DNA from: Gammaproteobacteria bacterium
Lineage (GTDB): Bacteria; Pseudomonadota; Gammaproteobacteria; Steroidobacterales; Woeseiaceae
Length of the DNA: 64,000 nt
Assembly (NCBI GenBank): GCA_013151645.1
Contig: JAADHU010000051.1
Coordinates: 124,001 to 188,000, forward strand
Direction of reading: 5' to 3'
A model generated the notes under the pieces. It saw only the letters and a program-made list of their open reading frames with translations, was not told the origin of the DNA and did not search any database. Shown piece by piece: positions 1-64,000 of this stretch (the first letter of the stretch is position 1; each line of letters starts with the position of its first letter). The position numbers and the translations under genes are program-made.

Positions 1-543
1 TTGAAACCGAAATTACGCTCCTTGCTCAGGGAACAGGGAAAAAGCATCAAACGAGCGGAAGATTTCTTCCGGGAAGAAACACAGGAGGCGCTGCAAACAG
101 GTTTGACGGATGGACTTCGAGAGTATCTGGCACCGAAAGGTATTGAAGTATCTGCCGTTCTAATACGCGACATCGCTTTGCCGCCGTTTATCGTCCAGGC
201 CATTGAGAAAAAGAAGGAGCGTGAACAGGCCGTGGAACAAGAACGCGCAGAGCTCGAACGCGTTAGAACCGAATTACAGCAAGAGGTAGCCCGGGCAGCG
301 GCAGGTCGAGAGGCAGCCGATCAGGAAGCGGCGCGCAAACGCATTATGGCGGATGCCACGGCTTACGAGATCACGCAGATCAACACGGCAGTGGCCAACA
401 ATCCGGCCTATATTCAGTTGCAGTCTCTGGAGGCGCTGAAAGCCATATCGAAAGATCCCGCGAGTAAGATCTACTTCCTGGACGGTAGCAGCCCCAGCCC
501 GTTACCGTTGATGCACCTGGGCGATTCCCAGGGACGACAATAA
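1..543 (+). CDS. SPFH/Band 7 (prohibitin-like) protein, C-terminal part
   Basis: The window begins inside this gene; the TTG at base 1 is only the first codon seen, not a supported start. The visible 180 residues show the end of an SPFH domain, with the prohibitin-like phrase RDIALPPFIVQAIE near residue 57. A long charged alanine/glutamate-rich coiled coil follows (about residues 65-120), then a conserved C-terminal helix with AYIQLQSLEALKAI. Members of this family are membrane-anchored and form large ring assemblies that scaffold membrane domains or proteases such as FtsH; that role is family knowledge, not shown here. The missing N-terminus should hold the membrane anchor. A good terminator hairpin follows the stop codon, so the gene ends its transcript. 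Confidence 0.85.
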   Translation: MKPKLRSLLREQGKSIKRAEDFFREETQEALQTGLTDGLREYLAPKGIEVSAVLIRDIALPPFIVQAIEKKKEREQAVEQERAELERVRTELQQEVARAAAGREAADQEAARKRIMADATAYEITQINTAVANNPAYIQLQSLEALKAISKDPASKIYFLDGSSPSPLPLMHLGDSQGRQ

Positions 544-572
544 GCTCATATCCCGGCACACACAGACCCAGG

Positions 573-603
573 CGGGAGCCATTCAATCTGGCTCCCGTTT
601 CTT
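573..603 (+). terminator. Rho-independent terminator after the SPFH gene
   Basis: A perfect 8-bp stem, CGGGAGCC at 573-580 pairing with GGCTCCCG at 590-597, closes a 9-base loop and is followed directly by TTTCTT. It sits 30 bases after the SPFH stop codon and before the convergent gene at 651. Confidence 0.8.
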
Positions 604-650
604 GCACTTCACTGTCCATAGTGCGCGGCGGCTTTTACCGCCGGGCGAGA

Positions 651-1139
651 TCAAGCGATTTCTTCCAGTCTCTCCCAGAAGTCGATGTCGGGAATGCCAT
701 GCATCATTGCCGTAACCATTTCGACAAAGTCAGCATTGAAAAAGGGACTGCACAACTCCCATAGATCCCGCGCTCGCTTCGTTCCGAGCAGAAAATAAAT
801 CACACCTCGATAACTTAGCCACGTCTCTTCATCAAGGGCGCCGCTTTGATGCTGTAGCCACTCGTGCTCACGAGCACGCATTTGACCCACGATCCAGAAC
901 TGCAACCGGGTCTTGTCAGCGAAACTTGGTGTCTCTTCTTGCGAGAATAATCTCCCAAGCTCGGGATGTTCGATGAATTTGTAAACACCGCTTAGATCGT
1001 TGGTAACCTGCGCCTGCCTTGATTCCGAGCGCAATAGCTCCGCACCCTGCCGCACCTGCAATGACAAATAAATCAGCGTGATGATGATCATGACGACGCC
1101 GATAATCTCGGCGAGATAGGCATACTGTTCAAGCGTCAT
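651..1139 (-). CDS. Small membrane-anchored hypothetical protein
   Basis: A 162-residue protein with one N-terminal membrane helix (about residues 8-28, ending YLSLQVRQ) and a cytosolic helical domain containing EHPELGRLF and GALDEETW. The layout (short N-terminus, one helix ending in LQVRQ, then a soluble helical domain of roughly 130 residues) is a common architecture of uncharacterised proteins in marine Gammaproteobacteria. I know no function. The gene is 81 bases after the exported protein gene at 1221-1808 and may be the last gene of the beta-oxidation operon or have its own promoter. It resembles the shorter protein at 14611-15024, which lacks the membrane helix. Confidence 0.75.
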   Translation of the reverse strand: MTLEQYAYLAEIIGVVMIIITLIYLSLQVRQGAELLRSESRQAQVTNDLSGVYKFIEHPELGRLFSQEETPSFADKTRLQFWIVGQMRAREHEWLQHQSGALDEETWLSYRGVIYFLLGTKRARDLWELCSPFFNADFVEMVTAMMHGIPDIDFWERLEEIA

Positions 1140-1220
1140 ATTCTTCCCCTAAGGCTCAGACGAAACCTTGCATAAGGTCGTTATTCCGGACACCACATCA
1201 GCCCTGGCTTGCATGACAGA

Positions 1221-1808
1221 CTATGCCCCGGTAACAGCTACCATGACCTTATAGGTACCTGCCATCACATCCATCTCAAGATTGTACAAACGCCCGTCAA
1301 AATCCGCCTTCGTCTGCGGCAATACGATGCGCAAACGAGTCTTCGATTCTGCCAGATTACGGCATGCCTGATCCCCGGCTTTTCCGCACAGTAGTGTAAC
1401 GATTCTCTGCGCATCTTCTCCCGTACGCGTATCCTCCCAAAGCGTATAAACTGCAGGCGGTCGATACGTGTAAAAATACTCGATAAAATACGGATGCGCG
1501 TCGATTGCTCCCGTCCGGTCTGCACTGAATCTTACGGTAACGGTATGGGCCGCCCCGCCTGCACCCTCTTCCTTCCTGGTATACTGCATGAGATAGGATT
1601 TTCTCGATTTCCTGTCGCTACCGGGCGCATAACCCTGCTTTTCAAGCCCCAGTTTGATCTCCTCCATTGTCATTCCAAGATGAACGCCCTGAACATCCAG
1701 TGCTTTCACCTTTGAAATCACGCTCTGGCTGACAGGCTCTGCGACAACAGCAACCGGGAACACAAACGATAACAGGGCAAACCCGGCGAGAAAAAATAAT
1801 CTACCCAT
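1221..1808 (-). CDS. Exported hypothetical protein
   Basis: The protein begins with a clear signal peptide (MGRLFFLAG, hydrophobic core, then VAVVAEP around the cleavage site), so it is probably periplasmic. I chose the ATG at 1808 because AAGG lies just upstream and it gives a compact signal peptide. An alternative GTG at 1829 overlaps the acyl-CoA dehydrogenase stop by four bases (GTGA), which would allow translational coupling. The mature part has a VHLGMTMEEI segment near residue 45, a phrase seen in periplasmic proteins that bind or assemble envelope components, and two cysteines near the C-terminus (LLCGKAGDQACR) that could form a disulfide. No function can be assigned. Confidence 0.7.
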   Translation of the reverse strand: MGRLFFLAGFALLSFVFPVAVVAEPVSQSVISKVKALDVQGVHLGMTMEEIKLGLEKQGYAPGSDRKSRKSYLMQYTRKEEGAGGAAHTVTVRFSADRTGAIDAHPYFIEYFYTYRPPAVYTLWEDTRTGEDAQRIVTLLCGKAGDQACRNLAESKTRLRIVLPQTKADFDGRLYNLEMDVMAGTYKVMVAVTGA

Positions 1809-1825
1809 AACCATCCTTGGCCCGA

Positions 1826-2989
1826 TCACGTCGATTGTTTTCTGCGTGGATCGAGACCCATTGAGCGGGCGATAATTTCCCGCATGATTTCCGAGCTACC
1901 GGCATAGATTCGCGAGATACGAGCATTCAGATACATGCGGCAGATAGGATATTCGTCCATATATCCTGCCCCGCCGTGCAGTTGTACGCAGTCGTCCACA
2001 ACGCGTCCTTCGAGTTCGCTGGTAAACAGTTTTGCCTTAGCCGCATCGTCTGCCGCCAGACTGCCGAGATTGTGTTCCACGACACAGTGGTCAATGAATG
2101 CCTGACCAACGTCGATTTGCATCCTCATGTCGGCCATCTTGAAACGAGAATTTTGAAAATCTGCAATGGTCTGCCCGAACGCCTTTCGATCCCGGATGTA
2201 ATCAAGGGTCAGATCAACAGCGACATTAGCGCTCGCCAGATACCCGACCGCGCCGATCAGACGTTCCTCAGCGAGGAAGTGCATGAGATGATAGAAGCCC
2301 TGATTCAGTTCGCCCAGTAAATTCTCTTTCGGAATCTTGACGTTGTTAAAAAACAGTTCCGCAGTGTCCTGACTCTTGAGGCCCATCTTTTTCAAGTTGC
2401 GACCTCGCTCAAATCCCTCCATACCGCGCTCGACGACGAACAAACTAAGCCCATGCCGTTTTTCAGTATCGGTTCGGGCAACAACGATGACCAGGTCTGC
2501 GTTGATGCCGTTCGATGTGTAGGTCTTCGATCCGTTGAGTAAATAGTGATCGCCTTTGTCCTCGGCCCGCGTCCGCAACCCGGCAACATCACTACCGGCA
2601 CCCGGCTCCGTGATCGCAACCGCCAGCACGGTTTCACCGGATATGCATTTCGGTAGCCAGCGTGCTTTTTGCTCCTCCGTGCCAAGCTCGCCAATATAGG
2701 GACCGACCAGCCGACTGTGCAAGGTCATAAAAAAGCCCGCGTCACCGTGTGCTGCGTTCTCTTCGATCAATATTTGTTCGTAACGAAAATCCTGTACGCC
2801 TGCACCGCCGTAGGACTCATCAGCCCACATCAGCAGCAAGCCCATTTCGCCGGCTTTCACAAAAGCCTCCCGGTCGACAATGCCCTGTTCCTGCCATCGG
2901 TCGCTGTTCGGGCCGATTTCCTTCTGCATGAAGCTTCGCACCGAATCACGAAACATTTCATGCTCTTCTTCGAATATGTCTCTGCTCAT
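1826..2989 (-). CDS. Acyl-CoA dehydrogenase
   Basis: A 387-residue FAD enzyme of usual length, expected to oxidise acyl-CoA to trans-2-enoyl-CoA and pass electrons to ETF. The flavin/substrate segment AITEPGAGSD lies at 125-134 and the family's C-terminal arginine-rich motif at IYAGSSEIMRE. The Glu used by medium- and short-chain enzymes in IYEGT is Ala here. As in long-chain and isovaleryl-CoA dehydrogenases, the catalytic base is probably in EERL, at Glu242. So a long-chain or branched substrate is more likely than medium-chain. It follows the crotonase gene after 26 bases and precedes the exported protein. The exact substrate cannot be read from sequence. Confidence 0.92.
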   Translation of the reverse strand: MSRDIFEEEHEMFRDSVRSFMQKEIGPNSDRWQEQGIVDREAFVKAGEMGLLLMWADESYGGAGVQDFRYEQILIEENAAHGDAGFFMTLHSRLVGPYIGELGTEEQKARWLPKCISGETVLAVAITEPGAGSDVAGLRTRAEDKGDHYLLNGSKTYTSNGINADLVIVVARTDTEKRHGLSLFVVERGMEGFERGRNLKKMGLKSQDTAELFFNNVKIPKENLLGELNQGFYHLMHFLAEERLIGAVGYLASANVAVDLTLDYIRDRKAFGQTIADFQNSRFKMADMRMQIDVGQAFIDHCVVEHNLGSLAADDAAKAKLFTSELEGRVVDDCVQLHGGAGYMDEYPICRMYLNARISRIYAGSSEIMREIIARSMGLDPRRKQST

Positions 2990-3015
2990 AATTTTGTCGC
3001 GGTCCTGCCCGGCAC

Positions 3016-3798
3016 CTACTTTCCTTTAAATGCTGCTTTACGTTTTCCGAGGAAGGCGGCAATACCCTCGGCGGAATCTTCGCTGGCGATGAGTCGATCC
3101 TGATGCGACGCTTCGAAATCGAATGTGCTTGCCCAATCGGCCGATGCCGCATGACGCATCGCTTGTTTGGTCGTTGCGATGGAAAGCGGCGCGCGTTCAG
3201 ATAACAGCTTGCCCCAGGCCACAGCCTGGTCTACCAGTTCTTCCGCCGGCACGGACTTGTTGGCCAGGCCAAGCTCGACGCACCGGTCTGCGGTAATGCG
3301 TTCCGATTCGATACTGAGTTGAAATGCCCGGCGATACCCGAGCTGATGCACCAGCAGCCAGTTCAAACCACCATCCGGTACCAGGGAGATTGTAGTGAAT
3401 GGAGACAACAAGAAAGCATTGTCTGCCATCACCAGCAAGTCACAGGCCAGAGCAATCGACAGGCCTATGCCGGCTGCCGAGCCGTTGACTGCGGCGATAA
3501 CAGGTTGTGGCATGTTGGCAATGCACTCAAGAATCGGCCGATATTCTGTCTGTAAAACTTCTTCGATTGTCTTCGTTTTGCCGAGACCTTCCTTCAAATC
3601 GGCTCCGGCACAAAACGCTCGTCCCTGTCCCGTCAATATGATGGCGCGCACGGACACCTCTGCGGTTGCGCGCCGCAATGCGCCTAATAATTCGCGCCGC
3701 AACTCCTCGTTAAAAGAATTCATCGCATCCGGACGTGCAATGGAGATGATTGCGACAGCATCATCCTGCTCGTAGATGACCGTTTTATAGTCGCTCAT
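3016..3798 (-). CDS. Enoyl-CoA isomerase/hydratase, PaaG-like crotonase
   Basis: A 260-residue crotonase-fold protein. The oxyanion-hole segments are CAGADLKEG (63-71) and SAAGIGLS (107-114). Both glutamates that act in classical enoyl-CoA hydratase are replaced: the first by Ser114 (GIGLS instead of GGGCE) and the second by Phe134. A single acidic residue, Asp142 in LVPDGG, remains. This is the pattern of PaaG-type isomerases, which use one Asp to shift double bonds or rearrange rings. I therefore favour an isomerase over a hydratase. A strong GGGAG ribosome site precedes the ATG. It lies 9 bases after the bifunctional enzyme gene in one operon. Confidence 0.88.
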   Translation of the reverse strand: MSDYKTVIYEQDDAVAIISIARPDAMNSFNEELRRELLGALRRATAEVSVRAIILTGQGRAFCAGADLKEGLGKTKTIEEVLQTEYRPILECIANMPQPVIAAVNGSAAGIGLSIALACDLLVMADNAFLLSPFTTISLVPDGGLNWLLVHQLGYRRAFQLSIESERITADRCVELGLANKSVPAEELVDQAVAWGKLLSERAPLSIATTKQAMRHAASADWASTFDFEASHQDRLIASEDSAEGIAAFLGKRKAAFKGK

Positions 3799-3807
3799 AA
3801 TTGCTCC

Positions 3808-5979
3808 CTATGCCGCAGATCGACGTTCAGCATTTTCAGCTGAAGGATAGAAAGTCTCGTTGTTCTCAGCCATTTTCCGCAGGCTGTCCGGGACTTCGAA
3901 ACGTACTCCGTATTTTTCTGCCAGTTGATCTGCCTCTTTAACGAATGCGGCAAGACCTTCCGTCTCGATGAAAGAAATAGTGCCGCCGGTATACGGCGGG
4001 AATCCCCAACCGAATATTGAACCGATATCCGCGTCTTCCGGATGAGTAACGACACCTTCATCCATGCAACGAACGGTTTCGATGGCCTGTGCGTAAAGCA
4101 GGCGCTTTTTCACTTCGTCCGCCGATGGCTGTTCGGCGGCACGCGGGTACAGTTCCGCCAGCCCTGGCCACAGGTGTTTCCGACCGCCTTCGGGATACTC
4201 GTAGAACCCCTTGCCCGCCTTCTTACCCTTGCGACCCAGCTCCATGAATTTAGCAATAACCGCATCGGCCGGGGATTCGACGTATTCATCGCCGAGATCC
4301 TTTTTGGTTTGCGACATGACGTGATGACTCAATTCGATGGAGACTTCGTCTGTCACCGCCAACGGCCCAACAGGCATGCCGGCATGTCGAGCGACGTTTT
4401 CAATCAGGGCCGGATTGACCCCCTCCGCCAGCATGTTGATGCCTTCACGGCTAAACACGCCGAACACCCGGCTCGTGTAGAACCCGCGACTGTCATTAAC
4501 CACGATAGGCGTCTTTCGAATCTGCTGTATATAGTCCAGTGCCTGGGCCGTCGCAACATCGGCAGTTTCCTTGCCGAGAATAACTTCAACCAGCGGCATC
4601 TTGTCAACCGGCGAGAAAAAGTGAATACCAATGAACTGCTTGGGACGGACGGAGGCCTCCGCAAGACCCGTGATCGGCAGTGTCGACGTATTTGATGCGA
4701 AGATGGCATCATCGGCGATAACGGCTTCTGCTTTCGCCGTCACGTCCGCCTTGATCTTGCGATCTTCAAACACCGCTTCAATCACCAGCTCGCAACCGCG
4801 CAAGTCTTCATAGTCGGTCGTGGTATGAATCCGGGCGAGCAATTCCTCGGCTTTATCCGCGCTCATGCGGCCCTTCTCGATGCGTTTTTGCAGCAGCTGC
4901 CGCGAGTAGTCCTTGCCTTTGTCCGCCTGTTCCTGCGTGGTATCAAGCAGTACGACCTGCATACCCGCCCTGGCAGACACGAACGCCACACCGGCGCCCA
5001 TCATGCCGGCGCCAAGAATCCCGAGCTTCGTGACCGGGCGTTTTTCCGGTCCTCTCGGACGCCGCACCAGTTTGTCGGCGGCGCCCTTATTGATAAAAAG
5101 GGTACGTGTCATGTTGCGTGAAACGGGATTCATGAGCATTAAAACGAAATACTTCGTCTCTACATCCAGCGCCGTATCCATGGGCAAAACGGTGCCCTCG
5201 TAGACCGCGGACATGATTGCAATCGGTGCAGGGTAATTGTGGTTGGTCATTTTCTGCAGGAGCGAGGTTCCCACCATGAACGTCTGAATGGCAGACGGAT
5301 TCATGAGCCCGGCACCACCGGGCACTTTGAAACCCTTCTTGTCCCAGGGCTGCTCGGGGTTACCCTCTTCCAGGACCCACGTTCTGGCAACGTCGATTTC
5401 GGTACCAGCTTCGACAAGTTTGTCGACGAAGCCAAGTTCCACGGCCTCCGCCGGTTTGACGTGTTTCCCCTGCGTGATGAGTTGCAGCGCCGGTTCGATA
5501 CCAATCAGGCGCGGTAGTCGTTGCGTTCCACCGCCACCGGGTAACAGCCCAACCTGAACTTCCGGCAAGCCAAGCACCGATTTCGGATTGTTGGCGGCAA
5601 CGCGATGGTGGCAGGCGAGGCAGATTTCGAGCCCGCCGCCAAGCGCCGTGCCGTTTATCGCGGCTGCAACCGGCTTGCCACACGTTTCCAGCTTCCTCAA
5701 ACTCTGCTGCAAGCCACGACACCAGCTGTACACCTCGGCCGCATCGGTCCGCTGGTCAAATGTTTCGACGAGCCCCTTTAAGTCTGCCCCGGCCATAAAC
5801 GAATCTTTTCCGGAGGCAACCACCGCACCTTTGACGTTCGCGTCATTGGTAATCTTCTCTACGGCCTCAGTGAGATCCGCCAAAAATTCCGGTGTCATGA
5901 CGTTCATCGGCTTTCCCGGCACGTCAATGGTCAGGATGGCGACACCATCGGTATCTACTTTGTAATCAATCGTTTTCAT
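3808..5979 (-). CDS. Bifunctional enoyl-CoA hydratase / 3-hydroxyacyl-CoA dehydrogenase (FadB/FadJ type)
   Basis: A 723-residue multifunctional beta-oxidation enzyme. The N-terminal crotonase domain keeps both catalytic glutamates (Glu118 in GGGLE and Glu140 in GLPE), so hydratase activity is expected. The NAD-binding dehydrogenase domain has GAGMMG at 323-328 and the catalytic His453 in GIHFFSPV, followed by the C-terminal 3-hydroxyacyl-CoA dehydrogenase domain. It should turn enoyl-CoA into 3-ketoacyl-CoA for the thiolase encoded just upstream (14-base gap). I start at ATG 5979 because family homology begins there; an in-frame extension of 21 codons upstream overlaps the thiolase gene and looks non-coding. 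Length fits the FadJ-like class. Confidence 0.93.
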   Translation of the reverse strand: MKTIDYKVDTDGVAILTIDVPGKPMNVMTPEFLADLTEAVEKITNDANVKGAVVASGKDSFMAGADLKGLVETFDQRTDAAEVYSWCRGLQQSLRKLETCGKPVAAAINGTALGGGLEICLACHHRVAANNPKSVLGLPEVQVGLLPGGGGTQRLPRLIGIEPALQLITQGKHVKPAEAVELGFVDKLVEAGTEIDVARTWVLEEGNPEQPWDKKGFKVPGGAGLMNPSAIQTFMVGTSLLQKMTNHNYPAPIAIMSAVYEGTVLPMDTALDVETKYFVLMLMNPVSRNMTRTLFINKGAADKLVRRPRGPEKRPVTKLGILGAGMMGAGVAFVSARAGMQVVLLDTTQEQADKGKDYSRQLLQKRIEKGRMSADKAEELLARIHTTTDYEDLRGCELVIEAVFEDRKIKADVTAKAEAVIADDAIFASNTSTLPITGLAEASVRPKQFIGIHFFSPVDKMPLVEVILGKETADVATAQALDYIQQIRKTPIVVNDSRGFYTSRVFGVFSREGINMLAEGVNPALIENVARHAGMPVGPLAVTDEVSIELSHHVMSQTKKDLGDEYVESPADAVIAKFMELGRKGKKAGKGFYEYPEGGRKHLWPGLAELYPRAAEQPSADEVKKRLLYAQAIETVRCMDEGVVTHPEDADIGSIFGWGFPPYTGGTISFIETEGLAAFVKEADQLAEKYGVRFEVPDSLRKMAENNETFYPSAENAERRSAA

Positions 5980-5993
5980 AGTCGTAGTCCGCC

Positions 5994-7202
5994 CTAAACG
6001 CGTTCGATAATGGTTGCCGTGCCCATGCCGCCACCAACGCAAAGGTTGATTAACGCGGTGTTGAGATCGCGACGTTCGAGTTCGTCAAGCACGGTGCCCA
6101 AAATCATTGCGCCCGTTGCACCCAACGGATGTCCCATCGCTATGGCGCCACCGTTTACGTTGATCTTGTCGTGCGGGATATCAAGTCGCTGCATAAACAG
6201 CATGACGACGGAAGCGAACGCTTCGTTGAGTTCGAAGAGGTCTATGTCGGCTGTCGTCATTCCGCATCGACCAAGCACCTTCTCCGCCGACGGTGCCGGG
6301 CCTGTCAACATGATCGTCGGGTCCGTGCCAATGGACGAGAAACCTTTGATACGGGCCCGTGGTTTCAGCCCCAGAGAATCGCCCATTTCCCGGCTGCCAA
6401 GCAATACCGCTGCCGCACCATCGACAATGCCACTTGAATTGCCGCCTGTGTGCACATGGTTGATCGCTTCCACTTGCGGATACTTTTGCAACGCCACCGC
6501 ATCGAACCCGCCTTGCTGCCCGGGGATCACGAAGGCGGCCTTCAGGCCCGCGAGATCCTCGGCCGTCGTGCCGGGGCGCAGATGTTCATCCTTGTCCAGC
6601 ATCGTCATGCCAATGTGATCTTTGATCGCGATGACAGATCGGTCGAAATAGCCGTTTTCCCACGCATTCGCCGCACGCTTCTGACTTTCGACGGCGTAAG
6701 CGTCCACGTCCTCTCGCGAGAATCCCTGCATGGTGGCGATCAGGTCCGCGCCAATACCCTGCGGAACAAAGTAGGTCTTGTACGCAATTGACGGATCGGC
6801 ATGCATGGCACCGGAATCGGAGCCCATCGGGATACGCGACATATGCTCAATACCGCCGCCAATTGTCAGGTCCGACTGGCCCGCCATAATTTGTGCCGCC
6901 GCCGTGTTAACTGCTTCCAGGCCGGACGCGCAGAATCGATTCAGCTGTTTGCCGGGAACGTTCTCCGAAAAATCCGCGTTCAGGACCGCCGTCCTCGCAA
7001 TGCATGAACCCTGCTCGCCCACTGGTGCCGTGCAACCCAGTATCACGTCGTCAAGTTTGCTGGTGTCCAGGTCGTTGCGGTCACGAAGACTCGCCAGAAC
7101 CTGTGATATCAGATCAATCGGTGTGATCTCGTGCAACGATCCGTTTGCCCGTCCACGGCCACGCGGACTGCGAACATGATCATAGATATACGCGTCAGTC
7201 AT
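5994..7202 (-). CDS. Acetyl-CoA acyltransferase (thiolase)
   Basis: A 402-residue thiolase that should cleave 3-ketoacyl-CoA with CoA into acetyl-CoA and a shortened acyl-CoA. All three active-site elements are present: nucleophile Cys91 in NRFCASG, His358 in [11 protein letters not shown], and Cys388 in NLCVGGGMG. Its start overlaps the stop of the TetR gene by four bases, so the two are translationally coupled. With the following FadB/FadJ-type gene it forms the core of a beta-oxidation cycle. Whether it prefers long-chain or short-chain substrates (or runs in the synthetic direction) cannot be decided; context favours degradation. Confidence 0.93.
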
Positions 7203-7867
7203 TTTGTATTCCTTGCAATTTTTTCCGAATCGGATTGAAGTGAAAGTCTCAGGTGGGTTTTCATGTCATCGTTGGCTTTTCTGAAATCAACGGATGACGG
7301 ATTGATAAGCCAGAGGTAGGTCATGCCGGATATGTAGGCAATGTATTGCGTCGCGACGCTCTTCGGATCTGCATCGTCTCGAATACGCCCGGTCGACACG
7401 CCTGCGGTGACCCAATCAGCAACATCATCCATCTGGCTCTTGTGGATGTTTGCCGATGTCTGCCGAAATTCTGAAGTCGGACTCGCCGCACCGCCGTAGA
7501 GGATCTGCAACACTTGTGCGTCGCTCGGGTATTGACTGATAAATTCAAAAAAAGAATCCAGCGCCGTGCACATCGCATCGATGCCTATCTGCCCGCCAAC
7601 CCGTTCATTCAGGAAGTCCAGCCAGCGCCTCGATATTGCTTTACACACCTCGTCCAGCAAGCCGGCCTTTGAGCCGAATCGGTAGGTCGCCAAGCCGCGA
7701 CTATAGCCCGCCTGCTCACCGATCGATTGCAAGGTCGTTTTCTCTATGCCGTGTTTCAGGATCAGTTCGATCGCGGCGTCGAGCATCGCACGATCCGAGA
7801 TCGCCGTACGTTCGGCCTGGGTAAGGGAATGAGATGTGGGTAGATTGCGCCCTGGATCAGTGGACAT
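7199..7867 (-). CDS. TetR-family regulator of the beta-oxidation operon
   Basis: A 222-residue TetR-type repressor. The N-terminal DNA-binding domain has the usual helix-turn-helix ([21 protein letters not shown], about residues 44-64) followed by [10 protein letters not shown]. The remaining helical domain should bind a ligand, by context probably an acyl-CoA. The gene is the first of the operon and overlaps the thiolase start, so the regulator would be co-expressed with its targets and limit its own level. A 7-bp palindrome with a 7-base spacer at 7926-7946, just upstream, is a candidate operator. Target and ligand are inferred from position only. Confidence 0.88.
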
Positions 7868-7925
7868 TGCTTGGCTTTTGAGCTCGATTCTTTGGAAAAC
7901 AATGATTTATCTTGCTTCACAAGAT

Positions 7926-7946
7926 ACTTGCTAGTAACAAGCAAGT
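7926..7946. promoter_or_regulatory. Palindrome upstream of tetR; candidate operator
   Basis: ACTTGCT at 7926-7932 and its exact reverse complement AGCAAGT at 7940-7946 are separated by seven bases. A further CTTGC lies just before at 7911-7915. The site is about 60 bases before the tetR start codon and 145 bases before the hemoglobin gene on the other strand. Size and place suit a TetR-family operator that could control both directions. Confidence 0.45.
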
Positions 7947-8091
7947 GAGTATACGGATGACGGATGCGGGGGGCAAGATGCGCCTGGTCTGTATTCCGGT
8001 CAATCGCGACGGTGCTTCGTATGCCGAATTGATTTCCCCGGGAGGAGCCTCTAGGCTGGCCGATGAACAATTCAAACTAAAGGAAAAACAG

Positions 8092-8460
8092 ATGTCAGAC
8101 TCACTCTATTCTCGACTCGGTGGTTACGACGGAATCGCCATGTTTGCGACGACACTCGTCGGCAAAGCACAGAAGGACGAATTACTTTCACGTTTCTGGA
8201 CGGATCGGGGCGAGGACCGAATTGCTCGCGAAGTTCAGCTCCTGATCGATTATCTCGTCAAAGAGACGGGCGGGCAGATGTACTATACCGGCCGTGACAT
8301 GGCGCTTTCTCATCAAGGCATGGGAATCACCGAAGCGGACTGGACGCGATTCATCGAGATAGTGACGAGCGTTGCCGGCGAACTGGGCGTTGGTCCGACC
8401 GAAGGTGGCGAAGTGATGGCGTTCCTGAACGGCCTCAAAGCCGACATCGTTACCGCGTAG
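8092..8460 (+). CDS. Group 1 truncated hemoglobin
   Basis: A 122-residue protein with the short 2-on-2 globin layout. It opens with SLYSRLGGYDGI, typical of group 1 truncated hemoglobins, and has the proximal heme-ligand histidine His74 in MALSHQGMGI. Proteins of this type bind O2 or NO and often detoxify NO or handle oxygen; which applies here is unknown. I start at ATG 8092, preceded by AAGGAA; the reading frame stays open for 60 more codons upstream, but that part crosses the candidate operator and has no globin similarity. The gene is transcribed away from the tetR operon. Confidence 0.9.
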   Translation: MSDSLYSRLGGYDGIAMFATTLVGKAQKDELLSRFWTDRGEDRIAREVQLLIDYLVKETGGQMYYTGRDMALSHQGMGITEADWTRFIEIVTSVAGELGVGPTEGGEVMAFLNGLKADIVTA

Positions 8461-8605
8461 GTGTGGTTCGGGGGACGGCCGACGTATTTATTGACGGGTT
8501 TCCGAGGGATTCTCGAAGAATAGTACGATCAGGCCGTTGTCGGGACAGCCTTTCGGACCCGGGATAGAACTGTTAAACGCCGGGTTTTGCCATGACGGCC
8601 GAACC

Positions 8606-9088
8606 TTATATCTTGCGGCCCGCCGCCGGCTCCTCTATGTCGTCGAGATTCACAAGATTCCAGGTCATATCCTTGTTCCGGAATATGCGCTTATTCTGCT
8701 GAGGATAGTCGGCAACGTCGTGCTCCAGGCGTTGACCGACGACAATGCATTTCAATACCTGATCGCCCGTGTTCTCAAGTTTGTGCGGCTCACCGCCGGC
8801 ACGGTATCCAATGAAGTCTCCTGCGCGAACTGACTGCACAACGTCTCCAATGGTAGCCTGCGCTTCGCCCTCGAGAACATAAACGCATTCTTCCTCATGA
8901 TAATGCACATGAAATTCGGTCGACTCGTGACCCGGCTGAATCTCAATGAGATGAAAACCAATCCCGGTCAAGCCGGTGAGATCGCCCAGTGACTTGTTTC
9001 TCCTGCGAGCGTTGTCGTTCAGGAAATGGCGCTTTTCAATTCCCTCAAAGTCATCAATCTCTTCGCGGGTAACGATGTATTTTTCCAT
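8606..9088 (-). CDS. Cupin-domain protein
   Basis: A 160-residue single-domain cupin. Motif 1 is visible as PGHESTEFHVHYHEEE (52-67) with metal-ligand candidates His60, His62, His64 and a Glu, and motif 2 holds His102 in GEPHKLEN. The His/Glu set predicts a bound metal ion. Cupins of this kind range from dioxygenases and isomerases to sensory proteins, and nothing in the neighbourhood fixes the substrate. The gene stands alone, with intergenic stretches on both sides and a convergent hemoglobin gene 145 bases downstream. Confidence 0.85.
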   Translation of the reverse strand: MEKYIVTREEIDDFEGIEKRHFLNDNARRRNKSLGDLTGLTGIGFHLIEIQPGHESTEFHVHYHEEECVYVLEGEAQATIGDVVQSVRAGDFIGYRAGGEPHKLENTGDQVLKCIVVGQRLEHDVADYPQQNKRIFRNKDMTWNLVNLDDIEEPAAGRKI

Positions 9089-9332
9089 GAAGCCTCGACG
9101 ATGATTGGTTTCAAGTTTGTCCGCACTGGTTCAGGGCAGATGATTGATCATTTTCTCTTGCGCCAGCTTACGCCAGGCACGCCAGTCACTCAAATGGCCT
9201 GATACACGGCGCCTACTCCGCCAAGCGGATTGTTCTACGGTATTTCGATGCCGTTTCTTGACGCGATTCACACTTTGTTATGTTAAAGCTCGATACGCTC
9301 TTGATCGAGTTGGAGTATTGGACAAAGAGCGA

Positions 9333-9545
9333 ATGAGCGACAGTCTGCAGGACAAATGTGGGGATACCGTCCGTATCCTGCGGCCACCGCCGCGGGTCTT
9401 CACCGATTTATGCGGACGAAACGTGTGGATGGGATCCGTCGAGCCAATTGATCTGGCACTCGATCACCCGGTGAACACTGACCCCTACAACAGCGCAGGA
9501 CTCGCTCGACACCGCCCGCCCCCGCTTAGCGGATTGCGTTGCTAG
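9333..9545 (+). CDS. Possible small hypothetical protein
   Basis: A 70-codon frame starting at ATG 9333 lies in the otherwise empty 480 bases between the cupin gene and the DJ-1/PfpI-type gene. Its codons favour G or C at third positions, as in neighbouring real genes. The product MSDSLQDKCGDT... contains a proline-rich patch (RPPPRVF) and a distinctive NVWMGSVEPIDL segment. A GAG lies only a few bases before the ATG, a weak ribosome site. The frame stays open upstream without clear coding character. I do not recognise a family and give moderate confidence that it is expressed. Confidence 0.4.
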   Translation: MSDSLQDKCGDTVRILRPPPRVFTDLCGRNVWMGSVEPIDLALDHPVNTDPYNSAGLARHRPPPLSGLRC

Positions 9546-9567
9546 CCAGCGAAGACGGCTGCTTCGA

Positions 9568-10158
9568 TCAGCCAGGTACTTTCTGAATCCACACATATTC
9601 CATTTGTCTTGCGGTTTTCACCGCCAGATCGTTTCCGAACAGTTTTTCCACAATGGAAAGGCTCATATCAATGCCGGCCGAGATTCCAGCCGACGTCGTG
9701 ATCGGTCCATCTTCCACCCACCTCACGTCTTCTTGCACCGTTAGCGCTGGATAGTCGTTTCGCAACGCCGGCACATCTTCCCAATGCGTGGTTACCGTTC
9801 GTCCGTCCAGCAAGCCCGCCTCGGCGAGAAGAAACGCTCCTGTGCATACGGATGCGACTCCTGCTGCACAAGCCGCTTGCGCACGGATCCAGGCGATGAC
9901 ATTTTTCCTGGTTAGCTCTTCTGTGTGAACGCCGCCCGGAACCAATAGTAGATCCAGATGAGGATGGTCCGATATGGTGAAATTCGGTTTGATGGTAAAG
10001 CCGCTTCTGGCCACCACCAACCGATCGGTTTCGGCGACAAGAAAGACGTTTATCTCGTTCTGAGTGTGCAGCCGAGAAGCCGTCGAAAACACCTCGAAAG
10101 GTCCTGAAAAATCGAGCACTTCGGCCGCGTCGTATACATAAATTCCAATATTGATCAT
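9568..10158 (-). CDS. DJ-1/PfpI-family protein (isonitrile hydratase-like)
   Basis: A 196-residue class I glutamine amidotransferase-like protein of the DJ-1/PfpI superfamily. The nucleophile elbow holds Cys105 in ASVCTGAFLLAEAGLL, and a conserved TTHW (123-126) follows; both match the group that contains isonitrile hydratase and the ligand-binding domains of some AraC regulators. No AraC DNA-binding domain is fused here. The start at ATG 10158 is supported by GAGGGG seven bases upstream; the open frame continues 43 codons upstream without family similarity. True substrate unknown; it could equally be a glyoxalase-III-like or amidase-like enzyme. Confidence 0.85.
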   Translation of the reverse strand: MINIGIYVYDAAEVLDFSGPFEVFSTASRLHTQNEINVFLVAETDRLVVARSGFTIKPNFTISDHPHLDLLLVPGGVHTEELTRKNVIAWIRAQAACAAGVASVCTGAFLLAEAGLLDGRTVTTHWEDVPALRNDYPALTVQEDVRWVEDGPITTSAGISAGIDMSLSIVEKLFGNDLAVKTARQMEYVWIQKVPG

Positions 10159-10329
10159 TATCCCCTCGTTTAATGAGACATCGAAACAATTCGCACACCT
10201 TTCTCGTCGTACACCTCGTGCCCGCCGCACGCACAGGCGCCTTCCGCAAGCGGCGCCCCTGTCGATTACATACCCGGTGTCGGGCATCGTGGACGCGAAT
10301 TACACGTTCAGGAATAAATCAGTAGTTCC

Positions 10330-11019
10330 CTAGTTTGACGCGCTCGATTCGATGGCAGTATCTATATTTCGGATGCGCGTCTTCAGATATCGGTAATCTT
10401 CCAGCACGTCGTTCTGACGAACCGTGTAAATGGCCACCGCGTTCATGAATTCGTCAGATCCTGACCATTGGTCGACAGGAAAATCGCCCGCTACAGGAAC
10501 CCCTGCTTGGCCCATCCGATGCCAACCTGCGAGCTGGCTGAAGCTCTTGGATGCGAAAAATGTTATTTGAGTGTTGAGCAATAATTGTTCACTTGCCTTT
10601 ACATCTTCGAATGATCCGAAGAAATCTACGAGCTCACGTTTTAACTCGTAGTTCTCCAGAAGCTCCAGGTTTCCGGAAGCGACCAATGCCTGGTATGCAC
10701 CGACACTCGGAGAGAAGACCTCATAGAATACCAGGTGCCATAGCAACTCCCGCGCTTGATCAGGGTCTATTTCTGCGCTCTCTTGCATGAGAATTGACAG
10801 ATGTCTACCGGCTTCAACTCCCCGATTCGCGGCGTTATACGAAGCATTGACTCTCTCGAGCATCGTATCGAAATCGCGCGCAAGTGCTGCCACGTGCCCC
10901 TCTAGTCGAGCCGATTGATTTCGGGAGTCAAGCCACGCGTCTGCAGACAAGGCCAGCAGAATACTCACTACGATTAACACGCTTTCACTGATCATGCGTA
11001 TCAACACTGCCTTATTCAT
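10330..11019 (-). CDS. Single-pass membrane protein, unknown function
   Basis: A 229-residue protein with one membrane helix near the N-terminus (about residues 9-27, ESVLIVVSILLALSADAW) followed by a mainly helical soluble region. The combination of a short N-terminus, SE-LIVxSILLAL and DxW resembles a widespread uncharacterised bacterial family (I believe DUF6090, not confirmed). GGAG lies eight bases before the ATG. The gene stands alone between intergenic stretches and no partner suggests a role. Confidence 0.7.
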   Translation of the reverse strand: MNKAVLIRMISESVLIVVSILLALSADAWLDSRNQSARLEGHVAALARDFDTMLERVNASYNAANRGVEAGRHLSILMQESAEIDPDQARELLWHLVFYEVFSPSVGAYQALVASGNLELLENYELKRELVDFFGSFEDVKASEQLLLNTQITFFASKSFSQLAGWHRMGQAGVPVAGDFPVDQWSGSDEFMNAVAIYTVRQNDVLEDYRYLKTRIRNIDTAIESSASN

Positions 11020-11373
11020 TCTTTTGGCTCCAAACTCATAAGTCCGACCAATACGATAACCATGCGAGTCGATACCCTCATGTGTCTTGCCGAACTGACT
11101 TTCCCCCGGGATTCCAGACGAGGCTATGGATTCTCACCGCGCACCGGGTTTCCCGATGGTCATATGAGTTTCACTTCCTCATTGATCTGAAAACACGATC
11201 GAAAAAACAGGGGCTAAATGATTAATCGCTCGGACTCTACTGCCAGGCAAACGGCCAGCATCTCGATGTCCCCCTGGCATCCGTTGCCGCGATCTTAGCG
11301 CATTTTCGCCGAGCGAGTGCTCGCCTTGACCGCGAAGTTCGGTCACAACCCGTCGGTCAACGCGCACGATTCG
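11020..11373. other. Intergenic region without recognised features
   Basis: About 350 bases between two minus-strand genes. It should hold the promoter of the gene at 10330-11019. Short frames are present but have no ribosome site or protein-like composition, and I see no convincing terminator hairpin with a T-run. Confidence 0.5.
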
Positions 11374-12078
11374 TCAGTCCAAACAGTTTGAAACTTCCAT
11401 TCCGTACGGAATATAGAGCGTTAGCTCAGAGACGCTGGTCCGCTCCCACTGAACTCTGCCTTCAAGCCCGCCGATGGTGATCTCACATTCGGCATTCATG
11501 GCCTGGCTAACCCGCATATTTTCTGCAGCGATCTTTTGGATAATTTCGTAGCGGTACTGTTCCGGCCCAATGATGCTTAGTCCAATATCGCCAAGGGGAA
11601 GAATTTCGGTCCTGCCTGCTATCTTTGCACCGGAAATAAACTCGCGCAGGTCATCTATCTGCACTTTTGAGCTCCGGACAGGATTCAGAGCGACTTTCGC
11701 GTAGATGTCGATGTAGTTCGTATCAACACGTTGACGATCTTCAAGTAGTTGTAGCGCTTCATCATCGAGGTCGATTGGTTCAAGGAAACCTCGTCCATAA
11801 GATAACGCCATGCCTTCCATTGATTGGGACCGTCTGATGAGATTCTGAATGGTCTCGATGATTTCTGTCTTACGAAGGTCCGGCGACCGACTATCATTGG
11901 TCAGGCGAATATTCTGCACAAGGAAATCGGCCTTCCTGGTAATCGTGACGGCGGGCATTTCGTAGTAGTCTGCATCGGATCTATACCCGGTCACCATTAT
12001 TTCTTCGAGAATGGCATCCTGAGCGAATGCGACCGACGCAGCTAAACCCAATAGGAGGCCGATTCTTGTTTTCATCAT
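11374..12078 (-). CDS. Exported protein with TonB-box-like N-terminus
   Basis: A 234-residue protein with a signal peptide (MMKTRIGLLLGLAASVAFA) and the start of the mature part reading QDAILEEIMVTGYR. That segment closely resembles the N-terminal TonB box and following EEIxVTGxR region of many TonB-dependent outer-membrane receptors, yet the protein is far too short to form a 22-strand barrel. The rest has alternating beta/alpha character, with VTITRKADFLVQNIRL and GLSIIGPEQYRYEIIQKI, somewhat like SIMPL-type periplasmic proteins; that is a weak resemblance. AGGTGA precedes the ATG. It may be a periplasmic or secreted protein that touches TonB, or the motif may be a leftover of receptor ancestry. 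Confidence 0.7.
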   Translation of the reverse strand: MMKTRIGLLLGLAASVAFAQDAILEEIMVTGYRSDADYYEMPAVTITRKADFLVQNIRLTNDSRSPDLRKTEIIETIQNLIRRSQSMEGMALSYGRGFLEPIDLDDEALQLLEDRQRVDTNYIDIYAKVALNPVRSSKVQIDDLREFISGAKIAGRTEILPLGDIGLSIIGPEQYRYEIIQKIAAENMRVSQAMNAECEITIGGLEGRVQWERTSVSELTLYIPYGMEVSNCLD

Positions 12079-12223
12079 AGGTTCACCTGCTACGATTTCA
12101 CCGGTTTTTCAGTCGACCTCAATGCTCATCATTGCCTTCACTGTACTTTAGTTTGCCTACCTCGTGCTTCCCGGAGTATAGCAGCCAGGCCAGATGCGGG
12201 CCTTCGCTAATGGTTGGCGACAT

Positions 12224-12841
12224 TTATTGATGACTCCGTTTGAAAAGCCTCTCAACGCCCTGCTTCGGCGTTTGCGTCAGCCGTTGCATCAACCTGAATG
12301 GAATCGCAGTCATTTGAAAGCGCCGCTCAATATCACCCAGCATGCACAGCCATAGCTTGGCCGTCATTTCGGAATCGTACAAGGCTCGGTGAAAAACACC
12401 GTCCGAGGGAATGTTTGTATACCGCACCAAAGTGCCTAACTTATGATTCGGTGCACCCTGATAGATACGTCTTGCCGCGAGCATGGAACAGGCAAACTGT
12501 CTTGAGTTTCTCCTGGATATTCTTTGCAACTCTGCATCCAGAAAGCGCTGATCAAAGGAGGCATTATGCGCCACCAGGTTGTAGCCCTCGATAAAATCAG
12601 CGAAGCGATGCATCACCTCTGTGCAGGGCGGAGCATCCTTGAGCATGGCGTTGGTGATACCGGTGTAGGACTCAATGAAACTGCTTACCCGTTGCCCAGG
12701 GTTCATTAGTTCCTGGAAGCGGGCGGTCACTTCGCCGTTTTCTATTTTGACGGCGCCAATTTCGATGGCACGATCACCGATGTTGGGGGACAGGCCGGTG
12801 GTCTCGAAGTCGAGGATAATGGCGGTGTTGGCGTTTGGCAT
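12224..12841 (-). CDS. DnaQ-like 3'-5' exonuclease
   Basis: A 205-residue DEDDh exonuclease domain protein. The metal-binding acids are Asp11 and Glu13 in LDFETTG, Asp97 in HNASFDQRF, His151 and Asp156 in HRALYDSEMT, so the active site is complete. It resembles the proofreading epsilon subunit of DNA polymerase III but lacks a clear polymerase-binding tail, as in stand-alone exonucleases used in RNA or DNA end trimming. I start at ATG 12841, 28 bases after the preceding gene; an upstream start at 12892 would overlap that gene and adds 17 residues without family similarity. Confidence 0.88.
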   Translation of the reverse strand: MPNANTAIILDFETTGLSPNIGDRAIEIGAVKIENGEVTARFQELMNPGQRVSSFIESYTGITNAMLKDAPPCTEVMHRFADFIEGYNLVAHNASFDQRFLDAELQRISRRNSRQFACSMLAARRIYQGAPNHKLGTLVRYTNIPSDGVFHRALYDSEMTAKLWLCMLGDIERRFQMTAIPFRLMQRLTQTPKQGVERLFKRSHQ

Positions 12842-12869
12842 TGGCTCTCGAAACAGCCTATTGCTCGAT

Positions 12870-14198
12870 CTAGCTGACGACAAGATGTGCACCGAGGATC
12901 AACACTGGCAGTACAATCGCGGTTCGCAGGAAGAATATCCACGCAAGGTCGCTAACGCTAAGCGGTAAACTTGAGCGCAACACGATGACTCCGGTTTCCG
13001 ACATGAATATCAGTTGGCAGACTGACAAGCCGGCGAGAACGAAGCTGGTGGCGGTGCTGTCGATACCGGATGCGACGATCGCCGGCATGTACTGATCCAG
13101 ATAGCCTGACAATAACCCGGGCGCGGCGGAGGCCGCATCCGGTAGATTCGCGAATTCGAGTACGGCAATGAGCGGATAGCTCAGCCAGGTGAATAGTGGC
13201 GTGTGAAAAGTAATCAAGGCGGCGATCGTGGCCAGCGCCATCGATGCGGCCAATACTGAGAACGCGAAGAACATCACGTTCGTCACGCCTGTTACAAAGA
13301 ACGCATGAATTCCCGGTGCTGATTCCGCCCGCTCCATGGCCCGTTCCCACGCTTCGCGGAAGAGCGGCCTTGATTCCTGCGTATGCGTTGGCGAGCTTTC
13401 GTGCGAACCGGAGATGTAAGTATTCGCCTTGCGCGACAAAGGCGGCAACCTCGGGGTGATCAATGCAGCGAGCAGGCAGGCCAGCACGACAAAGCCGTAC
13501 CAGGAAAGGAAGAGTTGCTCGATGCCGGCGACGGTTGCCACAACCAGGCAGAACGGAATCGACACGATCGAGAAATTCGTTGCGATGACGGTTGCCTGAC
13601 GGGCCGTGTAGTTGCCGTGATCGTATTGCCCGATCGTGATCAATAAACCGATCGACGAGGCACCGACGAAGGACGTCACCGCGTCGATGGCTGACCGTCC
13701 CGGTAACCCGAACACTCTTCGGAACACAGGGCGAGCCAGCGTGCCCGCGAACTCCATCAAACCGAAGTCTGTCAACAAGGGCAGCAATAGACATGCACCA
13801 ATGTAGACGGAGAGCACATTGCTTCCGATACCGACAAATACGGCACCGCCGATTTCATCCGACGTCAGTAATGTCGGCCCGATTTGAAAGAGGTAAATAA
13901 GGCCAAAGACAGTCCCGGCAAGCCGCAAGAATAACCAGATGTGCGGCACCTCGAAAAGATCTTTCAGTATCTTGTGCCGATGAATCCAGCGTGTGCTGAA
14001 CACGGTGCCCAGAACCGTCAGCACGCTCGTGGTCACGAGGACGCTGACCACAATGTGCAAACCGTAGGCACCCATCAGGTTCTTGATCCAACCTGTAACG
14101 ATGCCAATGCCGACAGTCTGGCTGCCGTCCCAGGGAATCGGCGTCAGAAAGATCAGTATGCCAAGCAATGACGGCAGCACGAATCGAAGTTTGTTCAT
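12870..14198 (-). CDS. YjiH-type multi-pass membrane protein (nucleoside-recognition/Gate domain)
   Basis: A 442-residue integral membrane protein with roughly ten hydrophobic helices. The central part (AIDAVTSFVGASSIGLLITIGQ...) carries the conserved small-residue loop of the nucleoside-recognition or Gate domain found in YjiH and spore-maturation-type proteins. A polar loop near residues 255-285 splits two membrane halves. The family is thought to move a small solute, but its substrate is not established. GGAA precedes the ATG. The exonuclease gene follows after 28 bases, so the two may share a transcript without an obvious functional link. Confidence 0.8.
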   Translation of the reverse strand: MNKLRFVLPSLLGILIFLTPIPWDGSQTVGIGIVTGWIKNLMGAYGLHIVVSVLVTTSVLTVLGTVFSTRWIHRHKILKDLFEVPHIWLFLRLAGTVFGLIYLFQIGPTLLTSDEIGGAVFVGIGSNVLSVYIGACLLLPLLTDFGLMEFAGTLARPVFRRVFGLPGRSAIDAVTSFVGASSIGLLITIGQYDHGNYTARQATVIATNFSIVSIPFCLVVATVAGIEQLFLSWYGFVVLACLLAALITPRLPPLSRKANTYISGSHESSPTHTQESRPLFREAWERAMERAESAPGIHAFFVTGVTNVMFFAFSVLAASMALATIAALITFHTPLFTWLSYPLIAVLEFANLPDAASAAPGLLSGYLDQYMPAIVASGIDSTATSFVLAGLSVCQLIFMSETGVIVLRSSLPLSVSDLAWIFFLRTAIVLPVLILGAHLVVS

Positions 14199-14610
14199 AT
14201 TTTTTCCGGCACGGCCTTAAGTCAGTATTTCAGCAAAATGCGCAGACAGTCTACCGAAATAAATAGGCAAACATTGCCCTTAACAGCGAACGAGGGTAAG
14301 CGGGCCACAATCGCAAAATTACCGCTGGCGGCGGTCTTTCAGGTAATTGTTTTATAATGCGATAATCACTTATACTGTATAAAATACAATTACTTATCCA
14401 CACACAAGGATGTGATATGTAGCCTGCTATTTCTGCCAAATCCAGGCCTGTTTCCGTCGACGAACTCGAGCACGCGATCGTTTATTTGCATTGACATTGT
14501 GCTGTAGCCGGTACTTTTGTCGGATTGGCTAACGCAGTTCTTATCAGATGGAACAGGCCAAAAGTCGCTTTGCAAATCCACTATGAAGCCACTGCTTACC
14601 CCCCGCTACA
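14199..14610. other. Intergenic region with an AT-rich palindromic patch
   Basis: About 410 bases with no credible gene. The stretch 14351-14398 is far more AT-rich than its surroundings and contains TATAATGCG, TACTGTATA (14373-14381) and ATACAATTA, so it probably contains the promoter for the minus-strand membrane protein gene starting at 14198. TACTGTATA equals one half of a LexA-type site but the second half is poor. Confidence 0.45.
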
Positions 14611-15024
14611 TCACAATGCATTGTATAAATCAGATTTTTTCAATTCGACGTCAAGCCATTCGATGAAAGACTGCGTATAAATCCCCGACTCTTTCATTTT
14701 CTCGTAAACTTTTAGCAATTGCGTCGAGAGCAAAAGTTTCTGCTGCATCAGTGATACCCGTGCATTCAGAAATTCTTCATCGATATACCCTTGCCGATAC
14801 TTGTCGTAGACTTCTTCAAGCGCCATCAAATGGGCGTAAATGCTGTCCGACATGAGATCGAGCTGTCTCTTCGTCAGTTCCTCACCGTCCAATACCTTAT
14901 GCCAGGCAATGCCTGCTTGCTCGTGATTGACGTATACCAACGCCAGGTCTCGATATCCTGTGGTTATGGACTGGATGCTGGATCTGCGAAGGCGTTGGGA
15001 GATTGCCGCGCCCCTCGGGCCCAC
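14611..15024 (-). CDS. Hypothetical protein, likely N-terminally truncated relative of the 651-1139 product
   Basis: A 137-residue helical protein from GTG 15024. RRSSIQSITTGYRDL and KYRQGYIDEEFLNARV can be lined up by eye with LRSESRQAQVTNDL and QHQSGALDEETWLSYRG of the protein encoded at 651-1139. That protein starts with a membrane helix, whereas this one has none: upstream in the same frame the codons read through a non-hydrophobic stretch with no ATG, up to the racemase gene. It is therefore either a soluble variant or a decayed copy that lost its anchor. There is no clear ribosome site before the GTG. Function unknown. Confidence 0.5.
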   Translation of the reverse strand: MGPRGAAISQRLRRSSIQSITTGYRDLALVYVNHEQAGIAWHKVLDGEELTKRQLDLMSDSIYAHLMALEEVYDKYRQGYIDEEFLNARVSLMQQKLLLSTQLLKVYEKMKESGIYTQSFIEWLDVELKKSDLYNAL

Positions 15025-15082
15025 AACGACGGAGATTTTTTCGGTCAGTGCCGGTGATGGGGCTATAGCGACTGACGTAATG

Positions 15083-16225
15083 TCATGGATCCACGATGCC
15101 TGACTCCAGCCATTTCTCTATATCCGACCCCGGTAGATTCCAGGCCCTGAGAAGCGCAGCGGATGGTTTTATCGGCCTGCGCGGAGCGTGTCCGATTTTC
15201 GATTCGCTGCGGGAAAATCGGGGGGCTGGCGCGGGTTGAGTGATGCCATCCACTTCGACGAACGTATTACGGGCCTGGTTGTGGGGGTGCTTGATCGCAT
15301 CGGACATTGTCAGGATCGGGGCGAAGCATGCGTCGGTTCCGGCGAACAACTCGCACCATTCGTCGCGAGGCCGGGTAGCAAAAACCGCCTCCATGCGTTC
15401 TCTCAGCATTGGCCAATGGTTGCGATCATGTTGTGTGTTTGGATCAACGTCATCGAGCGACAAGATTCGGAGCAATTCTCGATAGAAGCGCCCCTCCAGC
15501 GCGCATACCATGACCGATTGCTTGTCCAGCGTCGCGTAACTGCGGTAGAACGGAGCGCCTCCGTCCAGCAGGTTGCTGCCACGTTCCTCGCTCCAGAGTC
15601 CACCGGCTTGCAGACCATAGAAAAGCGTCATCAGTGACGCAGCGCCGTCGGTCATTGCCGCGTCAACCACCTGACCTTCACCGCTGCGACTCGCTTCCAG
15701 CAGCGCCGCGAGAATCCCGATGGCCAGAAATGCACCTCCGCCGCCGAAATCGCCGATAAGGTTCAAGGGAATCGCCGGCGGCTGTTCCTTCTCTCCGATC
15801 GCCGCCAGCGCACCCACTAACGCGATGTAATCACCGTCGTGTCCCGCCGTATGCGCTAGCGGACCTTCCTGGCCCCAGCCTGTCATCCGTCCGTAGACCA
15901 GTGCTTTGTTTTGTTGCCGGCATTCTTCGGGCCCCAGGCCCATACGCTCCATGACTCCCGGACGAAATCCCTCGAACATCGCGTCAGCCGACTTGCACAG
16001 CGCGAGAACGAGAGCCACACCGTCGGCCTTCTTCAGGTCGACCACCAGCGTCTGCCGGCTTCTGTTCATCAAGTTAAATCTCGCCGGGATCGCTATGCCG
16101 TCACCGGTCAGTGGTCTGTCGATGCGCAGTATCTCCGCGCCCATGTCGGCGAGCAGCATGCCGCAGAACTGACCGGGGCCGATGCCGGCAATTTCGATAA
16201 TCCTGAATCCGTGGAGTGGACCCAT
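15083..16225 (-). CDS. CaiB/BaiF family protein, probable alpha-methylacyl-CoA racemase
   Basis: A 380-residue type III CoA-transferase-fold protein. The pair His129 (AGHDGDY) and Asp159 (IGDFGGGG) matches the two acid-base residues of alpha-methylacyl-CoA racemases, and the region around RMTGWGQEGP (113-122) fits too. It should interconvert (2R)- and (2S)-2-methylacyl-CoA so that branched acyl-CoAs fit the acyl-CoA dehydrogenase. True CoA transferases of the family use a different aspartate, so racemase is the better call. The gene lies 26 bases after the SDR gene, at the end of the icmF operon, which also fits branched acyl-CoA metabolism. Confidence 0.85.
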   Translation of the reverse strand: MGPLHGFRIIEIAGIGPGQFCGMLLADMGAEILRIDRPLTGDGIAIPARFNLMNRSRQTLVVDLKKADGVALVLALCKSADAMFEGFRPGVMERMGLGPEECRQQNKALVYGRMTGWGQEGPLAHTAGHDGDYIALVGALAAIGEKEQPPAIPLNLIGDFGGGGAFLAIGILAALLEASRSGEGQVVDAAMTDGAASLMTLFYGLQAGGLWSEERGSNLLDGGAPFYRSYATLDKQSVMVCALEGRFYRELLRILSLDDVDPNTQHDRNHWPMLRERMEAVFATRPRDEWCELFAGTDACFAPILTMSDAIKHPHNQARNTFVEVDGITQPAPAPRFSRSESKIGHAPRRPIKPSAALLRAWNLPGSDIEKWLESGIVDP

Positions 16226-16251
16226 GTCCGGCTATCGACCGCTGCAGCAGG

Positions 16252-17016
16252 TTAGAGAGAACCGCAGAGATGGCCGCCATCGACGGCGAGCAGGCTACCG
16301 GTCATGTAACTGCCCGCATCGGACGCGAGTAGCAACAGCGGTCCGCCAATCTCTGGCAAATCCCCGACACGCCCCATGGGAACGAGTTTCTTCACCATTG
16401 TGCCAGCACCCTGATCGAATTCCGCCTGATTAATCTCGGTGACGAAATAGCCGGGCGCCAGCGCATTAACGCGTATGTTATCGCGCGACCATTCCAGCGC
16501 CATTGCCTGGGTTAGATGTACGACGCCCGCTTTCGCGGCGATGTAGGAGGCAAGCGCCTTGCTGACTCGCACGCCGAGCACCGACGAGATGTTGATAATG
16601 CTGCCTGATTTTCTTGCGCCAATCATGGCGCGCGCCGCCGCCTGGGCAACCAGGAAAACGCCTTTCAGATTGGTATCCAGCACGGCATCCCAATCCTCTT
16701 CGGTGATTTCGGTCAGAAAGGCCTGACGCGCAATGCCGGCATTGTTCACCAGAATATCCGCCACGCCCACTTGCTCATGCATTTCTTCGAAACACTTCGC
16801 AATCGAAGCTGAGTCTGTGACATCGAGGTCAAGGCAAATAGCCGATCCGCCGGCACCGCGAATGGTCTCCGCCGTCTCTTCGAGCTTCTCGCGGCGACGC
16901 GCAGCCAACACGACCGTCGCGCCTGCTTCGGAAAGTGTCTGTGCGAATTGCCTGCCAAGACCTGAACCAGCACCCGTTATCAGCGCCACTTTTTCGTCGA
17001 GTCGGAATCGGTCCAT
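16252..17016 (-). CDS. Short-chain dehydrogenase/reductase
   Basis: A 254-residue classical SDR. The cofactor motif is TGAGSGLG (14-21), NNAG is at 91-94 and the catalytic triad is Ser145, Tyr158 and Lys162 (SYIAAK). An arginine pair (ARRR) after the second strand suggests NADP(H). It probably oxidises or reduces a hydroxyacyl-CoA, ketone or alcohol in the pathway of the surrounding genes; the substrate cannot be read. It follows the thioesterase gene after 16 bases and precedes the racemase gene. Confidence 0.88.
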   Translation of the reverse strand: MDRFRLDEKVALITGAGSGLGRQFAQTLSEAGATVVLAARRREKLEETAETIRGAGGSAICLDLDVTDSASIAKCFEEMHEQVGVADILVNNAGIARQAFLTEITEEDWDAVLDTNLKGVFLVAQAAARAMIGARKSGSIINISSVLGVRVSKALASYIAAKAGVVHLTQAMALEWSRDNIRVNALAPGYFVTEINQAEFDQGAGTMVKKLVPMGRVGDLPEIGGPLLLLASDAGSYMTGSLLAVDGGHLCGSL

Positions 17017-17032
17017 AGTGTCCCCTCAAATA

Positions 17033-17479
17033 TCAGTGGTAGTCCACTGGCACCTTAGATTGTCGTTTTTGCTTCTTGTAAGTACCGGTGGCCGTAGCAC
17101 AAAGCCGGTTGTTTTCCGGGTCGAGTAATTTTGCCTGGGCGAAAAAAATGTTATTTGTTGCCCGCACCAGTTCTGCCTCAGCAACTACCATAGCAGCCTT
17201 GTGCGGCGACATGAAATTGCAGTTCAGATTAATCGTTACGGACACGTATTCTTCCGAAGCGCCATAGCTTCCGCAAACAGCGCCCGCAATATCGAGCAAT
17301 GACGCGATTACACCGCCGTGCAGATACCCGACTGTATTGCGGTGTTCGCTGCGTACCGGCATTTCAAGCCGTGCAAGACCTGCCTTCCAGGTCGTCAGTC
17401 GAAAGCCGAGAAATTCGAGATAGGTGCCTTCGTACAATGTAGGGTTGTCGAGAACACTCTTGGGAATATCGTCGCTCAT
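17033..17479 (-). CDS. Hotdog-fold acyl-CoA thioesterase (PaaI type)
   Basis: A 148-residue hotdog-fold protein with the family segment NTVGYLHGGVIASLLDIAGA (about 48-67), which supplies the catalytic His-Gly-Gly region of PaaI-type thioesterases. It should hydrolyse acyl-CoA esters to free acid and CoA, perhaps to relieve trapped CoA from slow branched intermediates. Its start overlaps the redoxin stop by four bases (ATGA), showing translational coupling within the icmF operon. Confidence 0.87.
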   Translation of the reverse strand: MSDDIPKSVLDNPTLYEGTYLEFLGFRLTTWKAGLARLEMPVRSEHRNTVGYLHGGVIASLLDIAGAVCGSYGASEEYVSVTINLNCNFMSPHKAAMVVAEAELVRATNNIFFAQAKLLDPENNRLCATATGTYKKQKRQSKVPVDYH

Positions 17480-18345
17480 GTATCCATTGCTCGCGCGCGT
17501 CTTAGTATCGCCAGGAAAATATCCGGTTCCGGTCGAACGCGGTAGTTATCCGTCTGATCCGAGAAGACGATGGTGCCTGTCGCATTGGTCACGATCAAGG
17601 TCGGCATTACGGTATCCGCATCATAACCACCGGGCACTCCGCTCGGCACTCCGTTTCTGGCCGCAATATTCAGCGACTCGGCCACTTTATTGTTCTGATC
17701 AAGCAGAAAACGGAACGGCACATCGTGCTTTCGGGCCAGTGCCTGCGCATGCCCTTCGGACTGCGGGCTAATCAGACAGACTACGACGCCCAGTTCGTCC
17801 AATTGCTGATAACGATCAACCAACTCGCCGATTTGCGCCATGCACAAGGGGCACCAGTTACCCCGGTAGAACAAGAATACCGTCGGCGCTCCGGTAAGAT
17901 CCGCAGTCCGCACGATGTTTCCCTTCACATCGGTCAACTCGAACACCGGCATTTTACTGCCGACGCCAAGACGTGCTTCGTCGTGCCGACCGTAACGTGA
18001 ATACCAAAAAACATAGGTAAAAATAATCAGGCTTGCCGTTACCGCGCAGATCAGCGCAAGCACATCTCCTGTGCCTTCAAAATACACCTCCCACGCGACC
18101 AGGCCGGTACCGGCCAGCGAAACGAACAACAACACGGGCAGGTTGTCGGCTGTCCGCGCCGTTGCGGTCAACATGAGGCGCCCCATCAGCACGGGCATGG
18201 GTAATGCTGCCACGGCGGCGCCCACCCATCCGAGCCAGTCCGGGTTGCCGCCGATCGCCTTGAAAAGGGAGAACAGAAACAGAAGCACACTGACCACAAT
18301 GGCCGGCGTAATAAACCATGATTTGAGTTTTCCGTCGGTGTTCAA
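17476..18345 (-). CDS. Membrane-anchored redoxin (AhpC/TSA-type)
   Basis: A 289-residue protein with two parts. Residues 12-115 form about four membrane helices; residues 125-289 form a thioredoxin/peroxiredoxin fold. The active-site segment FYRGNWCPLC contains Cys165 and Cys168, the same arrangement as in AhpC/TSA-like proteins of the Prx-like2/BCP group (WCPxC). It may reduce peroxides or disulfides at the membrane; which side the domain faces is not certain. It is the second gene of the icmF operon, 56 bases after icmF. The membrane module fused ahead of a redoxin is unusual, and the link with acyl-CoA metabolism is not obvious. Confidence 0.8.
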   Translation of the reverse strand: MNTDGKLKSWFITPAIVVSVLLFLFSLFKAIGGNPDWLGWVGAAVAALPMPVLMGRLMLTATARTADNLPVLLFVSLAGTGLVAWEVYFEGTGDVLALICAVTASLIIFTYVFWYSRYGRHDEARLGVGSKMPVFELTDVKGNIVRTADLTGAPTVFLFYRGNWCPLCMAQIGELVDRYQQLDELGVVVCLISPQSEGHAQALARKHDVPFRFLLDQNNKVAESLNIAARNGVPSGVPGGYDADTVMPTLIVTNATGTIVFSDQTDNYRVRPEPDIFLAILRRARAMDT

Positions 18346-18401
18346 TGGCGTTTCCTGCTATGAGTACTTTTCGGCGACCCAGCGCCGGCGGCCGGCTACG
18401 A

Positions 18402-21400
18402 TCACATATTACGTCGGTATTCGCCACCGACTTCGTAAAGCGCAGCCGAGATCTGCCCAAGGGAATTGGACTTGACGGTATGAATAAGTTCCGCGAATAC
18501 GTTACCTCTTCGACGTGCGACATCCTGTAGCGACTTGATCGCTGCGCTCGCTTCGCCGGCATGCGTTTCCTGAAAGGATCGTACGTTTTCAATTTGCTGC
18601 AACTTTTCGTCGTCGGTCGAGCGAATCAACTCCTGATCGTGAGCTTCATCCTCCTGCCCCTCTTTTGGCAGGAAGGTATTAACTCCGACCAGCGGGTAGG
18701 ACCCGTCGTGTTTCTTACTTTCGTAGTACAAGCTTTCTTCCTGAATTTTGCCGCGCTGGTACATGGTGTCCATCGCCCCCAACACGCCACCGCGTTCCGA
18801 TATTCGGTCGAATTCTTCGTACACAGCTTCCTCAACCAGATCCGTCAGTTCGTCGATAATGAAGGATCCCTGCCAGGGATTCTCACAATAGTTGAGTCCC
18901 AGCTCTCTGGAAATCACCAGTTGAATGGCAACCGCACGACGTACTGATTTCTCGGTTGGCGTGGTAATTGCCTCATCGAACGCGTTGGTGTGCAGGCTGT
19001 TGCAGTTATCGAACATCGCATACAACGCCTGCAACGTGGTACGAATATCGTTAAAACTGATCTCCTGTGCATGCAGACTGCGCCCCGACGTCTGCACGTG
19101 ATATTTCAGCATCTGGCTGCGAGCGCTCGCGCCATAACGCTCACGCATGGCCCGCGCCCAGATGCGTCGCGCGACCCGCCCAATCACCGCGTATTCCGGA
19201 TCCATGCCGTTGGAAAAGAAGAAACTCAGGCTGGGTGCAAACTCGTCAATGTTCATGCCACGCGCGAGATAGTACTCAACGATGGTGAAGCCGTTCGACA
19301 AGGTAAAGGCAAGCTGACTAATCGGGTTCGCACCGGCTTCTGCAATATGATAACCACTGATGGATACGCTGTAGTAGTTACGCACATTGTTTTCGATGAA
19401 GTACATCTGCATGTCACCCATCATCTTCAGCGCAAATTCGGTTGAGAAAATGCAGGTATTCTGTGCCTGGTCTTCTTTGAGAATGTCCGCCTGCACTGTG
19501 CCGCGCACGGAGCTCAGCGTAGTTTCGCGAATCTTCTTGTAGGTCTCTGGCGACACGAGTTTGTCGCCGGAAATACCGAGCAGCCCCAGACCCAGACCCT
19601 CGTTCCCCGGCGGCAATTCGCCCGTATAGGCCGGTCTCGTGCGGCTCTGGAACCAGACGTCAATCTCCGCTTGAGCCTTTTCCCATTGCCCCGTTTCCTT
19701 CAGGTGTTTTTCAATCTGTTGGTCAATCGCAGCATTGAGAAAAAATGCCAGCATCATCGGTGCGGGACCGTTAATCGTCATCGACACGGAAGTCATTGGA
19801 TCGCACAGATCGAAACCGGAATACAGTTTCTTCATGTCGTCAACGGTCGCAATCGATACACCGGAATTACCGACTTTGCCGAAAATATCCGGTCGTTCGT
19901 GCGGGTCTTCGCCGTAAAGAGTAACGGAATCGAAGGCCGTTGAAAGACGCGCGGCATTCTGACCCTGAGAGAGGTAGTGAAAACGCCGGTTGGTTCGTTC
20001 AGGCGTTCCCTCCCCTGCGAACATGCGCGTTGGATCCTCGCCGAGTCGGCGGTAGGGGTAGACGCCGCCGGTGTAGGGATAGGCACCGGGCAGGTTCTCC
20101 TTCATCAGGAATCTGAGCAGCTCGCCCCGGCCGCTGAAGTTCGGCGCCGAAATCTTCGGAATTTTTTGATGACTCAGGCTTTCCAGGTAGTTGGCGCCGG
20201 CGATTTCCTTGCCGCGAACCTGGTATTGATAACATTCGGCTCGCACGCCCGCTTTGCGACTCGGCCAGGCCCTGAGCAGGGCAATCGCTTCACTGCTCAA
20301 TTCCGTGAGCGTGTCTTCGTAACGCTGGCGCAATGCGGTCAACGAAGCATCCACGTCCTCCGCTAGTGCAGCTTCGGAATAATGCGTGAACTCGTCCGGC
20401 AATGCCGGGTCGCCCAGTATCTTTAACGCTTCGTACACATGCTGTAAGCGACTTGCACATTTGGCTTGCGTATCAACCGCTGAATTGATCGCACGACCCT
20501 GCTCGCTGATTTCAGCCAGGTACCGTATCCGGCTGCCGGGAATAATTGCCAACGCCCGCGGTTCTTTTTCCACAACGTGGATATTCGGCTCCCATGCTTC
20601 TTGTGGCAGGGACATCTTGTCGGCGAGTCGGCGCAACAACTCGACAAACATGTTGGTGATACCGGGATCATTGAACTGACTCGCAATTGTCGGGTAGACG
20701 GGCACATCGTCGTCGGCAAGATCAAACTTGACTCGATTACGTTTCCATTGCTTGCGAATATCGCGCAACGCATCTTCCGCGCCGCGCTTGTCGTACTTGT
20801 TCAGCACCACGAGATCGGCGTAATCCAGCATGTCGATCTTCTCCAACTGGCTGGCCGCGCCGTAGTCGCTCGTCATCACGTAGACTGAAAAGTCCACGAG
20901 GTCGACAATCTCGCTATCGCTTTGGCCGATTCCGGCGGTTTCGACGATGATCAGATCGAAGCCCAGAGACTTCAGAAACAGGATTTGATCGCCCAACATT
21001 TCACTGGTAGCAAGATGCTGGCGCCGGGTCGCGATCGAACGCATATAGATACGCTCAGAACGCAGCGTGTTCATGCGAATCCGGTCACCCAGCAAGGCGC
21101 CGCCGGTTCTGCGACGCGACGGATCCACGGCGAGCACGGCAATGCGCATTTCGGGGAAACTCGACAACGTGCGATTCAGAATTTCATCGGTGACGCTGCT
21201 CTTGCCGGCACCGCCTGTGCCGGTGATGCCGACCACGGGAACGATTCCGGCTTTGACCTGCCAGGCCTTGCGCAGGCGCACCATCTCCGTTGCATCGTAG
21301 ACGCCCTCTTCAATGGCAGAGATCGTCGACGCGATGCCCGTTTGCTGATCCAGCGTTACTTCAACCGGTGGCGACGTGGCGATACGCGCTTTTTCCGCGC

Positions 21401-21845
21401 GGTTGACCAGGTCGCTGATCATCTCCTGCAGTCCCATCGCCATCCCGTCGTGCGGATGGTAAATACGTTCAACGCCGTACGCGGTCAATGCTTCGATCTC
21501 GTCGGGCGTAATGGTCCCACCGCCGCCGGCGAAAACCCGAATATGGCCGGCGCCGAACTCCCCGAGGCGATCGATCATGTAACGAAAGAACTCGTTGTGG
21601 CCGCCTTGATAAGAACTCACGGCGATTGCGTCGGCATCTTCCTGGATGGCCGCCCGCACGATATCGTCAACGCTGCGATTGTGACCCAGGTGTATGACTT
21701 CAGCGCCGTTTGCCTGAATCAGGCGGCGCATGATATTGATCGCCGCGTCGTGGCCGTCAAACAGCGAGGCGGCCGTGACGAAACGCAGCGGCACCGGGTC
21801 GGCGTTACCGGAGACACCCGGCAGATCGTTGGGAACGCTACTCAT
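18402..21845 (-). CDS. icmF: Fused isobutyryl-CoA mutase with G-protein chaperone
   Basis: An 1147-residue three-part enzyme. The B12-binding domain (about 20-150) has Asp30-Gly31-His32, where His32 would ligate cobalt. The MeaB-like GTPase domain has P-loop GTGGAGKSS (209-217), ETAGIGQSD (302-310) and NKYDKRG (349-355). The mutase barrel (about 560-1130) begins with GRGELLRFL and has FAGEG at 609-613, with Phe where methylmalonyl-CoA mutases have Tyr. Together these match IcmF, which interconverts isobutyryl-CoA and n-butyryl-CoA (and isovaleryl/pivalyl-CoA) using adenosylcobalamin, with GTP-driven cofactor loading. It heads a five-gene operon and is divergent from a TetR gene that may control it. 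Confidence 0.95.
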
Positions 21846-21945
21846 TGAGCGAAATCCTCCGATGATTTTTCACTGAAAAACACCCCTGAACAGGCCCATT
21901 AGCCAATAAAATCAGTCGTTTCCGAATTTGCAATAATTCTAATCT

Positions 21946-21960
21946 GGATTAAAATAATCC
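21946..21960. promoter_or_regulatory. Palindrome between icmF and tetR; candidate operator
   Basis: GGATTA at 21946-21951 and TAATCC at 21955-21960 are exact reverse complements with a three-base spacer. The site lies 25 bases before the divergent TetR gene and 100 bases before icmF, the usual place for a TetR-type autoregulatory operator. Confidence 0.4.
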
Positions 21961-21985
21961 ACTCTCTGGCAGAACTCAAGGGCAT

Positions 21986-22648
21986 ATGAGCCGAATTGCG
22001 GTAGAAACCCGTTTCGATGCACAACGCAGCCGCATCCTGAAGGCCGCCGCGAGCTGTTTCAACCAAAAGGGCTTTAGCGGCACGTCGCTGAAAGACGTGG
22101 CAGATCGTCTCGGACTCACGGATGCCGCGCTCTATTATTACGTGAAAAACAAGGAAGAGCTCGTCTATCAATGTTATTTGCGAGCCGCCGAGCTGGGCAA
22201 AGAAGCAATGGATCGTGCGCGAACTGACGGTCAAAGCGGGCTGGAACAAGCACAGCTTTACCTCCGCTATCATCTGGAAATCATGGTCGGAGAACAGGGT
22301 CCGGTCGCAATCATGAGCGAGATTCCCTCCTTGAAACGCCGTCACCGCAACGAGGTCCTGGAAATTTCACGTCGGCATAGCGCCGCTTTCGAAGCCTTCC
22401 TGACTACGGGTATCACCGATGGCAGCATTGTAGATTGCAACGTTCGCATGACGGGCAACGCGGTCATGGGTTCAATAAACTGGGTGCCGAAGTGGTATCA
22501 CGGTGACCGTGATATGGCGAAGAATATTGTGACTGAGTTTCCGGTGATTCTTACGCGCGGATTGGGATCGGATTTCGGGGCACGATCAAGTTCAGGGGAT
22601 CGCGCCTCAGGTGGCGCTCCTACAGCGGTGCCGATAGAAAAATTGTAG
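21986..22648 (+). CDS. TetR-family regulator next to icmF
   Basis: A 220-residue TetR regulator with the helix-turn-helix TSLKDVADRLGLTDAALYYYV and KNKEEL (about 34-60). The rest resembles regulators of fatty- and branched-acyl catabolism. It is divergent from icmF and the likely repressor of that operon, and perhaps of the convergent operon ending at 22672. The last 15 codons and the stop codon lie inside a REPIN-like repeat (22602-22666), so the C-terminal tail (RASGGAPTAVPIEKL) is repeat-derived and probably replaced an older stop. The ligand-binding domain seems otherwise complete. Confidence 0.88.
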   Translation: MSRIAVETRFDAQRSRILKAAASCFNQKGFSGTSLKDVADRLGLTDAALYYYVKNKEELVYQCYLRAAELGKEAMDRARTDGQSGLEQAQLYLRYHLEIMVGEQGPVAIMSEIPSLKRRHRNEVLEISRRHSAAFEAFLTTGITDGSIVDCNVRMTGNAVMGSINWVPKWYHGDRDMAKNIVTEFPVILTRGLGSDFGARSSSGDRASGGAPTAVPIEKL

Positions 22649-22666
22649 AAGCGTCACCTGAGGCGC
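22602..22666. repeat. REPIN-like element (two inverted REP sequences)
   Basis: Two 23-base arms, 22602-22624 and 22644-22666, are inverted copies that agree at 20 of 23 positions, separated by 19 bases. Each arm, read from its inner end outward or inward, has the layout of a REP: a TGTAG/GTAG tetranucleotide region followed by a short GC-rich imperfect palindrome (GCGCC...GGCGC). Two REPs in inverted orientation make a REPIN, normally mobilised by a RAYT transposase encoded elsewhere. It lies at the convergent ends of the TetR and crotonase genes and could also act as a transcript-end hairpin. No second copy was noticed in the window. Confidence 0.65.
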
Positions 22667-22671
22667 CAGAA

Positions 22672-23475
22672 TCAGATAACGGCATCGCCAAAATCAGGCG
22701 CTCGTTTTTCCGCATTCGCTTTCGCCGCTTCCATCTGGTTGGGCGACATCATGACTTTCATTTGCAGCTCAGCTTCGAGGCGTAACAATTCGGCGGGCTC
22801 CGTCTTCCACGCCGCCTGAAACAGCTTCTTAATTGCCCGCACAGCGTCCGGTGATTTACCGGCAATGGTTCGTGCCAGCTCCTGTGCCGCCGCCAGCGGA
22901 TCCTCTTTAACGTCGGTAACCAGACCCAGTTCATCGGCCTCACTGCCGTCGAGCACTCTTCCCGTCCAGGCCAGTTCAGCCGCCTTGTCTATCGGCATCA
23001 AATGAGGCAGCGTCGTTGAGATTGCCATATCGGGGATAATCCCCCACTTGATTTCCATAATCGACATCTGCGTATCAGCGGTCGCGTAACGAATATCCGC
23101 ACCCAGCGCAATTTGCGCGCCGGCGCCGAACACGACACCGTGCAGCGCGGCAACGACAGGCACCGCTAGTTCCCGCCAGACGTAAGCGGCACTCTGGTAG
23201 AAATTCGCCGGTGATTTCGCGCGTGGCGCCAGATTTCCGGCGCCAGACGCACCGATACCTTTGCCGGTAAAAACCGACACATCGATACCGGCGCAAAAAC
23301 TTGCCCCTGCACCGTGCAACACGACTGCCCGCAATGATCGATCCCTCGCCAGCGCCTCGCCGGTTTCGATCAGCGCTTCAAACATCGCTACATCAACTGC
23401 ATTGTGTTTGTCTGCACGATTCAACGTCACCGTTGCAACATTATTTTCGATGTTTACCAGGACTCGCTCAGCCAT
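22672..23475 (-). CDS. Crotonase-family enzyme (dienoyl-CoA isomerase-like active site)
   Basis: A 267-residue crotonase-fold protein. The oxyanion segments are FCAGIDVS and GVVFGAGAQ. In the active site the first acidic position is Gln (GAGAQ), but Glu in SIMEIKWG and Asp in IIPDM occupy the places of the Glu and Asp used by delta3,5-delta2,4-dienoyl-CoA isomerase. It could therefore move double bonds or hydrate an unsaturated branched acyl-CoA made by the carboxylase in the same operon. Its stop codon is six bases from the REPIN. It is the last gene of the eight-gene operon, 26 bases after the MaoC gene. Confidence 0.87.
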   Translation of the reverse strand: MAERVLVNIENNVATVTLNRADKHNAVDVAMFEALIETGEALARDRSLRAVVLHGAGASFCAGIDVSVFTGKGIGASGAGNLAPRAKSPANFYQSAAYVWRELAVPVVAALHGVVFGAGAQIALGADIRYATADTQMSIMEIKWGIIPDMAISTTLPHLMPIDKAAELAWTGRVLDGSEADELGLVTDVKEDPLAAAQELARTIAGKSPDAVRAIKKLFQAAWKTEPAELLRLEAELQMKVMMSPNQMEAAKANAEKRAPDFGDAVI

Positions 23476-23501
23476 TTTTCATCCCTCTTTTTCGGCGCAG
23501 A

Positions 23502-24356
23502 TCAGGCCGACAAAGTGCACTTGCCATTGTTAATAACCACAGCATTTCGTGATTTCACCAGGCACCGGAACGACACCACATTTCCGTCTTGCCACATCTC
23601 CGTCGTTATCAAATCGCCTGGATATACCGGCGCCGAAAAGCGGACGTTAAAGCCCGAAATCAACGTGAAATCGTAATCACAAATAGTCTTCAGGATTGCC
23701 CGACACGCAACACCGCAAGTGCTGCGGCCATGCAGTATTGGCGCGTCGAATCCAAGGCGTGTCGCCAGCTGCGGGTCCGCGTGCAACGGATTGCGGTCAC
23801 CGCAAAGACGAAACAGGAGTGCCTGATCCGAACGCGTGAGTAAATCGCAAACGAGATCAGGCGATCTTTTCGGCAGCCTGTGCGGCACGGGATCCTGACC
23901 GCGGGATCCGCCAAAACCCCCGTCGCCGCGAGCAAGCAGCGTATTACCAAGCATAAACAACGCGGTATCGTCTTTCGCCAGACGAACCTCGGATTCAATG
24001 TGAATTTTCGCCCCTCTGCTGGCACCCCGATCATGCACCGCGGTCACGCGCCGCGTGGTCAGCAGCCGCGCAGCCGCGGGCAGCGGGCGATACAACTCCA
24101 GTCGAAATTCACTGTGCAGCACCTGATCGTAATCCCAGCCGCAGTTGTCCAGAAAGGTCGACGGCAGCAACATACTCGCCAGGGTTGGCACCGTTTTTAG
24201 CGATGCGCCCTCAAAAACATACGGCAGTTCCTTGCGATCGAGAGGATCGCTGCCGAAGCCGACCGCCAGCGCATACAGCAAAGCATCCTTGTCGGTGTAC
24301 TCGCAAAGCTCATCGTCAACTCGCATCGCCATGAGTGCATCGTAATCAATCGACAT
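23502..24356 (-). CDS. MaoC-family (R)-specific enoyl-CoA hydratase
   Basis: A 284-residue double-hotdog protein of the hydratase 2 type. The C-terminal half contains the hydratase motif GDRNPLHADPQLA with Asp187, Asn189 and His192, and the following FDAPILHGRSTCG. The N-terminal half (CEYTDKDALLYALAVGFG) is the degenerate repeat that shapes the acyl pocket, as in peroxisomal multifunctional enzyme type 2. It should hydrate 2-enoyl-CoA to (3R)-hydroxyacyl-CoA, opposite in stereochemistry to the crotonase route in the same operon, which suggests bulky or branched substrates. Confidence 0.9.
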   Translation of the reverse strand: MSIDYDALMAMRVDDELCEYTDKDALLYALAVGFGSDPLDRKELPYVFEGASLKTVPTLASMLLPSTFLDNCGWDYDQVLHSEFRLELYRPLPAAARLLTTRRVTAVHDRGASRGAKIHIESEVRLAKDDTALFMLGNTLLARGDGGFGGSRGQDPVPHRLPKRSPDLVCDLLTRSDQALLFRLCGDRNPLHADPQLATRLGFDAPILHGRSTCGVACRAILKTICDYDFTLISGFNVRFSAPVYPGDLITTEMWQDGNVVSFRCLVKSRNAVVINNGKCTLSA

Positions 24357-24404
24357 TATCTAAGATCCAAATCCCTGCTCTTATCGCTGGCATGAAAGCG
24401 AATA

Positions 24405-25475
24405 TTAGCTCGCCCGGGCTGCATATTGCCATCCCATCTCTGCCAACGGCGCAACCGCCTTGCTTGCACGCTCGGCATGCGCACTGGCCGCCGTTCCATC
24501 CCGAACCCTTCCGGCGATGCCCTGGAGAATAGCCGCGATGCGAAAAAAGTTATAGGCAGAGTAGAAATCCCGATTCGAAATCCCGGCGGGCCGCCCGGTG
24601 CGCTCACAATACGCGGCGAGGTAGTCTTCTTCGTCAGGAATACCGAGGGCATTAAGATCCTTGCCCTTAAGCCCGGCAGAGCCGATACCCACATCGGGCA
24701 ACTGCCACGCCATCAAATGATAGGTGAAATCACCCAGCGGATGGCCAATGGTCGACAACTCCCAATCCAGTACCGCCAGCACGCGCGGCTCTGTGGGATG
24801 AATAACCATGTTGTCGAGTCGGTAATCGCCGTGCACGACGCTGGACGATTCTTCATCAGGAATGTTATCCGGAAGCCAGGTGATCAACCGATCCATGGCA
24901 GGAATTTTGCCGGTCTCGGACGCCGCGTACTGGCCGGACCAGCGGGAAATCTGCCGTGAAAAATAATTGCCCGGCTTACCGAAGTCTTCGAGGCCCAGAC
25001 TGGTGTAGTCGAAGTTATGCAACCGGGCGATGGTAAGGCCGACCTGGTCGTAGATCGCCGCCCGCTCATCCGGGTCGCACGAGGGCAGATCGAGATCCCA
25101 GAAAATACGCCCCTCAACATATTCCATAACAAAAAACATCGTCCCGGCGATTGCGTCGTCGGTGCACAAGGCATACGGACGCGGCACCGGAAATCCGGCC
25201 GCATACAAGGCACTCATCACACGAAATTCGCGATCAACGGCGTGCGCCGACTTGAGCAACTTCCCGGAAGGCTTGCGTCGCATCACGTACTCGCGACCCG
25301 GTGTCTGCAACAGATACGTGGGATTCGACTGTCCACCCTTGAATTGCCTGAGCGTCAACGGCCCGGTATAGCCCTCGACGTGCGACTGCAGATACTCGTT
25401 GAGCACACCGAGATCGAGCTGGTCCGCCTCGCGAACCTCCTTCGTACCGGAAAACTGCTCTTGCCTCGAACTCAT
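24405..25475 (-). CDS. Aminoglycoside-phosphotransferase-fold kinase, ACAD10/11 N-terminal type
   Basis: A 356-residue protein kinase-like phosphotransferase. The catalytic loop is HGDYRLDN (215-222) and the metal-binding segment DWE is at 237-239. It resembles the kinase domain fused to human ACAD10/11, which phosphorylates 4-hydroxyacyl-CoA so that the phosphate can be eliminated during hydroxy-acid breakdown. Here the kinase is a separate gene beside an acyl-CoA dehydrogenase, which supports that role by analogy; antibiotic resistance is unlikely. I prefer ATG 25475, with GGGGTG upstream, over the GTG three codons earlier. Confidence 0.87.
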   Translation of the reverse strand: MSSRQEQFSGTKEVREADQLDLGVLNEYLQSHVEGYTGPLTLRQFKGGQSNPTYLLQTPGREYVMRRKPSGKLLKSAHAVDREFRVMSALYAAGFPVPRPYALCTDDAIAGTMFFVMEYVEGRIFWDLDLPSCDPDERAAIYDQVGLTIARLHNFDYTSLGLEDFGKPGNYFSRQISRWSGQYAASETGKIPAMDRLITWLPDNIPDEESSSVVHGDYRLDNMVIHPTEPRVLAVLDWELSTIGHPLGDFTYHLMAWQLPDVGIGSAGLKGKDLNALGIPDEEDYLAAYCERTGRPAGISNRDFYSAYNFFRIAAILQGIAGRVRDGTAASAHAERASKAVAPLAEMGWQYAARAS

Positions 25476-25526
25476 GCCTAACACCCCAGACGACTCAGCG
25501 CCGCATCATAACTCCGATTCCGTCAG

Positions 25527-27137
25527 TTACATACGAAAAACACCGTAAGGCGATTCCCCGTCGGGGGCTCGATTTGACGACATCGATATCGCCTGCCCCA
25601 GCACTCGCCGCGTATCCACCGGATCAATGACGCCATCATCCCAAAGCCGGGCGCTTGCATAGTAGGAATGTCCCTGCTTCTCGTATTGCTTGCTGATTTT
25701 CTTTTCGAAATTTTTCTGCTGCAATTGAGTCCAGCTTTCGCCGCGTGCTTCCATGCCATCGCGTTTGACGGTCGACAGCACCATGGCGGCCTGGTCGCCA
25801 CCCATGACGGAAATCCTGGCGTTGGGCCACATCCACATCATACGGGGGTCATACGCACGACCGCACATCGCGTAGTTGCCGGCGCCGAAAGAGCCGCCGA
25901 TAATGACGGTGAATTTCGGCACGGAGGCAGTTGCAACGGCATTGACCATCTTGGCCCCGTCTTTGGCGATACCGGCGTGTTCAAACTGCTTGCCAACCAT
26001 GAAACCGGTGATGTTCTGCAGAAAGACGATGGGGATTCCCCGCCGATTGCAAAGCTGCACAAAGTGCGCGCCTTTTTGTGCGGACTCAGAAAACAGAATC
26101 CCGTTGTTGGCCAGAATACCGACGGGATAGCCATAAAGATGAGCAAAACCACAAACCAGTGTTGGCCCGTAGAGTGCTTTAAACTCCTGGAATACCGATC
26201 CGTCAACGATGCGGGCGATGACCTCGCGCACGTCGTAAGAAAAGCGAAAATCGCGCGAGACGATCCCGTACAACTCGTCAGCAGGATATTCCGGTTCGAC
26301 GGATTCCTGCGTTCTAAGTCCGTTCTCCCGCGGCCAGTTCAGATTGCTGATGATCTCTCGTACGATTTCCAGTGCCTGCGAATCGTCATCCGCAAGATAG
26401 TCGGTGACACCGGAGATTCTGGAATGTACGTCGCCACCACCCAGTGTCTCGGCGTCGACAATTTCGCCGGTCGCCGCTTTGACCAGCGGCGGCCCGCCGA
26501 GGAAAATCGTGCCCTGATTCTTGACGATAACTGCTTCGTCACACATTGCGGGCACATAAGCGCCGCCCGCTGTGCAGGAACCGAGCACGGCGGCGATCTG
26601 CGGAATACCCTGCGCGGACAGATTCGCCTGATTGTAGAATATTCGGCCGAAGTGATCGCGGTCCGGAAACACTTCATCCTGCATGGGCAGGAAGGCGCCG
26701 CCGGAGTCGACCAGGTATACGCACGGCAACCGGTTTTGTGCGGCGATTTCCTGCGCGCGCAAATGCTTGCGTACGGTCAACGGATAGTAAGTGCCGCCTT
26801 TGACAGTCGCATCGTTCGCGACAATCATGCAGTCGATTTCGTTGATCTGGCCGATGCCGGCGATGATGCCAGCCGCGGGAACGGCATCGTCGTACAAGCC
26901 GAAGGCGGCTAACGCTCCAATCTCCAGAAACGGAGCGCCCCGATCAACCAGCTTGCGAATTCGATCCCTCGGTAGCAGCTTGCCACGTGCAATGTGTTTT
27001 TCCCGCGCCCGTTCGCTACCGCCCAATGATACTTTCGCCAGCGCATCTCGAAGTGCATCGGCCAGTTTTCGATTGGCCGTATCGTTCGCGGCGAAATCCC
27101 TGGAATCGCGTTTTACTTTGCTGATAATCTTAGGCAT
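25527..27137 (-). CDS. Acyl-CoA carboxylase beta subunit (methylcrotonyl-CoA carboxylase type)
   Basis: A 536-residue carboxyltransferase of full length. It transfers carboxyl from carboxybiotin to an acyl-CoA. The segments [35 protein letters not shown] and [16 protein letters not shown] are close to those of 3-methylcrotonyl-CoA and geranyl-CoA carboxylases. It lies 12 bases after the isovaleryl-CoA dehydrogenase gene, the order known from leucine (liu) operons. The biotin carboxylase/biotin carrier alpha subunit that it needs is not encoded in this window. Methylcrotonyl-CoA is the best substrate guess from the neighbour; geranyl-CoA or another branched acyl-CoA is possible. Confidence 0.92.
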
Positions 27138-27149
27138 ACGGGATTTTAC

Positions 27150-28307
27150 TCAGGCCGTCGCATTGAACAATTCTCGTCCGATCAGCATGCGACGAATTTC
27201 ACTGGTACCGGCACCGATCTCATAAAGTTTTGCGTCACGAAACAAGCGCCCGGCCGGATATTCATTGATATACCCGTTACCGCCAAGCGCCTGGATGGTT
27301 TCACTCGCCATCCACGTTGCTTTTTCCGCCGTGTACAGAATGCACCCGGCCGCATCGAAACGAGTGGTACGACCATCGTCGCATGCCTTCGCCACGGCGT
27401 ATACATACGAGCGACAGGCATTCATCGTCGTATACATATCGGCCACTTTAGCCTGCATCAACTGGAACGTTCCGATCGGCCGCCCGAACTGTTTGCGGTC
27501 GTGTACATACGGCATCACGAGATCGAAACATGCGCGCATAATGCCGAGCGGCCCGGCCGCGAGAACCAGACGCTCGTAATCGAGGCCGCTCATCAATATC
27601 GACGCACCCTGCCCCTCTCGACCGAGCAAATTCGCAGCAGGCACCGTACAATCGCGCAAGACGATTTCACCGGTATCCGATCCGCGCATGCCCAATTTAT
27701 CGAGCTTTTGCGCGGTTGAATAGCCGCTGGTATCGCGTTCAACGATGAACGCGCTGAGTTTCGGGTGATCGTTATCGCCGCCGGTCACCGCGTAGACGAT
27801 CGTGACGTCTGCTTCGGGGGCATTCGTAATCCACATCTTGTTGCCGTTCAACAGGTAATGATCGCCGTCACGCGTCGCGCGCGTTCGCATGCCCATTACG
27901 TCTGAACCCGCTCCCGATTCACTCATTGCCAGTGCGCCCACGTGTTTCCCGGACACCAGCGCAGGCAAATATTTCTGTTTTTGTTCCTCGCTTCCCCAGC
28001 GGCGTAGTTGATTGATGCAGAGGTTGGAATGAGCGCCGTAAGACAGGCCGACCGAAGCTGACGCCCGGCTGATTTCTTCCATCGCGACGACGTGGGCAAG
28101 ATAACCCAGCGCGGAGCCGCCAAACTGCTCCTCGACGGTAATGCCCAGCAACCCCATCTCGCCCAGCTCGGGCCAAAGATCACGGGGGAACGCATTCTCG
28201 CTGTCGATTTCCTGTGCCCGCGGCGCGATACGAGTCGCCGCGAAATCGCCGACGGTTTCGCGCAGCATGTCAATGTCTTCACCTAACCCGAAATCAAAAT
28301 CGTACAT
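27150..28307 (-). CDS. Isovaleryl-CoA dehydrogenase
   Basis: A 385-residue acyl-CoA dehydrogenase. [17 protein letters not shown] matches the helix that carries the distinctive catalytic Glu of isovaleryl-CoA dehydrogenase, and the usual Glu near the C-terminus is replaced ([12 protein letters not shown]). [11 protein letters not shown] and [10 protein letters not shown] are also typical. It should oxidise isovaleryl-CoA to 3-methylcrotonyl-CoA, the substrate of the carboxylase encoded next. I start at ATG 28307, preceded by AGGAGG nine bases upstream; the upstream frame extension has no similarity. It follows the LuxR gene by 90 bases, the longest gap in the operon, so an internal promoter is possible. 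Confidence 0.92.
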
Positions 28308-28397
28308 GTGGTCAACCTCCTGCAGGACATTCTCCAATGTCTCCGCTCATGACGACATACCTATTCGGCGGTAGCGTCGGCTGACGAGGGTCGCTTT

Positions 28398-29186
28398 TCA
28401 GGCGCTCAAATCATCGATGAACAGCGAGAACAACTCATACTGGGAGCTGATGCCCAATTTGCCGAATAAATTGCGTTTGTGGACCATTACCGTTCCGGGT
28501 GCAATATCGAGCTCTCGCGCCACGGACTTCGACGAATGGCCCCGCAGAAGCAGTTGACTGATCTGTCGCTCCCGCCCGGTCAACACAGACTGGCCGAAGC
28601 CCTCAAAACACTGCGTCAGCCGCCGGTGAACATCGTCCACTGTTTTCTGTTCACGACGACTGTTATGCCGTCTCCAAATCTGCCGCAAGCAGGCCTGCAC
28701 AGTCGGCTCGATAAGCTCCAGGCCGCGCAACTCCGCGCGATTGAACATGCGTGCTCGCCGGCCGACCACCAGCACGAGTGTGGTCGATGCAGACACCTCG
28801 GCCAGGAAATCCATTTCATCGAGCAAATGCGTTCGCTCGCAATACTGGTGGTAATACTCACTGGAACGAAATCGATCGGGTAGCTCATCGCGAAATCGAC
28901 ACAATTTCGGCTTCGTCTTGCGCATGGCCAGCTGATACAGAGGATCCAGCAGATACGGACCGGCCAGATACCGTTCCAGATAATGTTTACGCCCGGCGGG
29001 CTCCAGCGTGTGATGCAAGACCTCCGGTCGGGCATCGTTGTGAAAAGCAATCAGGCACGTCCCCTCATGATCGACGACCAGACCAATCGAACGGACCAGG
29101 GCATCGGTCAACGACGGTGCATCCTGCGCCGAGATCGTGTCGGCGATGGCCGCATGCCATTCGGGAGAGTCGAATTTACCGGCCAT
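28398..29186 (-). CDS. LuxR-family transcriptional regulator
   Basis: A 262-residue regulator. The C-terminal helix-turn-helix (about 197-257) reads LTGRERQISQLLLRGHSSKSVARELDIAPGT..., a normal LuxR/FixJ output domain that starts with the L-T-x-R-E signature. The N-terminal 190 residues are a sensory region that I cannot assign to a known ligand domain; there is no phosphoacceptor receiver domain. It begins inside the last 11 bases of the isomerase gene, so it is coupled to that gene and sits in the middle of a catabolic operon, immediately before the dehydrogenase/carboxylase part. It may sense a pathway intermediate. Confidence 0.85.
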   Translation of the reverse strand: MAGKFDSPEWHAAIADTISAQDAPSLTDALVRSIGLVVDHEGTCLIAFHNDARPEVLHHTLEPAGRKHYLERYLAGPYLLDPLYQLAMRKTKPKLCRFRDELPDRFRSSEYYHQYCERTHLLDEMDFLAEVSASTTLVLVVGRRARMFNRAELRGLELIEPTVQACLRQIWRRHNSRREQKTVDDVHRRLTQCFEGFGQSVLTGRERQISQLLLRGHSSKSVARELDIAPGTVMVHKRNLFGKLGISSQYELFSLFIDDLSA

Positions 29187-30039
29187 CGTCGTTATCGAGT
29201 TCGCGGCCCAGATCCTCCCATATCTCCTCTACCCAGCGCCGGATCGTCAGCGCTTCCTGCCAGCGATCCGACAGTTCTCTTTGCTCACCATCGGTGATCG
29301 CATAGGGGCGTGGGCCCAGTTCGCACAGGAACACCAGTTCGGCCTCCGGCCCGCTGCGCTGTCGCCACATCCGCATACCATCTTTCCACCATGCCTTGAA
29401 TTGCTCCACCCACTCCTGATGCTGCGGAAAATCGATCTGTACCTGGATCTGTTCACGACTGGCGACGCGACCCTGAAAACAATCCGAGCGTTCAAGCACA
29501 CTACGCATGTAGTCCTGATCGCGTGCCGGCACCGGCATCCGCAATTCCCGATCGACGACGAAATGCGAGAGGTCGGCACATAAACGCATTTGCGGAACGG
29601 CATCCATCAGCAACAATGTGAAATGCAGATCGTTCAACAGGCTGTCGCGGTGGGTTTCGAACAGCAATGGCATACCGGCATTGGACGCTTCGGCCATCCA
29701 TTGCTTCACCACCGGCACCGCCTCCGACACTTGCAACGGCATGAGGCCGCCGATGACGTTAACCATTCGAGCATTAAATTCACTCGCCAGCTCAATTACC
29801 GGCGCCAGCTCCTGCGCCTGCTCGGGAAAAGCGTTCACCATGCAATCCAGGCCGAATTCCCGGTACAAGGGACCGGCCTGCCGAAACTGTTCAATCTCAT
29901 GTGCGCCGAGATCGATACACAATCCCGCAAACCCCGCTGCAGCGGCCTTCTCGAAATTGGCGCGCATCGATTGCTCCGACTCTCCCGGAATACGCGATTC
30001 CATGGCCCATAATGATTGAAATACGTGCAGCGTTTGCAT
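29176..30039 (-). CDS. Sugar phosphate isomerase/epimerase-like TIM-barrel protein
   Basis: A 287-residue protein of the xylose isomerase-like TIM-barrel superfamily. Metal ligand candidates are Glu in LLFETHRDS, Asp and His in LCADLSHFVVD, and Glu in VFLCELGP, in the expected order on the barrel. Members isomerise or epimerise small sugars and hydroxy acids or cut small substrates, so the reaction is not predictable. The gene lies 25 bases after the desaturase and overlaps the LuxR gene by 11 bases. Confidence 0.8.
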   Translation of the reverse strand: MQTLHVFQSLWAMESRIPGESEQSMRANFEKAAAAGFAGLCIDLGAHEIEQFRQAGPLYREFGLDCMVNAFPEQAQELAPVIELASEFNARMVNVIGGLMPLQVSEAVPVVKQWMAEASNAGMPLLFETHRDSLLNDLHFTLLLMDAVPQMRLCADLSHFVVDRELRMPVPARDQDYMRSVLERSDCFQGRVASREQIQVQIDFPQHQEWVEQFKAWWKDGMRMWRQRSGPEAELVFLCELGPRPYAITDGEQRELSDRWQEALTIRRWVEEIWEDLGRELDNDDGR

Positions 30040-30064
30040 GTTGTTTGATTGTGTCCTGAGCGGC

Positions 30065-31090
30065 CTAAAAGGACGTCAAAAAGGACGCCGCGTTGCCACC
30101 GTAAACCTCTGCTTTTCTTGCCGCGATCAGGTAGTCCCGGCCACTGGGCGTGTTTTCATCGTGGTTGCCGACAATGCGACGAACACGTTGCTTGTGAAAA
30201 ATCTTCAACTGGGACGACAGCGGCACGACGTTCTCAGGATTGTCGCCGAACAGTTCGCGGTGTTTTGCGGGCAACCGATACCAGGGGACCGTCATATCCG
30301 CGTGGTGTGCGTTGTGAAAGCCGAAATTCAGGGTCAGCCAATTCAGAAACTCCGTACGAAAGGACTGCGGGTTGCTGAACGTGTGTTCCTGCTCCCACCG
30401 GGTATCGCCCTTGCGCGGTGGTTTTCCACTGTCGAACAGGGTCAGACTGTAACTGTAATCGTGCTGGATGCTGTCCATGAAACGTAGCATCGTCATCATC
30501 AGCATATAGGCAATAGCATAGAGAATCGCCACCTTGGGAAACGCGATTACGAGAGCGACGAAAACGCCGCCACGAATCAATATGACGGCGAGATTTCTCC
30601 CGCGCTGATTGCGTCGCTGCGGGATGATAAATGACGCAAACACCATAATGAAATGCATGATCAGGTCGTGTGCGGGAACGTAAAACCACTCCAGCACCCG
30701 CGTGGCTTTCAATATTAGCGGGTGCTCGTCGAAGAAGCGCTCGTAGTCGAACCAGACGACATCGTCATTGTCGATATGATGCCTGAAGTGCTTGTAACGA
30801 ATATCTTCATAGGTACCGTAAGACGCGCCGCAAAGCCAGATCAGGATGCGACCCAGGACAGTATTGTGCTGCATTTTTCGAAAGATCAGGTTGTGACCAC
30901 ACTCGTGCACCAGGTAGGCCGCAATGGTCATCGCGTGTGCCAGGAAAAGCATCGCAAGCAGATTGATCGTCAATCGATCGTCAAAAAGACCCGCCAATCC
31001 ACCCGCGTAGCCGATGAGGACATACAGCAGCGCTCCGCCGTAGTAGCGCCAGCCTTCCCGCTCGTTCATCAAAGCTTGCAAACGGACCAT
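30065..31090 (-). CDS. Fatty acid desaturase-family membrane protein
   Basis: A 341-residue integral membrane diiron enzyme. The three histidine boxes are HECGH (62-66), HFRHH (101-105) and HNAHH (259-263), flanked by about four membrane helices. This set binds two irons and activates O2 for desaturation or hydroxylation of lipid chains; alkane hydroxylases and carotenoid hydroxylases share the pattern, so hydroxylation is also possible. It is the first gene of the eight-gene operon, so an oxidised lipid or hydrocarbon may be the input to the downstream acyl-CoA enzymes. Confidence 0.87.
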   Translation of the reverse strand: MVRLQALMNEREGWRYYGGALLYVLIGYAGGLAGLFDDRLTINLLAMLFLAHAMTIAAYLVHECGHNLIFRKMQHNTVLGRILIWLCGASYGTYEDIRYKHFRHHIDNDDVVWFDYERFFDEHPLILKATRVLEWFYVPAHDLIMHFIMVFASFIIPQRRNQRGRNLAVILIRGGVFVALVIAFPKVAILYAIAYMLMMTMLRFMDSIQHDYSYSLTLFDSGKPPRKGDTRWEQEHTFSNPQSFRTEFLNWLTLNFGFHNAHHADMTVPWYRLPAKHRELFGDNPENVVPLSSQLKIFHKQRVRRIVGNHDENTPSGRDYLIAARKAEVYGGNAASFLTSF

Positions 31091-31200
31091 AATTCAGCAA
31101 CTTACCCTAATTATTGGCCATCAGCCAGAATGTGTTGGCACATAGTACGACGACCGCTGCGGCGCTGCACCTGTCCGCACCTGCCTGTGTCCCGATTGCC

Positions 31201-31233
31201 AGTACTCCGCCAAGGTGATATTGAAGGAGTACT
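31201..31233. promoter_or_regulatory. Inverted repeat in the desaturase/SDR divergent region
   Basis: AGTACTCC at 31201-31208 and its exact reverse complement GGAGTACT at 31226-31233 are separated by 17 bases in the 190-base region between two divergent genes. The two half-sites are themselves partial palindromes (AGTACT). The place suits an operator for a regulator of the big operon; the in-operon LuxR protein is one candidate. Confidence 0.35.
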
Positions 31234-31280
31234 CACGGACCGGCGATGCACGCGTCGCCTCGATTATTGGAGAACCAGCG

Positions 31281-32039
31281 GTGGATTTTTCGGAAAAAGT
31301 CGTCATCGTCACGGGCGCGGCCCGCGGACTGGGCCAGGAATATGCGCGGCAGTTCGCGAAACTCGGCGCAAATGTCGCCGTCAACGACCTGCGCGATTGC
31401 GCGGAGACGCTGTCGATTATTGAAGCGGAAGGTCAACAGGGACTCATCGCGACCACCGATGTCACCAGCGCCGACAGCACCCGCAAAATGGCCGAAGCGG
31501 TGATCAGGAAGTTTGGCCGTATCGACGTGCTGGTCAACAACGCGGGCCTCTATGGCAGCCTTACCTTTCAGCCATTCGACCGCCTTGACGAAGACGAGTG
31601 GGACAGAACGATGAATGTCAACGTCAAAGGTCTCTGGCAGTGTTGCAAAGCCGTGCTTCCCGCGATGAAGGAACAGCAATCCGGGTCCATCGTCAATATC
31701 AGTTCGCTGGCAGCTACCTACGGTATGCCCAACGGTTTGCATTACACCGCGTCCAAGGCGGCGGTCCTCGGCCTGACGCGGGGTCTTGCCCGGGAACTCG
31801 GTCGCTACAGTATCCGGGTCAATGCGGTGGCGCCGAATGTCGTCGATACGGACGCAACGTCCGAGGTTTTTGGCGACAAACGCGACAAGGTCATTGAAGT
31901 TACCCTGTTGCAACAAGCGATCAGGAAGCCACTACAGGCGGAGGATATTGTTGGCGCGGTACTGTATCTCGCCAGCGATCACAGCAAAATGACGACCGGG
32001 CAAACCATCATGGTGGACGGCGGCACAGTAATGCTCTAG
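31281..32039 (+). CDS. Short-chain dehydrogenase/reductase
   Basis: A 252-residue classical SDR with TGAARGLG (11-18), NNAG (87-90), and catalytic Ser141/142, Tyr155 and Lys159 (HYTASK). The end of the second strand reads NDL, which favours NAD(H). I start at GTG 31281 because GGAG lies eight bases upstream and the SDR fold begins there; the frame is open for another 22 codons upstream across the inverted repeat. It is divergent from the desaturase operon and may act on its products. Substrate unknown. Confidence 0.85.
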   Translation: MDFSEKVVIVTGAARGLGQEYARQFAKLGANVAVNDLRDCAETLSIIEAEGQQGLIATTDVTSADSTRKMAEAVIRKFGRIDVLVNNAGLYGSLTFQPFDRLDEDEWDRTMNVNVKGLWQCCKAVLPAMKEQQSGSIVNISSLAATYGMPNGLHYTASKAAVLGLTRGLARELGRYSIRVNAVAPNVVDTDATSEVFGDKRDKVIEVTLLQQAIRKPLQAEDIVGAVLYLASDHSKMTTGQTIMVDGGTVML

Positions 32040-32078
32040 GTCGTATAATTGTCTGCGTATATGAACTCACGGGAATGA

Positions 32079-32420
<342 letters not shown>

Positions 32421-32460
32421 CCCGAGCCACTTTGACGGCAACATCCCGTCACGATCCTGT

Positions 32461-33054
32461 CTAGAGTGGTTTCCACACAAACGCCTCGCCGCGCCGGAAG
32501 TAGACGGCAATCGCACGGCCGTAGATATCCGTTTCTGAAACCAGCCCGAACATGCGTCCGTCAAGACTGTTGCCGCGATGATCGCCGACCGCCAGCAGCA
32601 TGCCGTCCGGTATCCGTTCGATGTAAAGATCCGGGCCACCGCCGTCACGAAGATTGAGCCGCGCCTGCCGGGCGCCAAACATTTCTGCGGCCGCATCCGA
32701 TCGCAGCGGTGCTCCATTGATACTGAGATGACCGTTCCGAATCAGCACTTCATCACCACCGATGGCGACAATGCGCTTGATCAGGCGTATGCCGTTGCGT
32801 GGTGAATCAAAAATGACGACCTCACCGCGAGTGACATCCGCCCCGCGACTTATCTCAATGTTGGTGAACGGCACGCGCAGACCGTGAGCCCGCTTGTCGA
32901 CCACAACACGATCACCCACCTGCAGGGTTTCTTCCATCGACCCCGTTGGCACAAGGTAGTGGTCGGCCAGTGTTGAGCGACCCGCAAATACCAGTACGAC
33001 CAGGAAAATAAATTGCGGCATTTCGCTACGCAACCATGATTTTTTGGCTTTCAT
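32461..33054 (-). CDS. lepB: Signal peptidase I
   Basis: A 197-residue type I signal peptidase. One N-terminal membrane helix (about 12-28) precedes the catalytic Ser39 in VPTGSMEETL; the general base is Lys93 in RLIKRIVAIGGDEV. The later boxes GDHRGNSLDGRMFG and RAIAVYF are present. It cuts signal peptides from exported proteins at the outer face of the inner membrane. It has one rather than two N-terminal membrane helices and is shorter than E. coli LepB, so it may be a second copy beside a main enzyme elsewhere. GGAG lies six bases before ATG 33054; longer frames upstream lack similarity. Confidence 0.9.
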   Translation of the reverse strand: MKAKKSWLRSEMPQFIFLVVLVFAGRSTLADHYLVPTGSMEETLQVGDRVVVDKRAHGLRVPFTNIEISRGADVTRGEVVIFDSPRNGIRLIKRIVAIGGDEVLIRNGHLSINGAPLRSDAAAEMFGARQARLNLRDGGGPDLYIERIPDGMLLAVGDHRGNSLDGRMFGLVSETDIYGRAIAVYFRRGEAFVWKPL

Positions 33055-33124
33055 TGGATCTCCATAACACGTCGTTGTACCAATTTGACCGGATTTTGAC
33101 GGTGAGGTTGCATCGTTGCGCCAA

Positions 33125-33161
33125 GAAAAGAATGCCACCAGGCCCGTTACACGCCCGGTGG
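33125..33161 (-). terminator. Rho-independent terminator of the VOC gene
   Basis: On the minus strand, after the VOC stop, a 9-bp stem with one mismatch (33153-33161 with 33135-33143) and a nine-base loop is followed by ATTCTTTTCTT. It separates the VOC gene from lepB. Confidence 0.65.
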
Positions 33162-33181
33162 TCTTATCGATAAATGGCCGC

Positions 33182-33556
33182 CTATTCGCCCGTCATGCAA
33201 AATGCGTTCAATTTGTTGCCATCGAGGTCGCGAAAATAGCCGACGTAGAAGGTATCGCCCCGCAGGCCCGGAGCACCCTCGTCAGTCCCGCCCAGTTCCA
33301 GTGCCTTCGCATACAGGGCATCAACCTTGTCGGTCGAATCAACGACCAGCGCAACCATCATGCCGTTGCCAATGCAGGCATCGTTGCCGTCGGCCGGTTT
33401 GATGATGGATACAGCCGGTGTACCCGGACTGGTAGACCAGGCGATAAAATTGTCCGACTCCATGAAACGTCCAGCCCCGAGTTCCGCCAACAGCGTGTCG
33501 TAGAACGCCGCTGCTTCATCAAATTTGTTGGTACCAAGCGTCACGTATCCGATCAT
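33182..33556 (-). CDS. VOC/glyoxalase-superfamily protein
   Basis: A 124-residue single-domain vicinal oxygen chelate protein with the fold's first strand/helix MIGYVTLGTNKFDEAAAFYDTLLAE split over the usual 20-25 residues and the end YVGYFRDLDGNKLNAF, where the Asp-Gly-Asn turn is typical. It may be a glyoxalase-like, bleomycin-resistance-like or ring-cleaving enzyme; its metal ligands are not all clear. The ATG at 33556 has AAAGGA upstream; the longer frame does not match the fold. Confidence 0.85.
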   Translation of the reverse strand: MIGYVTLGTNKFDEAAAFYDTLLAELGAGRFMESDNFIAWSTSPGTPAVSIIKPADGNDACIGNGMMVALVVDSTDKVDALYAKALELGGTDEGAPGLRGDTFYVGYFRDLDGNKLNAFCMTGE

Positions 33557-33672
33557 GTTTGCTTTCCTTTTTTGTGCAGATCGCCACCACGGCGATCTGT
33601 TCGATTTTCGAATCAACGGCTGGCAGCCCTGCCAACCATGGTGAGAATGTATTTTGTTGAACCCCTGTTTGT

Positions 33673-34236
33673 CTAGTCCTGGCGATGAAACAATGCGTCT
33701 GCGTACCTCGATTCAGTCGTGACGACAGACCATTTCCTGAGCTTTTCTTCAAACTTCATTGCCGCATGCGCGGGACTGGTGGACGGCAAAGTCACGAATG
33801 TCAGCGCACCTGCCTGGTCCTCAAGGTCCGCCACCACGAGTTGCTCGAACATCGCGGCCGCTTTCTGCCCGTTAAAACAGATGCGCCGGATGCGAGGATG
33901 TTCGCGCAAAAAAAGAGGAAAATCATTCGGGCTGGCAGTTCGCGGTTCGATCGCCGCATCCAGGCTCCCGGGACGAACAGCCGACTCAAGTACATCCCAT
34001 ACAGCGAACCGCGCTGCGATCATGCGTTCAACGCGTTGTGCATAGGGACGATCCGGTCCTGCATCGATCAACTCCCCCATAATGCGCCAAAAAACATTGC
34101 GGGGATGCGCAAAGTACTCGCCTGACTGTAACGAGCGCCGGCTGGGCAGACTTCCCAGGATCAGCGTGCTCGCATCGTGGTGAGCCAGTGGAGGGAATCC
34201 TCGTGACAATTTTCCGGCAGACATGAGCGCAGGCAT
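33673..34236 (-). CDS. DNA-deoxyinosine/uracil glycosylase-superfamily protein
   Basis: A 187-residue protein of the uracil-DNA glycosylase superfamily. The N-terminal phrase TLILGSLPSRRSL...EYFAHPRNVFWRIMG is the hallmark of the hypoxanthine (deoxyinosine) DNA glycosylase branch, and the C-terminal LPSTSPAHA matches the substrate loop. It should excise deaminated bases to start base excision repair. AGGGG precedes ATG 34236 by five bases. It is eight bases after the cysteine-rich protein gene, so the two are likely co-transcribed. Confidence 0.85.
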   Translation of the reverse strand: MPALMSAGKLSRGFPPLAHHDASTLILGSLPSRRSLQSGEYFAHPRNVFWRIMGELIDAGPDRPYAQRVERMIAARFAVWDVLESAVRPGSLDAAIEPRTASPNDFPLFLREHPRIRRICFNGQKAAAMFEQLVVADLEDQAGALTFVTLPSTSPAHAAMKFEEKLRKWSVVTTESRYADALFHRQD

Positions 34237-34244
34237 AAAAACCC

Positions 34245-34787
34245 CTAATTGGAGCGGCGATTCCGTGGCACCGCCACGGGTCCACTGCCCGAATCGATAC
34301 CGATATGATCGAGCGTTTCATTCTTAAGGATATCGATGGTTTGCAGCTCTACCGCGCAACGGCTGTTTCGGCAGACGGCCTGTCGTCGCAGCGGTGCGGA
34401 GGGACAGTCGTAATACACGCGATATTCACAACTCTCCTGGTAGTTTTGGTACTCACGACGAAGTTTGGGTATTTCGGCTTTCGCGATCGACGTCAGGCAC
34501 TGGATCGGATAGCCATAGTCGAAAATCGTGCAATCATCGTCGACAGTACAACTTTGCGATGCATCGACGATTTCGCGAATCGTATTCTCCGCGCTCCGGC
34601 AGCTCTGCATAACGCCATCGCTACGAATTTCCGTGTCAGATGTGACCTCATCGACAAAGGCGTGCGTCGCCTCGACTGCACGTACATCCGCCTCGTCTGT
34701 CTCACCCTCCAGCCACGTTGCGAGCGACCACAAGATCACTGCAAGCAAGATCGATATAAATGCCGTGGAACCTGTTAGTCCGTTCAT
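34245..34787 (-). CDS. Membrane-anchored cysteine-rich protein, unknown
   Basis: A 180-residue protein with an N-terminal membrane anchor (STAFISILLAVILWSLATWL) and an exported domain with eight cysteines. Several are spaced as in SCTVDDDC, QC, SC, DC, VC and RC, which suggests disulfide-bonded loops in the periplasm. The CxxDxDC pattern is common in secreted proteins of unknown role. I start at ATG 34787; a TTG seven codons upstream is possible. It precedes the DNA glycosylase gene by eight bases, without a visible functional link. Confidence 0.65.
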   Translation of the reverse strand: MNGLTGSTAFISILLAVILWSLATWLEGETDEADVRAVEATHAFVDEVTSDTEIRSDGVMQSCRSAENTIREIVDASQSCTVDDDCTIFDYGYPIQCLTSIAKAEIPKLRREYQNYQESCEYRVYYDCPSAPLRRQAVCRNSRCAVELQTIDILKNETLDHIGIDSGSGPVAVPRNRRSN

Positions 34788-35012
34788 CGTATCCGAAGCA
34801 GTAGTCAAACCGATTGATGATAGTTACACCCGGACCGCGAAGAGGTTCTTCACGGCCCATCCCCACTTGAAACGGGTAAGGCCACCCAGAATACCAGATC
34901 GTCTTCGGCCGCAAACGAATCTTGCATTTCTGCATAAGAATGAACGTTCCCGTCAGGGCCGCTATTCGCTTATCGTAATCACCCGCACACGCTCTTCCGG
35001 ATGGATCCGATC

Positions 35013-35228
35013 ATGAAATATGCAATTCTAATTGCCGTATGTTCCGTCATGCTTGCCCCGATCGCAGATGCTCATGATAAGCGTTCCGAAGTCGAATGCG
35101 AAAAAACCAAACAAAAAATAAAAAAACTGGAATCCAGAATGCGACAAGGCTACACCCGCGCACAAGGCGAAAAATGGAACGACCAGCTCAGAGCGTTACG
35201 CGCCATTCGTTCCAAGCAATGTCGCTAG
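35013..35228 (+). CDS. Small exported protein
   Basis: A 71-residue protein with a signal peptide (MKYAILIAVCSVMLAPIADAHD) and a short, highly charged helical mature part containing two cysteines (VECEKTKQ and SKQC at the end) that could pair. The lysine/arginine-rich helix is typical of small periplasmic proteins in gammaproteobacteria. I prefer ATG 35013 over ATG 35001 because it gives a normal signal peptide. Function unknown. It is convergent with the fumarylacetoacetase-type gene, six bases apart. Confidence 0.65.
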   Translation: MKYAILIAVCSVMLAPIADAHDKRSEVECEKTKQKIKKLESRMRQGYTRAQGEKWNDQLRALRAIRSKQCR

Positions 35229-35234
35229 TCCCGA

Positions 35235-36230
35235 CTAGCAGTCGTGTTCCTGCGACTTGGCAACCTGTTGCTCAATCGCACCAAAGATACTGTTGCCATC
35301 CGTGTCCAGCATTTCGATACGAACGGTGTCTCCGAAGCTCATAAACGGTGTCGACGGTTTGCCCGATTCAATCGTTTCCAACATACGTTTTTCAGCAATA
35401 CAACTCGATCCCCTGGAACGATCGTAGTTGGAAATGGTGCCCGACCCAACGATCGTACCTGCTCCAATACGCCGCGTTTTAGTGATGTGCGCAATCAATT
35501 GATTGAAATTAAACGTCATATCGACGCCGCATTCCGGCATACCGAAAATTTCACCATTTAGCGTCGTGACCAGCGGGAGATTGAAAACGCCGTCCGCAAA
35601 CGCGTCGCCCAGTTCATCCGGCGTTACGGCAACCGGAGAGAATGCCGTCGACGGTTTGGACTGGTAAAAACCAAAACCCTTGGCGAGTTCGGCCGGAATC
35701 AGGTTTCGCAATGAAACGTCGTTAACAATCATCATCAGTTTGATATGCTGACCCGCATTCTCGCTGGTGCAACTCATGGGCACATCGTCGGTGATGATCG
35801 CCGTTTCCGCTTCCATGTCGATACCGAATTCTTCGCTCGGCACGAGGATGTCGTCTCTTGGGCCCAGAAAATCGTCGGAGCCGCCCTGGTAAACCAGTGG
35901 TTCGTGCCAGAAACTGTCCGGCATTTCGGCACCTCGCGCTTTGCGGACCAGCTCAACGTGGTTCACATAGGCGCTGCCATCCACCCAGTGATAAGCGCGC
36001 GGCAACGGTGACGCGGCGATCGCCGGGTCGAAAGTCGTTTCACCCTCGACCGTGCCTGCTTCAAGACGCTCGGCGATCTCCTGCAGTTGCGGCGAAATAT
36101 CTTCCCAATCATCGAGCGCGTCCTGCATTGTGCCGGCTATCTGCGGCACGACCACTGATCTTGAAAGATCTTTACTGACGACAACCAGCGTGCCGTCCCG
36201 GCCGCCGGATTTAAGAGTTGCGAGTTTCAC
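35235..36230 (-). CDS. Fumarylacetoacetate hydrolase-family protein
   Basis: A 331-residue FAH-fold enzyme. The metal-binding acidic cluster includes FGIDMEAETAIITDDV and later MMIVNDVSLRN, and GTIVGSGTISN near the end is typical of the family. Members hydrolyse C-C bonds of beta-diketo acids, or act as decarboxylases or dehydratases in aromatic and amino-acid breakdown. The gene is the last of an operon with an amino-acid-type importer and a PLP enzyme, so it probably acts on a product of the imported compound. True fumarylacetoacetase (tyrosine breakdown) is possible, but homogentisate genes are not nearby. Confidence 0.87.
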   Translation of the reverse strand: MKLATLKSGGRDGTLVVVSKDLSRSVVVPQIAGTMQDALDDWEDISPQLQEIAERLEAGTVEGETTFDPAIAASPLPRAYHWVDGSAYVNHVELVRKARGAEMPDSFWHEPLVYQGGSDDFLGPRDDILVPSEEFGIDMEAETAIITDDVPMSCTSENAGQHIKLMMIVNDVSLRNLIPAELAKGFGFYQSKPSTAFSPVAVTPDELGDAFADGVFNLPLVTTLNGEIFGMPECGVDMTFNFNQLIAHITKTRRIGAGTIVGSGTISNYDRSRGSSCIAEKRMLETIESGKPSTPFMSFGDTVRIEMLDTDGNSIFGAIEQQVAKSQEHDC

Positions 36231-36295
36231 TGAAAGACCCCTGTGTTATTTCGTTGATTGTGTGTTTGTCGGTTTAGTAGTTGCCGATGAGCATA

Positions 36296-37534
36296 TCAGG
36301 CGAGTATCTGTTCAAAAGCAGCCACCAGCGCATCGACTTCATCCAGCGTATTGTAGTGGGCCATGGACACTCTTACGACCCCATTGGCATTCGCGAGATC
36401 GAGGTACTCGATCAAGCGCCGTGCATGAAAGTCACCGTAGCGAATGGCGATATTAAAACCGTCCATACGACGTGCCAGGTCTCCGGCGTCGCGACCGTGA
36501 AAGCGGAAACTGATCGTGGGCACCCGGTCCGGATGATCGCCGTGGTCGTGTCCGATAATCCGGCAGTCATCGCGACTTCGCAGGAAGACCAGCAACCGCT
36601 CCGCTATCGCTCGCTCATGCTCTGCAATACGCTCGTACGCTGCCGCAATCTTGTTATGAACCGTTCCGGATGCCCCGGTCTGCCGCCCCAGATCGCACAG
36701 ATAATCGACAATGCCGGTAGACGCATAGGCAAGTTCGTAATTGGCATTACCAGGTTCGAGCTTGACGGGGATACTCTCTTTATCGTAAAAATAGTGATAG
36801 AGATTGTCGAGTTCGATAAATAACGAATACTTACAATACATTACGGCGTAGTGCGGGCCGAATACCTTGTACAGACTGAACACCAGGAAATCAATATCCC
36901 AGGCCCGAACGTCGATCACACGGTGCGGCGCGAGTGCGACGGAATCGACGCAAATAAGCGCGCCTCGTTCGTGAACGAAGTCGGCGATATCACCCACCGG
37001 ATTGACGGTACCGATAATGTTCGACGCATGCGTAACCGCAACCAGTTTCGTCCGCTCCGTCATCAGAGCATCGAGATCCTCCAGACGTAACTGCAGCGTT
37101 TCCCTGTCGAGGTTCCACACTTTGATCCTGACGCCGATCTTCTCCAGGCTCACCCAGGGTCCGATATTGGTTTCGTGATCGGACACGGTCACGATGATTT
37201 CATCACCCTCCCGGAGCTGACCGGCCATAGCGCGCACCAGGTTCTGCAATGCGACAGTCGATGACGACGCAAATACGATTTCTTCCGGACGACCGGCGTT
37301 GACAAATTTCATCATCGCCTCGCGACCCTTCATCAATGACCTGGCCGCCTCTTGCGAAACCGCGTAACTGCCACCCAGCTGTGCATTCTTGTTAAGCAGA
37401 AAATCACTCACTCGTTCTACCACCGACGCAAGAACCTGGGTTCCGCCGGCGTTGTCGAAGAATGCCCATCCGTTCGCGAGTCCCGGAAACTTTTCGCGCA
37501 CTTGATCGATATTCAAGCTGTTTTTCTGATTCAA
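36296..37534 (-). CDS. Cysteine desulfurase-like PLP enzyme (class V aminotransferase fold)
   Basis: A 412-residue fold-type I PLP enzyme of the cysteine desulfurase-like branch. His120 (SDHETN) would stack on the cofactor, Asp197 (CVDSVA) would bind the pyridine nitrogen, and Lys223 (SLYKVFGPHY) would form the Schiff base. The catalytic cysteine loop of SufS (HHCA) is replaced by GDFHARRL, so sulfur transfer is unlikely. It could act as a lyase or transaminase on the amino acid brought in by the neighbouring ABC importer. I start at TTG 37534, 13 bases after the ATPase stop and with GGGGAA upstream; earlier starts would overlap the ATPase gene. Confidence 0.85.
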   Translation of the reverse strand: MNQKNSLNIDQVREKFPGLANGWAFFDNAGGTQVLASVVERVSDFLLNKNAQLGGSYAVSQEAARSLMKGREAMMKFVNAGRPEEIVFASSSTVALQNLVRAMAGQLREGDEIIVTVSDHETNIGPWVSLEKIGVRIKVWNLDRETLQLRLEDLDALMTERTKLVAVTHASNIIGTVNPVGDIADFVHERGALICVDSVALAPHRVIDVRAWDIDFLVFSLYKVFGPHYAVMYCKYSLFIELDNLYHYFYDKESIPVKLEPGNANYELAYASTGIVDYLCDLGRQTGASGTVHNKIAAAYERIAEHERAIAERLLVFLRSRDDCRIIGHDHGDHPDRVPTISFRFHGRDAGDLARRMDGFNIAIRYGDFHARRLIEYLDLANANGVVRVSMAHYNTLDEVDALVAAFEQILA

Positions 37535-37547
37535 AACATTCCCCGAA

Positions 37548-38285
37548 TTAGTGTTGCAGAATCGCGTTAAGAAAATTTCGCGTCCGTTCTTCACGCGCAT
37601 CATCGAAAATTTGCTGCGGCGTCCCTTCCTCGACGATCTCCCCGTCATCCATAAACACCACCCGATCGGCCACTTGCCGCGCAAAGCCCATTTCATGGGT
37701 GACTACTATCATCGTTACCCCCGACTTCGCCAGTTTCTTCATCACATCCAGTACTTCACCCACCATCTCCGGGTCCAGCGAGGAGGTCGGCTCGTCGAAC
37801 AACATGATGCGCGGTTGCATCGCCAGGGCCCGGGCGATCGCCACGCGTTGCTGTTGACCGCCGGAAAGCTCACCCGGGTATTTCCCGGCCTGAGCAGCAA
37901 TCCCGACACGTTCGAGCATGGCGTAAGCCTGCTTTTCTGCCACAGTCCGCGTGGTATTTCTTACACGAACCGGGGCGAGCGTGATGTTTTGCAGAACAGT
38001 AAGATGCGGGAATAGATTAAATGACTGAAATACCATACCGACTTCCGCGCGCACCATAGCCAGCTTCTCACCGCGCACTACCGGAATTCCATCGACCAGA
38101 ACGGATCCGGACTTCTCGTATTCTTCGAGAAGATTGATGCACCGAATCAGCGTTGACTTTCCCGACCCGGAAGGTCCGACAATGCAGACCACCTCGCCTT
38201 CGCTGACGTCGAGATTAATATTCTTCAGCGCGCTGAAACCAGCGAACTTCTTGGATAGATTCCTGATAGAGACGATGCTACTCAC
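37548..38285 (-). CDS. Amino-acid ABC transporter ATPase (GlnQ-like)
   Basis: A 245-residue ABC ATPase with Walker A GPSGSGKS (37-44), signature [15 protein letters not shown] (140-154) and Walker [14 protein letters not shown]. It powers a polar amino-acid-type importer with the permease encoded just upstream. The GTG start at 38285 overlaps the permease stop (GTGA), so subunits are translationally coupled, and AAGGAC precedes it. The longer in-frame extension overlaps the permease and lacks similarity. It is followed by the PLP enzyme gene. Confidence 0.93.
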
Positions 38286-38950
38286 CGTGTTGTCCTTAGA
38301 CGCTTCTCGAAACGCCCGACCAGCAACACCAGCGGCCAAAGCAATCCGATATACATCAAAGCCGCCACAATCAGTGGCGTCGGATTGGCTTCAAGCGCTT
38401 GTGCCTGCGTTGCCTGTTTCAGTAAATCAGGCATGGCAACCACGGATGCCAGCGCGGTATCCTTGATGACGTTTATGCAGTTGTTAGTCAGTGGTGGGAT
38501 AACGACCCGAATCGCCTGTGGGAGAATAACGTCGGACATCATGTGCCGGTAGCCGAGCCCCAACGCCTGCGATGCCTCGAATTGCCCTTTCGGAATCGCC
38601 TCAATACCGGCACGAAAAATTTCGGCCGTATAGGCGGACGATACGATCGTCAAGGCCGCGGCGGCTGATGCAAAAGGCGACAGGCTTATGCCGATAAATG
38701 GCAAGGCGAAGTAAACAAGAATAAGCAGGACGAGCAGGGGAATCGATCGAAACAAATCGATATAGATAATGGCAACGAGTCGAATCGGACGCATCGCGTA
38801 GAGTCGGACCAGCGCGATCGCGAGACCGAGCACGAGACCGGCGACAACGCTCACCAGGCCCAACAGCAATGTGACCTTCAGGCCGGATAACAGCAACGGC
38901 ATCGAACTGGTCAATACGTCCCAGTTGAAAAATGTGTCGATGAAATTCAT
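38282..38950 (-). CDS. Amino-acid ABC transporter permease
   Basis: A 222-residue HisM/GlnP-type permease with about five membrane helices. The cytoplasmic coupling segment [30 protein letters not shown] matches the EAA loop of this group. Only one permease gene is present, so it probably forms a homodimer. The substrate is expected to be a polar amino acid or similar compound but its identity is not visible. Confidence 0.93.
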
Positions 38951-38968
38951 GTTCGGTGGTTTTTAATC

Positions 38969-38986
38969 AAGTGCAAGAATGCACTT
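38969..38986 (-). promoter_or_regulatory. Short hairpin between binding-protein and permease genes
   Basis: A perfect 7-bp stem, AAGTGCA (38969-38975) with TGCACTT (38980-38986), with a four-base loop, lies in the 55-base gap between the solute-binding protein and permease genes. There is no T-run, so it is more likely a 3'-end stabiliser or partial processing site that raises binding-protein levels than a strong terminator. Confidence 0.4.
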
Positions 38987-39005
38987 TATCGAATCCGTAT
39001 CCACG

Positions 39006-39827
39006 TTACGGCGCGCGCGATCTTTCGCTGACGATCACGGTTGAACTCAACGGACCCGGCTCACTGCCAAACCATTTCTTGTGCAAATCGGCAATATATG
39101 CCTCTTCTTTCAATCGACTGATCACTTCGTTGATTTCGTCACCCAGCGGACTATCTTTCGCCAGCATCAATGAATAACTTTCGCCGGTTTCGATCCGCTC
39201 AACAATTCTGTATTGCGGTTTGTTCTTGATGAAGTATTCCAGCGCCGGGATATCCGAGATATATCCATGCAAACGACCTGACTGCAAATCAAGCATCGCG
39301 GGCGCAAGTCCTTCGAAACGCCTTATGCCAGAGAAACCGTAACGCGCCTGATTGGCCGTTGCCCAGATATCGCCTGTCGAGCCGGTGTCGACACCAATGA
39401 TCTTGTCGCGCATGTCATCAAGACCTTCGGCGTCGCTGCGCGATGAAACGGTTAGTGACTGCGCACTGTCGTAGTAGGGTTGCGCGAACGAGACCGACCG
39501 AAGCCTCTTGTCCGTGATCGTAATCGATGACACCGCAATATCGATTCGACCGGATTGAACCGCAGCGAAAAGTCCATTAAAAGGAATATTGGTGATCGAC
39601 GCCGTTCTTCCCATGCGCTCGGCGATCTTCCTGATGAGGTCGAGCTCAAAACCGATGAATTCGCCCCTGGCATTCTGAAATTCCCAGGGTACGTTGCCAA
39701 TATTGGCACCGACATTCAGATCTTCGCTGCGTACGTCAGTCGAAACGAACACCAGCAGCACTGTCGCAACGAGGCCGAAAAATAGCGCTTTCAAAATTGC
39801 TCCCGGCTGGCAGGTCCGCCACACCAT
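39006..39827 (-). CDS. Amino-acid-type periplasmic binding protein
   Basis: A 273-residue solute-binding protein of family 3. A signal peptide-like N-terminus (hydrophobic stretch at about 13-30, ending VRSED) is followed by NVGANIGNVPWEFQNARGEFIGFELDLIRKI, the usual ligand-domain opening, and VSSITITDKRLRSVSFAQPY. It delivers an amino acid or related compound to the permease. It is the first gene of the operon; the promoter should be between 39828 and 39943. Confidence 0.9.
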   Translation of the reverse strand: MVWRTCQPGAILKALFFGLVATVLLVFVSTDVRSEDLNVGANIGNVPWEFQNARGEFIGFELDLIRKIAERMGRTASITNIPFNGLFAAVQSGRIDIAVSSITITDKRLRSVSFAQPYYDSAQSLTVSSRSDAEGLDDMRDKIIGVDTGSTGDIWATANQARYGFSGIRRFEGLAPAMLDLQSGRLHGYISDIPALEYFIKNKPQYRIVERIETGESYSLMLAKDSPLGDEINEVISRLKEEAYIADLHKKWFGSEPGPLSSTVIVSERSRAP

Positions 39828-39943
39828 AAGACACGCAGGATGTCGAATTTACATTGCGTGAAGACTATGGCAAAAACAGGCAAATGCAAGCCAATGGCGC
39901 GCGAGTGATTACGCCAGACGAGCGGTTTGTGCGGATATATCGA

Positions 39944-40894
39944 TCAGGCCGGGAAAAAGTCGATCGGTTTTGTCGTGGTGATTGCCTCTACATCCCTGGC
40001 CTCGAACCGGAACATCTTGATTCGCTGCACCAGTCGTCGTTCCAGTTCCGGATCGTCGAGTTCACTGGAAACCACCTCGCAGAACGTCACCGCACCGGAC
40101 GGCTCAATGGTCAGGCGTAACACCAATTTTCCTTCCAGCGTCGGGTCCGCCCGCAATGCGCGATTATAAAGTGCGAATATTGCGCCCTTGTTGCGATCGA
40201 AAACCAGTTCAATCTCCTCCCGACTGCGAGACGCTTTGCCGCTGGAACCTGTGCGGCGTGCACCACCGCCGGCCTGGCCGACGGATGAAACGGGACTTTC
40301 AATCTGGGTCGTCGTCCGTCCACCCAGCCCGGTACCGCCGGTATTGCGACTCAGACTTGCCGTATTGATGCCACCGCTGGCCGCACCCACCTTGGACGTG
40401 ATCATCGATCGCTCGCTGCGCGCCGCTTCACCCACCGATGTCGTCAGGGGTCGATCGTCCGCAACTCTCTCAAGAATATTGCTGTCGGCCAGCTTCGCGA
40501 GATCTTCCGTGAACGGTAACAAGGCCGCCTGCGCTTTTTCCCTGGCGAGCTTCGCCGTGTCAATCGGCTCCGGTTCAGGCTCCGGTTCCGGCGGCGTCTC
40601 AGCGACTTTCTCGGGCTCCGGTTCGCTGATCGGATCGGGCTCAGGCTCAGGTTCCGGCTCTGCTGGTTTTGGTGGTGGCGGTGGCGGTCTTTGTTCGAGC
40701 AGCAATTTGGCGATGCGCGGTGAAATCTCTTCAATCTCGTTTGGATCTACATCGGGCGTCGGAATGAAAGGCCAGACCACACTCAGCACGAGAAGACTCG
40801 TCAATACAATACCGAGAAGGCGTCTAAACTTCCGATCCTGACCGGCATCGTCCGACCAGGGCAGCTCGTATTCTCTGTAAAATGGAATGTCCAA
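39944..40894 (-). CDS. AgmX/GltJ- and TonB-like energy-transducing protein
   Basis: A 316-residue protein with a short cytoplasmic N-terminus, one membrane helix (about 26-44), a proline/glutamate-rich stalk (70-110), a serine/glycine-rich linker and a C-terminal domain (about 225-316) with EEIELVFDRNKGAIFALYNRAL and GKLVLRLTIEPSGAVTFCEVVSS. That C-terminal domain is the AgmX/PglI (GltJ/GltG) type, related to TonB. It should span the periplasm and transmit motion from the TolQ/TolR-like motor encoded upstream to an outer-membrane partner. Last gene of the envelope operon. Confidence 0.87.
   Translation of the reverse strand: MDIPFYREYELPWSDDAGQDRKFRRLLGIVLTSLLVLSVVWPFIPTPDVDPNEIEEISPRIAKLLLEQRPPPPPPKPAEPEPEPEPDPISEPEPEKVAETPPEPEPEPEPIDTAKLAREKAQAALLPFTEDLAKLADSNILERVADDRPLTTSVGEAARSERSMITSKVGAASGGINTASLSRNTGGTGLGGRTTTQIESPVSSVGQAGGGARRTGSSGKASRSREEIELVFDRNKGAIFALYNRALRADPTLEGKLVLRLTIEPSGAVTFCEVVSSELDDPELERRLVQRIKMFRFEARDVEAITTTKPIDFFPA
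40565..40687 (-). repeat. Low-complexity Pro-Glu repeat region inside the AgmX-like gene
   Basis: This stretch encodes six consecutive prolines followed by alternating Pro-Glu units (residues 70-110 of the AgmX-like protein). It is an internal sequence repeat prone to length change and forms the stiff periplasmic stalk expected of TonB-like proteins. Confidence 0.7.
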
Positions 40895-40933
40895 CCCGTA
40901 ACTCCTAACCCGAAATCCTGTTCAAGTGCCGCA

Positions 40934-41464
40934 CTACCGTGCTGCGCTCAGACCACCCAGTTCGTCTGCGCTCTTTTGCAATACCGCGAGCGAAATCTGC
41001 CCGTAGTCCGATTGCGTGCAAGTCGCCATGACTTTTTTCAGCAATCGGTAAGGAATGTCTTTGTCTGCCATGATGGTGACCTCACGACCGGCAATGTCGT
41101 CTTGCGCCTCTTTCCGCAGCACGCGGTCATTCTGCGAAAGCAGCGCCTGTCGTAACTGTGGAATATCGTTGCCCGTTCGAGCCAGCACGTCGGCCACTTT
41201 CGCTACCGGCGTACCCTGAACGATGATGTCCACCTCACCGATAATGATCACGACCGTTTCCTTGGCCTTTTCTTCAGCGATCGACTCCGGCAGCTGAATA
41301 TCTTTCGCATTCGGCAATACTTCGACATTCGAAGAATTGACCAGCAGGAAAAACACCAGGATCGTAAAAATATCCATGAGCGAGACGAGATTCAGTGCGA
41401 CAGACGCTTTCTTGCCACGCTTGTGGCGTCGATCCATGCGTGCGGCGCGATGTGACTTCTGCAT
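40934..41464 (-). CDS. TolR/ExbD-family protein with motor aspartate
   Basis: A 176-residue ExbD-type protein. One membrane helix (about 25-43) contains Asp31 in LVSLMDIFTILVFFLL, the residue that carries protons in ExbD/TolR. The periplasmic domain (60-176) has VEVLPNAKDIQLPESIAE and the final VMATCTQSDYGQISLAVLQ. With the TolQ/ExbB-like protein it should form the proton-driven stator. It follows the second ExbD gene after three bases. Confidence 0.9.
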   Translation of the reverse strand: MQKSHRAARMDRRHKRGKKASVALNLVSLMDIFTILVFFLLVNSSNVEVLPNAKDIQLPESIAEEKAKETVVIIIGEVDIIVQGTPVAKVADVLARTGNDIPQLRQALLSQNDRVLRKEAQDDIAGREVTIMADKDIPYRLLKKVMATCTQSDYGQISLAVLQKSADELGGLSAAR

Positions 41465-41467
41465 GAT

Positions 41468-41980
41468 TCAGACCCCCCCATCGAGAATCGGTGCGTCACC
41501 GATCGAAATATCCGGAAACAGATCCCTGCGCACGATGGTTTTATCTTCATCAACCGACACCACCACGCGCACCCGATCCATTACCTGCACCAGCGTATCG
41601 TAGGGAATATCGGCTTCGAGCAATATCGACGCATCCGTTTTTTCCGGATAGCTGGCCTTAATTTCAGTAAGCTTGGCGCTCAAGGCGTCGAAATCGTAGC
41701 CATCTGCTTCGTTTGGGTAAACACCCAGCGCACCGACATTGCGATCACCCACTTCAATCTGCTGATCACGCACCGTGACTTCGAGTTGGAAGGTCATATC
41801 CTGTGGATCGGCGGGCTCGCTTGAGGAGCCTGGCAGATTCAGTTCGAGAATCGCCAGTTGCGAGAATACCGCTGTCATCAGCAGGAATGGCACCAAGATC
41901 ACCATCAGGTTCATGAACGCCGTAATATTGAGTTCCGTCGTCTCTTCGTCTCTTTGACGGCGCCGGTGACCCGTTAACAT
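41468..41980 (-). CDS. TolR/ExbD-family protein with Asn in place of the motor Asp
   Basis: A 170-residue ExbD-type protein. Its membrane helix (about 20-40) reads NITAFMNLMVILVPFLLM; Asn24 occupies the place where ExbD/TolR and the sister protein carry the proton-binding Asp. The periplasmic region is otherwise normal for the family. It is therefore likely the non-conducting partner of a mixed stator, as paired TolR-like proteins are in gliding-type systems. It begins four bases after the TolQ-like stop codon, indicating a tight transcript. Confidence 0.88.
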   Translation of the reverse strand: MLTGHRRRQRDEETTELNITAFMNLMVILVPFLLMTAVFSQLAILELNLPGSSSEPADPQDMTFQLEVTVRDQQIEVGDRNVGALGVYPNEADGYDFDALSAKLTEIKASYPEKTDASILLEADIPYDTLVQVMDRVRVVVSVDEDKTIVRRDLFPDISIGDAPILDGGV

Positions 41981-41984
41981 TACA

Positions 41985-42635
41985 TCAGGCTCCGGATGGC
42001 TTCAGCTGACGTTCCGTAATGGCGTTCAAGAATTTCACACTTGCCATTTCGAGACTGTCAACGATCTGATTGGTCTTGGTCTGCAGCAGCGCGTGGATCA
42101 GCAACAGCGGAATAGCAACCATGAGGCCGAATGCCGTCGTGTTCATTGCTACTGAAATACTCGCTGACAACAGGTCCGCCTTATCAGCCGGATTCGCATT
42201 CGATACTGCTGTAAACGCATTGATCAGGCCGATAATCGTGCCGAGCAGTCCAAGCAACGTTGAAATATTGGCAAGAATCGCCAGATAGTGCGTACGTTTC
42301 TCGAGTCGAGGCAGTACCTCCATCATGCTTTCTTCCATGGCTTTTTCGATGTCGTCGCGACGACGCGCCGACTTAACCCGATAAAGCCCATAGGTCATTA
42401 TTGAAGCAATGGCCGCTTTCGACTTGCTCGTGGTTGCCGCTGCTTCCTGAAAGTTACCTGACTTCAGAAACGGCACAATCTTTTTCCACAAAGCACGATT
42501 ACTTGCACCGGACATCGTCAGATAGGTCCAGCGCTCGATGGCTATCGCCAGGCCAAGGCCCAGCACGATAAGGATTGGATACATGAAAATCCCACCCTGT
42601 TGAAAGAAACGCACTATGGCGCTTAAGAAATCCAT
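41985..42635 (-). CDS. TolQ/ExbB/MotA-family motor protein
   Basis: A 216-residue ExbB/TolQ-type protein with three membrane helices: near the N-terminus (MYPILIVLGLGLAIAIERW), in the middle (ILANISTLLGLLGTIIGLINAF) and at TTAFGLMVAIPLLLIHALL. The cytoplasmic loop between helices 1 and 2 is typical. It forms the stator with the two ExbD-type proteins and couples proton flow to work on the AgmX-like protein. Confidence 0.92.
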   Translation of the reverse strand: MDFLSAIVRFFQQGGIFMYPILIVLGLGLAIAIERWTYLTMSGASNRALWKKIVPFLKSGNFQEAAATTSKSKAAIASIMTYGLYRVKSARRRDDIEKAMEESMMEVLPRLEKRTHYLAILANISTLLGLLGTIIGLINAFTAVSNANPADKADLLSASISVAMNTTAFGLMVAIPLLLIHALLQTKTNQIVDSLEMASVKFLNAITERQLKPSGA

Positions 42636-42672
42636 TTGATTACTCCTCTTCTAAATCAAATAACTGCTTAAC

Positions 42673-43101
42673 TTACTCGTCGCTCTCTCCGTACAGGTCT
42701 TCGTAGTAATCGACCTGACGAACAAATTCTGTTCGATCCAGCGGCGCCAGAATTTCATCCAGCAATGTATTGGCCGGTCTTCCCATCAAATCGCCCGGAT
42801 CCGATTTTTTCCATGGCACGATGTACAACACTGTTGGCAATTCCTGGTTGCCCGTGATTTCCGTTCGACCCAGGTCGAGTTCGTCCATCACCTCACTTCC
42901 AACCGTACGTCGCCTGATATCGGCGCTCAGCACCGCCGACGACACGCCCGGCTCGATCTCGTCCCGTTCCTGCGCTTGTTGCTCCGCCGTCGCTACTGCC
43001 TGACTCTCGTCGGCCGCTTCGCTTGTATCAGCCTCCTGGGCCAGCGCCGCAAAACCTGTCAATGTCAGGAAAAGCAATAATCCACTGAAAACCGATCTCA
43101 T
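42673..43101 (-). CDS. Exported protein of the envelope operon, unknown
   Basis: A 142-residue protein with a signal peptide (MRSVFSGLLLFLTLTGFAALAQEAD) and an acidic, low-complexity start of the mature region. The conserved-looking end contains ELPTVLYIVPWKKSDPGDLMGRP... in the last 60 residues, with LDEILAPLDRTEFVRQVDYYE. I do not recognise a named family. It lies between the TPR lipoprotein gene (five-base gap) and the TolQ-like gene, so it is probably a structural part of the same machine. Confidence 0.78.
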   Translation of the reverse strand: MRSVFSGLLLFLTLTGFAALAQEADTSEAADESQAVATAEQQAQERDEIEPGVSSAVLSADIRRRTVGSEVMDELDLGRTEITGNQELPTVLYIVPWKKSDPGDLMGRPANTLLDEILAPLDRTEFVRQVDYYEDLYGESDE

Positions 43102-43106
43102 ACTCG

Positions 43107-43775
43107 TTACTCCGTCACATTTGCGGTGCGTTGATTCGCCTGAACACGCCTTTTGAGATCTGTGATCCACTTCTCAACCTGCTTATCTTCATCAATAAGC
43201 GTTTGATAATATTCAAAATGTAATAGCGCCGCGTCGAATCGCTGCAAGTACAACTCGTTCAACACACCCAGGTTGTAGTGCGCCAACGCGTAGTCCGGAT
43301 CGGCCGCTACCGCTCTCATGTAAGCGGACTCGGCTTCTACGAACTTTCCCTGGCGTCGCAAAAGCATGCCAAGCTGGTTGAGCGCCGCCGGGTGCTCGGG
43401 ATCGATGATCAGCGCGTCGGTAATACTGCCCTCTGCGGCCTGATCGTCACCGTTTTGTGCGTAGATAATGGCAAGATTGACATGCGCTCCTGGAAAATCC
43501 GGGTACTGCAGGAGGAATTCCTGAAAGCGAAACTGGGCCTCCACGATATCCCCCGTCGACATGACAGCGACAGCCTGTTCAAACAAGGTCATGGCACGCG
43601 GCGGAATATCCCGAACCGCGCCCTGCTCTGAGTCGGAAAGCGGCGTAGTTTGGCTGGCTTTTTGGCCTGGACCGGATGCACAACCGCCGATCAGCAAGAG
43701 ACACAAACATGCCTGCGCGATCCGACCGCGAGCTATCCGGCTGTCTTCAATCTCAATAAATCGCTGTAACAACAT
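43107..43775 (-). CDS. TPR-repeat lipoprotein
   Basis: A 222-residue protein with a lipobox (LLLIGGC, cysteine at about residue 32) and at least three tetratricopeptide repeats, for example VNLAIIYAQNGDDQAAEG, NQLGMLLRRQGKFVEAESAYMRA and AHYNLGVLNELYLQRFDAAL. It is probably anchored to the outer membrane and serves as an adaptor, as TPR proteins (AglT/GltE class) do in Myxococcus gliding machinery. Its start lies 23 bases inside the end of the preceding TPR gene. Confidence 0.85.
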   Translation of the reverse strand: MLLQRFIEIEDSRIARGRIAQACLCLLLIGGCASGPGQKASQTTPLSDSEQGAVRDIPPRAMTLFEQAVAVMSTGDIVEAQFRFQEFLLQYPDFPGAHVNLAIIYAQNGDDQAAEGSITDALIIDPEHPAALNQLGMLLRRQGKFVEAESAYMRAVAADPDYALAHYNLGVLNELYLQRFDAALLHFEYYQTLIDEDKQVEKWITDLKRRVQANQRTANVTE

Positions 43776-46569
43776 CTTCGCTGCGCTCCAGTTTCGCGTA
43801 TCGAGCCGGCATTAGTATCGCCATTTCATCAAAACTATATTTGACCCACTTGTCGTACACGCCCTCAGCCGCACGATCGGTGTTCACCTTGAACAGGTCG
43901 ATGGCTTTCTCTTCGAACGGATACACCTGCTCTTCGAGCAGCAGGTCGTATTGCTCGAGCGTTTCTGCATCCAGGTCCGCTGGTCGTTCCGAGTCCATCA
44001 AATCGGCTGCCATCTGTTTGTAAGCTTCCGCCAGCCGGAACGTGGCGGCTGTCGTCACCTCTGCGACCCCGTACTCGGCAGCGGTCCCATACGCGGCAAG
44101 AACGTCCTCCATAAGCCGCTTCTTGAGCTTCATGCTGTCGGCAAGTGGCTGGGAAATCTTCATCGCCATAAAACTGCGACGTGCAGGTTCTGCGAGTTCC
44201 AGCGACGCTTTTGCAGCGAGATAGCGGGTCCGATCGGAGCGCTGCGCACCGGCAGTCGCGTCAACCTGTACCATATCTTTCAGCCGTGCTGTTCTCGCAA
44301 CGTTGTCACCGCTGGCTTCAGCGATTTGAAGAAGGCGATATCGAGCTTCGATGGACTCGGCAATCGGCTTGGGATAACGCGTAATAATGTTGTCGAGTAC
44401 GCGCTTTTCATTCGCAACCTGGTTGCCATCTTTGTATAGCCCGGCCGCTTTCCACAGCGCCTCGCGTCGAATTTCTTCACTGTCGCTGTCGACTGCGATG
44501 CGCTCAAATTCAGCAGCCGCTTCCGTGCCGCGCCCCGATTCCAGGTACGACACCGCGAGTTTGGCGGTAATGTCGTCAGCGAACTCACTGTCCGGATAGT
44601 CGCGACGAAAATCTTCCAGAACGGATGTCGCACGTCCCCAGGAAGCCATCGATATCAACGCCGCGGCCGCGTCATATTCGGCGGTTGCCCGAATATCCGC
44701 ATCGGGTACTACCTTGCCAAGGCGTGTGAAATGCGTGACCGCCGATTCAAGATCGCCGAGATCTCGAGCCTGTTCGCCTTGCTTGTAGATCGACGATGCA
44801 ATGCGATCCTTGATCTCTTGCTGGGCAACAGTATCGTCCGCGGGCGTGTATGAGCGAAGCTGGTAATAGGCCGCTTCGCCTTCTGCAAAATTCTGCAACT
44901 CAAATTGCGAATGAGCGATAACCGTCCAGGCGGTGCGTGCCAGCGGGTCTGCGACAGCCGGTTGCTTGGCAACCACTGTCTGCCCGACGGCAATCGCCAG
45001 GTCGTAGTGCGCCTGGGCAAACAAGTCTTCGGCGATTGTTGTAAGTACCGCCCCGGATTCCGGATGCTGCGGATACGTATCCGCAAATCTCAAGCCGCTG
45101 TCAAGATACTGCTGATGCCAGGCCGTCCTGGCCGTGCCCTGCAAAGTCTTCTCGTACTCACGGTAGGAAAGAATAGCGGCGTAGGCTGCTTCGCTGGACT
45201 GTTCGTGCAACGGATATTCGTACGCCGTGCGTTCATACTCGAGTGTCGCCTGGTAGAAATCGTCGCTTTCAAACAGTATCTCGCCAAGCAGGAAGTTGGT
45301 CTTCGCACTGTCCGGATCGCCCGGGAAATAGTCGAGGTATTTTCGATACCAGAGGGCCGCCTCCTGGTAGTCGCTACGACTGTCCTTGCTCTGCGCCTCC
45401 GCATGATAGTACTGCGCCAGATCATTGAGATTGGCTTTCAGGTATGCAGCAACGGCGGTATTTTTCTCAGCTGAATTCTTCAGCCAGAACGGCCTGTCCA
45501 TTCCGTATCGCTCAACGAAGCCTTTCTTGGCCTCAAGCACCAGCGTTGGGAAACCGCCGAGTTTGTAGGCTTCGATAACCTCTACCTGTAACAGTGGCGA
45601 CTTCGGATGATCCGGGTCGAGCCTCGAGAACGCTTCATAGGACTCGGCCGCATCGACAAAGCGCTCTTTCTCCAGATATAAATCGCCGAGATTCTGGAAA
45701 ATAAGGTAGCCGTATTCGGGAAAACCGCGGTGATCGAAGTAACTGATGATACTGTCGGCACCGTCCATGTAGGAAAAGCTGATGCTCAACACCCGGAATG
45801 TGTCCTCAACCAGCTCACGGTTCGCCCGACTCAGTTCGGCTAGTCGTTCGTCACCATCACGAAGTTCGATCGACGCAAGTTTTCGGTCCAACAGACTGAA
45901 AAATGGATCCAGACTATCCTCGTGCGAAGCAAGCTTGAATCGTGACCAGCCCAGTTTGTAAAGAGACTGTTCATAGAATCGTGAGATTTCACCAACACCA
46001 ACCACGTCGCTATAGGCCAGTTCCGACTCATCGTATCGTTTGCGCAGGAACAGCATCTCACCACGTCGAAACTGAACCTCGTCAAGCAATTCCGTGGCCG
46101 GGTAGCGATCAATCAGTTCATTCAGCACGCGCAGTGCATCATCGGTTTCACCCGCAATTTCGTACGCACGAGCGAGTTGGTACAAGACGGTGTCGTTGCG
46201 ACGGTAGTCCGGGTAGGTTTCCAGCAATTGATGAAACAGCGACACCGCGCTTTCGTAGGCGGCAGAACCCATCGCTTCGATATTCTGCGAGAGTTGCTCC
46301 GCCTCGGACGCATCCAGCTCCAGGTCGCCAAGACGGCGCATCGCTTCTGCCCTGAGCTCCGGGTCGTCCGAAACGAGATCCAGAAACGCGCGGTAATTGT
46401 CGCGTGCTTTATCCGTACTGTTCACGATCAACCGGCCGGGACGAACCTCGAAGGTCTTTCGTTCCAGACTTTTTATGGTGTCTTTCTTGTCTACTGCCGC
46501 CATCGCCTGCGGAATACAGGCGATCGACAGAACGGCCGCAAGCAGCAGATTTCGGCATCCGGACGTCAT
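43753..46569 (-). CDS. Large periplasmic TPR protein of the envelope operon
   Basis: A 938-residue protein with a signal peptide (MTSGCRNLLLAAVLSIACIPQAMA) and many TPR-like helical pairs along its length, such as YQLARAYEIAGETDDALRVLNEL, FLLGEILFESDDFYQATLEYE and KLAVSYLESGRGTEAAAEFE. It likely forms an extended periplasmic scaffold. The start overlaps the stop of the upstream TPR gene by four bases (ATGA). The general type matches the large TPR subunits of Glt-like systems (GltD/AgnA-like), though I cannot assign orthology. Confidence 0.85.
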   Translation of the reverse strand: MTSGCRNLLLAAVLSIACIPQAMAAVDKKDTIKSLERKTFEVRPGRLIVNSTDKARDNYRAFLDLVSDDPELRAEAMRRLGDLELDASEAEQLSQNIEAMGSAAYESAVSLFHQLLETYPDYRRNDTVLYQLARAYEIAGETDDALRVLNELIDRYPATELLDEVQFRRGEMLFLRKRYDESELAYSDVVGVGEISRFYEQSLYKLGWSRFKLASHEDSLDPFFSLLDRKLASIELRDGDERLAELSRANRELVEDTFRVLSISFSYMDGADSIISYFDHRGFPEYGYLIFQNLGDLYLEKERFVDAAESYEAFSRLDPDHPKSPLLQVEVIEAYKLGGFPTLVLEAKKGFVERYGMDRPFWLKNSAEKNTAVAAYLKANLNDLAQYYHAEAQSKDSRSDYQEAALWYRKYLDYFPGDPDSAKTNFLLGEILFESDDFYQATLEYERTAYEYPLHEQSSEAAYAAILSYREYEKTLQGTARTAWHQQYLDSGLRFADTYPQHPESGAVLTTIAEDLFAQAHYDLAIAVGQTVVAKQPAVADPLARTAWTVIAHSQFELQNFAEGEAAYYQLRSYTPADDTVAQQEIKDRIASSIYKQGEQARDLGDLESAVTHFTRLGKVVPDADIRATAEYDAAAALISMASWGRATSVLEDFRRDYPDSEFADDITAKLAVSYLESGRGTEAAAEFERIAVDSDSEEIRREALWKAAGLYKDGNQVANEKRVLDNIITRYPKPIAESIEARYRLLQIAEASGDNVARTARLKDMVQVDATAGAQRSDRTRYLAAKASLELAEPARRSFMAMKISQPLADSMKLKKRLMEDVLAAYGTAAEYGVAEVTTAATFRLAEAYKQMAADLMDSERPADLDAETLEQYDLLLEEQVYPFEEKAIDLFKVNTDRAAEGVYDKWVKYSFDEMAILMPARYAKLERSEDVVTAIY

Positions 46570-48440
46570 TGCGTTGCATCTCCGACAGTCGCCGATAAAT
46601 CATAAATCGCCGCAAGCGCAAATCGTGCCTGAACCGTATAGGCATCGAGACGCTGCTTTTGCGCCCGCAGTTCCCGCACTGCAATTGACTGCAGGAATCC
46701 AAGTTGTTTACCCAGTGAGTGATCGACGCGCGCCTTGATTGAATCGATTTTCGGACTAAGACCACTGACCCGCTGATTGAAGGCTTCGAACAAAAGTGGC
46801 TCATCACGCATTGATTCATCGACCTGACGCCGCGACCGCTGGGTTTCGACCAGTGCCTCACCCGTCTGCCTCAAGTTGCGCCGAATTTTCCACAGGCGTG
46901 ACCTGAATTCCTTCTCCAGATTCCACTGCAAGACGCCCTTCAAGAGGCGGACTTTGTCGCGAACCTCATCGGCCTCCGGAATATTGGCTTGCATCGCCGG
47001 TTTTTGTTCCAGCGACACAATTTCACCCCACAATTCGAACTCCTGTCGGCTGGCCAGCGCCAGGGCATCACCACTTTGTTCAACGCTGTTCAAGTGGGCA
47101 TCGAATTCAAGCTTGCGTTGTACCATCGCATCGATATCTGCCGCGCCAAGGCTCTCATTGATTCTTGGCAACCTAACCTCATACGCCAGTTCCCGAGTAT
47201 CGAGCATATTTCGGTAGACGCCGATCTTGCCCTGCCACTCGTCCAGGTTTTCAGACAGATAGCGAAGATCGCGATAATTTTTCAGTCCTTCCTGAAACTC
47301 GTGCGTTGCCAACAGGTGATACAGATATCGCGACTCTGGCCGCTCCGGCAGATTCTCGAGACGCCAATACCAACCGGTCGAGCCACGCTCGCCATCGGCC
47401 AGAAACTCGTCGAACAAAACGCCCGATTCGATCAGGCCAATGGTCTTGTCAAGACGACCGGTTTCCTCGTAGAAAGCTTCGATTGCGTTCAGATAATAGT
47501 CAGCAGCCTGGCTGATCGAATCCAGCTTCGCCATCGCGTAGGGAATAGCAAGCATCGATTCCTGTACCGCGGAGTCAAGCAGGTTTCGATCACGAAGCTC
47601 CATCCACGGAACCAGCGCACGGTTGTAATCGTCAACTTCAGCGTCTGCCCAGCCAACACCAAGAAGCGCCTTGTTGGAAAACGGACCATCGAGGCGTACG
47701 CGTTGCAGCGGCGGCTTGGCAGCGAGCGGTTGCCCTTCCTGCAAATACGCATAACCCAGCGCAAGATTCGCTTTGTCACGCAGAGCGCTCAGCTCTTCAT
47801 TAAAAGGGTCGAGCCGGCCCAGATCGTCCAGAATCTGTGCGGCTGCGTTTACCTGTCCGTCGCGCACCATCGCAACACCAAGATTGAATCGTGCGTAACT
47901 CGACCACTCCGTTTTGCCCTTCCAGGCGCTGAGCAACGCGATCGCAGCATCAAGTTCACCGTTCTCGATATACAGCTGTGCTTTGAGCATTTGCCGCTCC
48001 GCCTGCATGGAAGACGGTAGCTCGCCCTTGATGTTCGCCAGCGCTTTTTCAGATTTATCAAGATAGCCGCGCTGCTGCCAGATTTTCGCAAGAAAAAACC
48101 ACGTCCTGTCCCGAACCTCAGGATTGACGTTGTCCGCCAGCAACGCTTCAAAAATTTCAGCGGCTCGCAGATGGTGTCCGTAAGACAAATAGAGGCCGCC
48201 CAGCAATAGTTCCGCTTCGGCACTGTGATTAACAAACTGTTGCTGTTTCTTAGCCGCAAGTAGTCGCACGATGGCGGGAAAATAATCTTCCTGGTAGAAA
48301 TAAAACAGGACCTCACCAAACTGAGGGTCCTCGACAACTATCTTCTGCTGACTATCATCATCAGCAAAGGAATTTTCAGGCCATGCTGTAAACAGCAGGA
48401 CCAGCCAGAGAGAACATGTAATGATCGGGCGAGTGATCAA
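46566..48440 (-). CDS. Periplasmic TPR/helical protein of the envelope operon
   Basis: A 624-residue exported protein (signal peptide ending NSFADDDSQ). The first 350 residues hold TPR-like repeats (AELLLGGLYLSYGHHLRAAEIFEAL, ARFNLGVAMVRDGQVNAAAQIL, NLALGYAYLQEGQPLAA). The rest, including KEFRSRLWKIRRNLRQTGEALVETQ, is long helix/coiled coil. It is a likely structural partner of the 938-residue protein, with which it is translationally coupled. Function inferred from the operon only. Confidence 0.83.
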   Translation of the reverse strand: MITRPIITCSLWLVLLFTAWPENSFADDDSQQKIVVEDPQFGEVLFYFYQEDYFPAIVRLLAAKKQQQFVNHSAEAELLLGGLYLSYGHHLRAAEIFEALLADNVNPEVRDRTWFFLAKIWQQRGYLDKSEKALANIKGELPSSMQAERQMLKAQLYIENGELDAAIALLSAWKGKTEWSSYARFNLGVAMVRDGQVNAAAQILDDLGRLDPFNEELSALRDKANLALGYAYLQEGQPLAAKPPLQRVRLDGPFSNKALLGVGWADAEVDDYNRALVPWMELRDRNLLDSAVQESMLAIPYAMAKLDSISQAADYYLNAIEAFYEETGRLDKTIGLIESGVLFDEFLADGERGSTGWYWRLENLPERPESRYLYHLLATHEFQEGLKNYRDLRYLSENLDEWQGKIGVYRNMLDTRELAYEVRLPRINESLGAADIDAMVQRKLEFDAHLNSVEQSGDALALASRQEFELWGEIVSLEQKPAMQANIPEADEVRDKVRLLKGVLQWNLEKEFRSRLWKIRRNLRQTGEALVETQRSRRQVDESMRDEPLLFEAFNQRVSGLSPKIDSIKARVDHSLGKQLGFLQSIAVRELRAQKQRLDAYTVQARFALAAIYDLSATVGDATQ

Positions 48441-48443
48441 TGA

Positions 48444-49043
48444 TCACTCCCATTCCCTGATTTCGAATTCGGGCTGCTGCTTGCGAACTTTGTCCGTAAT
48501 TTCAAGCTCAACATACTTTGCACCAATGCCTTTCTTCAGCATCAATGTCGCGCCACGACGATAATCGCGCACATTGGGGCCCTTGCCGGTAAACACTGCA
48601 ACCAGCTCGTGATCCCCCACTTTGAGGTTCCCCATGTGCACACGATGCACACCACCGCGAACCAGCGAATCTACTTCCCGTCGGGTGTAGAGGTAATTGG
48701 CGACTTCCTTGCCATCGATCTTCAAATTGACTGAATCAAGTTCGAAATACTCACCAACATCCATGGAAATGAAAAATGCGACCTGGGAGTTTGCGGGGAA
48801 GAGAAGTTCTTCTTCAAGCAAAAACAAATCCCGGTTGAGGTCCAGAACTTCTTTTTTCAATGCCTGCACATCTTCATCAAGGCTACGGAATTCCTGTCGC
48901 GTATCCTGCTCGACTGAAGCGGCGAGTTGCGAACTGGCGACCACCGTATCGGCGTCCAGCGGTGCCACGCCCTGTGCCAACGCAGCTGATGTCGACAACA
49001 GCCACACCATGACGATCGCTGCATCTCTGAAAATTCTTGTCAC
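48444..49043 (-). CDS. Periplasmic coiled-coil protein of the envelope operon
   Basis: A 199-residue exported protein. After the signal peptide (MVWLLSTSAALAQG region) comes a coiled coil (SLDEDVQALKKEVLDLNRDLFLLEEE, about 50-80) and a beta-rich domain with KIDGKEVANYLYTRREVD and GVHRVHMGNLKVGDHELVAVF. The last part resembles a beta-sandwich that presents a ligand or docking site. No named family. It lies three bases before the next operon gene and follows tlpA. Confidence 0.78.
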   Translation of the reverse strand: MTRIFRDAAIVMVWLLSTSAALAQGVAPLDADTVVASSQLAASVEQDTRQEFRSLDEDVQALKKEVLDLNRDLFLLEEELLFPANSQVAFFISMDVGEYFELDSVNLKIDGKEVANYLYTRREVDSLVRGGVHRVHMGNLKVGDHELVAVFTGKGPNVRDYRRGATLMLKKGIGAKYVELEITDKVRKQQPEFEIREWE

Positions 49044-49080
49044 CGTATTCTCCTGCCTCTAGTACGCCACAGATCGGATG

Positions 49081-49581
49081 TTATTCTCGTAGCAGAGCAC
49101 GAATCTCTGTCAGATAGTGTTCTTCGTAGCCCGGTTTGTAGCCTTGATGCACATAGCGGACGACGCCTTCGCGATCGACAATGACCGTTACCGGCATCGC
49201 CTCGACCTGGTAGAGCTTGCTAACTTCCTTGGTCTCATCGAACAATACGGGGAAATTGACGCCGAGATCTTCAACCATTTGCATCGCACGACGCGAATCG
49301 TCGTCGATATTCACACCAAGCAAATTGAATCCGACGCGTTGATAGCGATTAAAAAGCTCATTAAGCAAGGGCATTTCCTGACGACAGGGACCGCACCAGG
49401 TCGCCCAGAAGTTGATCATGACAACGTCGCCACGATATTCACTCAGCCTCAGGTTCTCACCTGTCGAGCTCTTCAGCGCAAAGTCCGGTGCCATTTGGCC
49501 GGCAAGATCCGATGCGGCCAGGCTGCTGGCAGCCATAACGCCGAGGAACATTCCCAGTACAATTTTTCTCAGTCCTTTCAT
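49081..49581 (-). CDS. TlpA-type thiol:disulfide oxidoreductase
   Basis: A 166-residue exported thioredoxin-fold protein. A signal peptide (MKGLRKIVLGMFLGVMAASSLA) is followed by the TlpA/ResA fold with active-site Cys63 and Cys66 in FWATWCGPCR and the cis-proline in EAMPVTVIVD. It reduces or exchanges disulfides in the periplasm and may keep the cysteines of downstream envelope proteins or cytochromes reduced. ATG 49581 has AAGGGATG upstream. It is the likely first gene of the operon that runs to 39944. Confidence 0.88.
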   Translation of the reverse strand: MKGLRKIVLGMFLGVMAASSLAASDLAGQMAPDFALKSSTGENLRLSEYRGDVVMINFWATWCGPCRQEMPLLNELFNRYQRVGFNLLGVNIDDDSRRAMQMVEDLGVNFPVLFDETKEVSKLYQVEAMPVTVIVDREGVVRYVHQGYKPGYEEHYLTEIRALLRE

Positions 49582-49990
49582 AACATCATCCCTTCGATTC
49601 GTATTGCCCGGTCGCCCGGCACGACGCGAAAAACGCCGCACGGAAGCGCCCGGTGCGTCCTTGCCTTTCAATCGACCCAGAAACCGCGACAGTCCGGCGC
49701 CGGCCTGGATTCAGCCATCATGCGTTGACGATGATCGAAAGCCGATTTCGACTCGTCATGGTGACAGCCCGGGCCCGGTCAGAGCCGTGATCATCGTCAC
49801 AAATGGCCGGTTCCGTCTATACATAATTACCGACACGCGGCACGATGATGTGATGCATTGCGGCCAGATCAAGTGACGATTGCGAATTAGTATGAAGGCT
49901 ATACTTATGAATTTAAAGGGAAAAAGCGTCTCTGTTCAGCGACATAGGGCTTGGCGTGGCGACAACCGGACGATTCGCCGCGGCAACAAG
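49582..49990. other. Intergenic region, promoter of the envelope operon expected
   Basis: About 410 bases between the tlpA start and the apbE stop, both read leftward. It must contain the promoter of the tlpA-to-agmX-like operon, near 49582-49750, but I see no clear -10/-35 pair or palindrome. Short plus-strand frames have no protein-like composition. Confidence 0.45.
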
Positions 49991-51043
49991 CTATTCAGCG
50001 GCAGGCGACCCATCACCCGGCGGCCGCAAGCCGTCAGAATAGTAAAGGCCACCTTCGTCATCAATGACAATTCCCTCGTAATCCGGCAATGTCGCGATAA
50101 GGCGCAATCCCCGGTCCACACCCATAACAAAGACCGACGTTGACAACGCATCCGTGATGACCGCATCGGGCCCGACAACCGTCGCGCTGCGAATACCGCT
50201 CGCAGGCTCGCCTGTCGATGGCTGTAGAATATGGTGATAGCGCTTGCCATTTTCGAGAAAAAATCGCTCGTAATCGCCCGACGTAGAGATGGCTTCATCC
50301 TGCAACGGGATCGTCACTGTGACCTGGCCTTCCTCACGGGGATCTCGTACACCGACCATCCACGACTGGCCGCGACGATCTCCCAACAGCCGTGTGTCCC
50401 CGCCGGCGGTAACACGGCCATGGTGAACGCCAAACTTCTTCAATATTTCAACGCCTCGCTCAACCGCATACCCTTTGGCGATACCGCCAAGGTTAATGCG
50501 CACGCCCGCTCGCGCGAACGAAATCGTATTGTCCGCCCGGTTCATTTCCACCAGCCGATAGTTAATGCTCTCGAGCTCTTTTTGTACCGTCACGCTGTCC
50601 GGGCGCTCTCCGGCACGAAAGTCATAGTGCTGACCGACGCTGTCGTAGGTCACATCGAAAGCACCCCGAGTCAAAATGGAGATGTCGAGTGAACGTAATA
50701 TTAACTGGAACAATTCCTCTCCGGCGTCGACCGGCTCGACCGCCGCATCGCGATTGATGGCCGATATACGACTGCCTTCAAGGTAGGTGCTCATCAATAA
50801 ATTGATGCGCTCGATTTCGACGAATACGGCCTCCAGCGCCGCGTCACCCTGCGCCGCATCGTCGTGCCACAGGTAGACGCTGACTTCCGTCCCCATCAGC
50901 GGCCTCGCCGCGCCGATCCACGCGGCGACCGCAGAGCTTGAAAAAGCAGAAAACGTAACCATAACAACGGCTAGCGTTACACGGAGGCAAGGTTTATCCT
51001 TGTCTGGTCGAAATTTTCTCAAGGAAGCGAACAGTGACCTCAT
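49991..51043 (-). CDS. apbE: FAD:protein FMN transferase
   Basis: A 350-residue ApbE protein with a signal-peptide-like region (about 21-41). It keeps RPLMGTEVSVYL, RISAINR and the flavin-binding VRINLGGIAKGYAVERG (181-197), with AGGD (213-216) and the magnesium-binding DALSTSVFVMG. It transfers FMN from FAD to a Thr of periplasmic domains of electron-transport proteins such as NqrC or RnfG. I start at ATG 51043 (AGGA upstream), which makes its 5' end overlap the divergent lemA gene by ten bases; a TTG at 51061 is possible. Confidence 0.9.
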   Translation of the reverse strand: MRSLFASLRKFRPDKDKPCLRVTLAVVMVTFSAFSSSAVAAWIGAARPLMGTEVSVYLWHDDAAQGDAALEAVFVEIERINLLMSTYLEGSRISAINRDAAVEPVDAGEELFQLILRSLDISILTRGAFDVTYDSVGQHYDFRAGERPDSVTVQKELESINYRLVEMNRADNTISFARAGVRINLGGIAKGYAVERGVEILKKFGVHHGRVTAGGDTRLLGDRRGQSWMVGVRDPREEGQVTVTIPLQDEAISTSGDYERFFLENGKRYHHILQPSTGEPASGIRSATVVGPDAVITDALSTSVFVMGVDRGLRLIATLPDYEGIVIDDEGGLYYSDGLRPPGDGSPAAE

Positions 51044-51624
51044 TTCTGATATTCCTCGCAATCGTGGCCGCGTTTTTGATGTACGCGGTGGGCATTTACA
51101 ACAGTCTGATCAATCTTCGCAATCGCGTCAAAAATGCGTTTGCACAAATCGATGTTCAGCTGACACGGCGGCACGATCTGATCCCCAATCTTATTGAAGC
51201 CGTCAAAGGATATATGAAACACGAGCGAGAAACGCTGGAAGCCGTCATTAAAGCCCGCAATTCCGCCGTCTCCAATCTCGACGCGGCCAAACAGGATCCG
51301 TCGAACGCCGCCGCAATCCAGAAACTCGGCGCCTCCGAGGGAGCACTCGGCAGCGCCCTCGGTCGCTTGTTCGCCTTGTCGGAATCCTACCCCGATCTGA
51401 AAGCCAATCAAAACATGATGCAGTTTCAGGAAGAGCTCTCGAGCACCGAAAACAAGATTGCGTTTTCCCGCCAGGCCTTCAACGACAGCGTATTAACCTA
51501 TAACAACAAGGCGGAAAACTTTCCGAACAGTATTATTGCCGGCATGTTCCGCTTCGAACTGGCCAGTTTCCTTGAGATTGAGTCCGAAGAAGTACGAGAG
51601 GTGCCGAAAGTATCTTTCACCTGA
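51034..51624 (+). CDS. LemA-family protein
   Basis: A 196-residue LemA protein: an N-terminal membrane helix (about 3-20) then NLRNRVKNAFAQIDVQLTRRHDLIPNLIEAVKGYMKHE and a four-helix bundle ending GMFRFELASFLEIE. The GTG start at 51034 has AAGGA eight bases upstream. It is followed after 58 bases by an M48 protease gene, a pairing widely seen in bacteria. The function is uncertain; links to membrane proteolysis are suggested by that context. Confidence 0.9.
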   Translation: MTSFLIFLAIVAAFLMYAVGIYNSLINLRNRVKNAFAQIDVQLTRRHDLIPNLIEAVKGYMKHERETLEAVIKARNSAVSNLDAAKQDPSNAAAIQKLGASEGALGSALGRLFALSESYPDLKANQNMMQFQEELSSTENKIAFSRQAFNDSVLTYNNKAENFPNSIIAGMFRFELASFLEIESEEVREVPKVSFT

Positions 51625-51682
51625 GAATCATCCGACCAGCCATCGCTGATCGTATTGATGCAGTCGTCCGGGAACACGCAAC

Positions 51683-53593
51683 GTGAATTTTTTTGAAGCA
51701 CAAGACAGTGCCCGGCGCGCGACCCGCTGGCTCGTGATTGTCTACGTCATCGCAACGACACTCATCGTCGCCGGAGTGACCGTGCTCGTCGCCGGCGCAT
51801 TCGCCCAGCAAGGCCGCTCCCCGGATCCTGCGGTCCTGCTCATCGTCGCATTTGCGGCAACGGCATTGATCGTTGGAGCCACACTTTTTAAGACGGCACG
51901 ATTGTCGTCGGGTGGTGGTCGCGTGGCGACCGATATGGGCGGCACCCTCGTTTCCGAGAACGAGCAAGACCCGCTCCGTCGCCGGCTCCGCAACGTTGTC
52001 GAGGAAATGGCTATTGCATCCGGCGTACCGGTGCCGGAGATTTATGTAATGGAGCACGAAGAAGGGATCAACGCGTTTGCCGCGGGGTTTACACCCGGGG
52101 ACGCCGCCATCGCGGTGACCCGAGGCACATTGGAGCTGCTGAACAGAGACGAATTACAAGGCGTTATCGCGCATGAATTCAGTCATATTCTGAACGGCGA
52201 TATGCGTCTCAATATTCGTATGATGGGCGTTCTGTACGGCATTATGGTGATCGGCCTGATCGGCCGGTTCATCTTGCGCGGCAGCTATCACGGCAGCCTG
52301 ATTTCCAGGGGTCGTAACAAAAACTCCGGTGGTGCTTTGGCCATAGGGCTTGGCCTGACAGTACTCGGCTGGATCGGTGTCTTCTTCGCCCGGATCGTCA
52401 AGGCTGCTGTATCGAGGCAGCGGGAGTTTCTCGCGGACGCATCCGCTGTACAATTCACGCGCCAGTCGGACGGCATCGCAAATGCGCTGAAAAAGATAGG
52501 TGGTTTCGAGGCACGATCGTTTATCAAGGCGGCGGATCCGGAAGAAGTCAGCCACATGCTGTTTGCCGTCGGCGCGAATTTTTCTTCGCTGTTCGCCACC
52601 CCCCCGCCGTTGACCGAGCGCATTCGGGCGATCGACCCCCAGTTCGACGAGTCCCAGTATCAGACCGTGCGCTCCGCTGGCCGCCAAACGAACGTCGACG
52701 ATAGCGTCGCTGGCCCGGTAGCTGGATTCGCGAGGATGCAAGGCGGAGAGGTCAATCTTCCACAATCGCTGGCTGCATCGATCGGCCGACCCGGCATCGA
52801 GCATATCGAGTTCGCGCAAAAGTTACACCGCTCTATTCCCGCCGACATAGCAACCGCCGCACATGAACCTGCGCGGGCATACCTGATGACGCTTGCATTG
52901 ATCATCGACGTTTCGCGGAACGCCGCCGATCGCCAGATTGACCTGCTGAAACTCAAACTCGGGGACGAACGAGCACAACTCATACGCGCTTATCACCAGG
53001 AAATTCTGCAGATGGGCGAAGAGTTTCGCTTGCCCCTGCTCGAAATTTCGTTCCCCGCATTAAAACGAATGCCGCCTAAGAAACTCGAATTTCTTCTGGA
53101 CCTTGCCCGAGAATTGATTGAGCTGGACGGGAAAATCGATTTCTATGAATTCTGTATTTATCGAATCCTCACTCGCAATCTGGCGCAAGCGTTGGCACCG
53201 TCGGCGCGCCGCCAGAAACGGCGACCAGCATCGCGCTCCGCCGTTCGAACTGCCGCCATTGAGGTCATCGGCCTGCTGGCCGACCGCGGGCATGAGTCTC
53301 CCGATGAGAAAAGACAGGCGTTCAAAGCCGGTCTGTCCGTGTTTGGCGATTGGTCGGAAAGCACACAACTCGCAAGCCCGTCCGCAGACGCCGTTGCAAA
53401 GTTCGATCAAAGCCTCGACGTTCTGCAACGAATGAACAGTGCGGCAACCCAAAGCTTTCTCGAGGCAGTCAATATCACGGCCAGTCACGATGGCAAGGTC
53501 TCCGTGCAGGAAGCTGAAATGATCCGTGCGATCTGCGCATCGCTCGACTACCCGTTGCCGCCCATGCTATCCGGCCCGCCTGCCACGAAATGA
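51683..53593 (+). CDS. M48-family membrane metalloprotease with long C-terminal extension
   Basis: A 636-residue protein. Two membrane helices (about 15-38 and 50-70) precede the M48 zinc site HEFSH (164-168) with GVIA before it, and the third-ligand region EFLADASAV (Glu plus Asp). HtpX-like proteases are about 290 residues; here more than 300 extra residues follow, including two helical segments with acidic turns (ELDGKIDFYEF and ASHDGKVSVQEAEMIRAIC) resembling TerB-like or EF-type repeats. It is the partner gene of lemA. The GTG start has GGGAA upstream. Substrates unknown; the extension may sense metal or stress. Confidence 0.87.
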   Translation: MNFFEAQDSARRATRWLVIVYVIATTLIVAGVTVLVAGAFAQQGRSPDPAVLLIVAFAATALIVGATLFKTARLSSGGGRVATDMGGTLVSENEQDPLRRRLRNVVEEMAIASGVPVPEIYVMEHEEGINAFAAGFTPGDAAIAVTRGTLELLNRDELQGVIAHEFSHILNGDMRLNIRMMGVLYGIMVIGLIGRFILRGSYHGSLISRGRNKNSGGALAIGLGLTVLGWIGVFFARIVKAAVSRQREFLADASAVQFTRQSDGIANALKKIGGFEARSFIKAADPEEVSHMLFAVGANFSSLFATPPPLTERIRAIDPQFDESQYQTVRSAGRQTNVDDSVAGPVAGFARMQGGEVNLPQSLAASIGRPGIEHIEFAQKLHRSIPADIATAAHEPARAYLMTLALIIDVSRNAADRQIDLLKLKLGDERAQLIRAYHQEILQMGEEFRLPLLEISFPALKRMPPKKLEFLLDLARELIELDGKIDFYEFCIYRILTRNLAQALAPSARRQKRRPASRSAVRTAAIEVIGLLADRGHESPDEKRQAFKAGLSVFGDWSESTQLASPSADAVAKFDQSLDVLQRMNSAATQSFLEAVNITASHDGKVSVQEAEMIRAICASLDYPLPPMLSGPPATK

Positions 53594-53732
53594 GACCGTG
53601 AGCGCAATCGGGTTTTGACGTATCATTGCGGAATTGAACTCTTGCTTGGAAATTGACTCTGCTATGGGGAGTCCTGCGCTTGGGCGGTGCTGCAGGCAAG
53701 AGATTATTCATTCCGATTACTGGATGCAAATC

Positions 53733-54554
53733 ATGCGTTTACGAACAGATTTCCTGATGGTCCTGGTTTCTCTGCTGTTTACGTTGCCGGCAAATGCCGC
53801 ATCGAAACAGGAATTACGGGTAGCCGAAGCGACGGACGTTATTGATCAGTTACTCCGCATTCCCGAGCAATCGATTCCTCCCTCGCTTCTTTCCCGGGCC
53901 TACGCGATTGCCGTAATACCGGATCTTGTGAAAGTGGGATTTGGTCTCGGCGCCCGACGCGGCAAGGGCGTTCTGGTAGTTCGGCGCGACGACAATACCT
54001 GGAGCAACCCGGCCTTTATCACCATGACGGGCGGCAGCATCGGTTGGCAAATTGGCGCGCAATCAAGCGATATCGTACTGGTGTTCAAGTCTCGTAAGGG
54101 CGTGAACAACATACAGAACGGCAAGCTGACGCTTGGTGCCAACGCTTCAATCGCGGCGGGTCCCGTTGGTCGCAATGCCGAAGTTTCCACCGATATACGC
54201 TTTGAAGTCGAAGTGTATTCCTATTCCAGAAGCCGTGGCCTGTTCGCGGGTTTGGCGCTCGAGGGTGCAGGGCTGACGATGGATCGGCGCAGTAACGCGG
54301 CTTACTACGGTTCATCGAGCATCACGCCCGAAGATATTTTCGCGAGTTCAGGTAATGCCGCACCCGCATCCGCCAATAATTTTGTGCAGATTCTCACCGC
54401 TCAAACGAGGCGACTGCCCAGGCAAGCAGGCATGAACGCCGGCTTCGACGTCGAGCGCACTAACCCGGAGCCCAAGTCAAAAGTTCAGACATTCGGAATT
54501 GGCGACCCGGATGCGCCAGGCAATGAGTACGACGAAGTCGCACAAGAATATTAG
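53733..54554 (+). CDS. SYLF-domain lipid-binding protein
   Basis: A 273-residue exported protein. A signal peptide (LMVLVSLLFTLPANAA) is followed by a SYLF/Ysc84-type domain with AIAVIPDLVKVGFGLGARRGKGVLVVR, ITMTGGSIGWQIGAQSSDIVLVF and GLFAGLALEGAGLTMD. The family binds phosphoinositides in eukaryotes, and the bacterial proteins are linked to membranes. The C-terminal tail is polar and unstructured. I choose ATG 53733; ATG 53724 is close by. It is 33 bases before the mechanosensitive channel gene, so both are probably co-transcribed. Confidence 0.87.
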   Translation: MRLRTDFLMVLVSLLFTLPANAASKQELRVAEATDVIDQLLRIPEQSIPPSLLSRAYAIAVIPDLVKVGFGLGARRGKGVLVVRRDDNTWSNPAFITMTGGSIGWQIGAQSSDIVLVFKSRKGVNNIQNGKLTLGANASIAAGPVGRNAEVSTDIRFEVEVYSYSRSRGLFAGLALEGAGLTMDRRSNAAYYGSSSITPEDIFASSGNAAPASANNFVQILTAQTRRLPRQAGMNAGFDVERTNPEPKSKVQTFGIGDPDAPGNEYDEVAQEY

Positions 54555-54587
54555 TTCGGAAACCTCCAAGAGCAGGACGATCCCGCG

Positions 54588-55661
54588 TTGCAGGACTTTT
54601 TGATTCAGATCGAACGTTGGGCTGCGCTGCTTGGCCCGAATAAATTTATCCAGGCGACCGCCATTGCCGTCGCCTTTATTGTTGCCGGCAAAATCGCCGA
54701 TTTCTTACTCAGCAACACGCTGGCAAAGATTGCCAACCGATCGAGCAATCGACTGGACGATCAATTGATCGGGATGTTGCACCGACCAATTTTTCTGTCT
54801 TTTGTACTGATCGGGCTCGGTCTGGCGACACAACGCATCGACATGGCGGAGTCCGCCGAATATCTAACGCTGGGACTCCTCAAAACGATCGCAATTATTG
54901 TTTGGTACAGCCTGTTTCGCCGGCTGGCCTCGATCATACTCAGCGTACTTTCCCGCGGCAGCGGGCATAAGATTTTGCAGGCCAATATGCTGCCATTGAT
55001 GGACAACACCGTTAAAGTTGTCCTTGCCGCATTGACGGCCTACTTCATTTTTCTGGCCTGGAATATCGATGTCACCGCCTGGCTCGCGTCAGCCGGAATT
55101 GTCGGTCTCGCATTAAGCTTTGCGGCCAAAGATACTTTATCGAATTTGTTTGCAGGCGTGTCAATTGTCGCCGACGCACCGTACAAATCCGGTGACTACA
55201 TCACTCTTGAGTCCGGTGAACGCGGCCAGGTCACCCACATAGGTCTTCGCAGCACTCGAATCCTCACCCGCGATGACGTAGAAATTACCGTGCCCAACGG
55301 ACTCATCGGCAACAGTAAGATCGTGAACGAAACTGGCGGTATTTCCCCGCGACACCGCATTCGAGTTGCCGTCGGCGTCGCGTATGGAAGTGACGTCGAC
55401 CATGTCATTGCAACGTTAGCCCGGGTTGCTGACGACCACAGTGAAGTTTGTCAGTCCCCGCAACCCAGGGTTCGATTTCGTAAGTTCGGTGATTCCAGCC
55501 TGGATTTCGAACTGCTTTGCTGGATCAATCAACCCGTTGATCGCGGCCGAATTTTGCACGAGCTCAATTGTTCTGTGTATAAGGCGTTTGTTAACGAAGC
55601 AATTGTCATTCCGTATCCGCAACGGGATTTGCACGTACGAACGATGCCCAATCCTGACTAG
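54588..55661 (+). CDS. Mechanosensitive ion channel (MscS family)
   Basis: A 357-residue MscS-type channel. Four membrane helices lie in the first 150 residues; the pore-lining helix contains GIVGLALSFAAKDTLSNLFAG, and the cytosolic beta domain has DYITLESGERGQVTHIGLRSTRI and TVPNGLIGNSKIVN. It opens under membrane tension to release solutes on osmotic downshock. It starts with TTG 54588, preceded by an AGGACG site; a second in-frame TTG at 54600 is possible. The stop overlaps the convergent lipoprotein stop by four bases (CTAG). Confidence 0.88.
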   Translation: MQDFLIQIERWAALLGPNKFIQATAIAVAFIVAGKIADFLLSNTLAKIANRSSNRLDDQLIGMLHRPIFLSFVLIGLGLATQRIDMAESAEYLTLGLLKTIAIIVWYSLFRRLASIILSVLSRGSGHKILQANMLPLMDNTVKVVLAALTAYFIFLAWNIDVTAWLASAGIVGLALSFAAKDTLSNLFAGVSIVADAPYKSGDYITLESGERGQVTHIGLRSTRILTRDDVEITVPNGLIGNSKIVNETGGISPRHRIRVAVGVAYGSDVDHVIATLARVADDHSEVCQSPQPRVRFRKFGDSSLDFELLCWINQPVDRGRILHELNCSVYKAFVNEAIVIPYPQRDLHVRTMPNPD

Positions 55662-56236
55662 TTGTTGCGGCGTTCCAGTTCCCGTCGAATATCATCGAGG
55701 TCGGTGCCGCTGGCGGGGACGGTCTCGTCGACTGTCGGTTGACGCTCCGCTTCGAGCACCGCTGTAGGCGGCTCATCGGCTGGCATTACTGCACGCACTT
55801 CCTCGCCAGATTCTATCGGAGACAACGCGACTTGCCCCGGGAATTCTGCCTCCGACTCAATCGGCGACGATGCGAATTGCCCCAGGTATTCCGCTTCAAG
55901 ACGCAGTCGTTCCGCCTCGGTCGCCCGACGACGCGATTCGGCCGCCGCTTCCTGGGCTCGCCGCAGTGCCCGACGCTTGCGTTCGGACTGGGCCTCAAGC
56001 GCCTCGCGGTTCGCCTCCTCTTCAGCCCTTGCCATGAGATTGATTGCTTCGCGGGCGTTAACGCATTCCGCCTCGTATTTCATCGTTGAACGATTTTCGG
56101 CACAACGCACCATGGCAGCCTCGAGCAGGTTTGAGTTTCCCCTGAACTCATTTACGGTGTGTGGCGGCGCTTCTTCCGAACACCCTGCGAGGAGTGCGAA
56201 AATACTCAGCATGATTGTCAAATTGTTGTTTTTCAT
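55658..56236 (-). CDS. Lipoprotein with charged coiled coil
   Basis: A 192-residue lipoprotein. The lipobox LLAGC (cysteine at about residue 19) follows MKNNNLTIMLSIFAL. The mature part has REAINLMARAEEEANREALEAQSERKRRAL, a strongly charged helix likely to be coiled coil (75-115), then a proline/glutamate-rich tail ending in DDIRRELERRN. A periplasmic or outer-membrane stalk role is plausible. I do not recognise a family. It ends in a four-base convergent overlap with the channel gene. Confidence 0.65.
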   Translation of the reverse strand: MKNNNLTIMLSIFALLAGCSEEAPPHTVNEFRGNSNLLEAAMVRCAENRSTMKYEAECVNAREAINLMARAEEEANREALEAQSERKRRALRRAQEAAAESRRRATEAERLRLEAEYLGQFASSPIESEAEFPGQVALSPIESGEEVRAVMPADEPPTAVLEAERQPTVDETVPASGTDLDDIRRELERRNN

Positions 56237-56408
56237 CAAAAATTAACGACTCAACGGGTGCCCATGGGTCTCGCTACCGACGGCGAACTCCTTCTGGCGA
56301 TAATACCAGCGGCAGGGGAAACCGATATGCGCCAGTTCGCAGTTCGGAGCAAGCTGATTGGCGCTGTTTTGTTATAGTGGGGCAGCCAGATTGCAGGATA
56401 TCGCCTAC

Positions 56409-58292
56409 GTGTCAGATTCCAGTCAGTTCGCTCTTCTCACGCAACGACGATTCGCGCCATTTTTCGCGACCCAGTTTCTCGGTGCATTTAACGACAATGT
56501 GTTTCGGAACGGGCTGGTCATCCTGCTTACATTCACAGGGACCCGGATCGCGGGCATGGATGTCAGTCAACTGGCTTTCGTCGCCGGCGCACTCTTCATT
56601 CTGCCTTTTTTCCTGTTTTCAGCCACGGCCGGTCAGCTCGCCGACAAGTACGAAAAATCCCGCCTGTTCCGTGCGATCAAACTTATGGAAATCGTCCTGA
56701 TGATCGTCGCTGCGTTCGCGTTCATCACCGGTCGGTATCCCCTCTTGATGCTGGTGCTTTTCCTGATGGGCTCCCAATCGGCGATGTTCGGACCGGTCAA
56801 ATACGCCTACCTGCCACAGCAACTCGAAACCGATGAGTTGGTTGGGGGAAACGCACTGGTTGAATCCGGTACTTACGTTGCAATTATTCTCGGCTTGATG
56901 GTCGGCGGGCTGTCGATTTCAGTCGACAGCGCAAGCCAGGTCGTACTTGCCGCCCTGCTGGTCACCATCTCGCTGCTCGGCTACCTGGCCAGTCGCCGTA
57001 TCCCGGTTACGAAAGCAGTCGATCCGGAACTCAAGATCAACTGGAACGTAATAACAGAAACATGGCGCATCGTTGGCTATGCCCGGGAAAAGCGCAGCGT
57101 GTTCCTGCCTATTCTCGGCATTTCCTGGTTCTGGTTTTACGGTTCCGTCATCACGCTGCAGATTCCTGCGTATACGCTTGTGATTCTTCACGGCAATGAG
57201 ACCATCACCACGCTACTGCTGGTCGCCTTTGCCCTGGGTGTTGGCATGGGTTCACTGCTTTGCGAACGCATGTCGGGGCATCGCATCGAACTTGGACTTG
57301 TTCCATTCGGTTCGATCGGCCTCAGTCTTTTCGCGATAGATCTGTATTTTTCACATCCTCTGGTCAGCCCGGTTGACATCAGCACTCTCGGCGAATTTGT
57401 CAGCCAGGCGGGCGGCTGGCGCATCCTCATTGACCTGACACTTATCGGTGCCTTCGGAGGCTTCTACAGCGTACCTTTGTACGCCATGGTGCAGGAAAGA
57501 GCCAATCGTCAACACCTGTCGCGAACGATCGCCGCAAATAACATCCTGAATGCATTCTTCATGGTCACCGCCTCGATCATGGCGATCACGCTTCTTTATC
57601 TGGGCCTGTCGATTCCACAACTATTTCTGGTTCTCGCGGTCCTGAATGCCATCGTTGCAACCTACATTTTCAGTTTGCTGCCCGAATTCCTGGTGCGGTT
57701 TCTTGCGTGGATATTCGTAAGTCTCTTATATCGAATTCGCACAACCGGCATTGAGAACATTCCGCATCGAGGACCCGCTGTGCTGGTCTGTAACCACGTT
57801 AGTTTTGTCGACGCATTGGTTTTAGGGGGGTGCGTGCATCGGCCAGTGCGATTCGTCATGTATTACAAGATTTTCCAGATCCCGATCCTCAATTTTATTT
57901 TCAAGACCGCGAAAACCATTCCGATCGCGTCGGCACGGGAAAATGCCTCCATGCTCCAGCAGAGTTTCGATAAAATCGACGAGGAGTTACAGGCGGGGAA
58001 TATAGTTTGCATCTTTCCTGAGGGCGCGATCACGACGGACGGTGATGTCCATGCGTTCCGTCCCGGCATCGAAAAAATTATCGAGCGCAATGCCGTTCCG
58101 GTCATTCCTGTCGCGTTATGTGGTCTGTGGGGGAGCTGGTTCAGCCGACAAACGGGCGGTGGCGTCCGCAAGATTCCGGGCAAGTTGTTTTCCCGGATTG
58201 AAGTCCGGATCGGCGATGCTGTGAGACCGGCTGACGTAACGGCTGGAAAACTGGAATTGCTCGTGCGTACACTACGCGGTGCTACACGCTAA
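56409..58292 (+). CDS. LplT-like MFS transporter fused to a PlsC acyltransferase
   Basis: A 627-residue fusion. Residues 1-425 form a 12-helix MFS domain with FNDNVFRNG (27-35) as in lysophospholipid transporter LplT. Residues 430-627 form a PlsC/LPLAT acyltransferase with NHVSFVD (462-468, the HX4D motif) and FPEGAIT (536-542). The pair flips lysophospholipid to the inner leaflet and reacylates it. E. coli Aas links the acyltransferase to an acyl-ACP synthetase instead; that third domain is absent here, so acyl donors must come from another enzyme. The GTG start at 56409 has AGGA upstream. The lipoprotein gene is divergent. Confidence 0.88.
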   Translation: MSDSSQFALLTQRRFAPFFATQFLGAFNDNVFRNGLVILLTFTGTRIAGMDVSQLAFVAGALFILPFFLFSATAGQLADKYEKSRLFRAIKLMEIVLMIVAAFAFITGRYPLLMLVLFLMGSQSAMFGPVKYAYLPQQLETDELVGGNALVESGTYVAIILGLMVGGLSISVDSASQVVLAALLVTISLLGYLASRRIPVTKAVDPELKINWNVITETWRIVGYAREKRSVFLPILGISWFWFYGSVITLQIPAYTLVILHGNETITTLLLVAFALGVGMGSLLCERMSGHRIELGLVPFGSIGLSLFAIDLYFSHPLVSPVDISTLGEFVSQAGGWRILIDLTLIGAFGGFYSVPLYAMVQERANRQHLSRTIAANNILNAFFMVTASIMAITLLYLGLSIPQLFLVLAVLNAIVATYIFSLLPEFLVRFLAWIFVSLLYRIRTTGIENIPHRGPAVLVCNHVSFVDALVLGGCVHRPVRFVMYYKIFQIPILNFIFKTAKTIPIASARENASMLQQSFDKIDEELQAGNIVCIFPEGAITTDGDVHAFRPGIEKIIERNAVPVIPVALCGLWGSWFSRQTGGGVRKIPGKLFSRIEVRIGDAVRPADVTAGKLELLVRTLRGATR

Positions 58293-58309
58293 GGCGGATT
58301 TACGAGCCG

Positions 58310-61300
58310 TTATTCCAGCTCATCGCCTCGTCCAAGTTTCTCACGCCATTGCTCGAGAAGTTCGTCACGACTGCCAAACAAAATCGGCCCCTCGGAATAG
58401 GAAAAATACAGATTCACGAGCTCGATGAAACCGGCATCGCGTGCAAGCGACAACACGTGATCGCCCGGACCGACGGCAGACCGGCCGTCGACCGCGCCGT
58501 GCGATTCCTGCGGTTCAACACGATCATCGAAAGCCATTCGGGACCCCCGCAATGCCTGCGGGGCACGTAACGCGCTTTCCCAGGTGATACCTGCACGGGA
58601 GACGTCCGCACGGTGAATCCAGCGAGACGTGCGCAGAAGTACCCGGGAATCGCCAGGGCTGAACAAGACGTCGTTGATCGGGCCCGGTAACTGCAGCGAT
58701 TGTTGTCCTATCCGGCCGCTCTTGATATCGAAGACCAGAGCGGTACTTTCTGCATCGACAAGCACCAGCAGCTGTCTGGCGACGGACAGTTCGATACGCT
58801 GCAACGGCACTCGCCCCTGCCAGACATTGCCCAGACTCCAGTTGCCAAGCTGATCCGAGAATACGCGCCGTAACATGCCGCTTGTCCCAGCCAGGTACAG
58901 TTGTTCTTCGTCGACGTACACCATGTCGGCGTGCATTTCGCCAAGCTCGATATGCGCCAGTACCGCACCTGTCTCGACATCCATGATCGAGACGGATTGA
59001 CCGCTGAGAATCGCCAGTCGACGACCGGAGCGTGAAAAGCGCAATAAATCGATGGCGTTCGTTGATGCGCTGGCATGGTACGGTCGCGGCAATCCACTAA
59101 CGGCATCCCAGATTCGCACCGTCCCGCGCTCGCCGGCACTGGCGATGAGCGATCCGTCGTGGCTGAACGCCAGACTGACCACGGCACTGCGGTGGCCGAG
59201 AAAGTTTAGTTCATCGCTGTTGTCGGCGAGACGTTTTTCCCGGCTACCAACGCTCACGATATGCACGTGACCGTCGTCGTCGCCGATCGCCAGACGTTGC
59301 CCGCCCGGTGAAATGACGGCCACAGTATCCTCCGACTCACGCCACGGTTGGTGCGTCGACCCTTTGCCCATCGAGCCGTTCACCTCATGCAGGGCAGACA
59401 TCGTCGGTACACGCCAAAATCGGGCCAGCCCGGTCACGTCCGCTGTCACTATCGCTCGCTCGTTGCTGCTAAAAGACAAGAGCGTGCCGGGATCCGATGA
59501 CAAACCGGAGCCGAGAAGCGGCCCTGTTGCTACGCTGTCAGCGGTGCGGTACAACTGAAATCCCTTTTGACTGTCACCCGCGATGAATAGCCTGCCCGAC
59601 GGCGAAAAGGCGAATTGCCATTCGGCTATGGATTTTTTCGTGAATAAGGGGCGGTCGAACTGACTGACTTTCCACAGGGAGACGCCGTGCTCGCCATGAA
59701 CGACCCCCAGGGCGTCTCCGCCTGGCGAGAGTTCGATCGAACTGGCTTGCTCATGCAAATCCAGCTGGCTGAGCAATTCGCCACTGCGAAAATCCCAGAT
59801 GCGTACAGCACGATCATAGTCCGCAACGGCCAGTCGTATACCGGCGCGATCCAGAGAAACCAGCGCAGGTATCCCGGCGATCGACAGACTCGCGACGCGT
59901 GTTGCGGATTCCAGACTCCATAAATCGAAAATCGTTTCGCCTTCGTTGCTGCGCGAAACCAGCAAACTCCGACCGTCAGCGGTCAATTGCGAGTAAGTGC
60001 TCAACCCGGTCTTCAATTCGACCGCGCGAAGTCCACTCATCGTATCCCACAAGTGAACCGTATCCTGGGCAATGGTCACCAGATACTGAGCAGTGGCACT
60101 CAATCCGAGCACGGATTCGCTGGCGGGCACAGCGATCGTTCTGGCCGGTTGCGCATGAACCAGGTCCCACAATCGGGCACCGTCGATCTGCGGTGCACGC
60201 GCAATGGCATAGCGACCGTTTCTGCTAAACCAGATATTGTCTGACGCCCGTTCGACCGGCTCCGGAATATCGAGGCCACGCTCAAAGTCCTCCACAATCG
60301 CCTGCCCGTTTAGCCGCAGGTTCCAGGCCATCAAATGACCGCTCGTGCCAGGTGTTTCATCTCGCACGCTCAATGTCCACGTCCCGGCCAGAGGTTCCCC
60401 GATCAGCGCATCAAGAACCCCTTCGGCGAAACGAATTTCATCGTTTTCCGACGATGCGGATTGCTCGAAATCGATCGCCACAGCCCGGCCCGACGGGGCA
60501 ATCAGCCGAATACGCAGATCATCCAGACGCGCATGTTCAACGTTGACAGACAGTGAGATACGGGACACCAACGCCCGGCGATCAACGACGACACGTCTGA
60601 CCAAGGGGGCAATTTCCAATGCGGAAATAGTCCACGAGTCACGACGTTCCAGCCGATCGTTAATCATGGCCCATTGGGACAGACGTGCGCCATCGACCAT
60701 GGTCAGCAATTCATTTTCCGGATCAAACAAGCGACGTTCAACACCTTCGCGAGCGGCTGTTGCGATCAGGCGTGGATAGTCATCGCCGACCAGCGTTGCG
60801 GCGAGCCTGCGCCGCCGCGGCGTCGACAGGACCAGCGACTGCAGCGACGCCAGCAACGCGTCGTCGCGACGTTGCTCCCGCAACGCCCGCCTCACCTGGC
60901 GGTCCCAAAAGTCGGCCGTCACGGCATCCGCAAATCGAGCCCGCATCGGAACGCCGCGCGACGATTCGATAATTTCACCCAGGGCAATGATATCGGTTAC
61001 CTCTCGTGACCTCGTCTCCAGTACGTTGGCATACAGCCGGTTTGCAGACTGCACATGGCCAGGAAACGATCGATAATTGACATACGCATCCTCAATCACG
61101 GTCAGCGGCAACGTCGGCGACGTTAGAACGCGCACATAGGGCCTGGGCAAGAGCTGCGTATACCAAAACGGTATGGCGATCAGCGTGATAAGCAAGGCGG
61201 CCGCTCTGACGGGTCCTTGCCAGCGAATGGGCAGGTTTTCGTTTGCCCAGCGGGCCGTAAATACAGATGCATACAGCCTGTTTCGGACTCGCAGATTCCC

Positions 61301-62356
61301 TTCCGTATCGCTGACAACAAGGCCGACGGCAATCAGCTTGCGGTGCTGGCGCGATTCCGGATCGAACGGCACCTGGATACCTTTTCGCATGCTGCCATAT
61401 GTGGTGAGCAATGCTTCAAAATCGTTTTTGTCCTCGACGATGCGGCGATGAATATGCCCCATATGCGGTTCGTTGTGCAGCGCACTTCGACCGCCTAGCT
61501 GGTGTTCGGCAATACGATCGACATGCCCGCCGATATCACCCGAGATTCGCTCCCGAGCGACCGCTCTGGCAAGTTTCTGGCTAAGGTAGGGTTGTCCGCC
61601 GGTCCAAAAGAAGATGCGATCGAGTGCGCTGCAGACATCTTGCGGAGGCAGGTGGAGCTCGGTCGAAAACACCTCCAGGTCGCTGCGACTAAAGTCGTCC
61701 AAACGCACGGCGTGCATCCGGTCAAACGGTGAAAAAACCTCGTTCGTTACCAGGATTTGCGGATCGCACTCACCGCACAACACGAATATGAGACGAGAAA
61801 ATTCTGGCTCCGTCACCAGTGAATTGTGCGCTGCACGTATACTCGCCAGTAACTCCTGTGCGAAGGGTAGTTCCTCGACGCACTCAAGCTCATCGACGAA
61901 AACGACCACCGAATGCTTCGTATTCGAAAGAATGGCCTCGTTGTAAAATTCGACCAGGCGCTGCCGATTGCTCAGGATTGACTTGTCCTGCCACCAGGTT
62001 TGCAAATCGAATTTGATGCGCAACTGCCGTAGCAAGCGATATGCAATGCTGTAGTACCAGCGCCCCGAGTCGGCGCCGGCATCGCGCTCTCCGATTTGCG
62101 CCAGATCAAGCGTGGCGACGTGATAGTGGTTATTCTGCAATCGCGCCGATGTCGCCGCGATCAGGCTGGTTTTGCCCGATCGTGCCGGCGCCAGTACATG
62201 AGCATCATGTCCGGCAGTGATGGCATTGTAGAGCACCTCATCCGCCTTTCGGTGGATGTAACCGGCACGCACGGCATGCAACGGTGGGCCAACGGTGAAG
62301 AATTCGGCCTCCGCTTTGGCCGACTCCTTGCTGATTCGATCCTGGTTGTCTGCCAT
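58310..62356 (-). CDS. Multidomain membrane ATPase with P-domain and WD40 repeats
   Basis: A 1348-residue protein with four regions. Residues 20-370 form an AAA ATPase of the AAA_35/STAND-like kind with Walker A around RSGKTS (59-64) and Walker B VVFVDELE (151-158). A single membrane helix (about 384-400) follows. Residues 560-690 contain a P-domain of proprotein-convertase type (RISLSVNVEHARLDDLRIRLIAPSG, GTWTLSVRDETPGTSGHLMAWNLRLNG). Residues 700-1250 carry WD40-type repeats with several DLWDxxSG or VRIWDA endings. The ATPase would be cytosolic and the rest outside the membrane. ATG 62356 has AGGTGA upstream. The combination suggests a sensor or switch, such as in defence or signalling; function is unknown. 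Confidence 0.82.
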   Translation of the reverse strand: MADNQDRISKESAKAEAEFFTVGPPLHAVRAGYIHRKADEVLYNAITAGHDAHVLAPARSGKTSLIAATSARLQNNHYHVATLDLAQIGERDAGADSGRWYYSIAYRLLRQLRIKFDLQTWWQDKSILSNRQRLVEFYNEAILSNTKHSVVVFVDELECVEELPFAQELLASIRAAHNSLVTEPEFSRLIFVLCGECDPQILVTNEVFSPFDRMHAVRLDDFSRSDLEVFSTELHLPPQDVCSALDRIFFWTGGQPYLSQKLARAVARERISGDIGGHVDRIAEHQLGGRSALHNEPHMGHIHRRIVEDKNDFEALLTTYGSMRKGIQVPFDPESRQHRKLIAVGLVVSDTEGNLRVRNRLYASVFTARWANENLPIRWQGPVRAAALLITLIAIPFWYTQLLPRPYVRVLTSPTLPLTVIEDAYVNYRSFPGHVQSANRLYANVLETRSREVTDIIALGEIIESSRGVPMRARFADAVTADFWDRQVRRALREQRRDDALLASLQSLVLSTPRRRRLAATLVGDDYPRLIATAAREGVERRLFDPENELLTMVDGARLSQWAMINDRLERRDSWTISALEIAPLVRRVVVDRRALVSRISLSVNVEHARLDDLRIRLIAPSGRAVAIDFEQSASSENDEIRFAEGVLDALIGEPLAGTWTLSVRDETPGTSGHLMAWNLRLNGQAIVEDFERGLDIPEPVERASDNIWFSRNGRYAIARAPQIDGARLWDLVHAQPARTIAVPASESVLGLSATAQYLVTIAQDTVHLWDTMSGLRAVELKTGLSTYSQLTADGRSLLVSRSNEGETIFDLWSLESATRVASLSIAGIPALVSLDRAGIRLAVADYDRAVRIWDFRSGELLSQLDLHEQASSIELSPGGDALGVVHGEHGVSLWKVSQFDRPLFTKKSIAEWQFAFSPSGRLFIAGDSQKGFQLYRTADSVATGPLLGSGLSSDPGTLLSFSSNERAIVTADVTGLARFWRVPTMSALHEVNGSMGKGSTHQPWRESEDTVAVISPGGQRLAIGDDDGHVHIVSVGSREKRLADNSDELNFLGHRSAVVSLAFSHDGSLIASAGERGTVRIWDAVSGLPRPYHASASTNAIDLLRFSRSGRRLAILSGQSVSIMDVETGAVLAHIELGEMHADMVYVDEEQLYLAGTSGMLRRVFSDQLGNWSLGNVWQGRVPLQRIELSVARQLLVLVDAESTALVFDIKSGRIGQQSLQLPGPINDVLFSPGDSRVLLRTSRWIHRADVSRAGITWESALRAPQALRGSRMAFDDRVEPQESHGAVDGRSAVGPGDHVLSLARDAGFIELVNLYFSYSEGPILFGSRDELLEQWREKLGRGDELE

Positions 62357-62528
62357 TCGACTCACCTGCCGGCGTTTGCCCTGCATCCGGTAATATCGTA
62401 GCAGAAATAGATACCCGGCTTGCCCCGAAACTTTTGACTCATAGCTGAAGTCGGTATGCCAAGTAACTCGAAGACAGCGTAGTTGACGTGCGATATACTC
62501 CTCGCCCGATATTGAGGAGGTCTGCGCA

Positions 62529-62777
62529 GTGGAGTTTTGTCATCAACATAATCTGGTCAGACCGGATACTGCCGGCGCCGAACGACCGTTTGGTATTAAA
62601 GTCTCACTACCGCCCGGAGACACGTTTGAACGTCTTTTGGGCCGTGATTGGGAACGGCTCCATTGGTACGCCACTGAAGCACAGCGCGATCTTGCGTTCC
62701 AGCAAATGGCCAGTCGGCACGGCTACTACCGCAGCACCGATACAGCCACCCAGGTTCTCGAAAAGTTATGCCGTTGA
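62529..62777 (+). CDS. Small conserved-looking hypothetical protein
   Basis: An 82-residue protein from GTG 62529, preceded by GAGGAGG, an unusually strong ribosome site about 9 bases upstream, which supports real translation. The sequence has a conserved-looking helix EAQRDLAFQQMASRHGYYRSTD and an earlier segment LPPGDTFERLLGRDWERLHWY. No signal peptide or membrane helix; likely a soluble cytoplasmic protein. I do not recognise a family. It may share a transcript with the zinc-ribbon gene that follows 45 bases later. Confidence 0.65.
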   Translation: MEFCHQHNLVRPDTAGAERPFGIKVSLPPGDTFERLLGRDWERLHWYATEAQRDLAFQQMASRHGYYRSTDTATQVLEKLCR

Positions 62778-62822
62778 GACCGCAGCGTCGTCACTAACCA
62801 TTACCAACAGAGCGAATAACCC

Positions 62823-63020
62823 ATGGCAGACCCAAAATGTCCGGCTTGTTCTGCAAGCGGAATTGACAAAATCGTATCGACACCCAGCGTCGAAAAATCA
62901 CGTGAAAATACACCCTGGTTCTACGTTTCTCATTGCGATGAGTGCGGCCACGTGTATGGAACTTTCACCAAACATGTATTTGGCCGTAGCGGTCCGCAGC
63001 TCATCGTAGATCGCAAATAG
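62823..63020 (+). CDS. Small zinc-ribbon protein
   Basis: A 65-residue protein with two CxxC pairs, CPACSAS near the start (Cys6 and Cys9) and HCDECGHVYG (Cys38, Cys41), which likely bind one zinc ion as a zinc ribbon. The rest is short and basic. Such proteins act in RNA, protein or nucleic-acid binding, but no partner is evident. It lies 26 bases before the isocitrate dehydrogenase gene and may be co-transcribed with it. Confidence 0.7.
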   Translation: MADPKCPACSASGIDKIVSTPSVEKSRENTPWFYVSHCDECGHVYGTFTKHVFGRSGPQLIVDRK

Positions 63021-63046
63021 CCCGGCCGGGAAACGCAAGGAAGACC

Positions 63047-64000
63047 ATGAGTACAGCAAAAATTATCTATACGGAAACTGACGAAGCGCCGGCACTGGCC
63101 ACCTACTCGTTCTTGCCTATTGTCCAGGCATTTACGCAGCCCGCCGGAATTAACGTAAGAACCAGCGACATCTCGCTTGCGGCCAGAATCATGGCGAATT
63201 TCCCGGCGTATCTCTCTGCGGAGCAGCAACGGCCGGACACACTCGCCGAGCTCGGCGCGCTGACGCAGGTAGCCGACGCAAATATCATCAAGTTACCCAA
63301 CATCAGTGCTTCGATTCCGCAGCTCCAGGCGGCCATTGCTGAATTGCAATCACAAGGTATCGGTATCCCGGATTACCCGGAAGAACCGCAGGATGAAGCG
63401 CAACGAAAAGTCCAGAAACAGTATTCGAAAGTGCTCGGCAGTGCTGTCAATCCGGTTCTCCGGGAAGGCAATTCGGACCGACGTGTGGCGGCACCGGTCA
63501 AACAGTATGCGAAGGACCACCCGCACTCGATGGGCGCGTGGTCAGGCGACTCCGCGACGCATGTTGCACATATGAGCGACGGCGACTTTTATGGCAGCGA
63601 GCAATCTGCGTTTATCCCGGAGGCCGGCAACCTCAGCATAGAATTGACCGACGGTGAGCATCAGGTAACGGTACTTCGAGAAGGCATCGCCGTGCTGAAA
63701 GACGAGGTGATTGATGCGGCGGTCATGAGTTGCCAGGCGCTGCGGGCATTTTTTGCCGCCGAAACGGATGCCGCGAAAGACGATGATATTCTGCTGTCAT
63801 TGCACCTGAAAGCCACCATGATGAAGGTTTCGGATCCCATCATGTTCGGCCATGCCGTTACCATCTATTACAAAGACGTATTTGACAAATACGCAGAACT
63901 GTTCGATTCGATTGGCGTTGATGCGAATAACGGCATTGGCGATGTATACGCGAAAATCGAAGACCTCCCGGTTGAGCAACGCGCCGCAATAGTAGCTGAT
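63047..64000 (+). CDS. icd: Monomeric NADP-dependent isocitrate dehydrogenase, 5' part
   Basis: The first 318 codons of a gene cut by the window end; a full-length protein is about 740 residues. The product starts [24 protein letters not shown] and continues with [33 protein letters not shown] and [15 protein letters not shown]. These are characteristic of the monomeric (IDH-II) class, which oxidises isocitrate to 2-oxoglutarate with NADP+ in the TCA cycle. AAGGAAG precedes ATG 63047. No stop appears before the edge, so the remainder lies beyond 64000. Confidence 0.93.

Follow-up and report, generated by a model that had tools for sequence, protein, structure and literature searches.

Comparison with the closest described systems

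STAND ATPases are known mainly as cytosolic switches whose ligand-sensing repeats lie in the same compartment. In Apaf-1, the STAND protein of the apoptosome, the nucleotide-binding, helical and winged-helix domains (NBD-HD-WHD) are followed by two propellers. The protein considered here, which is encoded in the window (the whole stretch of 64,000 nucleotides that was analysed), has a similar layout: its ATPase aligns to the apoptosome chain 5juy_B (Z 15.8, rmsd 4.4 over 300 residues), and Apaf-1 (3sfz) is among the best fold matches of its whole C-terminal part. In contrast to Apaf-1, the window protein has no CARD, its membrane helix lies between the ATPase and the propellers, a P-domain is placed inside the first propeller, and the propellers are predicted to be outside the membrane. 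Of the archaeal STAND-fold ATPases, paby2304 (2qen) aligns to the ATPase over 311 residues (rmsd 4.2) and SSO1545 (2fna) over 312 (rmsd 4.3), but both are chains of about 350 residues that possess neither a membrane helix nor propellers.

The same ATPase, with 27-33% identity (30 of 41 records listed), is present in AAA_35 proteins of a plasmid collection, mainly from cyanobacteria, through which alone the phyla other than the window's own were sampled. These matches run from query residues ~15-30 to 376-394 and thus end at the ATPase. Beyond it, other AAA_35 proteins carry C-terminal WD40, CHASE2, TPR or GAF/PAS parts; a membrane helix is followed by CHASE2 in L112 and, according to Pfam, by WD40 in L104, L105 and L106, L113 has GAF/PAS, and in L108 a membrane helix also follows AAA_35. 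Given such variety of C-terminal parts, the window protein represents a novel form within a family of modular switches. Its P-domain sets it apart, since the P-domain profile found none in 11 other AAA_35 proteins, while the same profile recovered the window protein and five of five protease controls.

As for the P-domain itself, which is of the proprotein-convertase type, the closest described counterparts belong to secreted subtilases. Profile comparison matched it to the Aeromonas sobria serine protease 3hjr (E 4.5e-8) and, at E ~0.01-0.03, to furin and kexin; Kex2 and 3hjr were also among the fold matches of the window protein. Unlike in these enzymes, the P-domain of the window protein is accompanied by no protease and is nested in a WD40 propeller of an ATPase. 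Literature searches, in which mostly the best 20 matches were considered, brought up no paper that presents such an architecture in its title or in the opening lines of its abstract.

Gene, domain order and the cytosolic ATPase

The gene, including its stop codon, occupies positions 58310..62386 of the minus strand, to which all coordinates within the gene refer. The first ATG (62386) opens a frame of 1358 amino acids and the second in-frame ATG (62356) one of 1348; the latter is probably the translation start, as judged by its better fit to the N-termini of homologues. Residues are numbered here in the 1358-residue frame, and 10 should be subtracted to obtain the numbering of the preliminary description, which used the shorter one. 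That description of a membrane protein with an AAA ATPase, a P-domain and WD40 repeats was confirmed for one reading frame by Pfam, by homologues and by AlphaFold: a single chain contains a STAND-type ATPase (AAA_35), then one membrane helix and a helical stalk, and finally WD40 propellers with the P-domain. The domain matches exceed chance, as in a set of 60 sequences (the window protein and 59 homologues) AAA_35 was found in all at E<=0.001 and the P-domain in 56 (Pfam, residues 30-725), and the homologues keep the same order within one gene, not in separate ones. Two AlphaFold models had mean pLDDT of 87.5 and 88.9; they leave the placement of the ATPase relative to the outer part unfixed (pTM 0.55).

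The cytosolic ATPase, with its nucleotide-binding, helical and winged-helix parts, comprises residues 30-386 (61229..62299), as delimited by Pfam and by fold matches; AAA_35 (PF14516) covers residues 42-377 (E 2.3e-23, 83 bits against a cut-off of 27). The Walker A and B boxes seen earlier are indeed present. The Walker A-like P-loop (residues 66-73, 62168..62191) has GK[ST] in 60 of 60 sequences, with the first Gly of the canonical motif replaced by Ala in 49 and kept in 5, and Walker B (residues 160-166, 61889..61909) has its Asp in all 60 and a Glu after it in 41. The region of the GxP motif, a hallmark of STAND ATPases (residues 261-271, 61574..61606), contains G264 and P266 in every sequence. 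The combination of an invariant P-loop and GxP motif with a varying Walker B Glu is, in our reading, more in keeping with a switch than with a fast motor.

Residues 1-357 of the model align to NLRs, CED-4, the apoptosome, 2qen and 2fna, with the three parts in the STAND order, so that the likeness to bacterial NTPase switches, noticed previously in the WD40 part, extends to the ATPase, which has the whole STAND fold that such switches use. Thus the predicted fold is kin to animal and plant cell-death switches. The top fold matches were 2qen (Z 20.8) and 2fna (Z 20.5), along with plant NLRs, CED-4 and the apoptosome. SSO1545 belongs, together with Npun2340/2341, to the MNS clade of STAND proteins. 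This clade is named in PMC8195603, and the window protein may resemble it in fold. No effector domain was found among the 25 Pfam families listed, of 34, for the window protein, nor is there a CARD or another death adaptor, only ~30 poorly conserved residues being located N-terminal to the ATPase.

P-domain and WD40 propellers

The first WD40 blade (residues 540-575, 60662..60769), recognised by four strands in the model and by profile matches to PDB WD40 blades, precedes the P-domain, which is therefore an insertion within the first propeller (residues 588-694, 60305..60625; Pfam, homologues and PDB profile matches). Hence, both parts named in the preliminary description are present, but not in the order given there, with the P-domain ahead of all WD40 repeats. 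P_proprotein (PF01483) matches residues 608-692 over positions 2-86 of its 86 (E 5.6e-16, 58.9 bits against a cut-off of 21). The remainder of propeller 1 extends over residues 711-992 (59411..60256; Pfam and AlphaFold) and propeller 2 over residues 1013-1332 (58391..59350), the latter aligning to single WD40 propellers with Z ~25 over ~274 residues. In Pfam, WD40 is above the cut-off at residues 1062-1094 (E 2.2e-15), and WD40-propeller models cover ~716-1168; the model contains about 15 blades, as estimated by counting strands.

The statement that no protease is linked holds for the protein: peptidases are absent from the 25 listed of its 34 Pfam families and, for the 60 sequences, from the 13 families that matched residues 30-725. 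In the window's genome this P-domain was the only one at E 0.001. Five of five P-domain frames scanned from other genomes carry a peptidase. The P-domain was not recognised in family f2 (none of five genomes, G092 among them) or in G803, where the match ends at model position 561 within a frame of 1228 residues; it is therefore usual, not universal, and cannot be needed in every member.

Membrane helix, stalk and topology

A single transmembrane helix was confirmed by hydrophobicity and AlphaFold at about residues 390-413 (61148..61219), given before as about residues 384-400 in the shorter frame; Y409 and P414, the latter just after the helix, are invariant in A1. The helix is the most hydrophobic segment of the window protein and of 58 of the 60 sequences, another segment being slightly more hydrophobic in L032 and L008. 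It is followed by a helical stalk (residues 415-533, 60788..61144; AlphaFold), presumably periplasmic. After the helix, only two Cys occur in ~56,600 residues of the 60 sequences, 58 of which have none, compared with 0.92 per 100 residues before it; in four other AAA_35 proteins of the WD40 type, Cys after the helix amounts to 0.26-0.74 per 100. Lys and Arg are more numerous in the N-flank of the helix than in the C-flank in 34 sequences, equal in 26 and fewer in none. Cys depletion and positive-inside bias together argue strongly for a periplasmic C-terminus, which very probably places the P-domain and the WD40 part beyond the membrane, with the ATPase on its cytosolic side. To this extent the earlier proposal of a part detecting a ligand outside the membrane stands, as regards location. 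The Cys depletion had been overlooked in the preliminary description.

The converse arrangement, in which the hydrophobic segment merely tethers a wholly cytosolic WD40 scaffold, agrees with the fact that most WD40 proteins are cytosolic, with a Chloroflexota protein of AAA_35-helix-WD40 layout in which Cys is only slightly asymmetric (0.54 and 0.46 per 100), and with the only mild hydrophobicity of the helix (1.2-1.4) in L050, L054 and L062. We consider it very improbable in view of the near absence of Cys after the helix, of the charge bias, and of the peptidases in all five other P-domain frames, which fit an exported domain.

Distribution and genomic context

Among the genomes sampled, 81 of 91 in the gene's own family and 26 of 58 others in its own order gave a match. 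No full-length match was found outside the order in the class (369 genomes) or phylum (299) samples, the latter overlapping the former (e.g., G420, G512); in these searches just the top candidates of a permissive initial pass are scored, so that some may be missed. Of the entries listed for the class sample, five are the window's own or come from the same family or order. Matches outside the order cover the ATPase alone or the P-domain alone. Within the order no clear ATPase-only relative was seen, just pieces and three matches below 30 bits (G020, G057, G059). An exact peptide-pattern scan of genome contigs, by the limits of that method, retrieved a single relative from the same genus. The gene is single-copy in the window's genome, its locus is stable and its tree follows the taxonomic families; judging by these comparisons, it appears to have been kept across much of the order and inherited vertically at one locus.

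These observations bear on a role in phage defence or cell death, in which the ATPase would trigger death once the exported part had recognised an attacker at the envelope. Proposed conflict systems, treated in PMC7159879 and PMC8195603, repeatedly contain STAND ATPases and propellers, and the outer part of the window protein diverges faster than its ATPase. Nevertheless, we regard this role as improbable, given the lack of an effector among the families listed, the family-wise tree and the stable locus; PADLOC yielded nothing beyond a weak match (18.6 bits) in the WD40 part, the four neighbouring frames, which include the probably spurious frame 62488-63009, had none, and 50,697 phage records contained no match. 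On the same grounds a mobile or immune gene was judged unlikely, and neither a patchy, mobile distribution nor, by PADLOC in the four neighbouring frames, effector or adaptor genes, as in STAND conflict systems, were found.

Conserved neighbours do exist, but the best conserved of them also occurs in genomes without the ATPase gene. It is a divergent gene of an 82-residue protein (62529..62777, plus strand), which adjoins the ATPase gene in 39 of 40 loci. Altogether 159 of 196 order genomes contain it, many of them from family f10, where no full-length copy of the ATPase gene was seen, as do 27 of 274 class-sample genomes, 24 of which lie outside the order. As a dedicated partner it was rejected, being a stable yet not specific neighbour, and no other dedicated partner gene was found at the locus. 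A divergent protein-kinase-like gene is located in 23 of 40 loci (NCBIfam matches below cut-off); a search run with no positive control found no match to it in the window's own genome.

Other neighbours are relevant to the main rival of a receptor function, an inside-out machine with a housekeeping and not a sensory role, in which cytosolic ATP binding or hydrolysis would rearrange the periplasmic propeller scaffold for envelope assembly, sorting or holding. The anatomy of the protein suits such a machine as well. An EexN-family lipoprotein gene (55658..56239, minus strand, in the window) lies close behind the gene in families f2, f4 and f11, and an M48 peptidase gene (51683-53593, 4.7 kb past the 3' end, with four genes between) is a frequent neighbour. 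The single copy, the stable locus, the family-wise tree, the cytosolic part as the best conserved one and the retention of the gene in G048, G056 and G064, three incomplete genomes of the family that measure just 1.4-1.5 Mb, also agree with it. Still, STAND ATPases work as switches, not as motors, the propellers diverge fast, and strong matches in just 94 of 196 order genomes, with none in genus g4 of the own family, imply that the protein is not indispensable. We find the machine rather unlikely, though less so than a defence role.

Possible function

The window protein is likely to be either a receptor or an envelope machine, and to a single-pass inner-membrane STAND receptor signalling from outside to inside we assign about an even chance. 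The cytosolic ATPase would be held off by its bound nucleotide, while the periplasmic stalk and two WD40 propellers, one of them with the P-domain, would recognise a ligand, either a protein or a cell-wall component. This event may be relayed to the winged helix by way of the stalk and of the conserved segment in and next to the membrane, which would lead to nucleotide exchange and to the assembly of ATPase clusters beneath the membrane. The cluster could recruit a separate partner, proposed here because no effector domain was recognised in the protein itself. Domain make-up, fold, membrane helix, the position of the P-domain within the propeller and family descent at one locus are results of computation, and ligand binding, switching, clustering and output are proposals. 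The receptor is supported by the complete STAND fold, by the topology evidence, by the sensor-type or repeat C-termini of other AAA_35 proteins and by the appearance of Apaf-1, a two-propeller STAND protein, among the best whole-model matches. It is weakened by the lack of an effector domain and of a dedicated partner gene, by the vertical descent of a single-copy gene, atypical for conflict-type STAND receptors, by the unfixed placement of ATPase and outer part in the models, and by the unrecognised P-domain in f2 and G803.

Tentatively, and with less assurance than for the receptor as such, one may see here an apoptosome-like layout that spans the membrane, a vertically inherited core STAND receptor of the order that senses the state of the envelope, with twin propellers outside and the P-domain as the ligand-binding part. 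If sensing propellers outside are indeed coupled to a switch inside, the STAND fold can signal across a membrane. The protein also shows a P-domain employed with no protease and nested in a propeller. The window's genome, in which AAA_35, P-domain and WD40 matches at the thresholds used are confined to this protein, provides a clean setting for a test. Between families, identity to the window protein is 43% in the membrane segment, 40% in the ATPase and 20% in the propellers; a helix as conserved as the ATPase, together with diverged propellers, would be expected of a receptor whose helix transmits the signal and whose outer part adapts to ligands.

Domain Architecture and Predicted Structure

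The gene occupies positions 58310-62386 on the minus strand as a single open reading frame. The preliminary description had placed its start at 62356, which is the second in-frame ATG and gives the better fit to the N-termini of the homologues. The ATPase, P-domain and WD40 repeats that it had assigned to the product are likewise recovered by Pfam, which places AAA_35 at residues 42-377 (numbered here from the first ATG, at 62386) and a complete P-domain at 608-692, together with WD40 repeats. The protein is a member of the AAA_35/STAND kind. Sixty sequences were aligned, i.e., the window protein and 59 relatives out of the 107 genomes with a match, the remaining relatives being left out and one aligned sequence (L056) being cut short; one alignment spans residues 30-725, the other, of the same sequences, residues 415-1358. 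Over residues 30-725 Pfam recognizes AAA_35 in 60/60 sequences and the P-domain in 56/60; the P-domain profile PF01483 matches in none of five genomes of family f2, whose sequences can still be aligned over this region.

AlphaFold models of residues 30-725 and 415-1358, built on these two alignments, reached mean pLDDT values of 88.9 and 87.5, respectively. The modeled ATPase fits the archaeal STAND-fold ATPases 2qen (Z 20.8, rmsd 4.2, 311 aligned) and 2fna (Z 20.5, rmsd 4.3, 312 aligned) over the whole STAND unit, and the fold search also returned plant NLR resistosomes and CED-4; against the apoptosome (5juy_B) the values are Z 15.8 and rmsd 4.4 over 300 residues. Seven helices (415-533) follow the membrane helix (about 390-413), and strands within 540-575 make one WD40 blade. 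We also built a profile of residues 538-705 from 37 of the 60 sequences. In PDB, its first part hits repeated WD40 blades; its second part hits the Aeromonas sobria serine protease at its P-domain (E 4.5e-8), as well as furin and kexin (E about 0.01-0.03). The P-domain thus lies between the first and second blades. Counted by hand, the strands of the model amount to about 15 blades, of which eight precede residue 1000 and seven follow it. Propeller 2 resembles single WD40 propellers (Z about 25 over about 274 residues), and Apaf-1 (3sfz) is among the best matches of the whole outer part, with a TM-score of 0.40 by query length.

The P-loop GK[ST], the Walker B Asp and the GxP motif are each present in 60/60 sequences, the Glu following the Walker B Asp is kept in 41/60, and Y409 and P414 are invariant in the alignment of residues 30-725. 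Identity to the window protein, computed for 38 other members of its family vs 21 sequences from other families, is 62 vs 40% for the ATPase, 55 vs 43% for the membrane segment, 47 vs 32% for the stalk, 51 vs 25% for the P module, 48 vs 20% for propeller 1 and 42 vs 20% for propeller 2.

Membrane Topology

Judging from sequence composition, we predict with high confidence that the N-terminus faces the cytoplasm and the C-terminus the outside, because cysteine is depleted after the helix and the charges of the helix flanks are biased. In the 60 sequences there are 0.92 Cys per 100 residues before the helix and 0.0035 after it; the latter part holds 2 Cys over about 56,600 residues, with none at all in 58 sequences. 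As a control, clusters 1-24 of neighboring proteins at these loci have 0.15-2.33 Cys per 100, the lowest being the LemA-family (0.15) and patatin-like (0.22) clusters. Among AAA_35-WD40 proteins of other phyla, L104, L105, L106 and L108 have 0.26-0.74 Cys per 100 after the helix, and L107, in which no membrane helix was seen, has 6 Cys among the 685 residues that follow residue 385. Lys and Arg are more numerous in the N-terminal than in the C-terminal flank in 34/60 sequences, equal in 26/60 and fewer in none. However, the helix is slightly exceeded in hydrophobicity by another segment in L032 and L008, and it is only mildly hydrophobic in L050, L054 and L062. No p-value is attached to this topology, as related sequences are not independent.

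Relatives of the ATPase Module and Possible Function

Outside this group the AAA_35 module occurs with interchangeable C-terminal parts, among them a membrane helix with WD40 repeats, a membrane helix with CHASE2 (L112:3977-6295, a Planktothrix plasmid) and GAF/PAS (L113, an Abditibacteriota plasmid). CHASE2 is a sensor domain usually located outside the membrane. In each of the 30 plasmid records listed, out of 41, the match stops between query residues 376 and 394. A P-domain profile found none in 11 such AAA_35 proteins, while detecting the window protein and 5/5 protease controls. On cyanobacterial plasmids (L105, L107, L108, L109) AAA-like genes stand in tandem, the first close to or overlapping the second.

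We favor, at about an even chance, the reading of the protein as an outside-in receptor. The grounds are the exchangeable C-termini of AAA_35 proteins, the STAND switch model, in which repeats sense and the ATPase assembles, as set out for Apaf-1 (PMC7159879), and an earlier suggestion of STAND-linked extracytoplasmic sensing, which follows from the periplasmic placement predicted for one NACHT target in PMC10907252. The main rival, an ATP-driven machine of the envelope, seems to us less likely, at roughly one chance in four. As to known systems, the protein was found to belong neither to the Apaf-1-like proteins nor to the immune STAND systems.

Gene Neighborhood

A gene for a conserved 82-aa protein (62529-62777) lies upstream on the opposite strand in 39/40 loci (L048 being the sole exception). 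The ORF starts used place it no more than about 1 kb away; in L051 and L060 these starts are mechanical and over-long. The protein has no NCBIfam match and its L033 relative no Pfam match. The gene is present in 159/196 genomes of the order and in 27/274 of a class sample, also in genomes without the ATPase gene, and therefore serves as a landmark of the locus, not as a partner. Downstream on the same strand, an EexN-family lipoprotein gene (55658-56239), chromosomal and of an entry-exclusion family by name, is found in 30/40 loci, close behind the gene in those of families f2, f4 and f11. A LemA and M48 peptidase pair (51034-53593) lies 4.7 kb past the 3' end, the M48 cluster being present in 25/40 loci; MFS-acyltransferase, MscS-type channel and Ysc84-type genes are also located further downstream. 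Elsewhere in the window, on the minus strand at 39944-48440, ExbB and two ExbD genes stand with genes for two TPR proteins and for one rich in proline, possibly forming a dedicated energized envelope system; the proline-rich product, TonB-like by eye, had no Pfam match. In 23/40 loci a protein-kinase-like gene (e.g., L033:12104-12766) separates the ATPase gene from the 82-aa gene; no match to it was found in the window's own genome.

Distribution and Descent

A match at 1e-10 is present in 107/149 relatives; counted by hand, these are 81/91 inside the family and 26/58 elsewhere in the order. Nine of the ten family genomes without one belong to genus g4 and measure 1.1-2.0 Mb. An order-wide sample, also counted by hand, gave strong matches (E below 1e-50) in 94/196 genomes and weak or partial ones only in 14 more, 13 of them P-domain-only. 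Beyond the order, only ATPase-only or P-domain-only matches came from a sample of the class (369 genomes) and one of the phylum (299) that overlaps with it. Ten matched frames, nine from these samples and one from a separate search, were scanned for domains, some being cut by the fetched stretch: 5/5 found through the P-domain carry a peptidase (S8 or M36), and of the five found through the ATPase, two carry TPR or ANAPC3, one an asparaginase domain and two nothing further. In L099:1468-3201 one open frame holds an AAA_35 match below the threshold and, after it, an asparaginase N-terminal domain. In the window's genome no other site for AAA_35 (E 1e-8), P-domain or WD40 (E 0.001) was found besides this gene. 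Among named records, a Proteobacteria MAG contig (JADFNG010000033.1, 77% identity) comes closest.

Forty of the 60 sequences were placed in a maximum-likelihood tree (residues 30-536), in which each of the seven families forms one group, requiring six changes, the least possible, vs a shuffled mean of 20.1 (0/200 shuffles as low). Support for the whole of family f1 is weak (67/45); without the very divergent L041 its other 18 members reach 95/89. This copy (L041:7749-11705) has 26-28% identity and a long branch, although its genome (G007) belongs to the same family and the locus is the same; its juxtamembrane motif is mostly altered, with the invariant Tyr and Pro still present.
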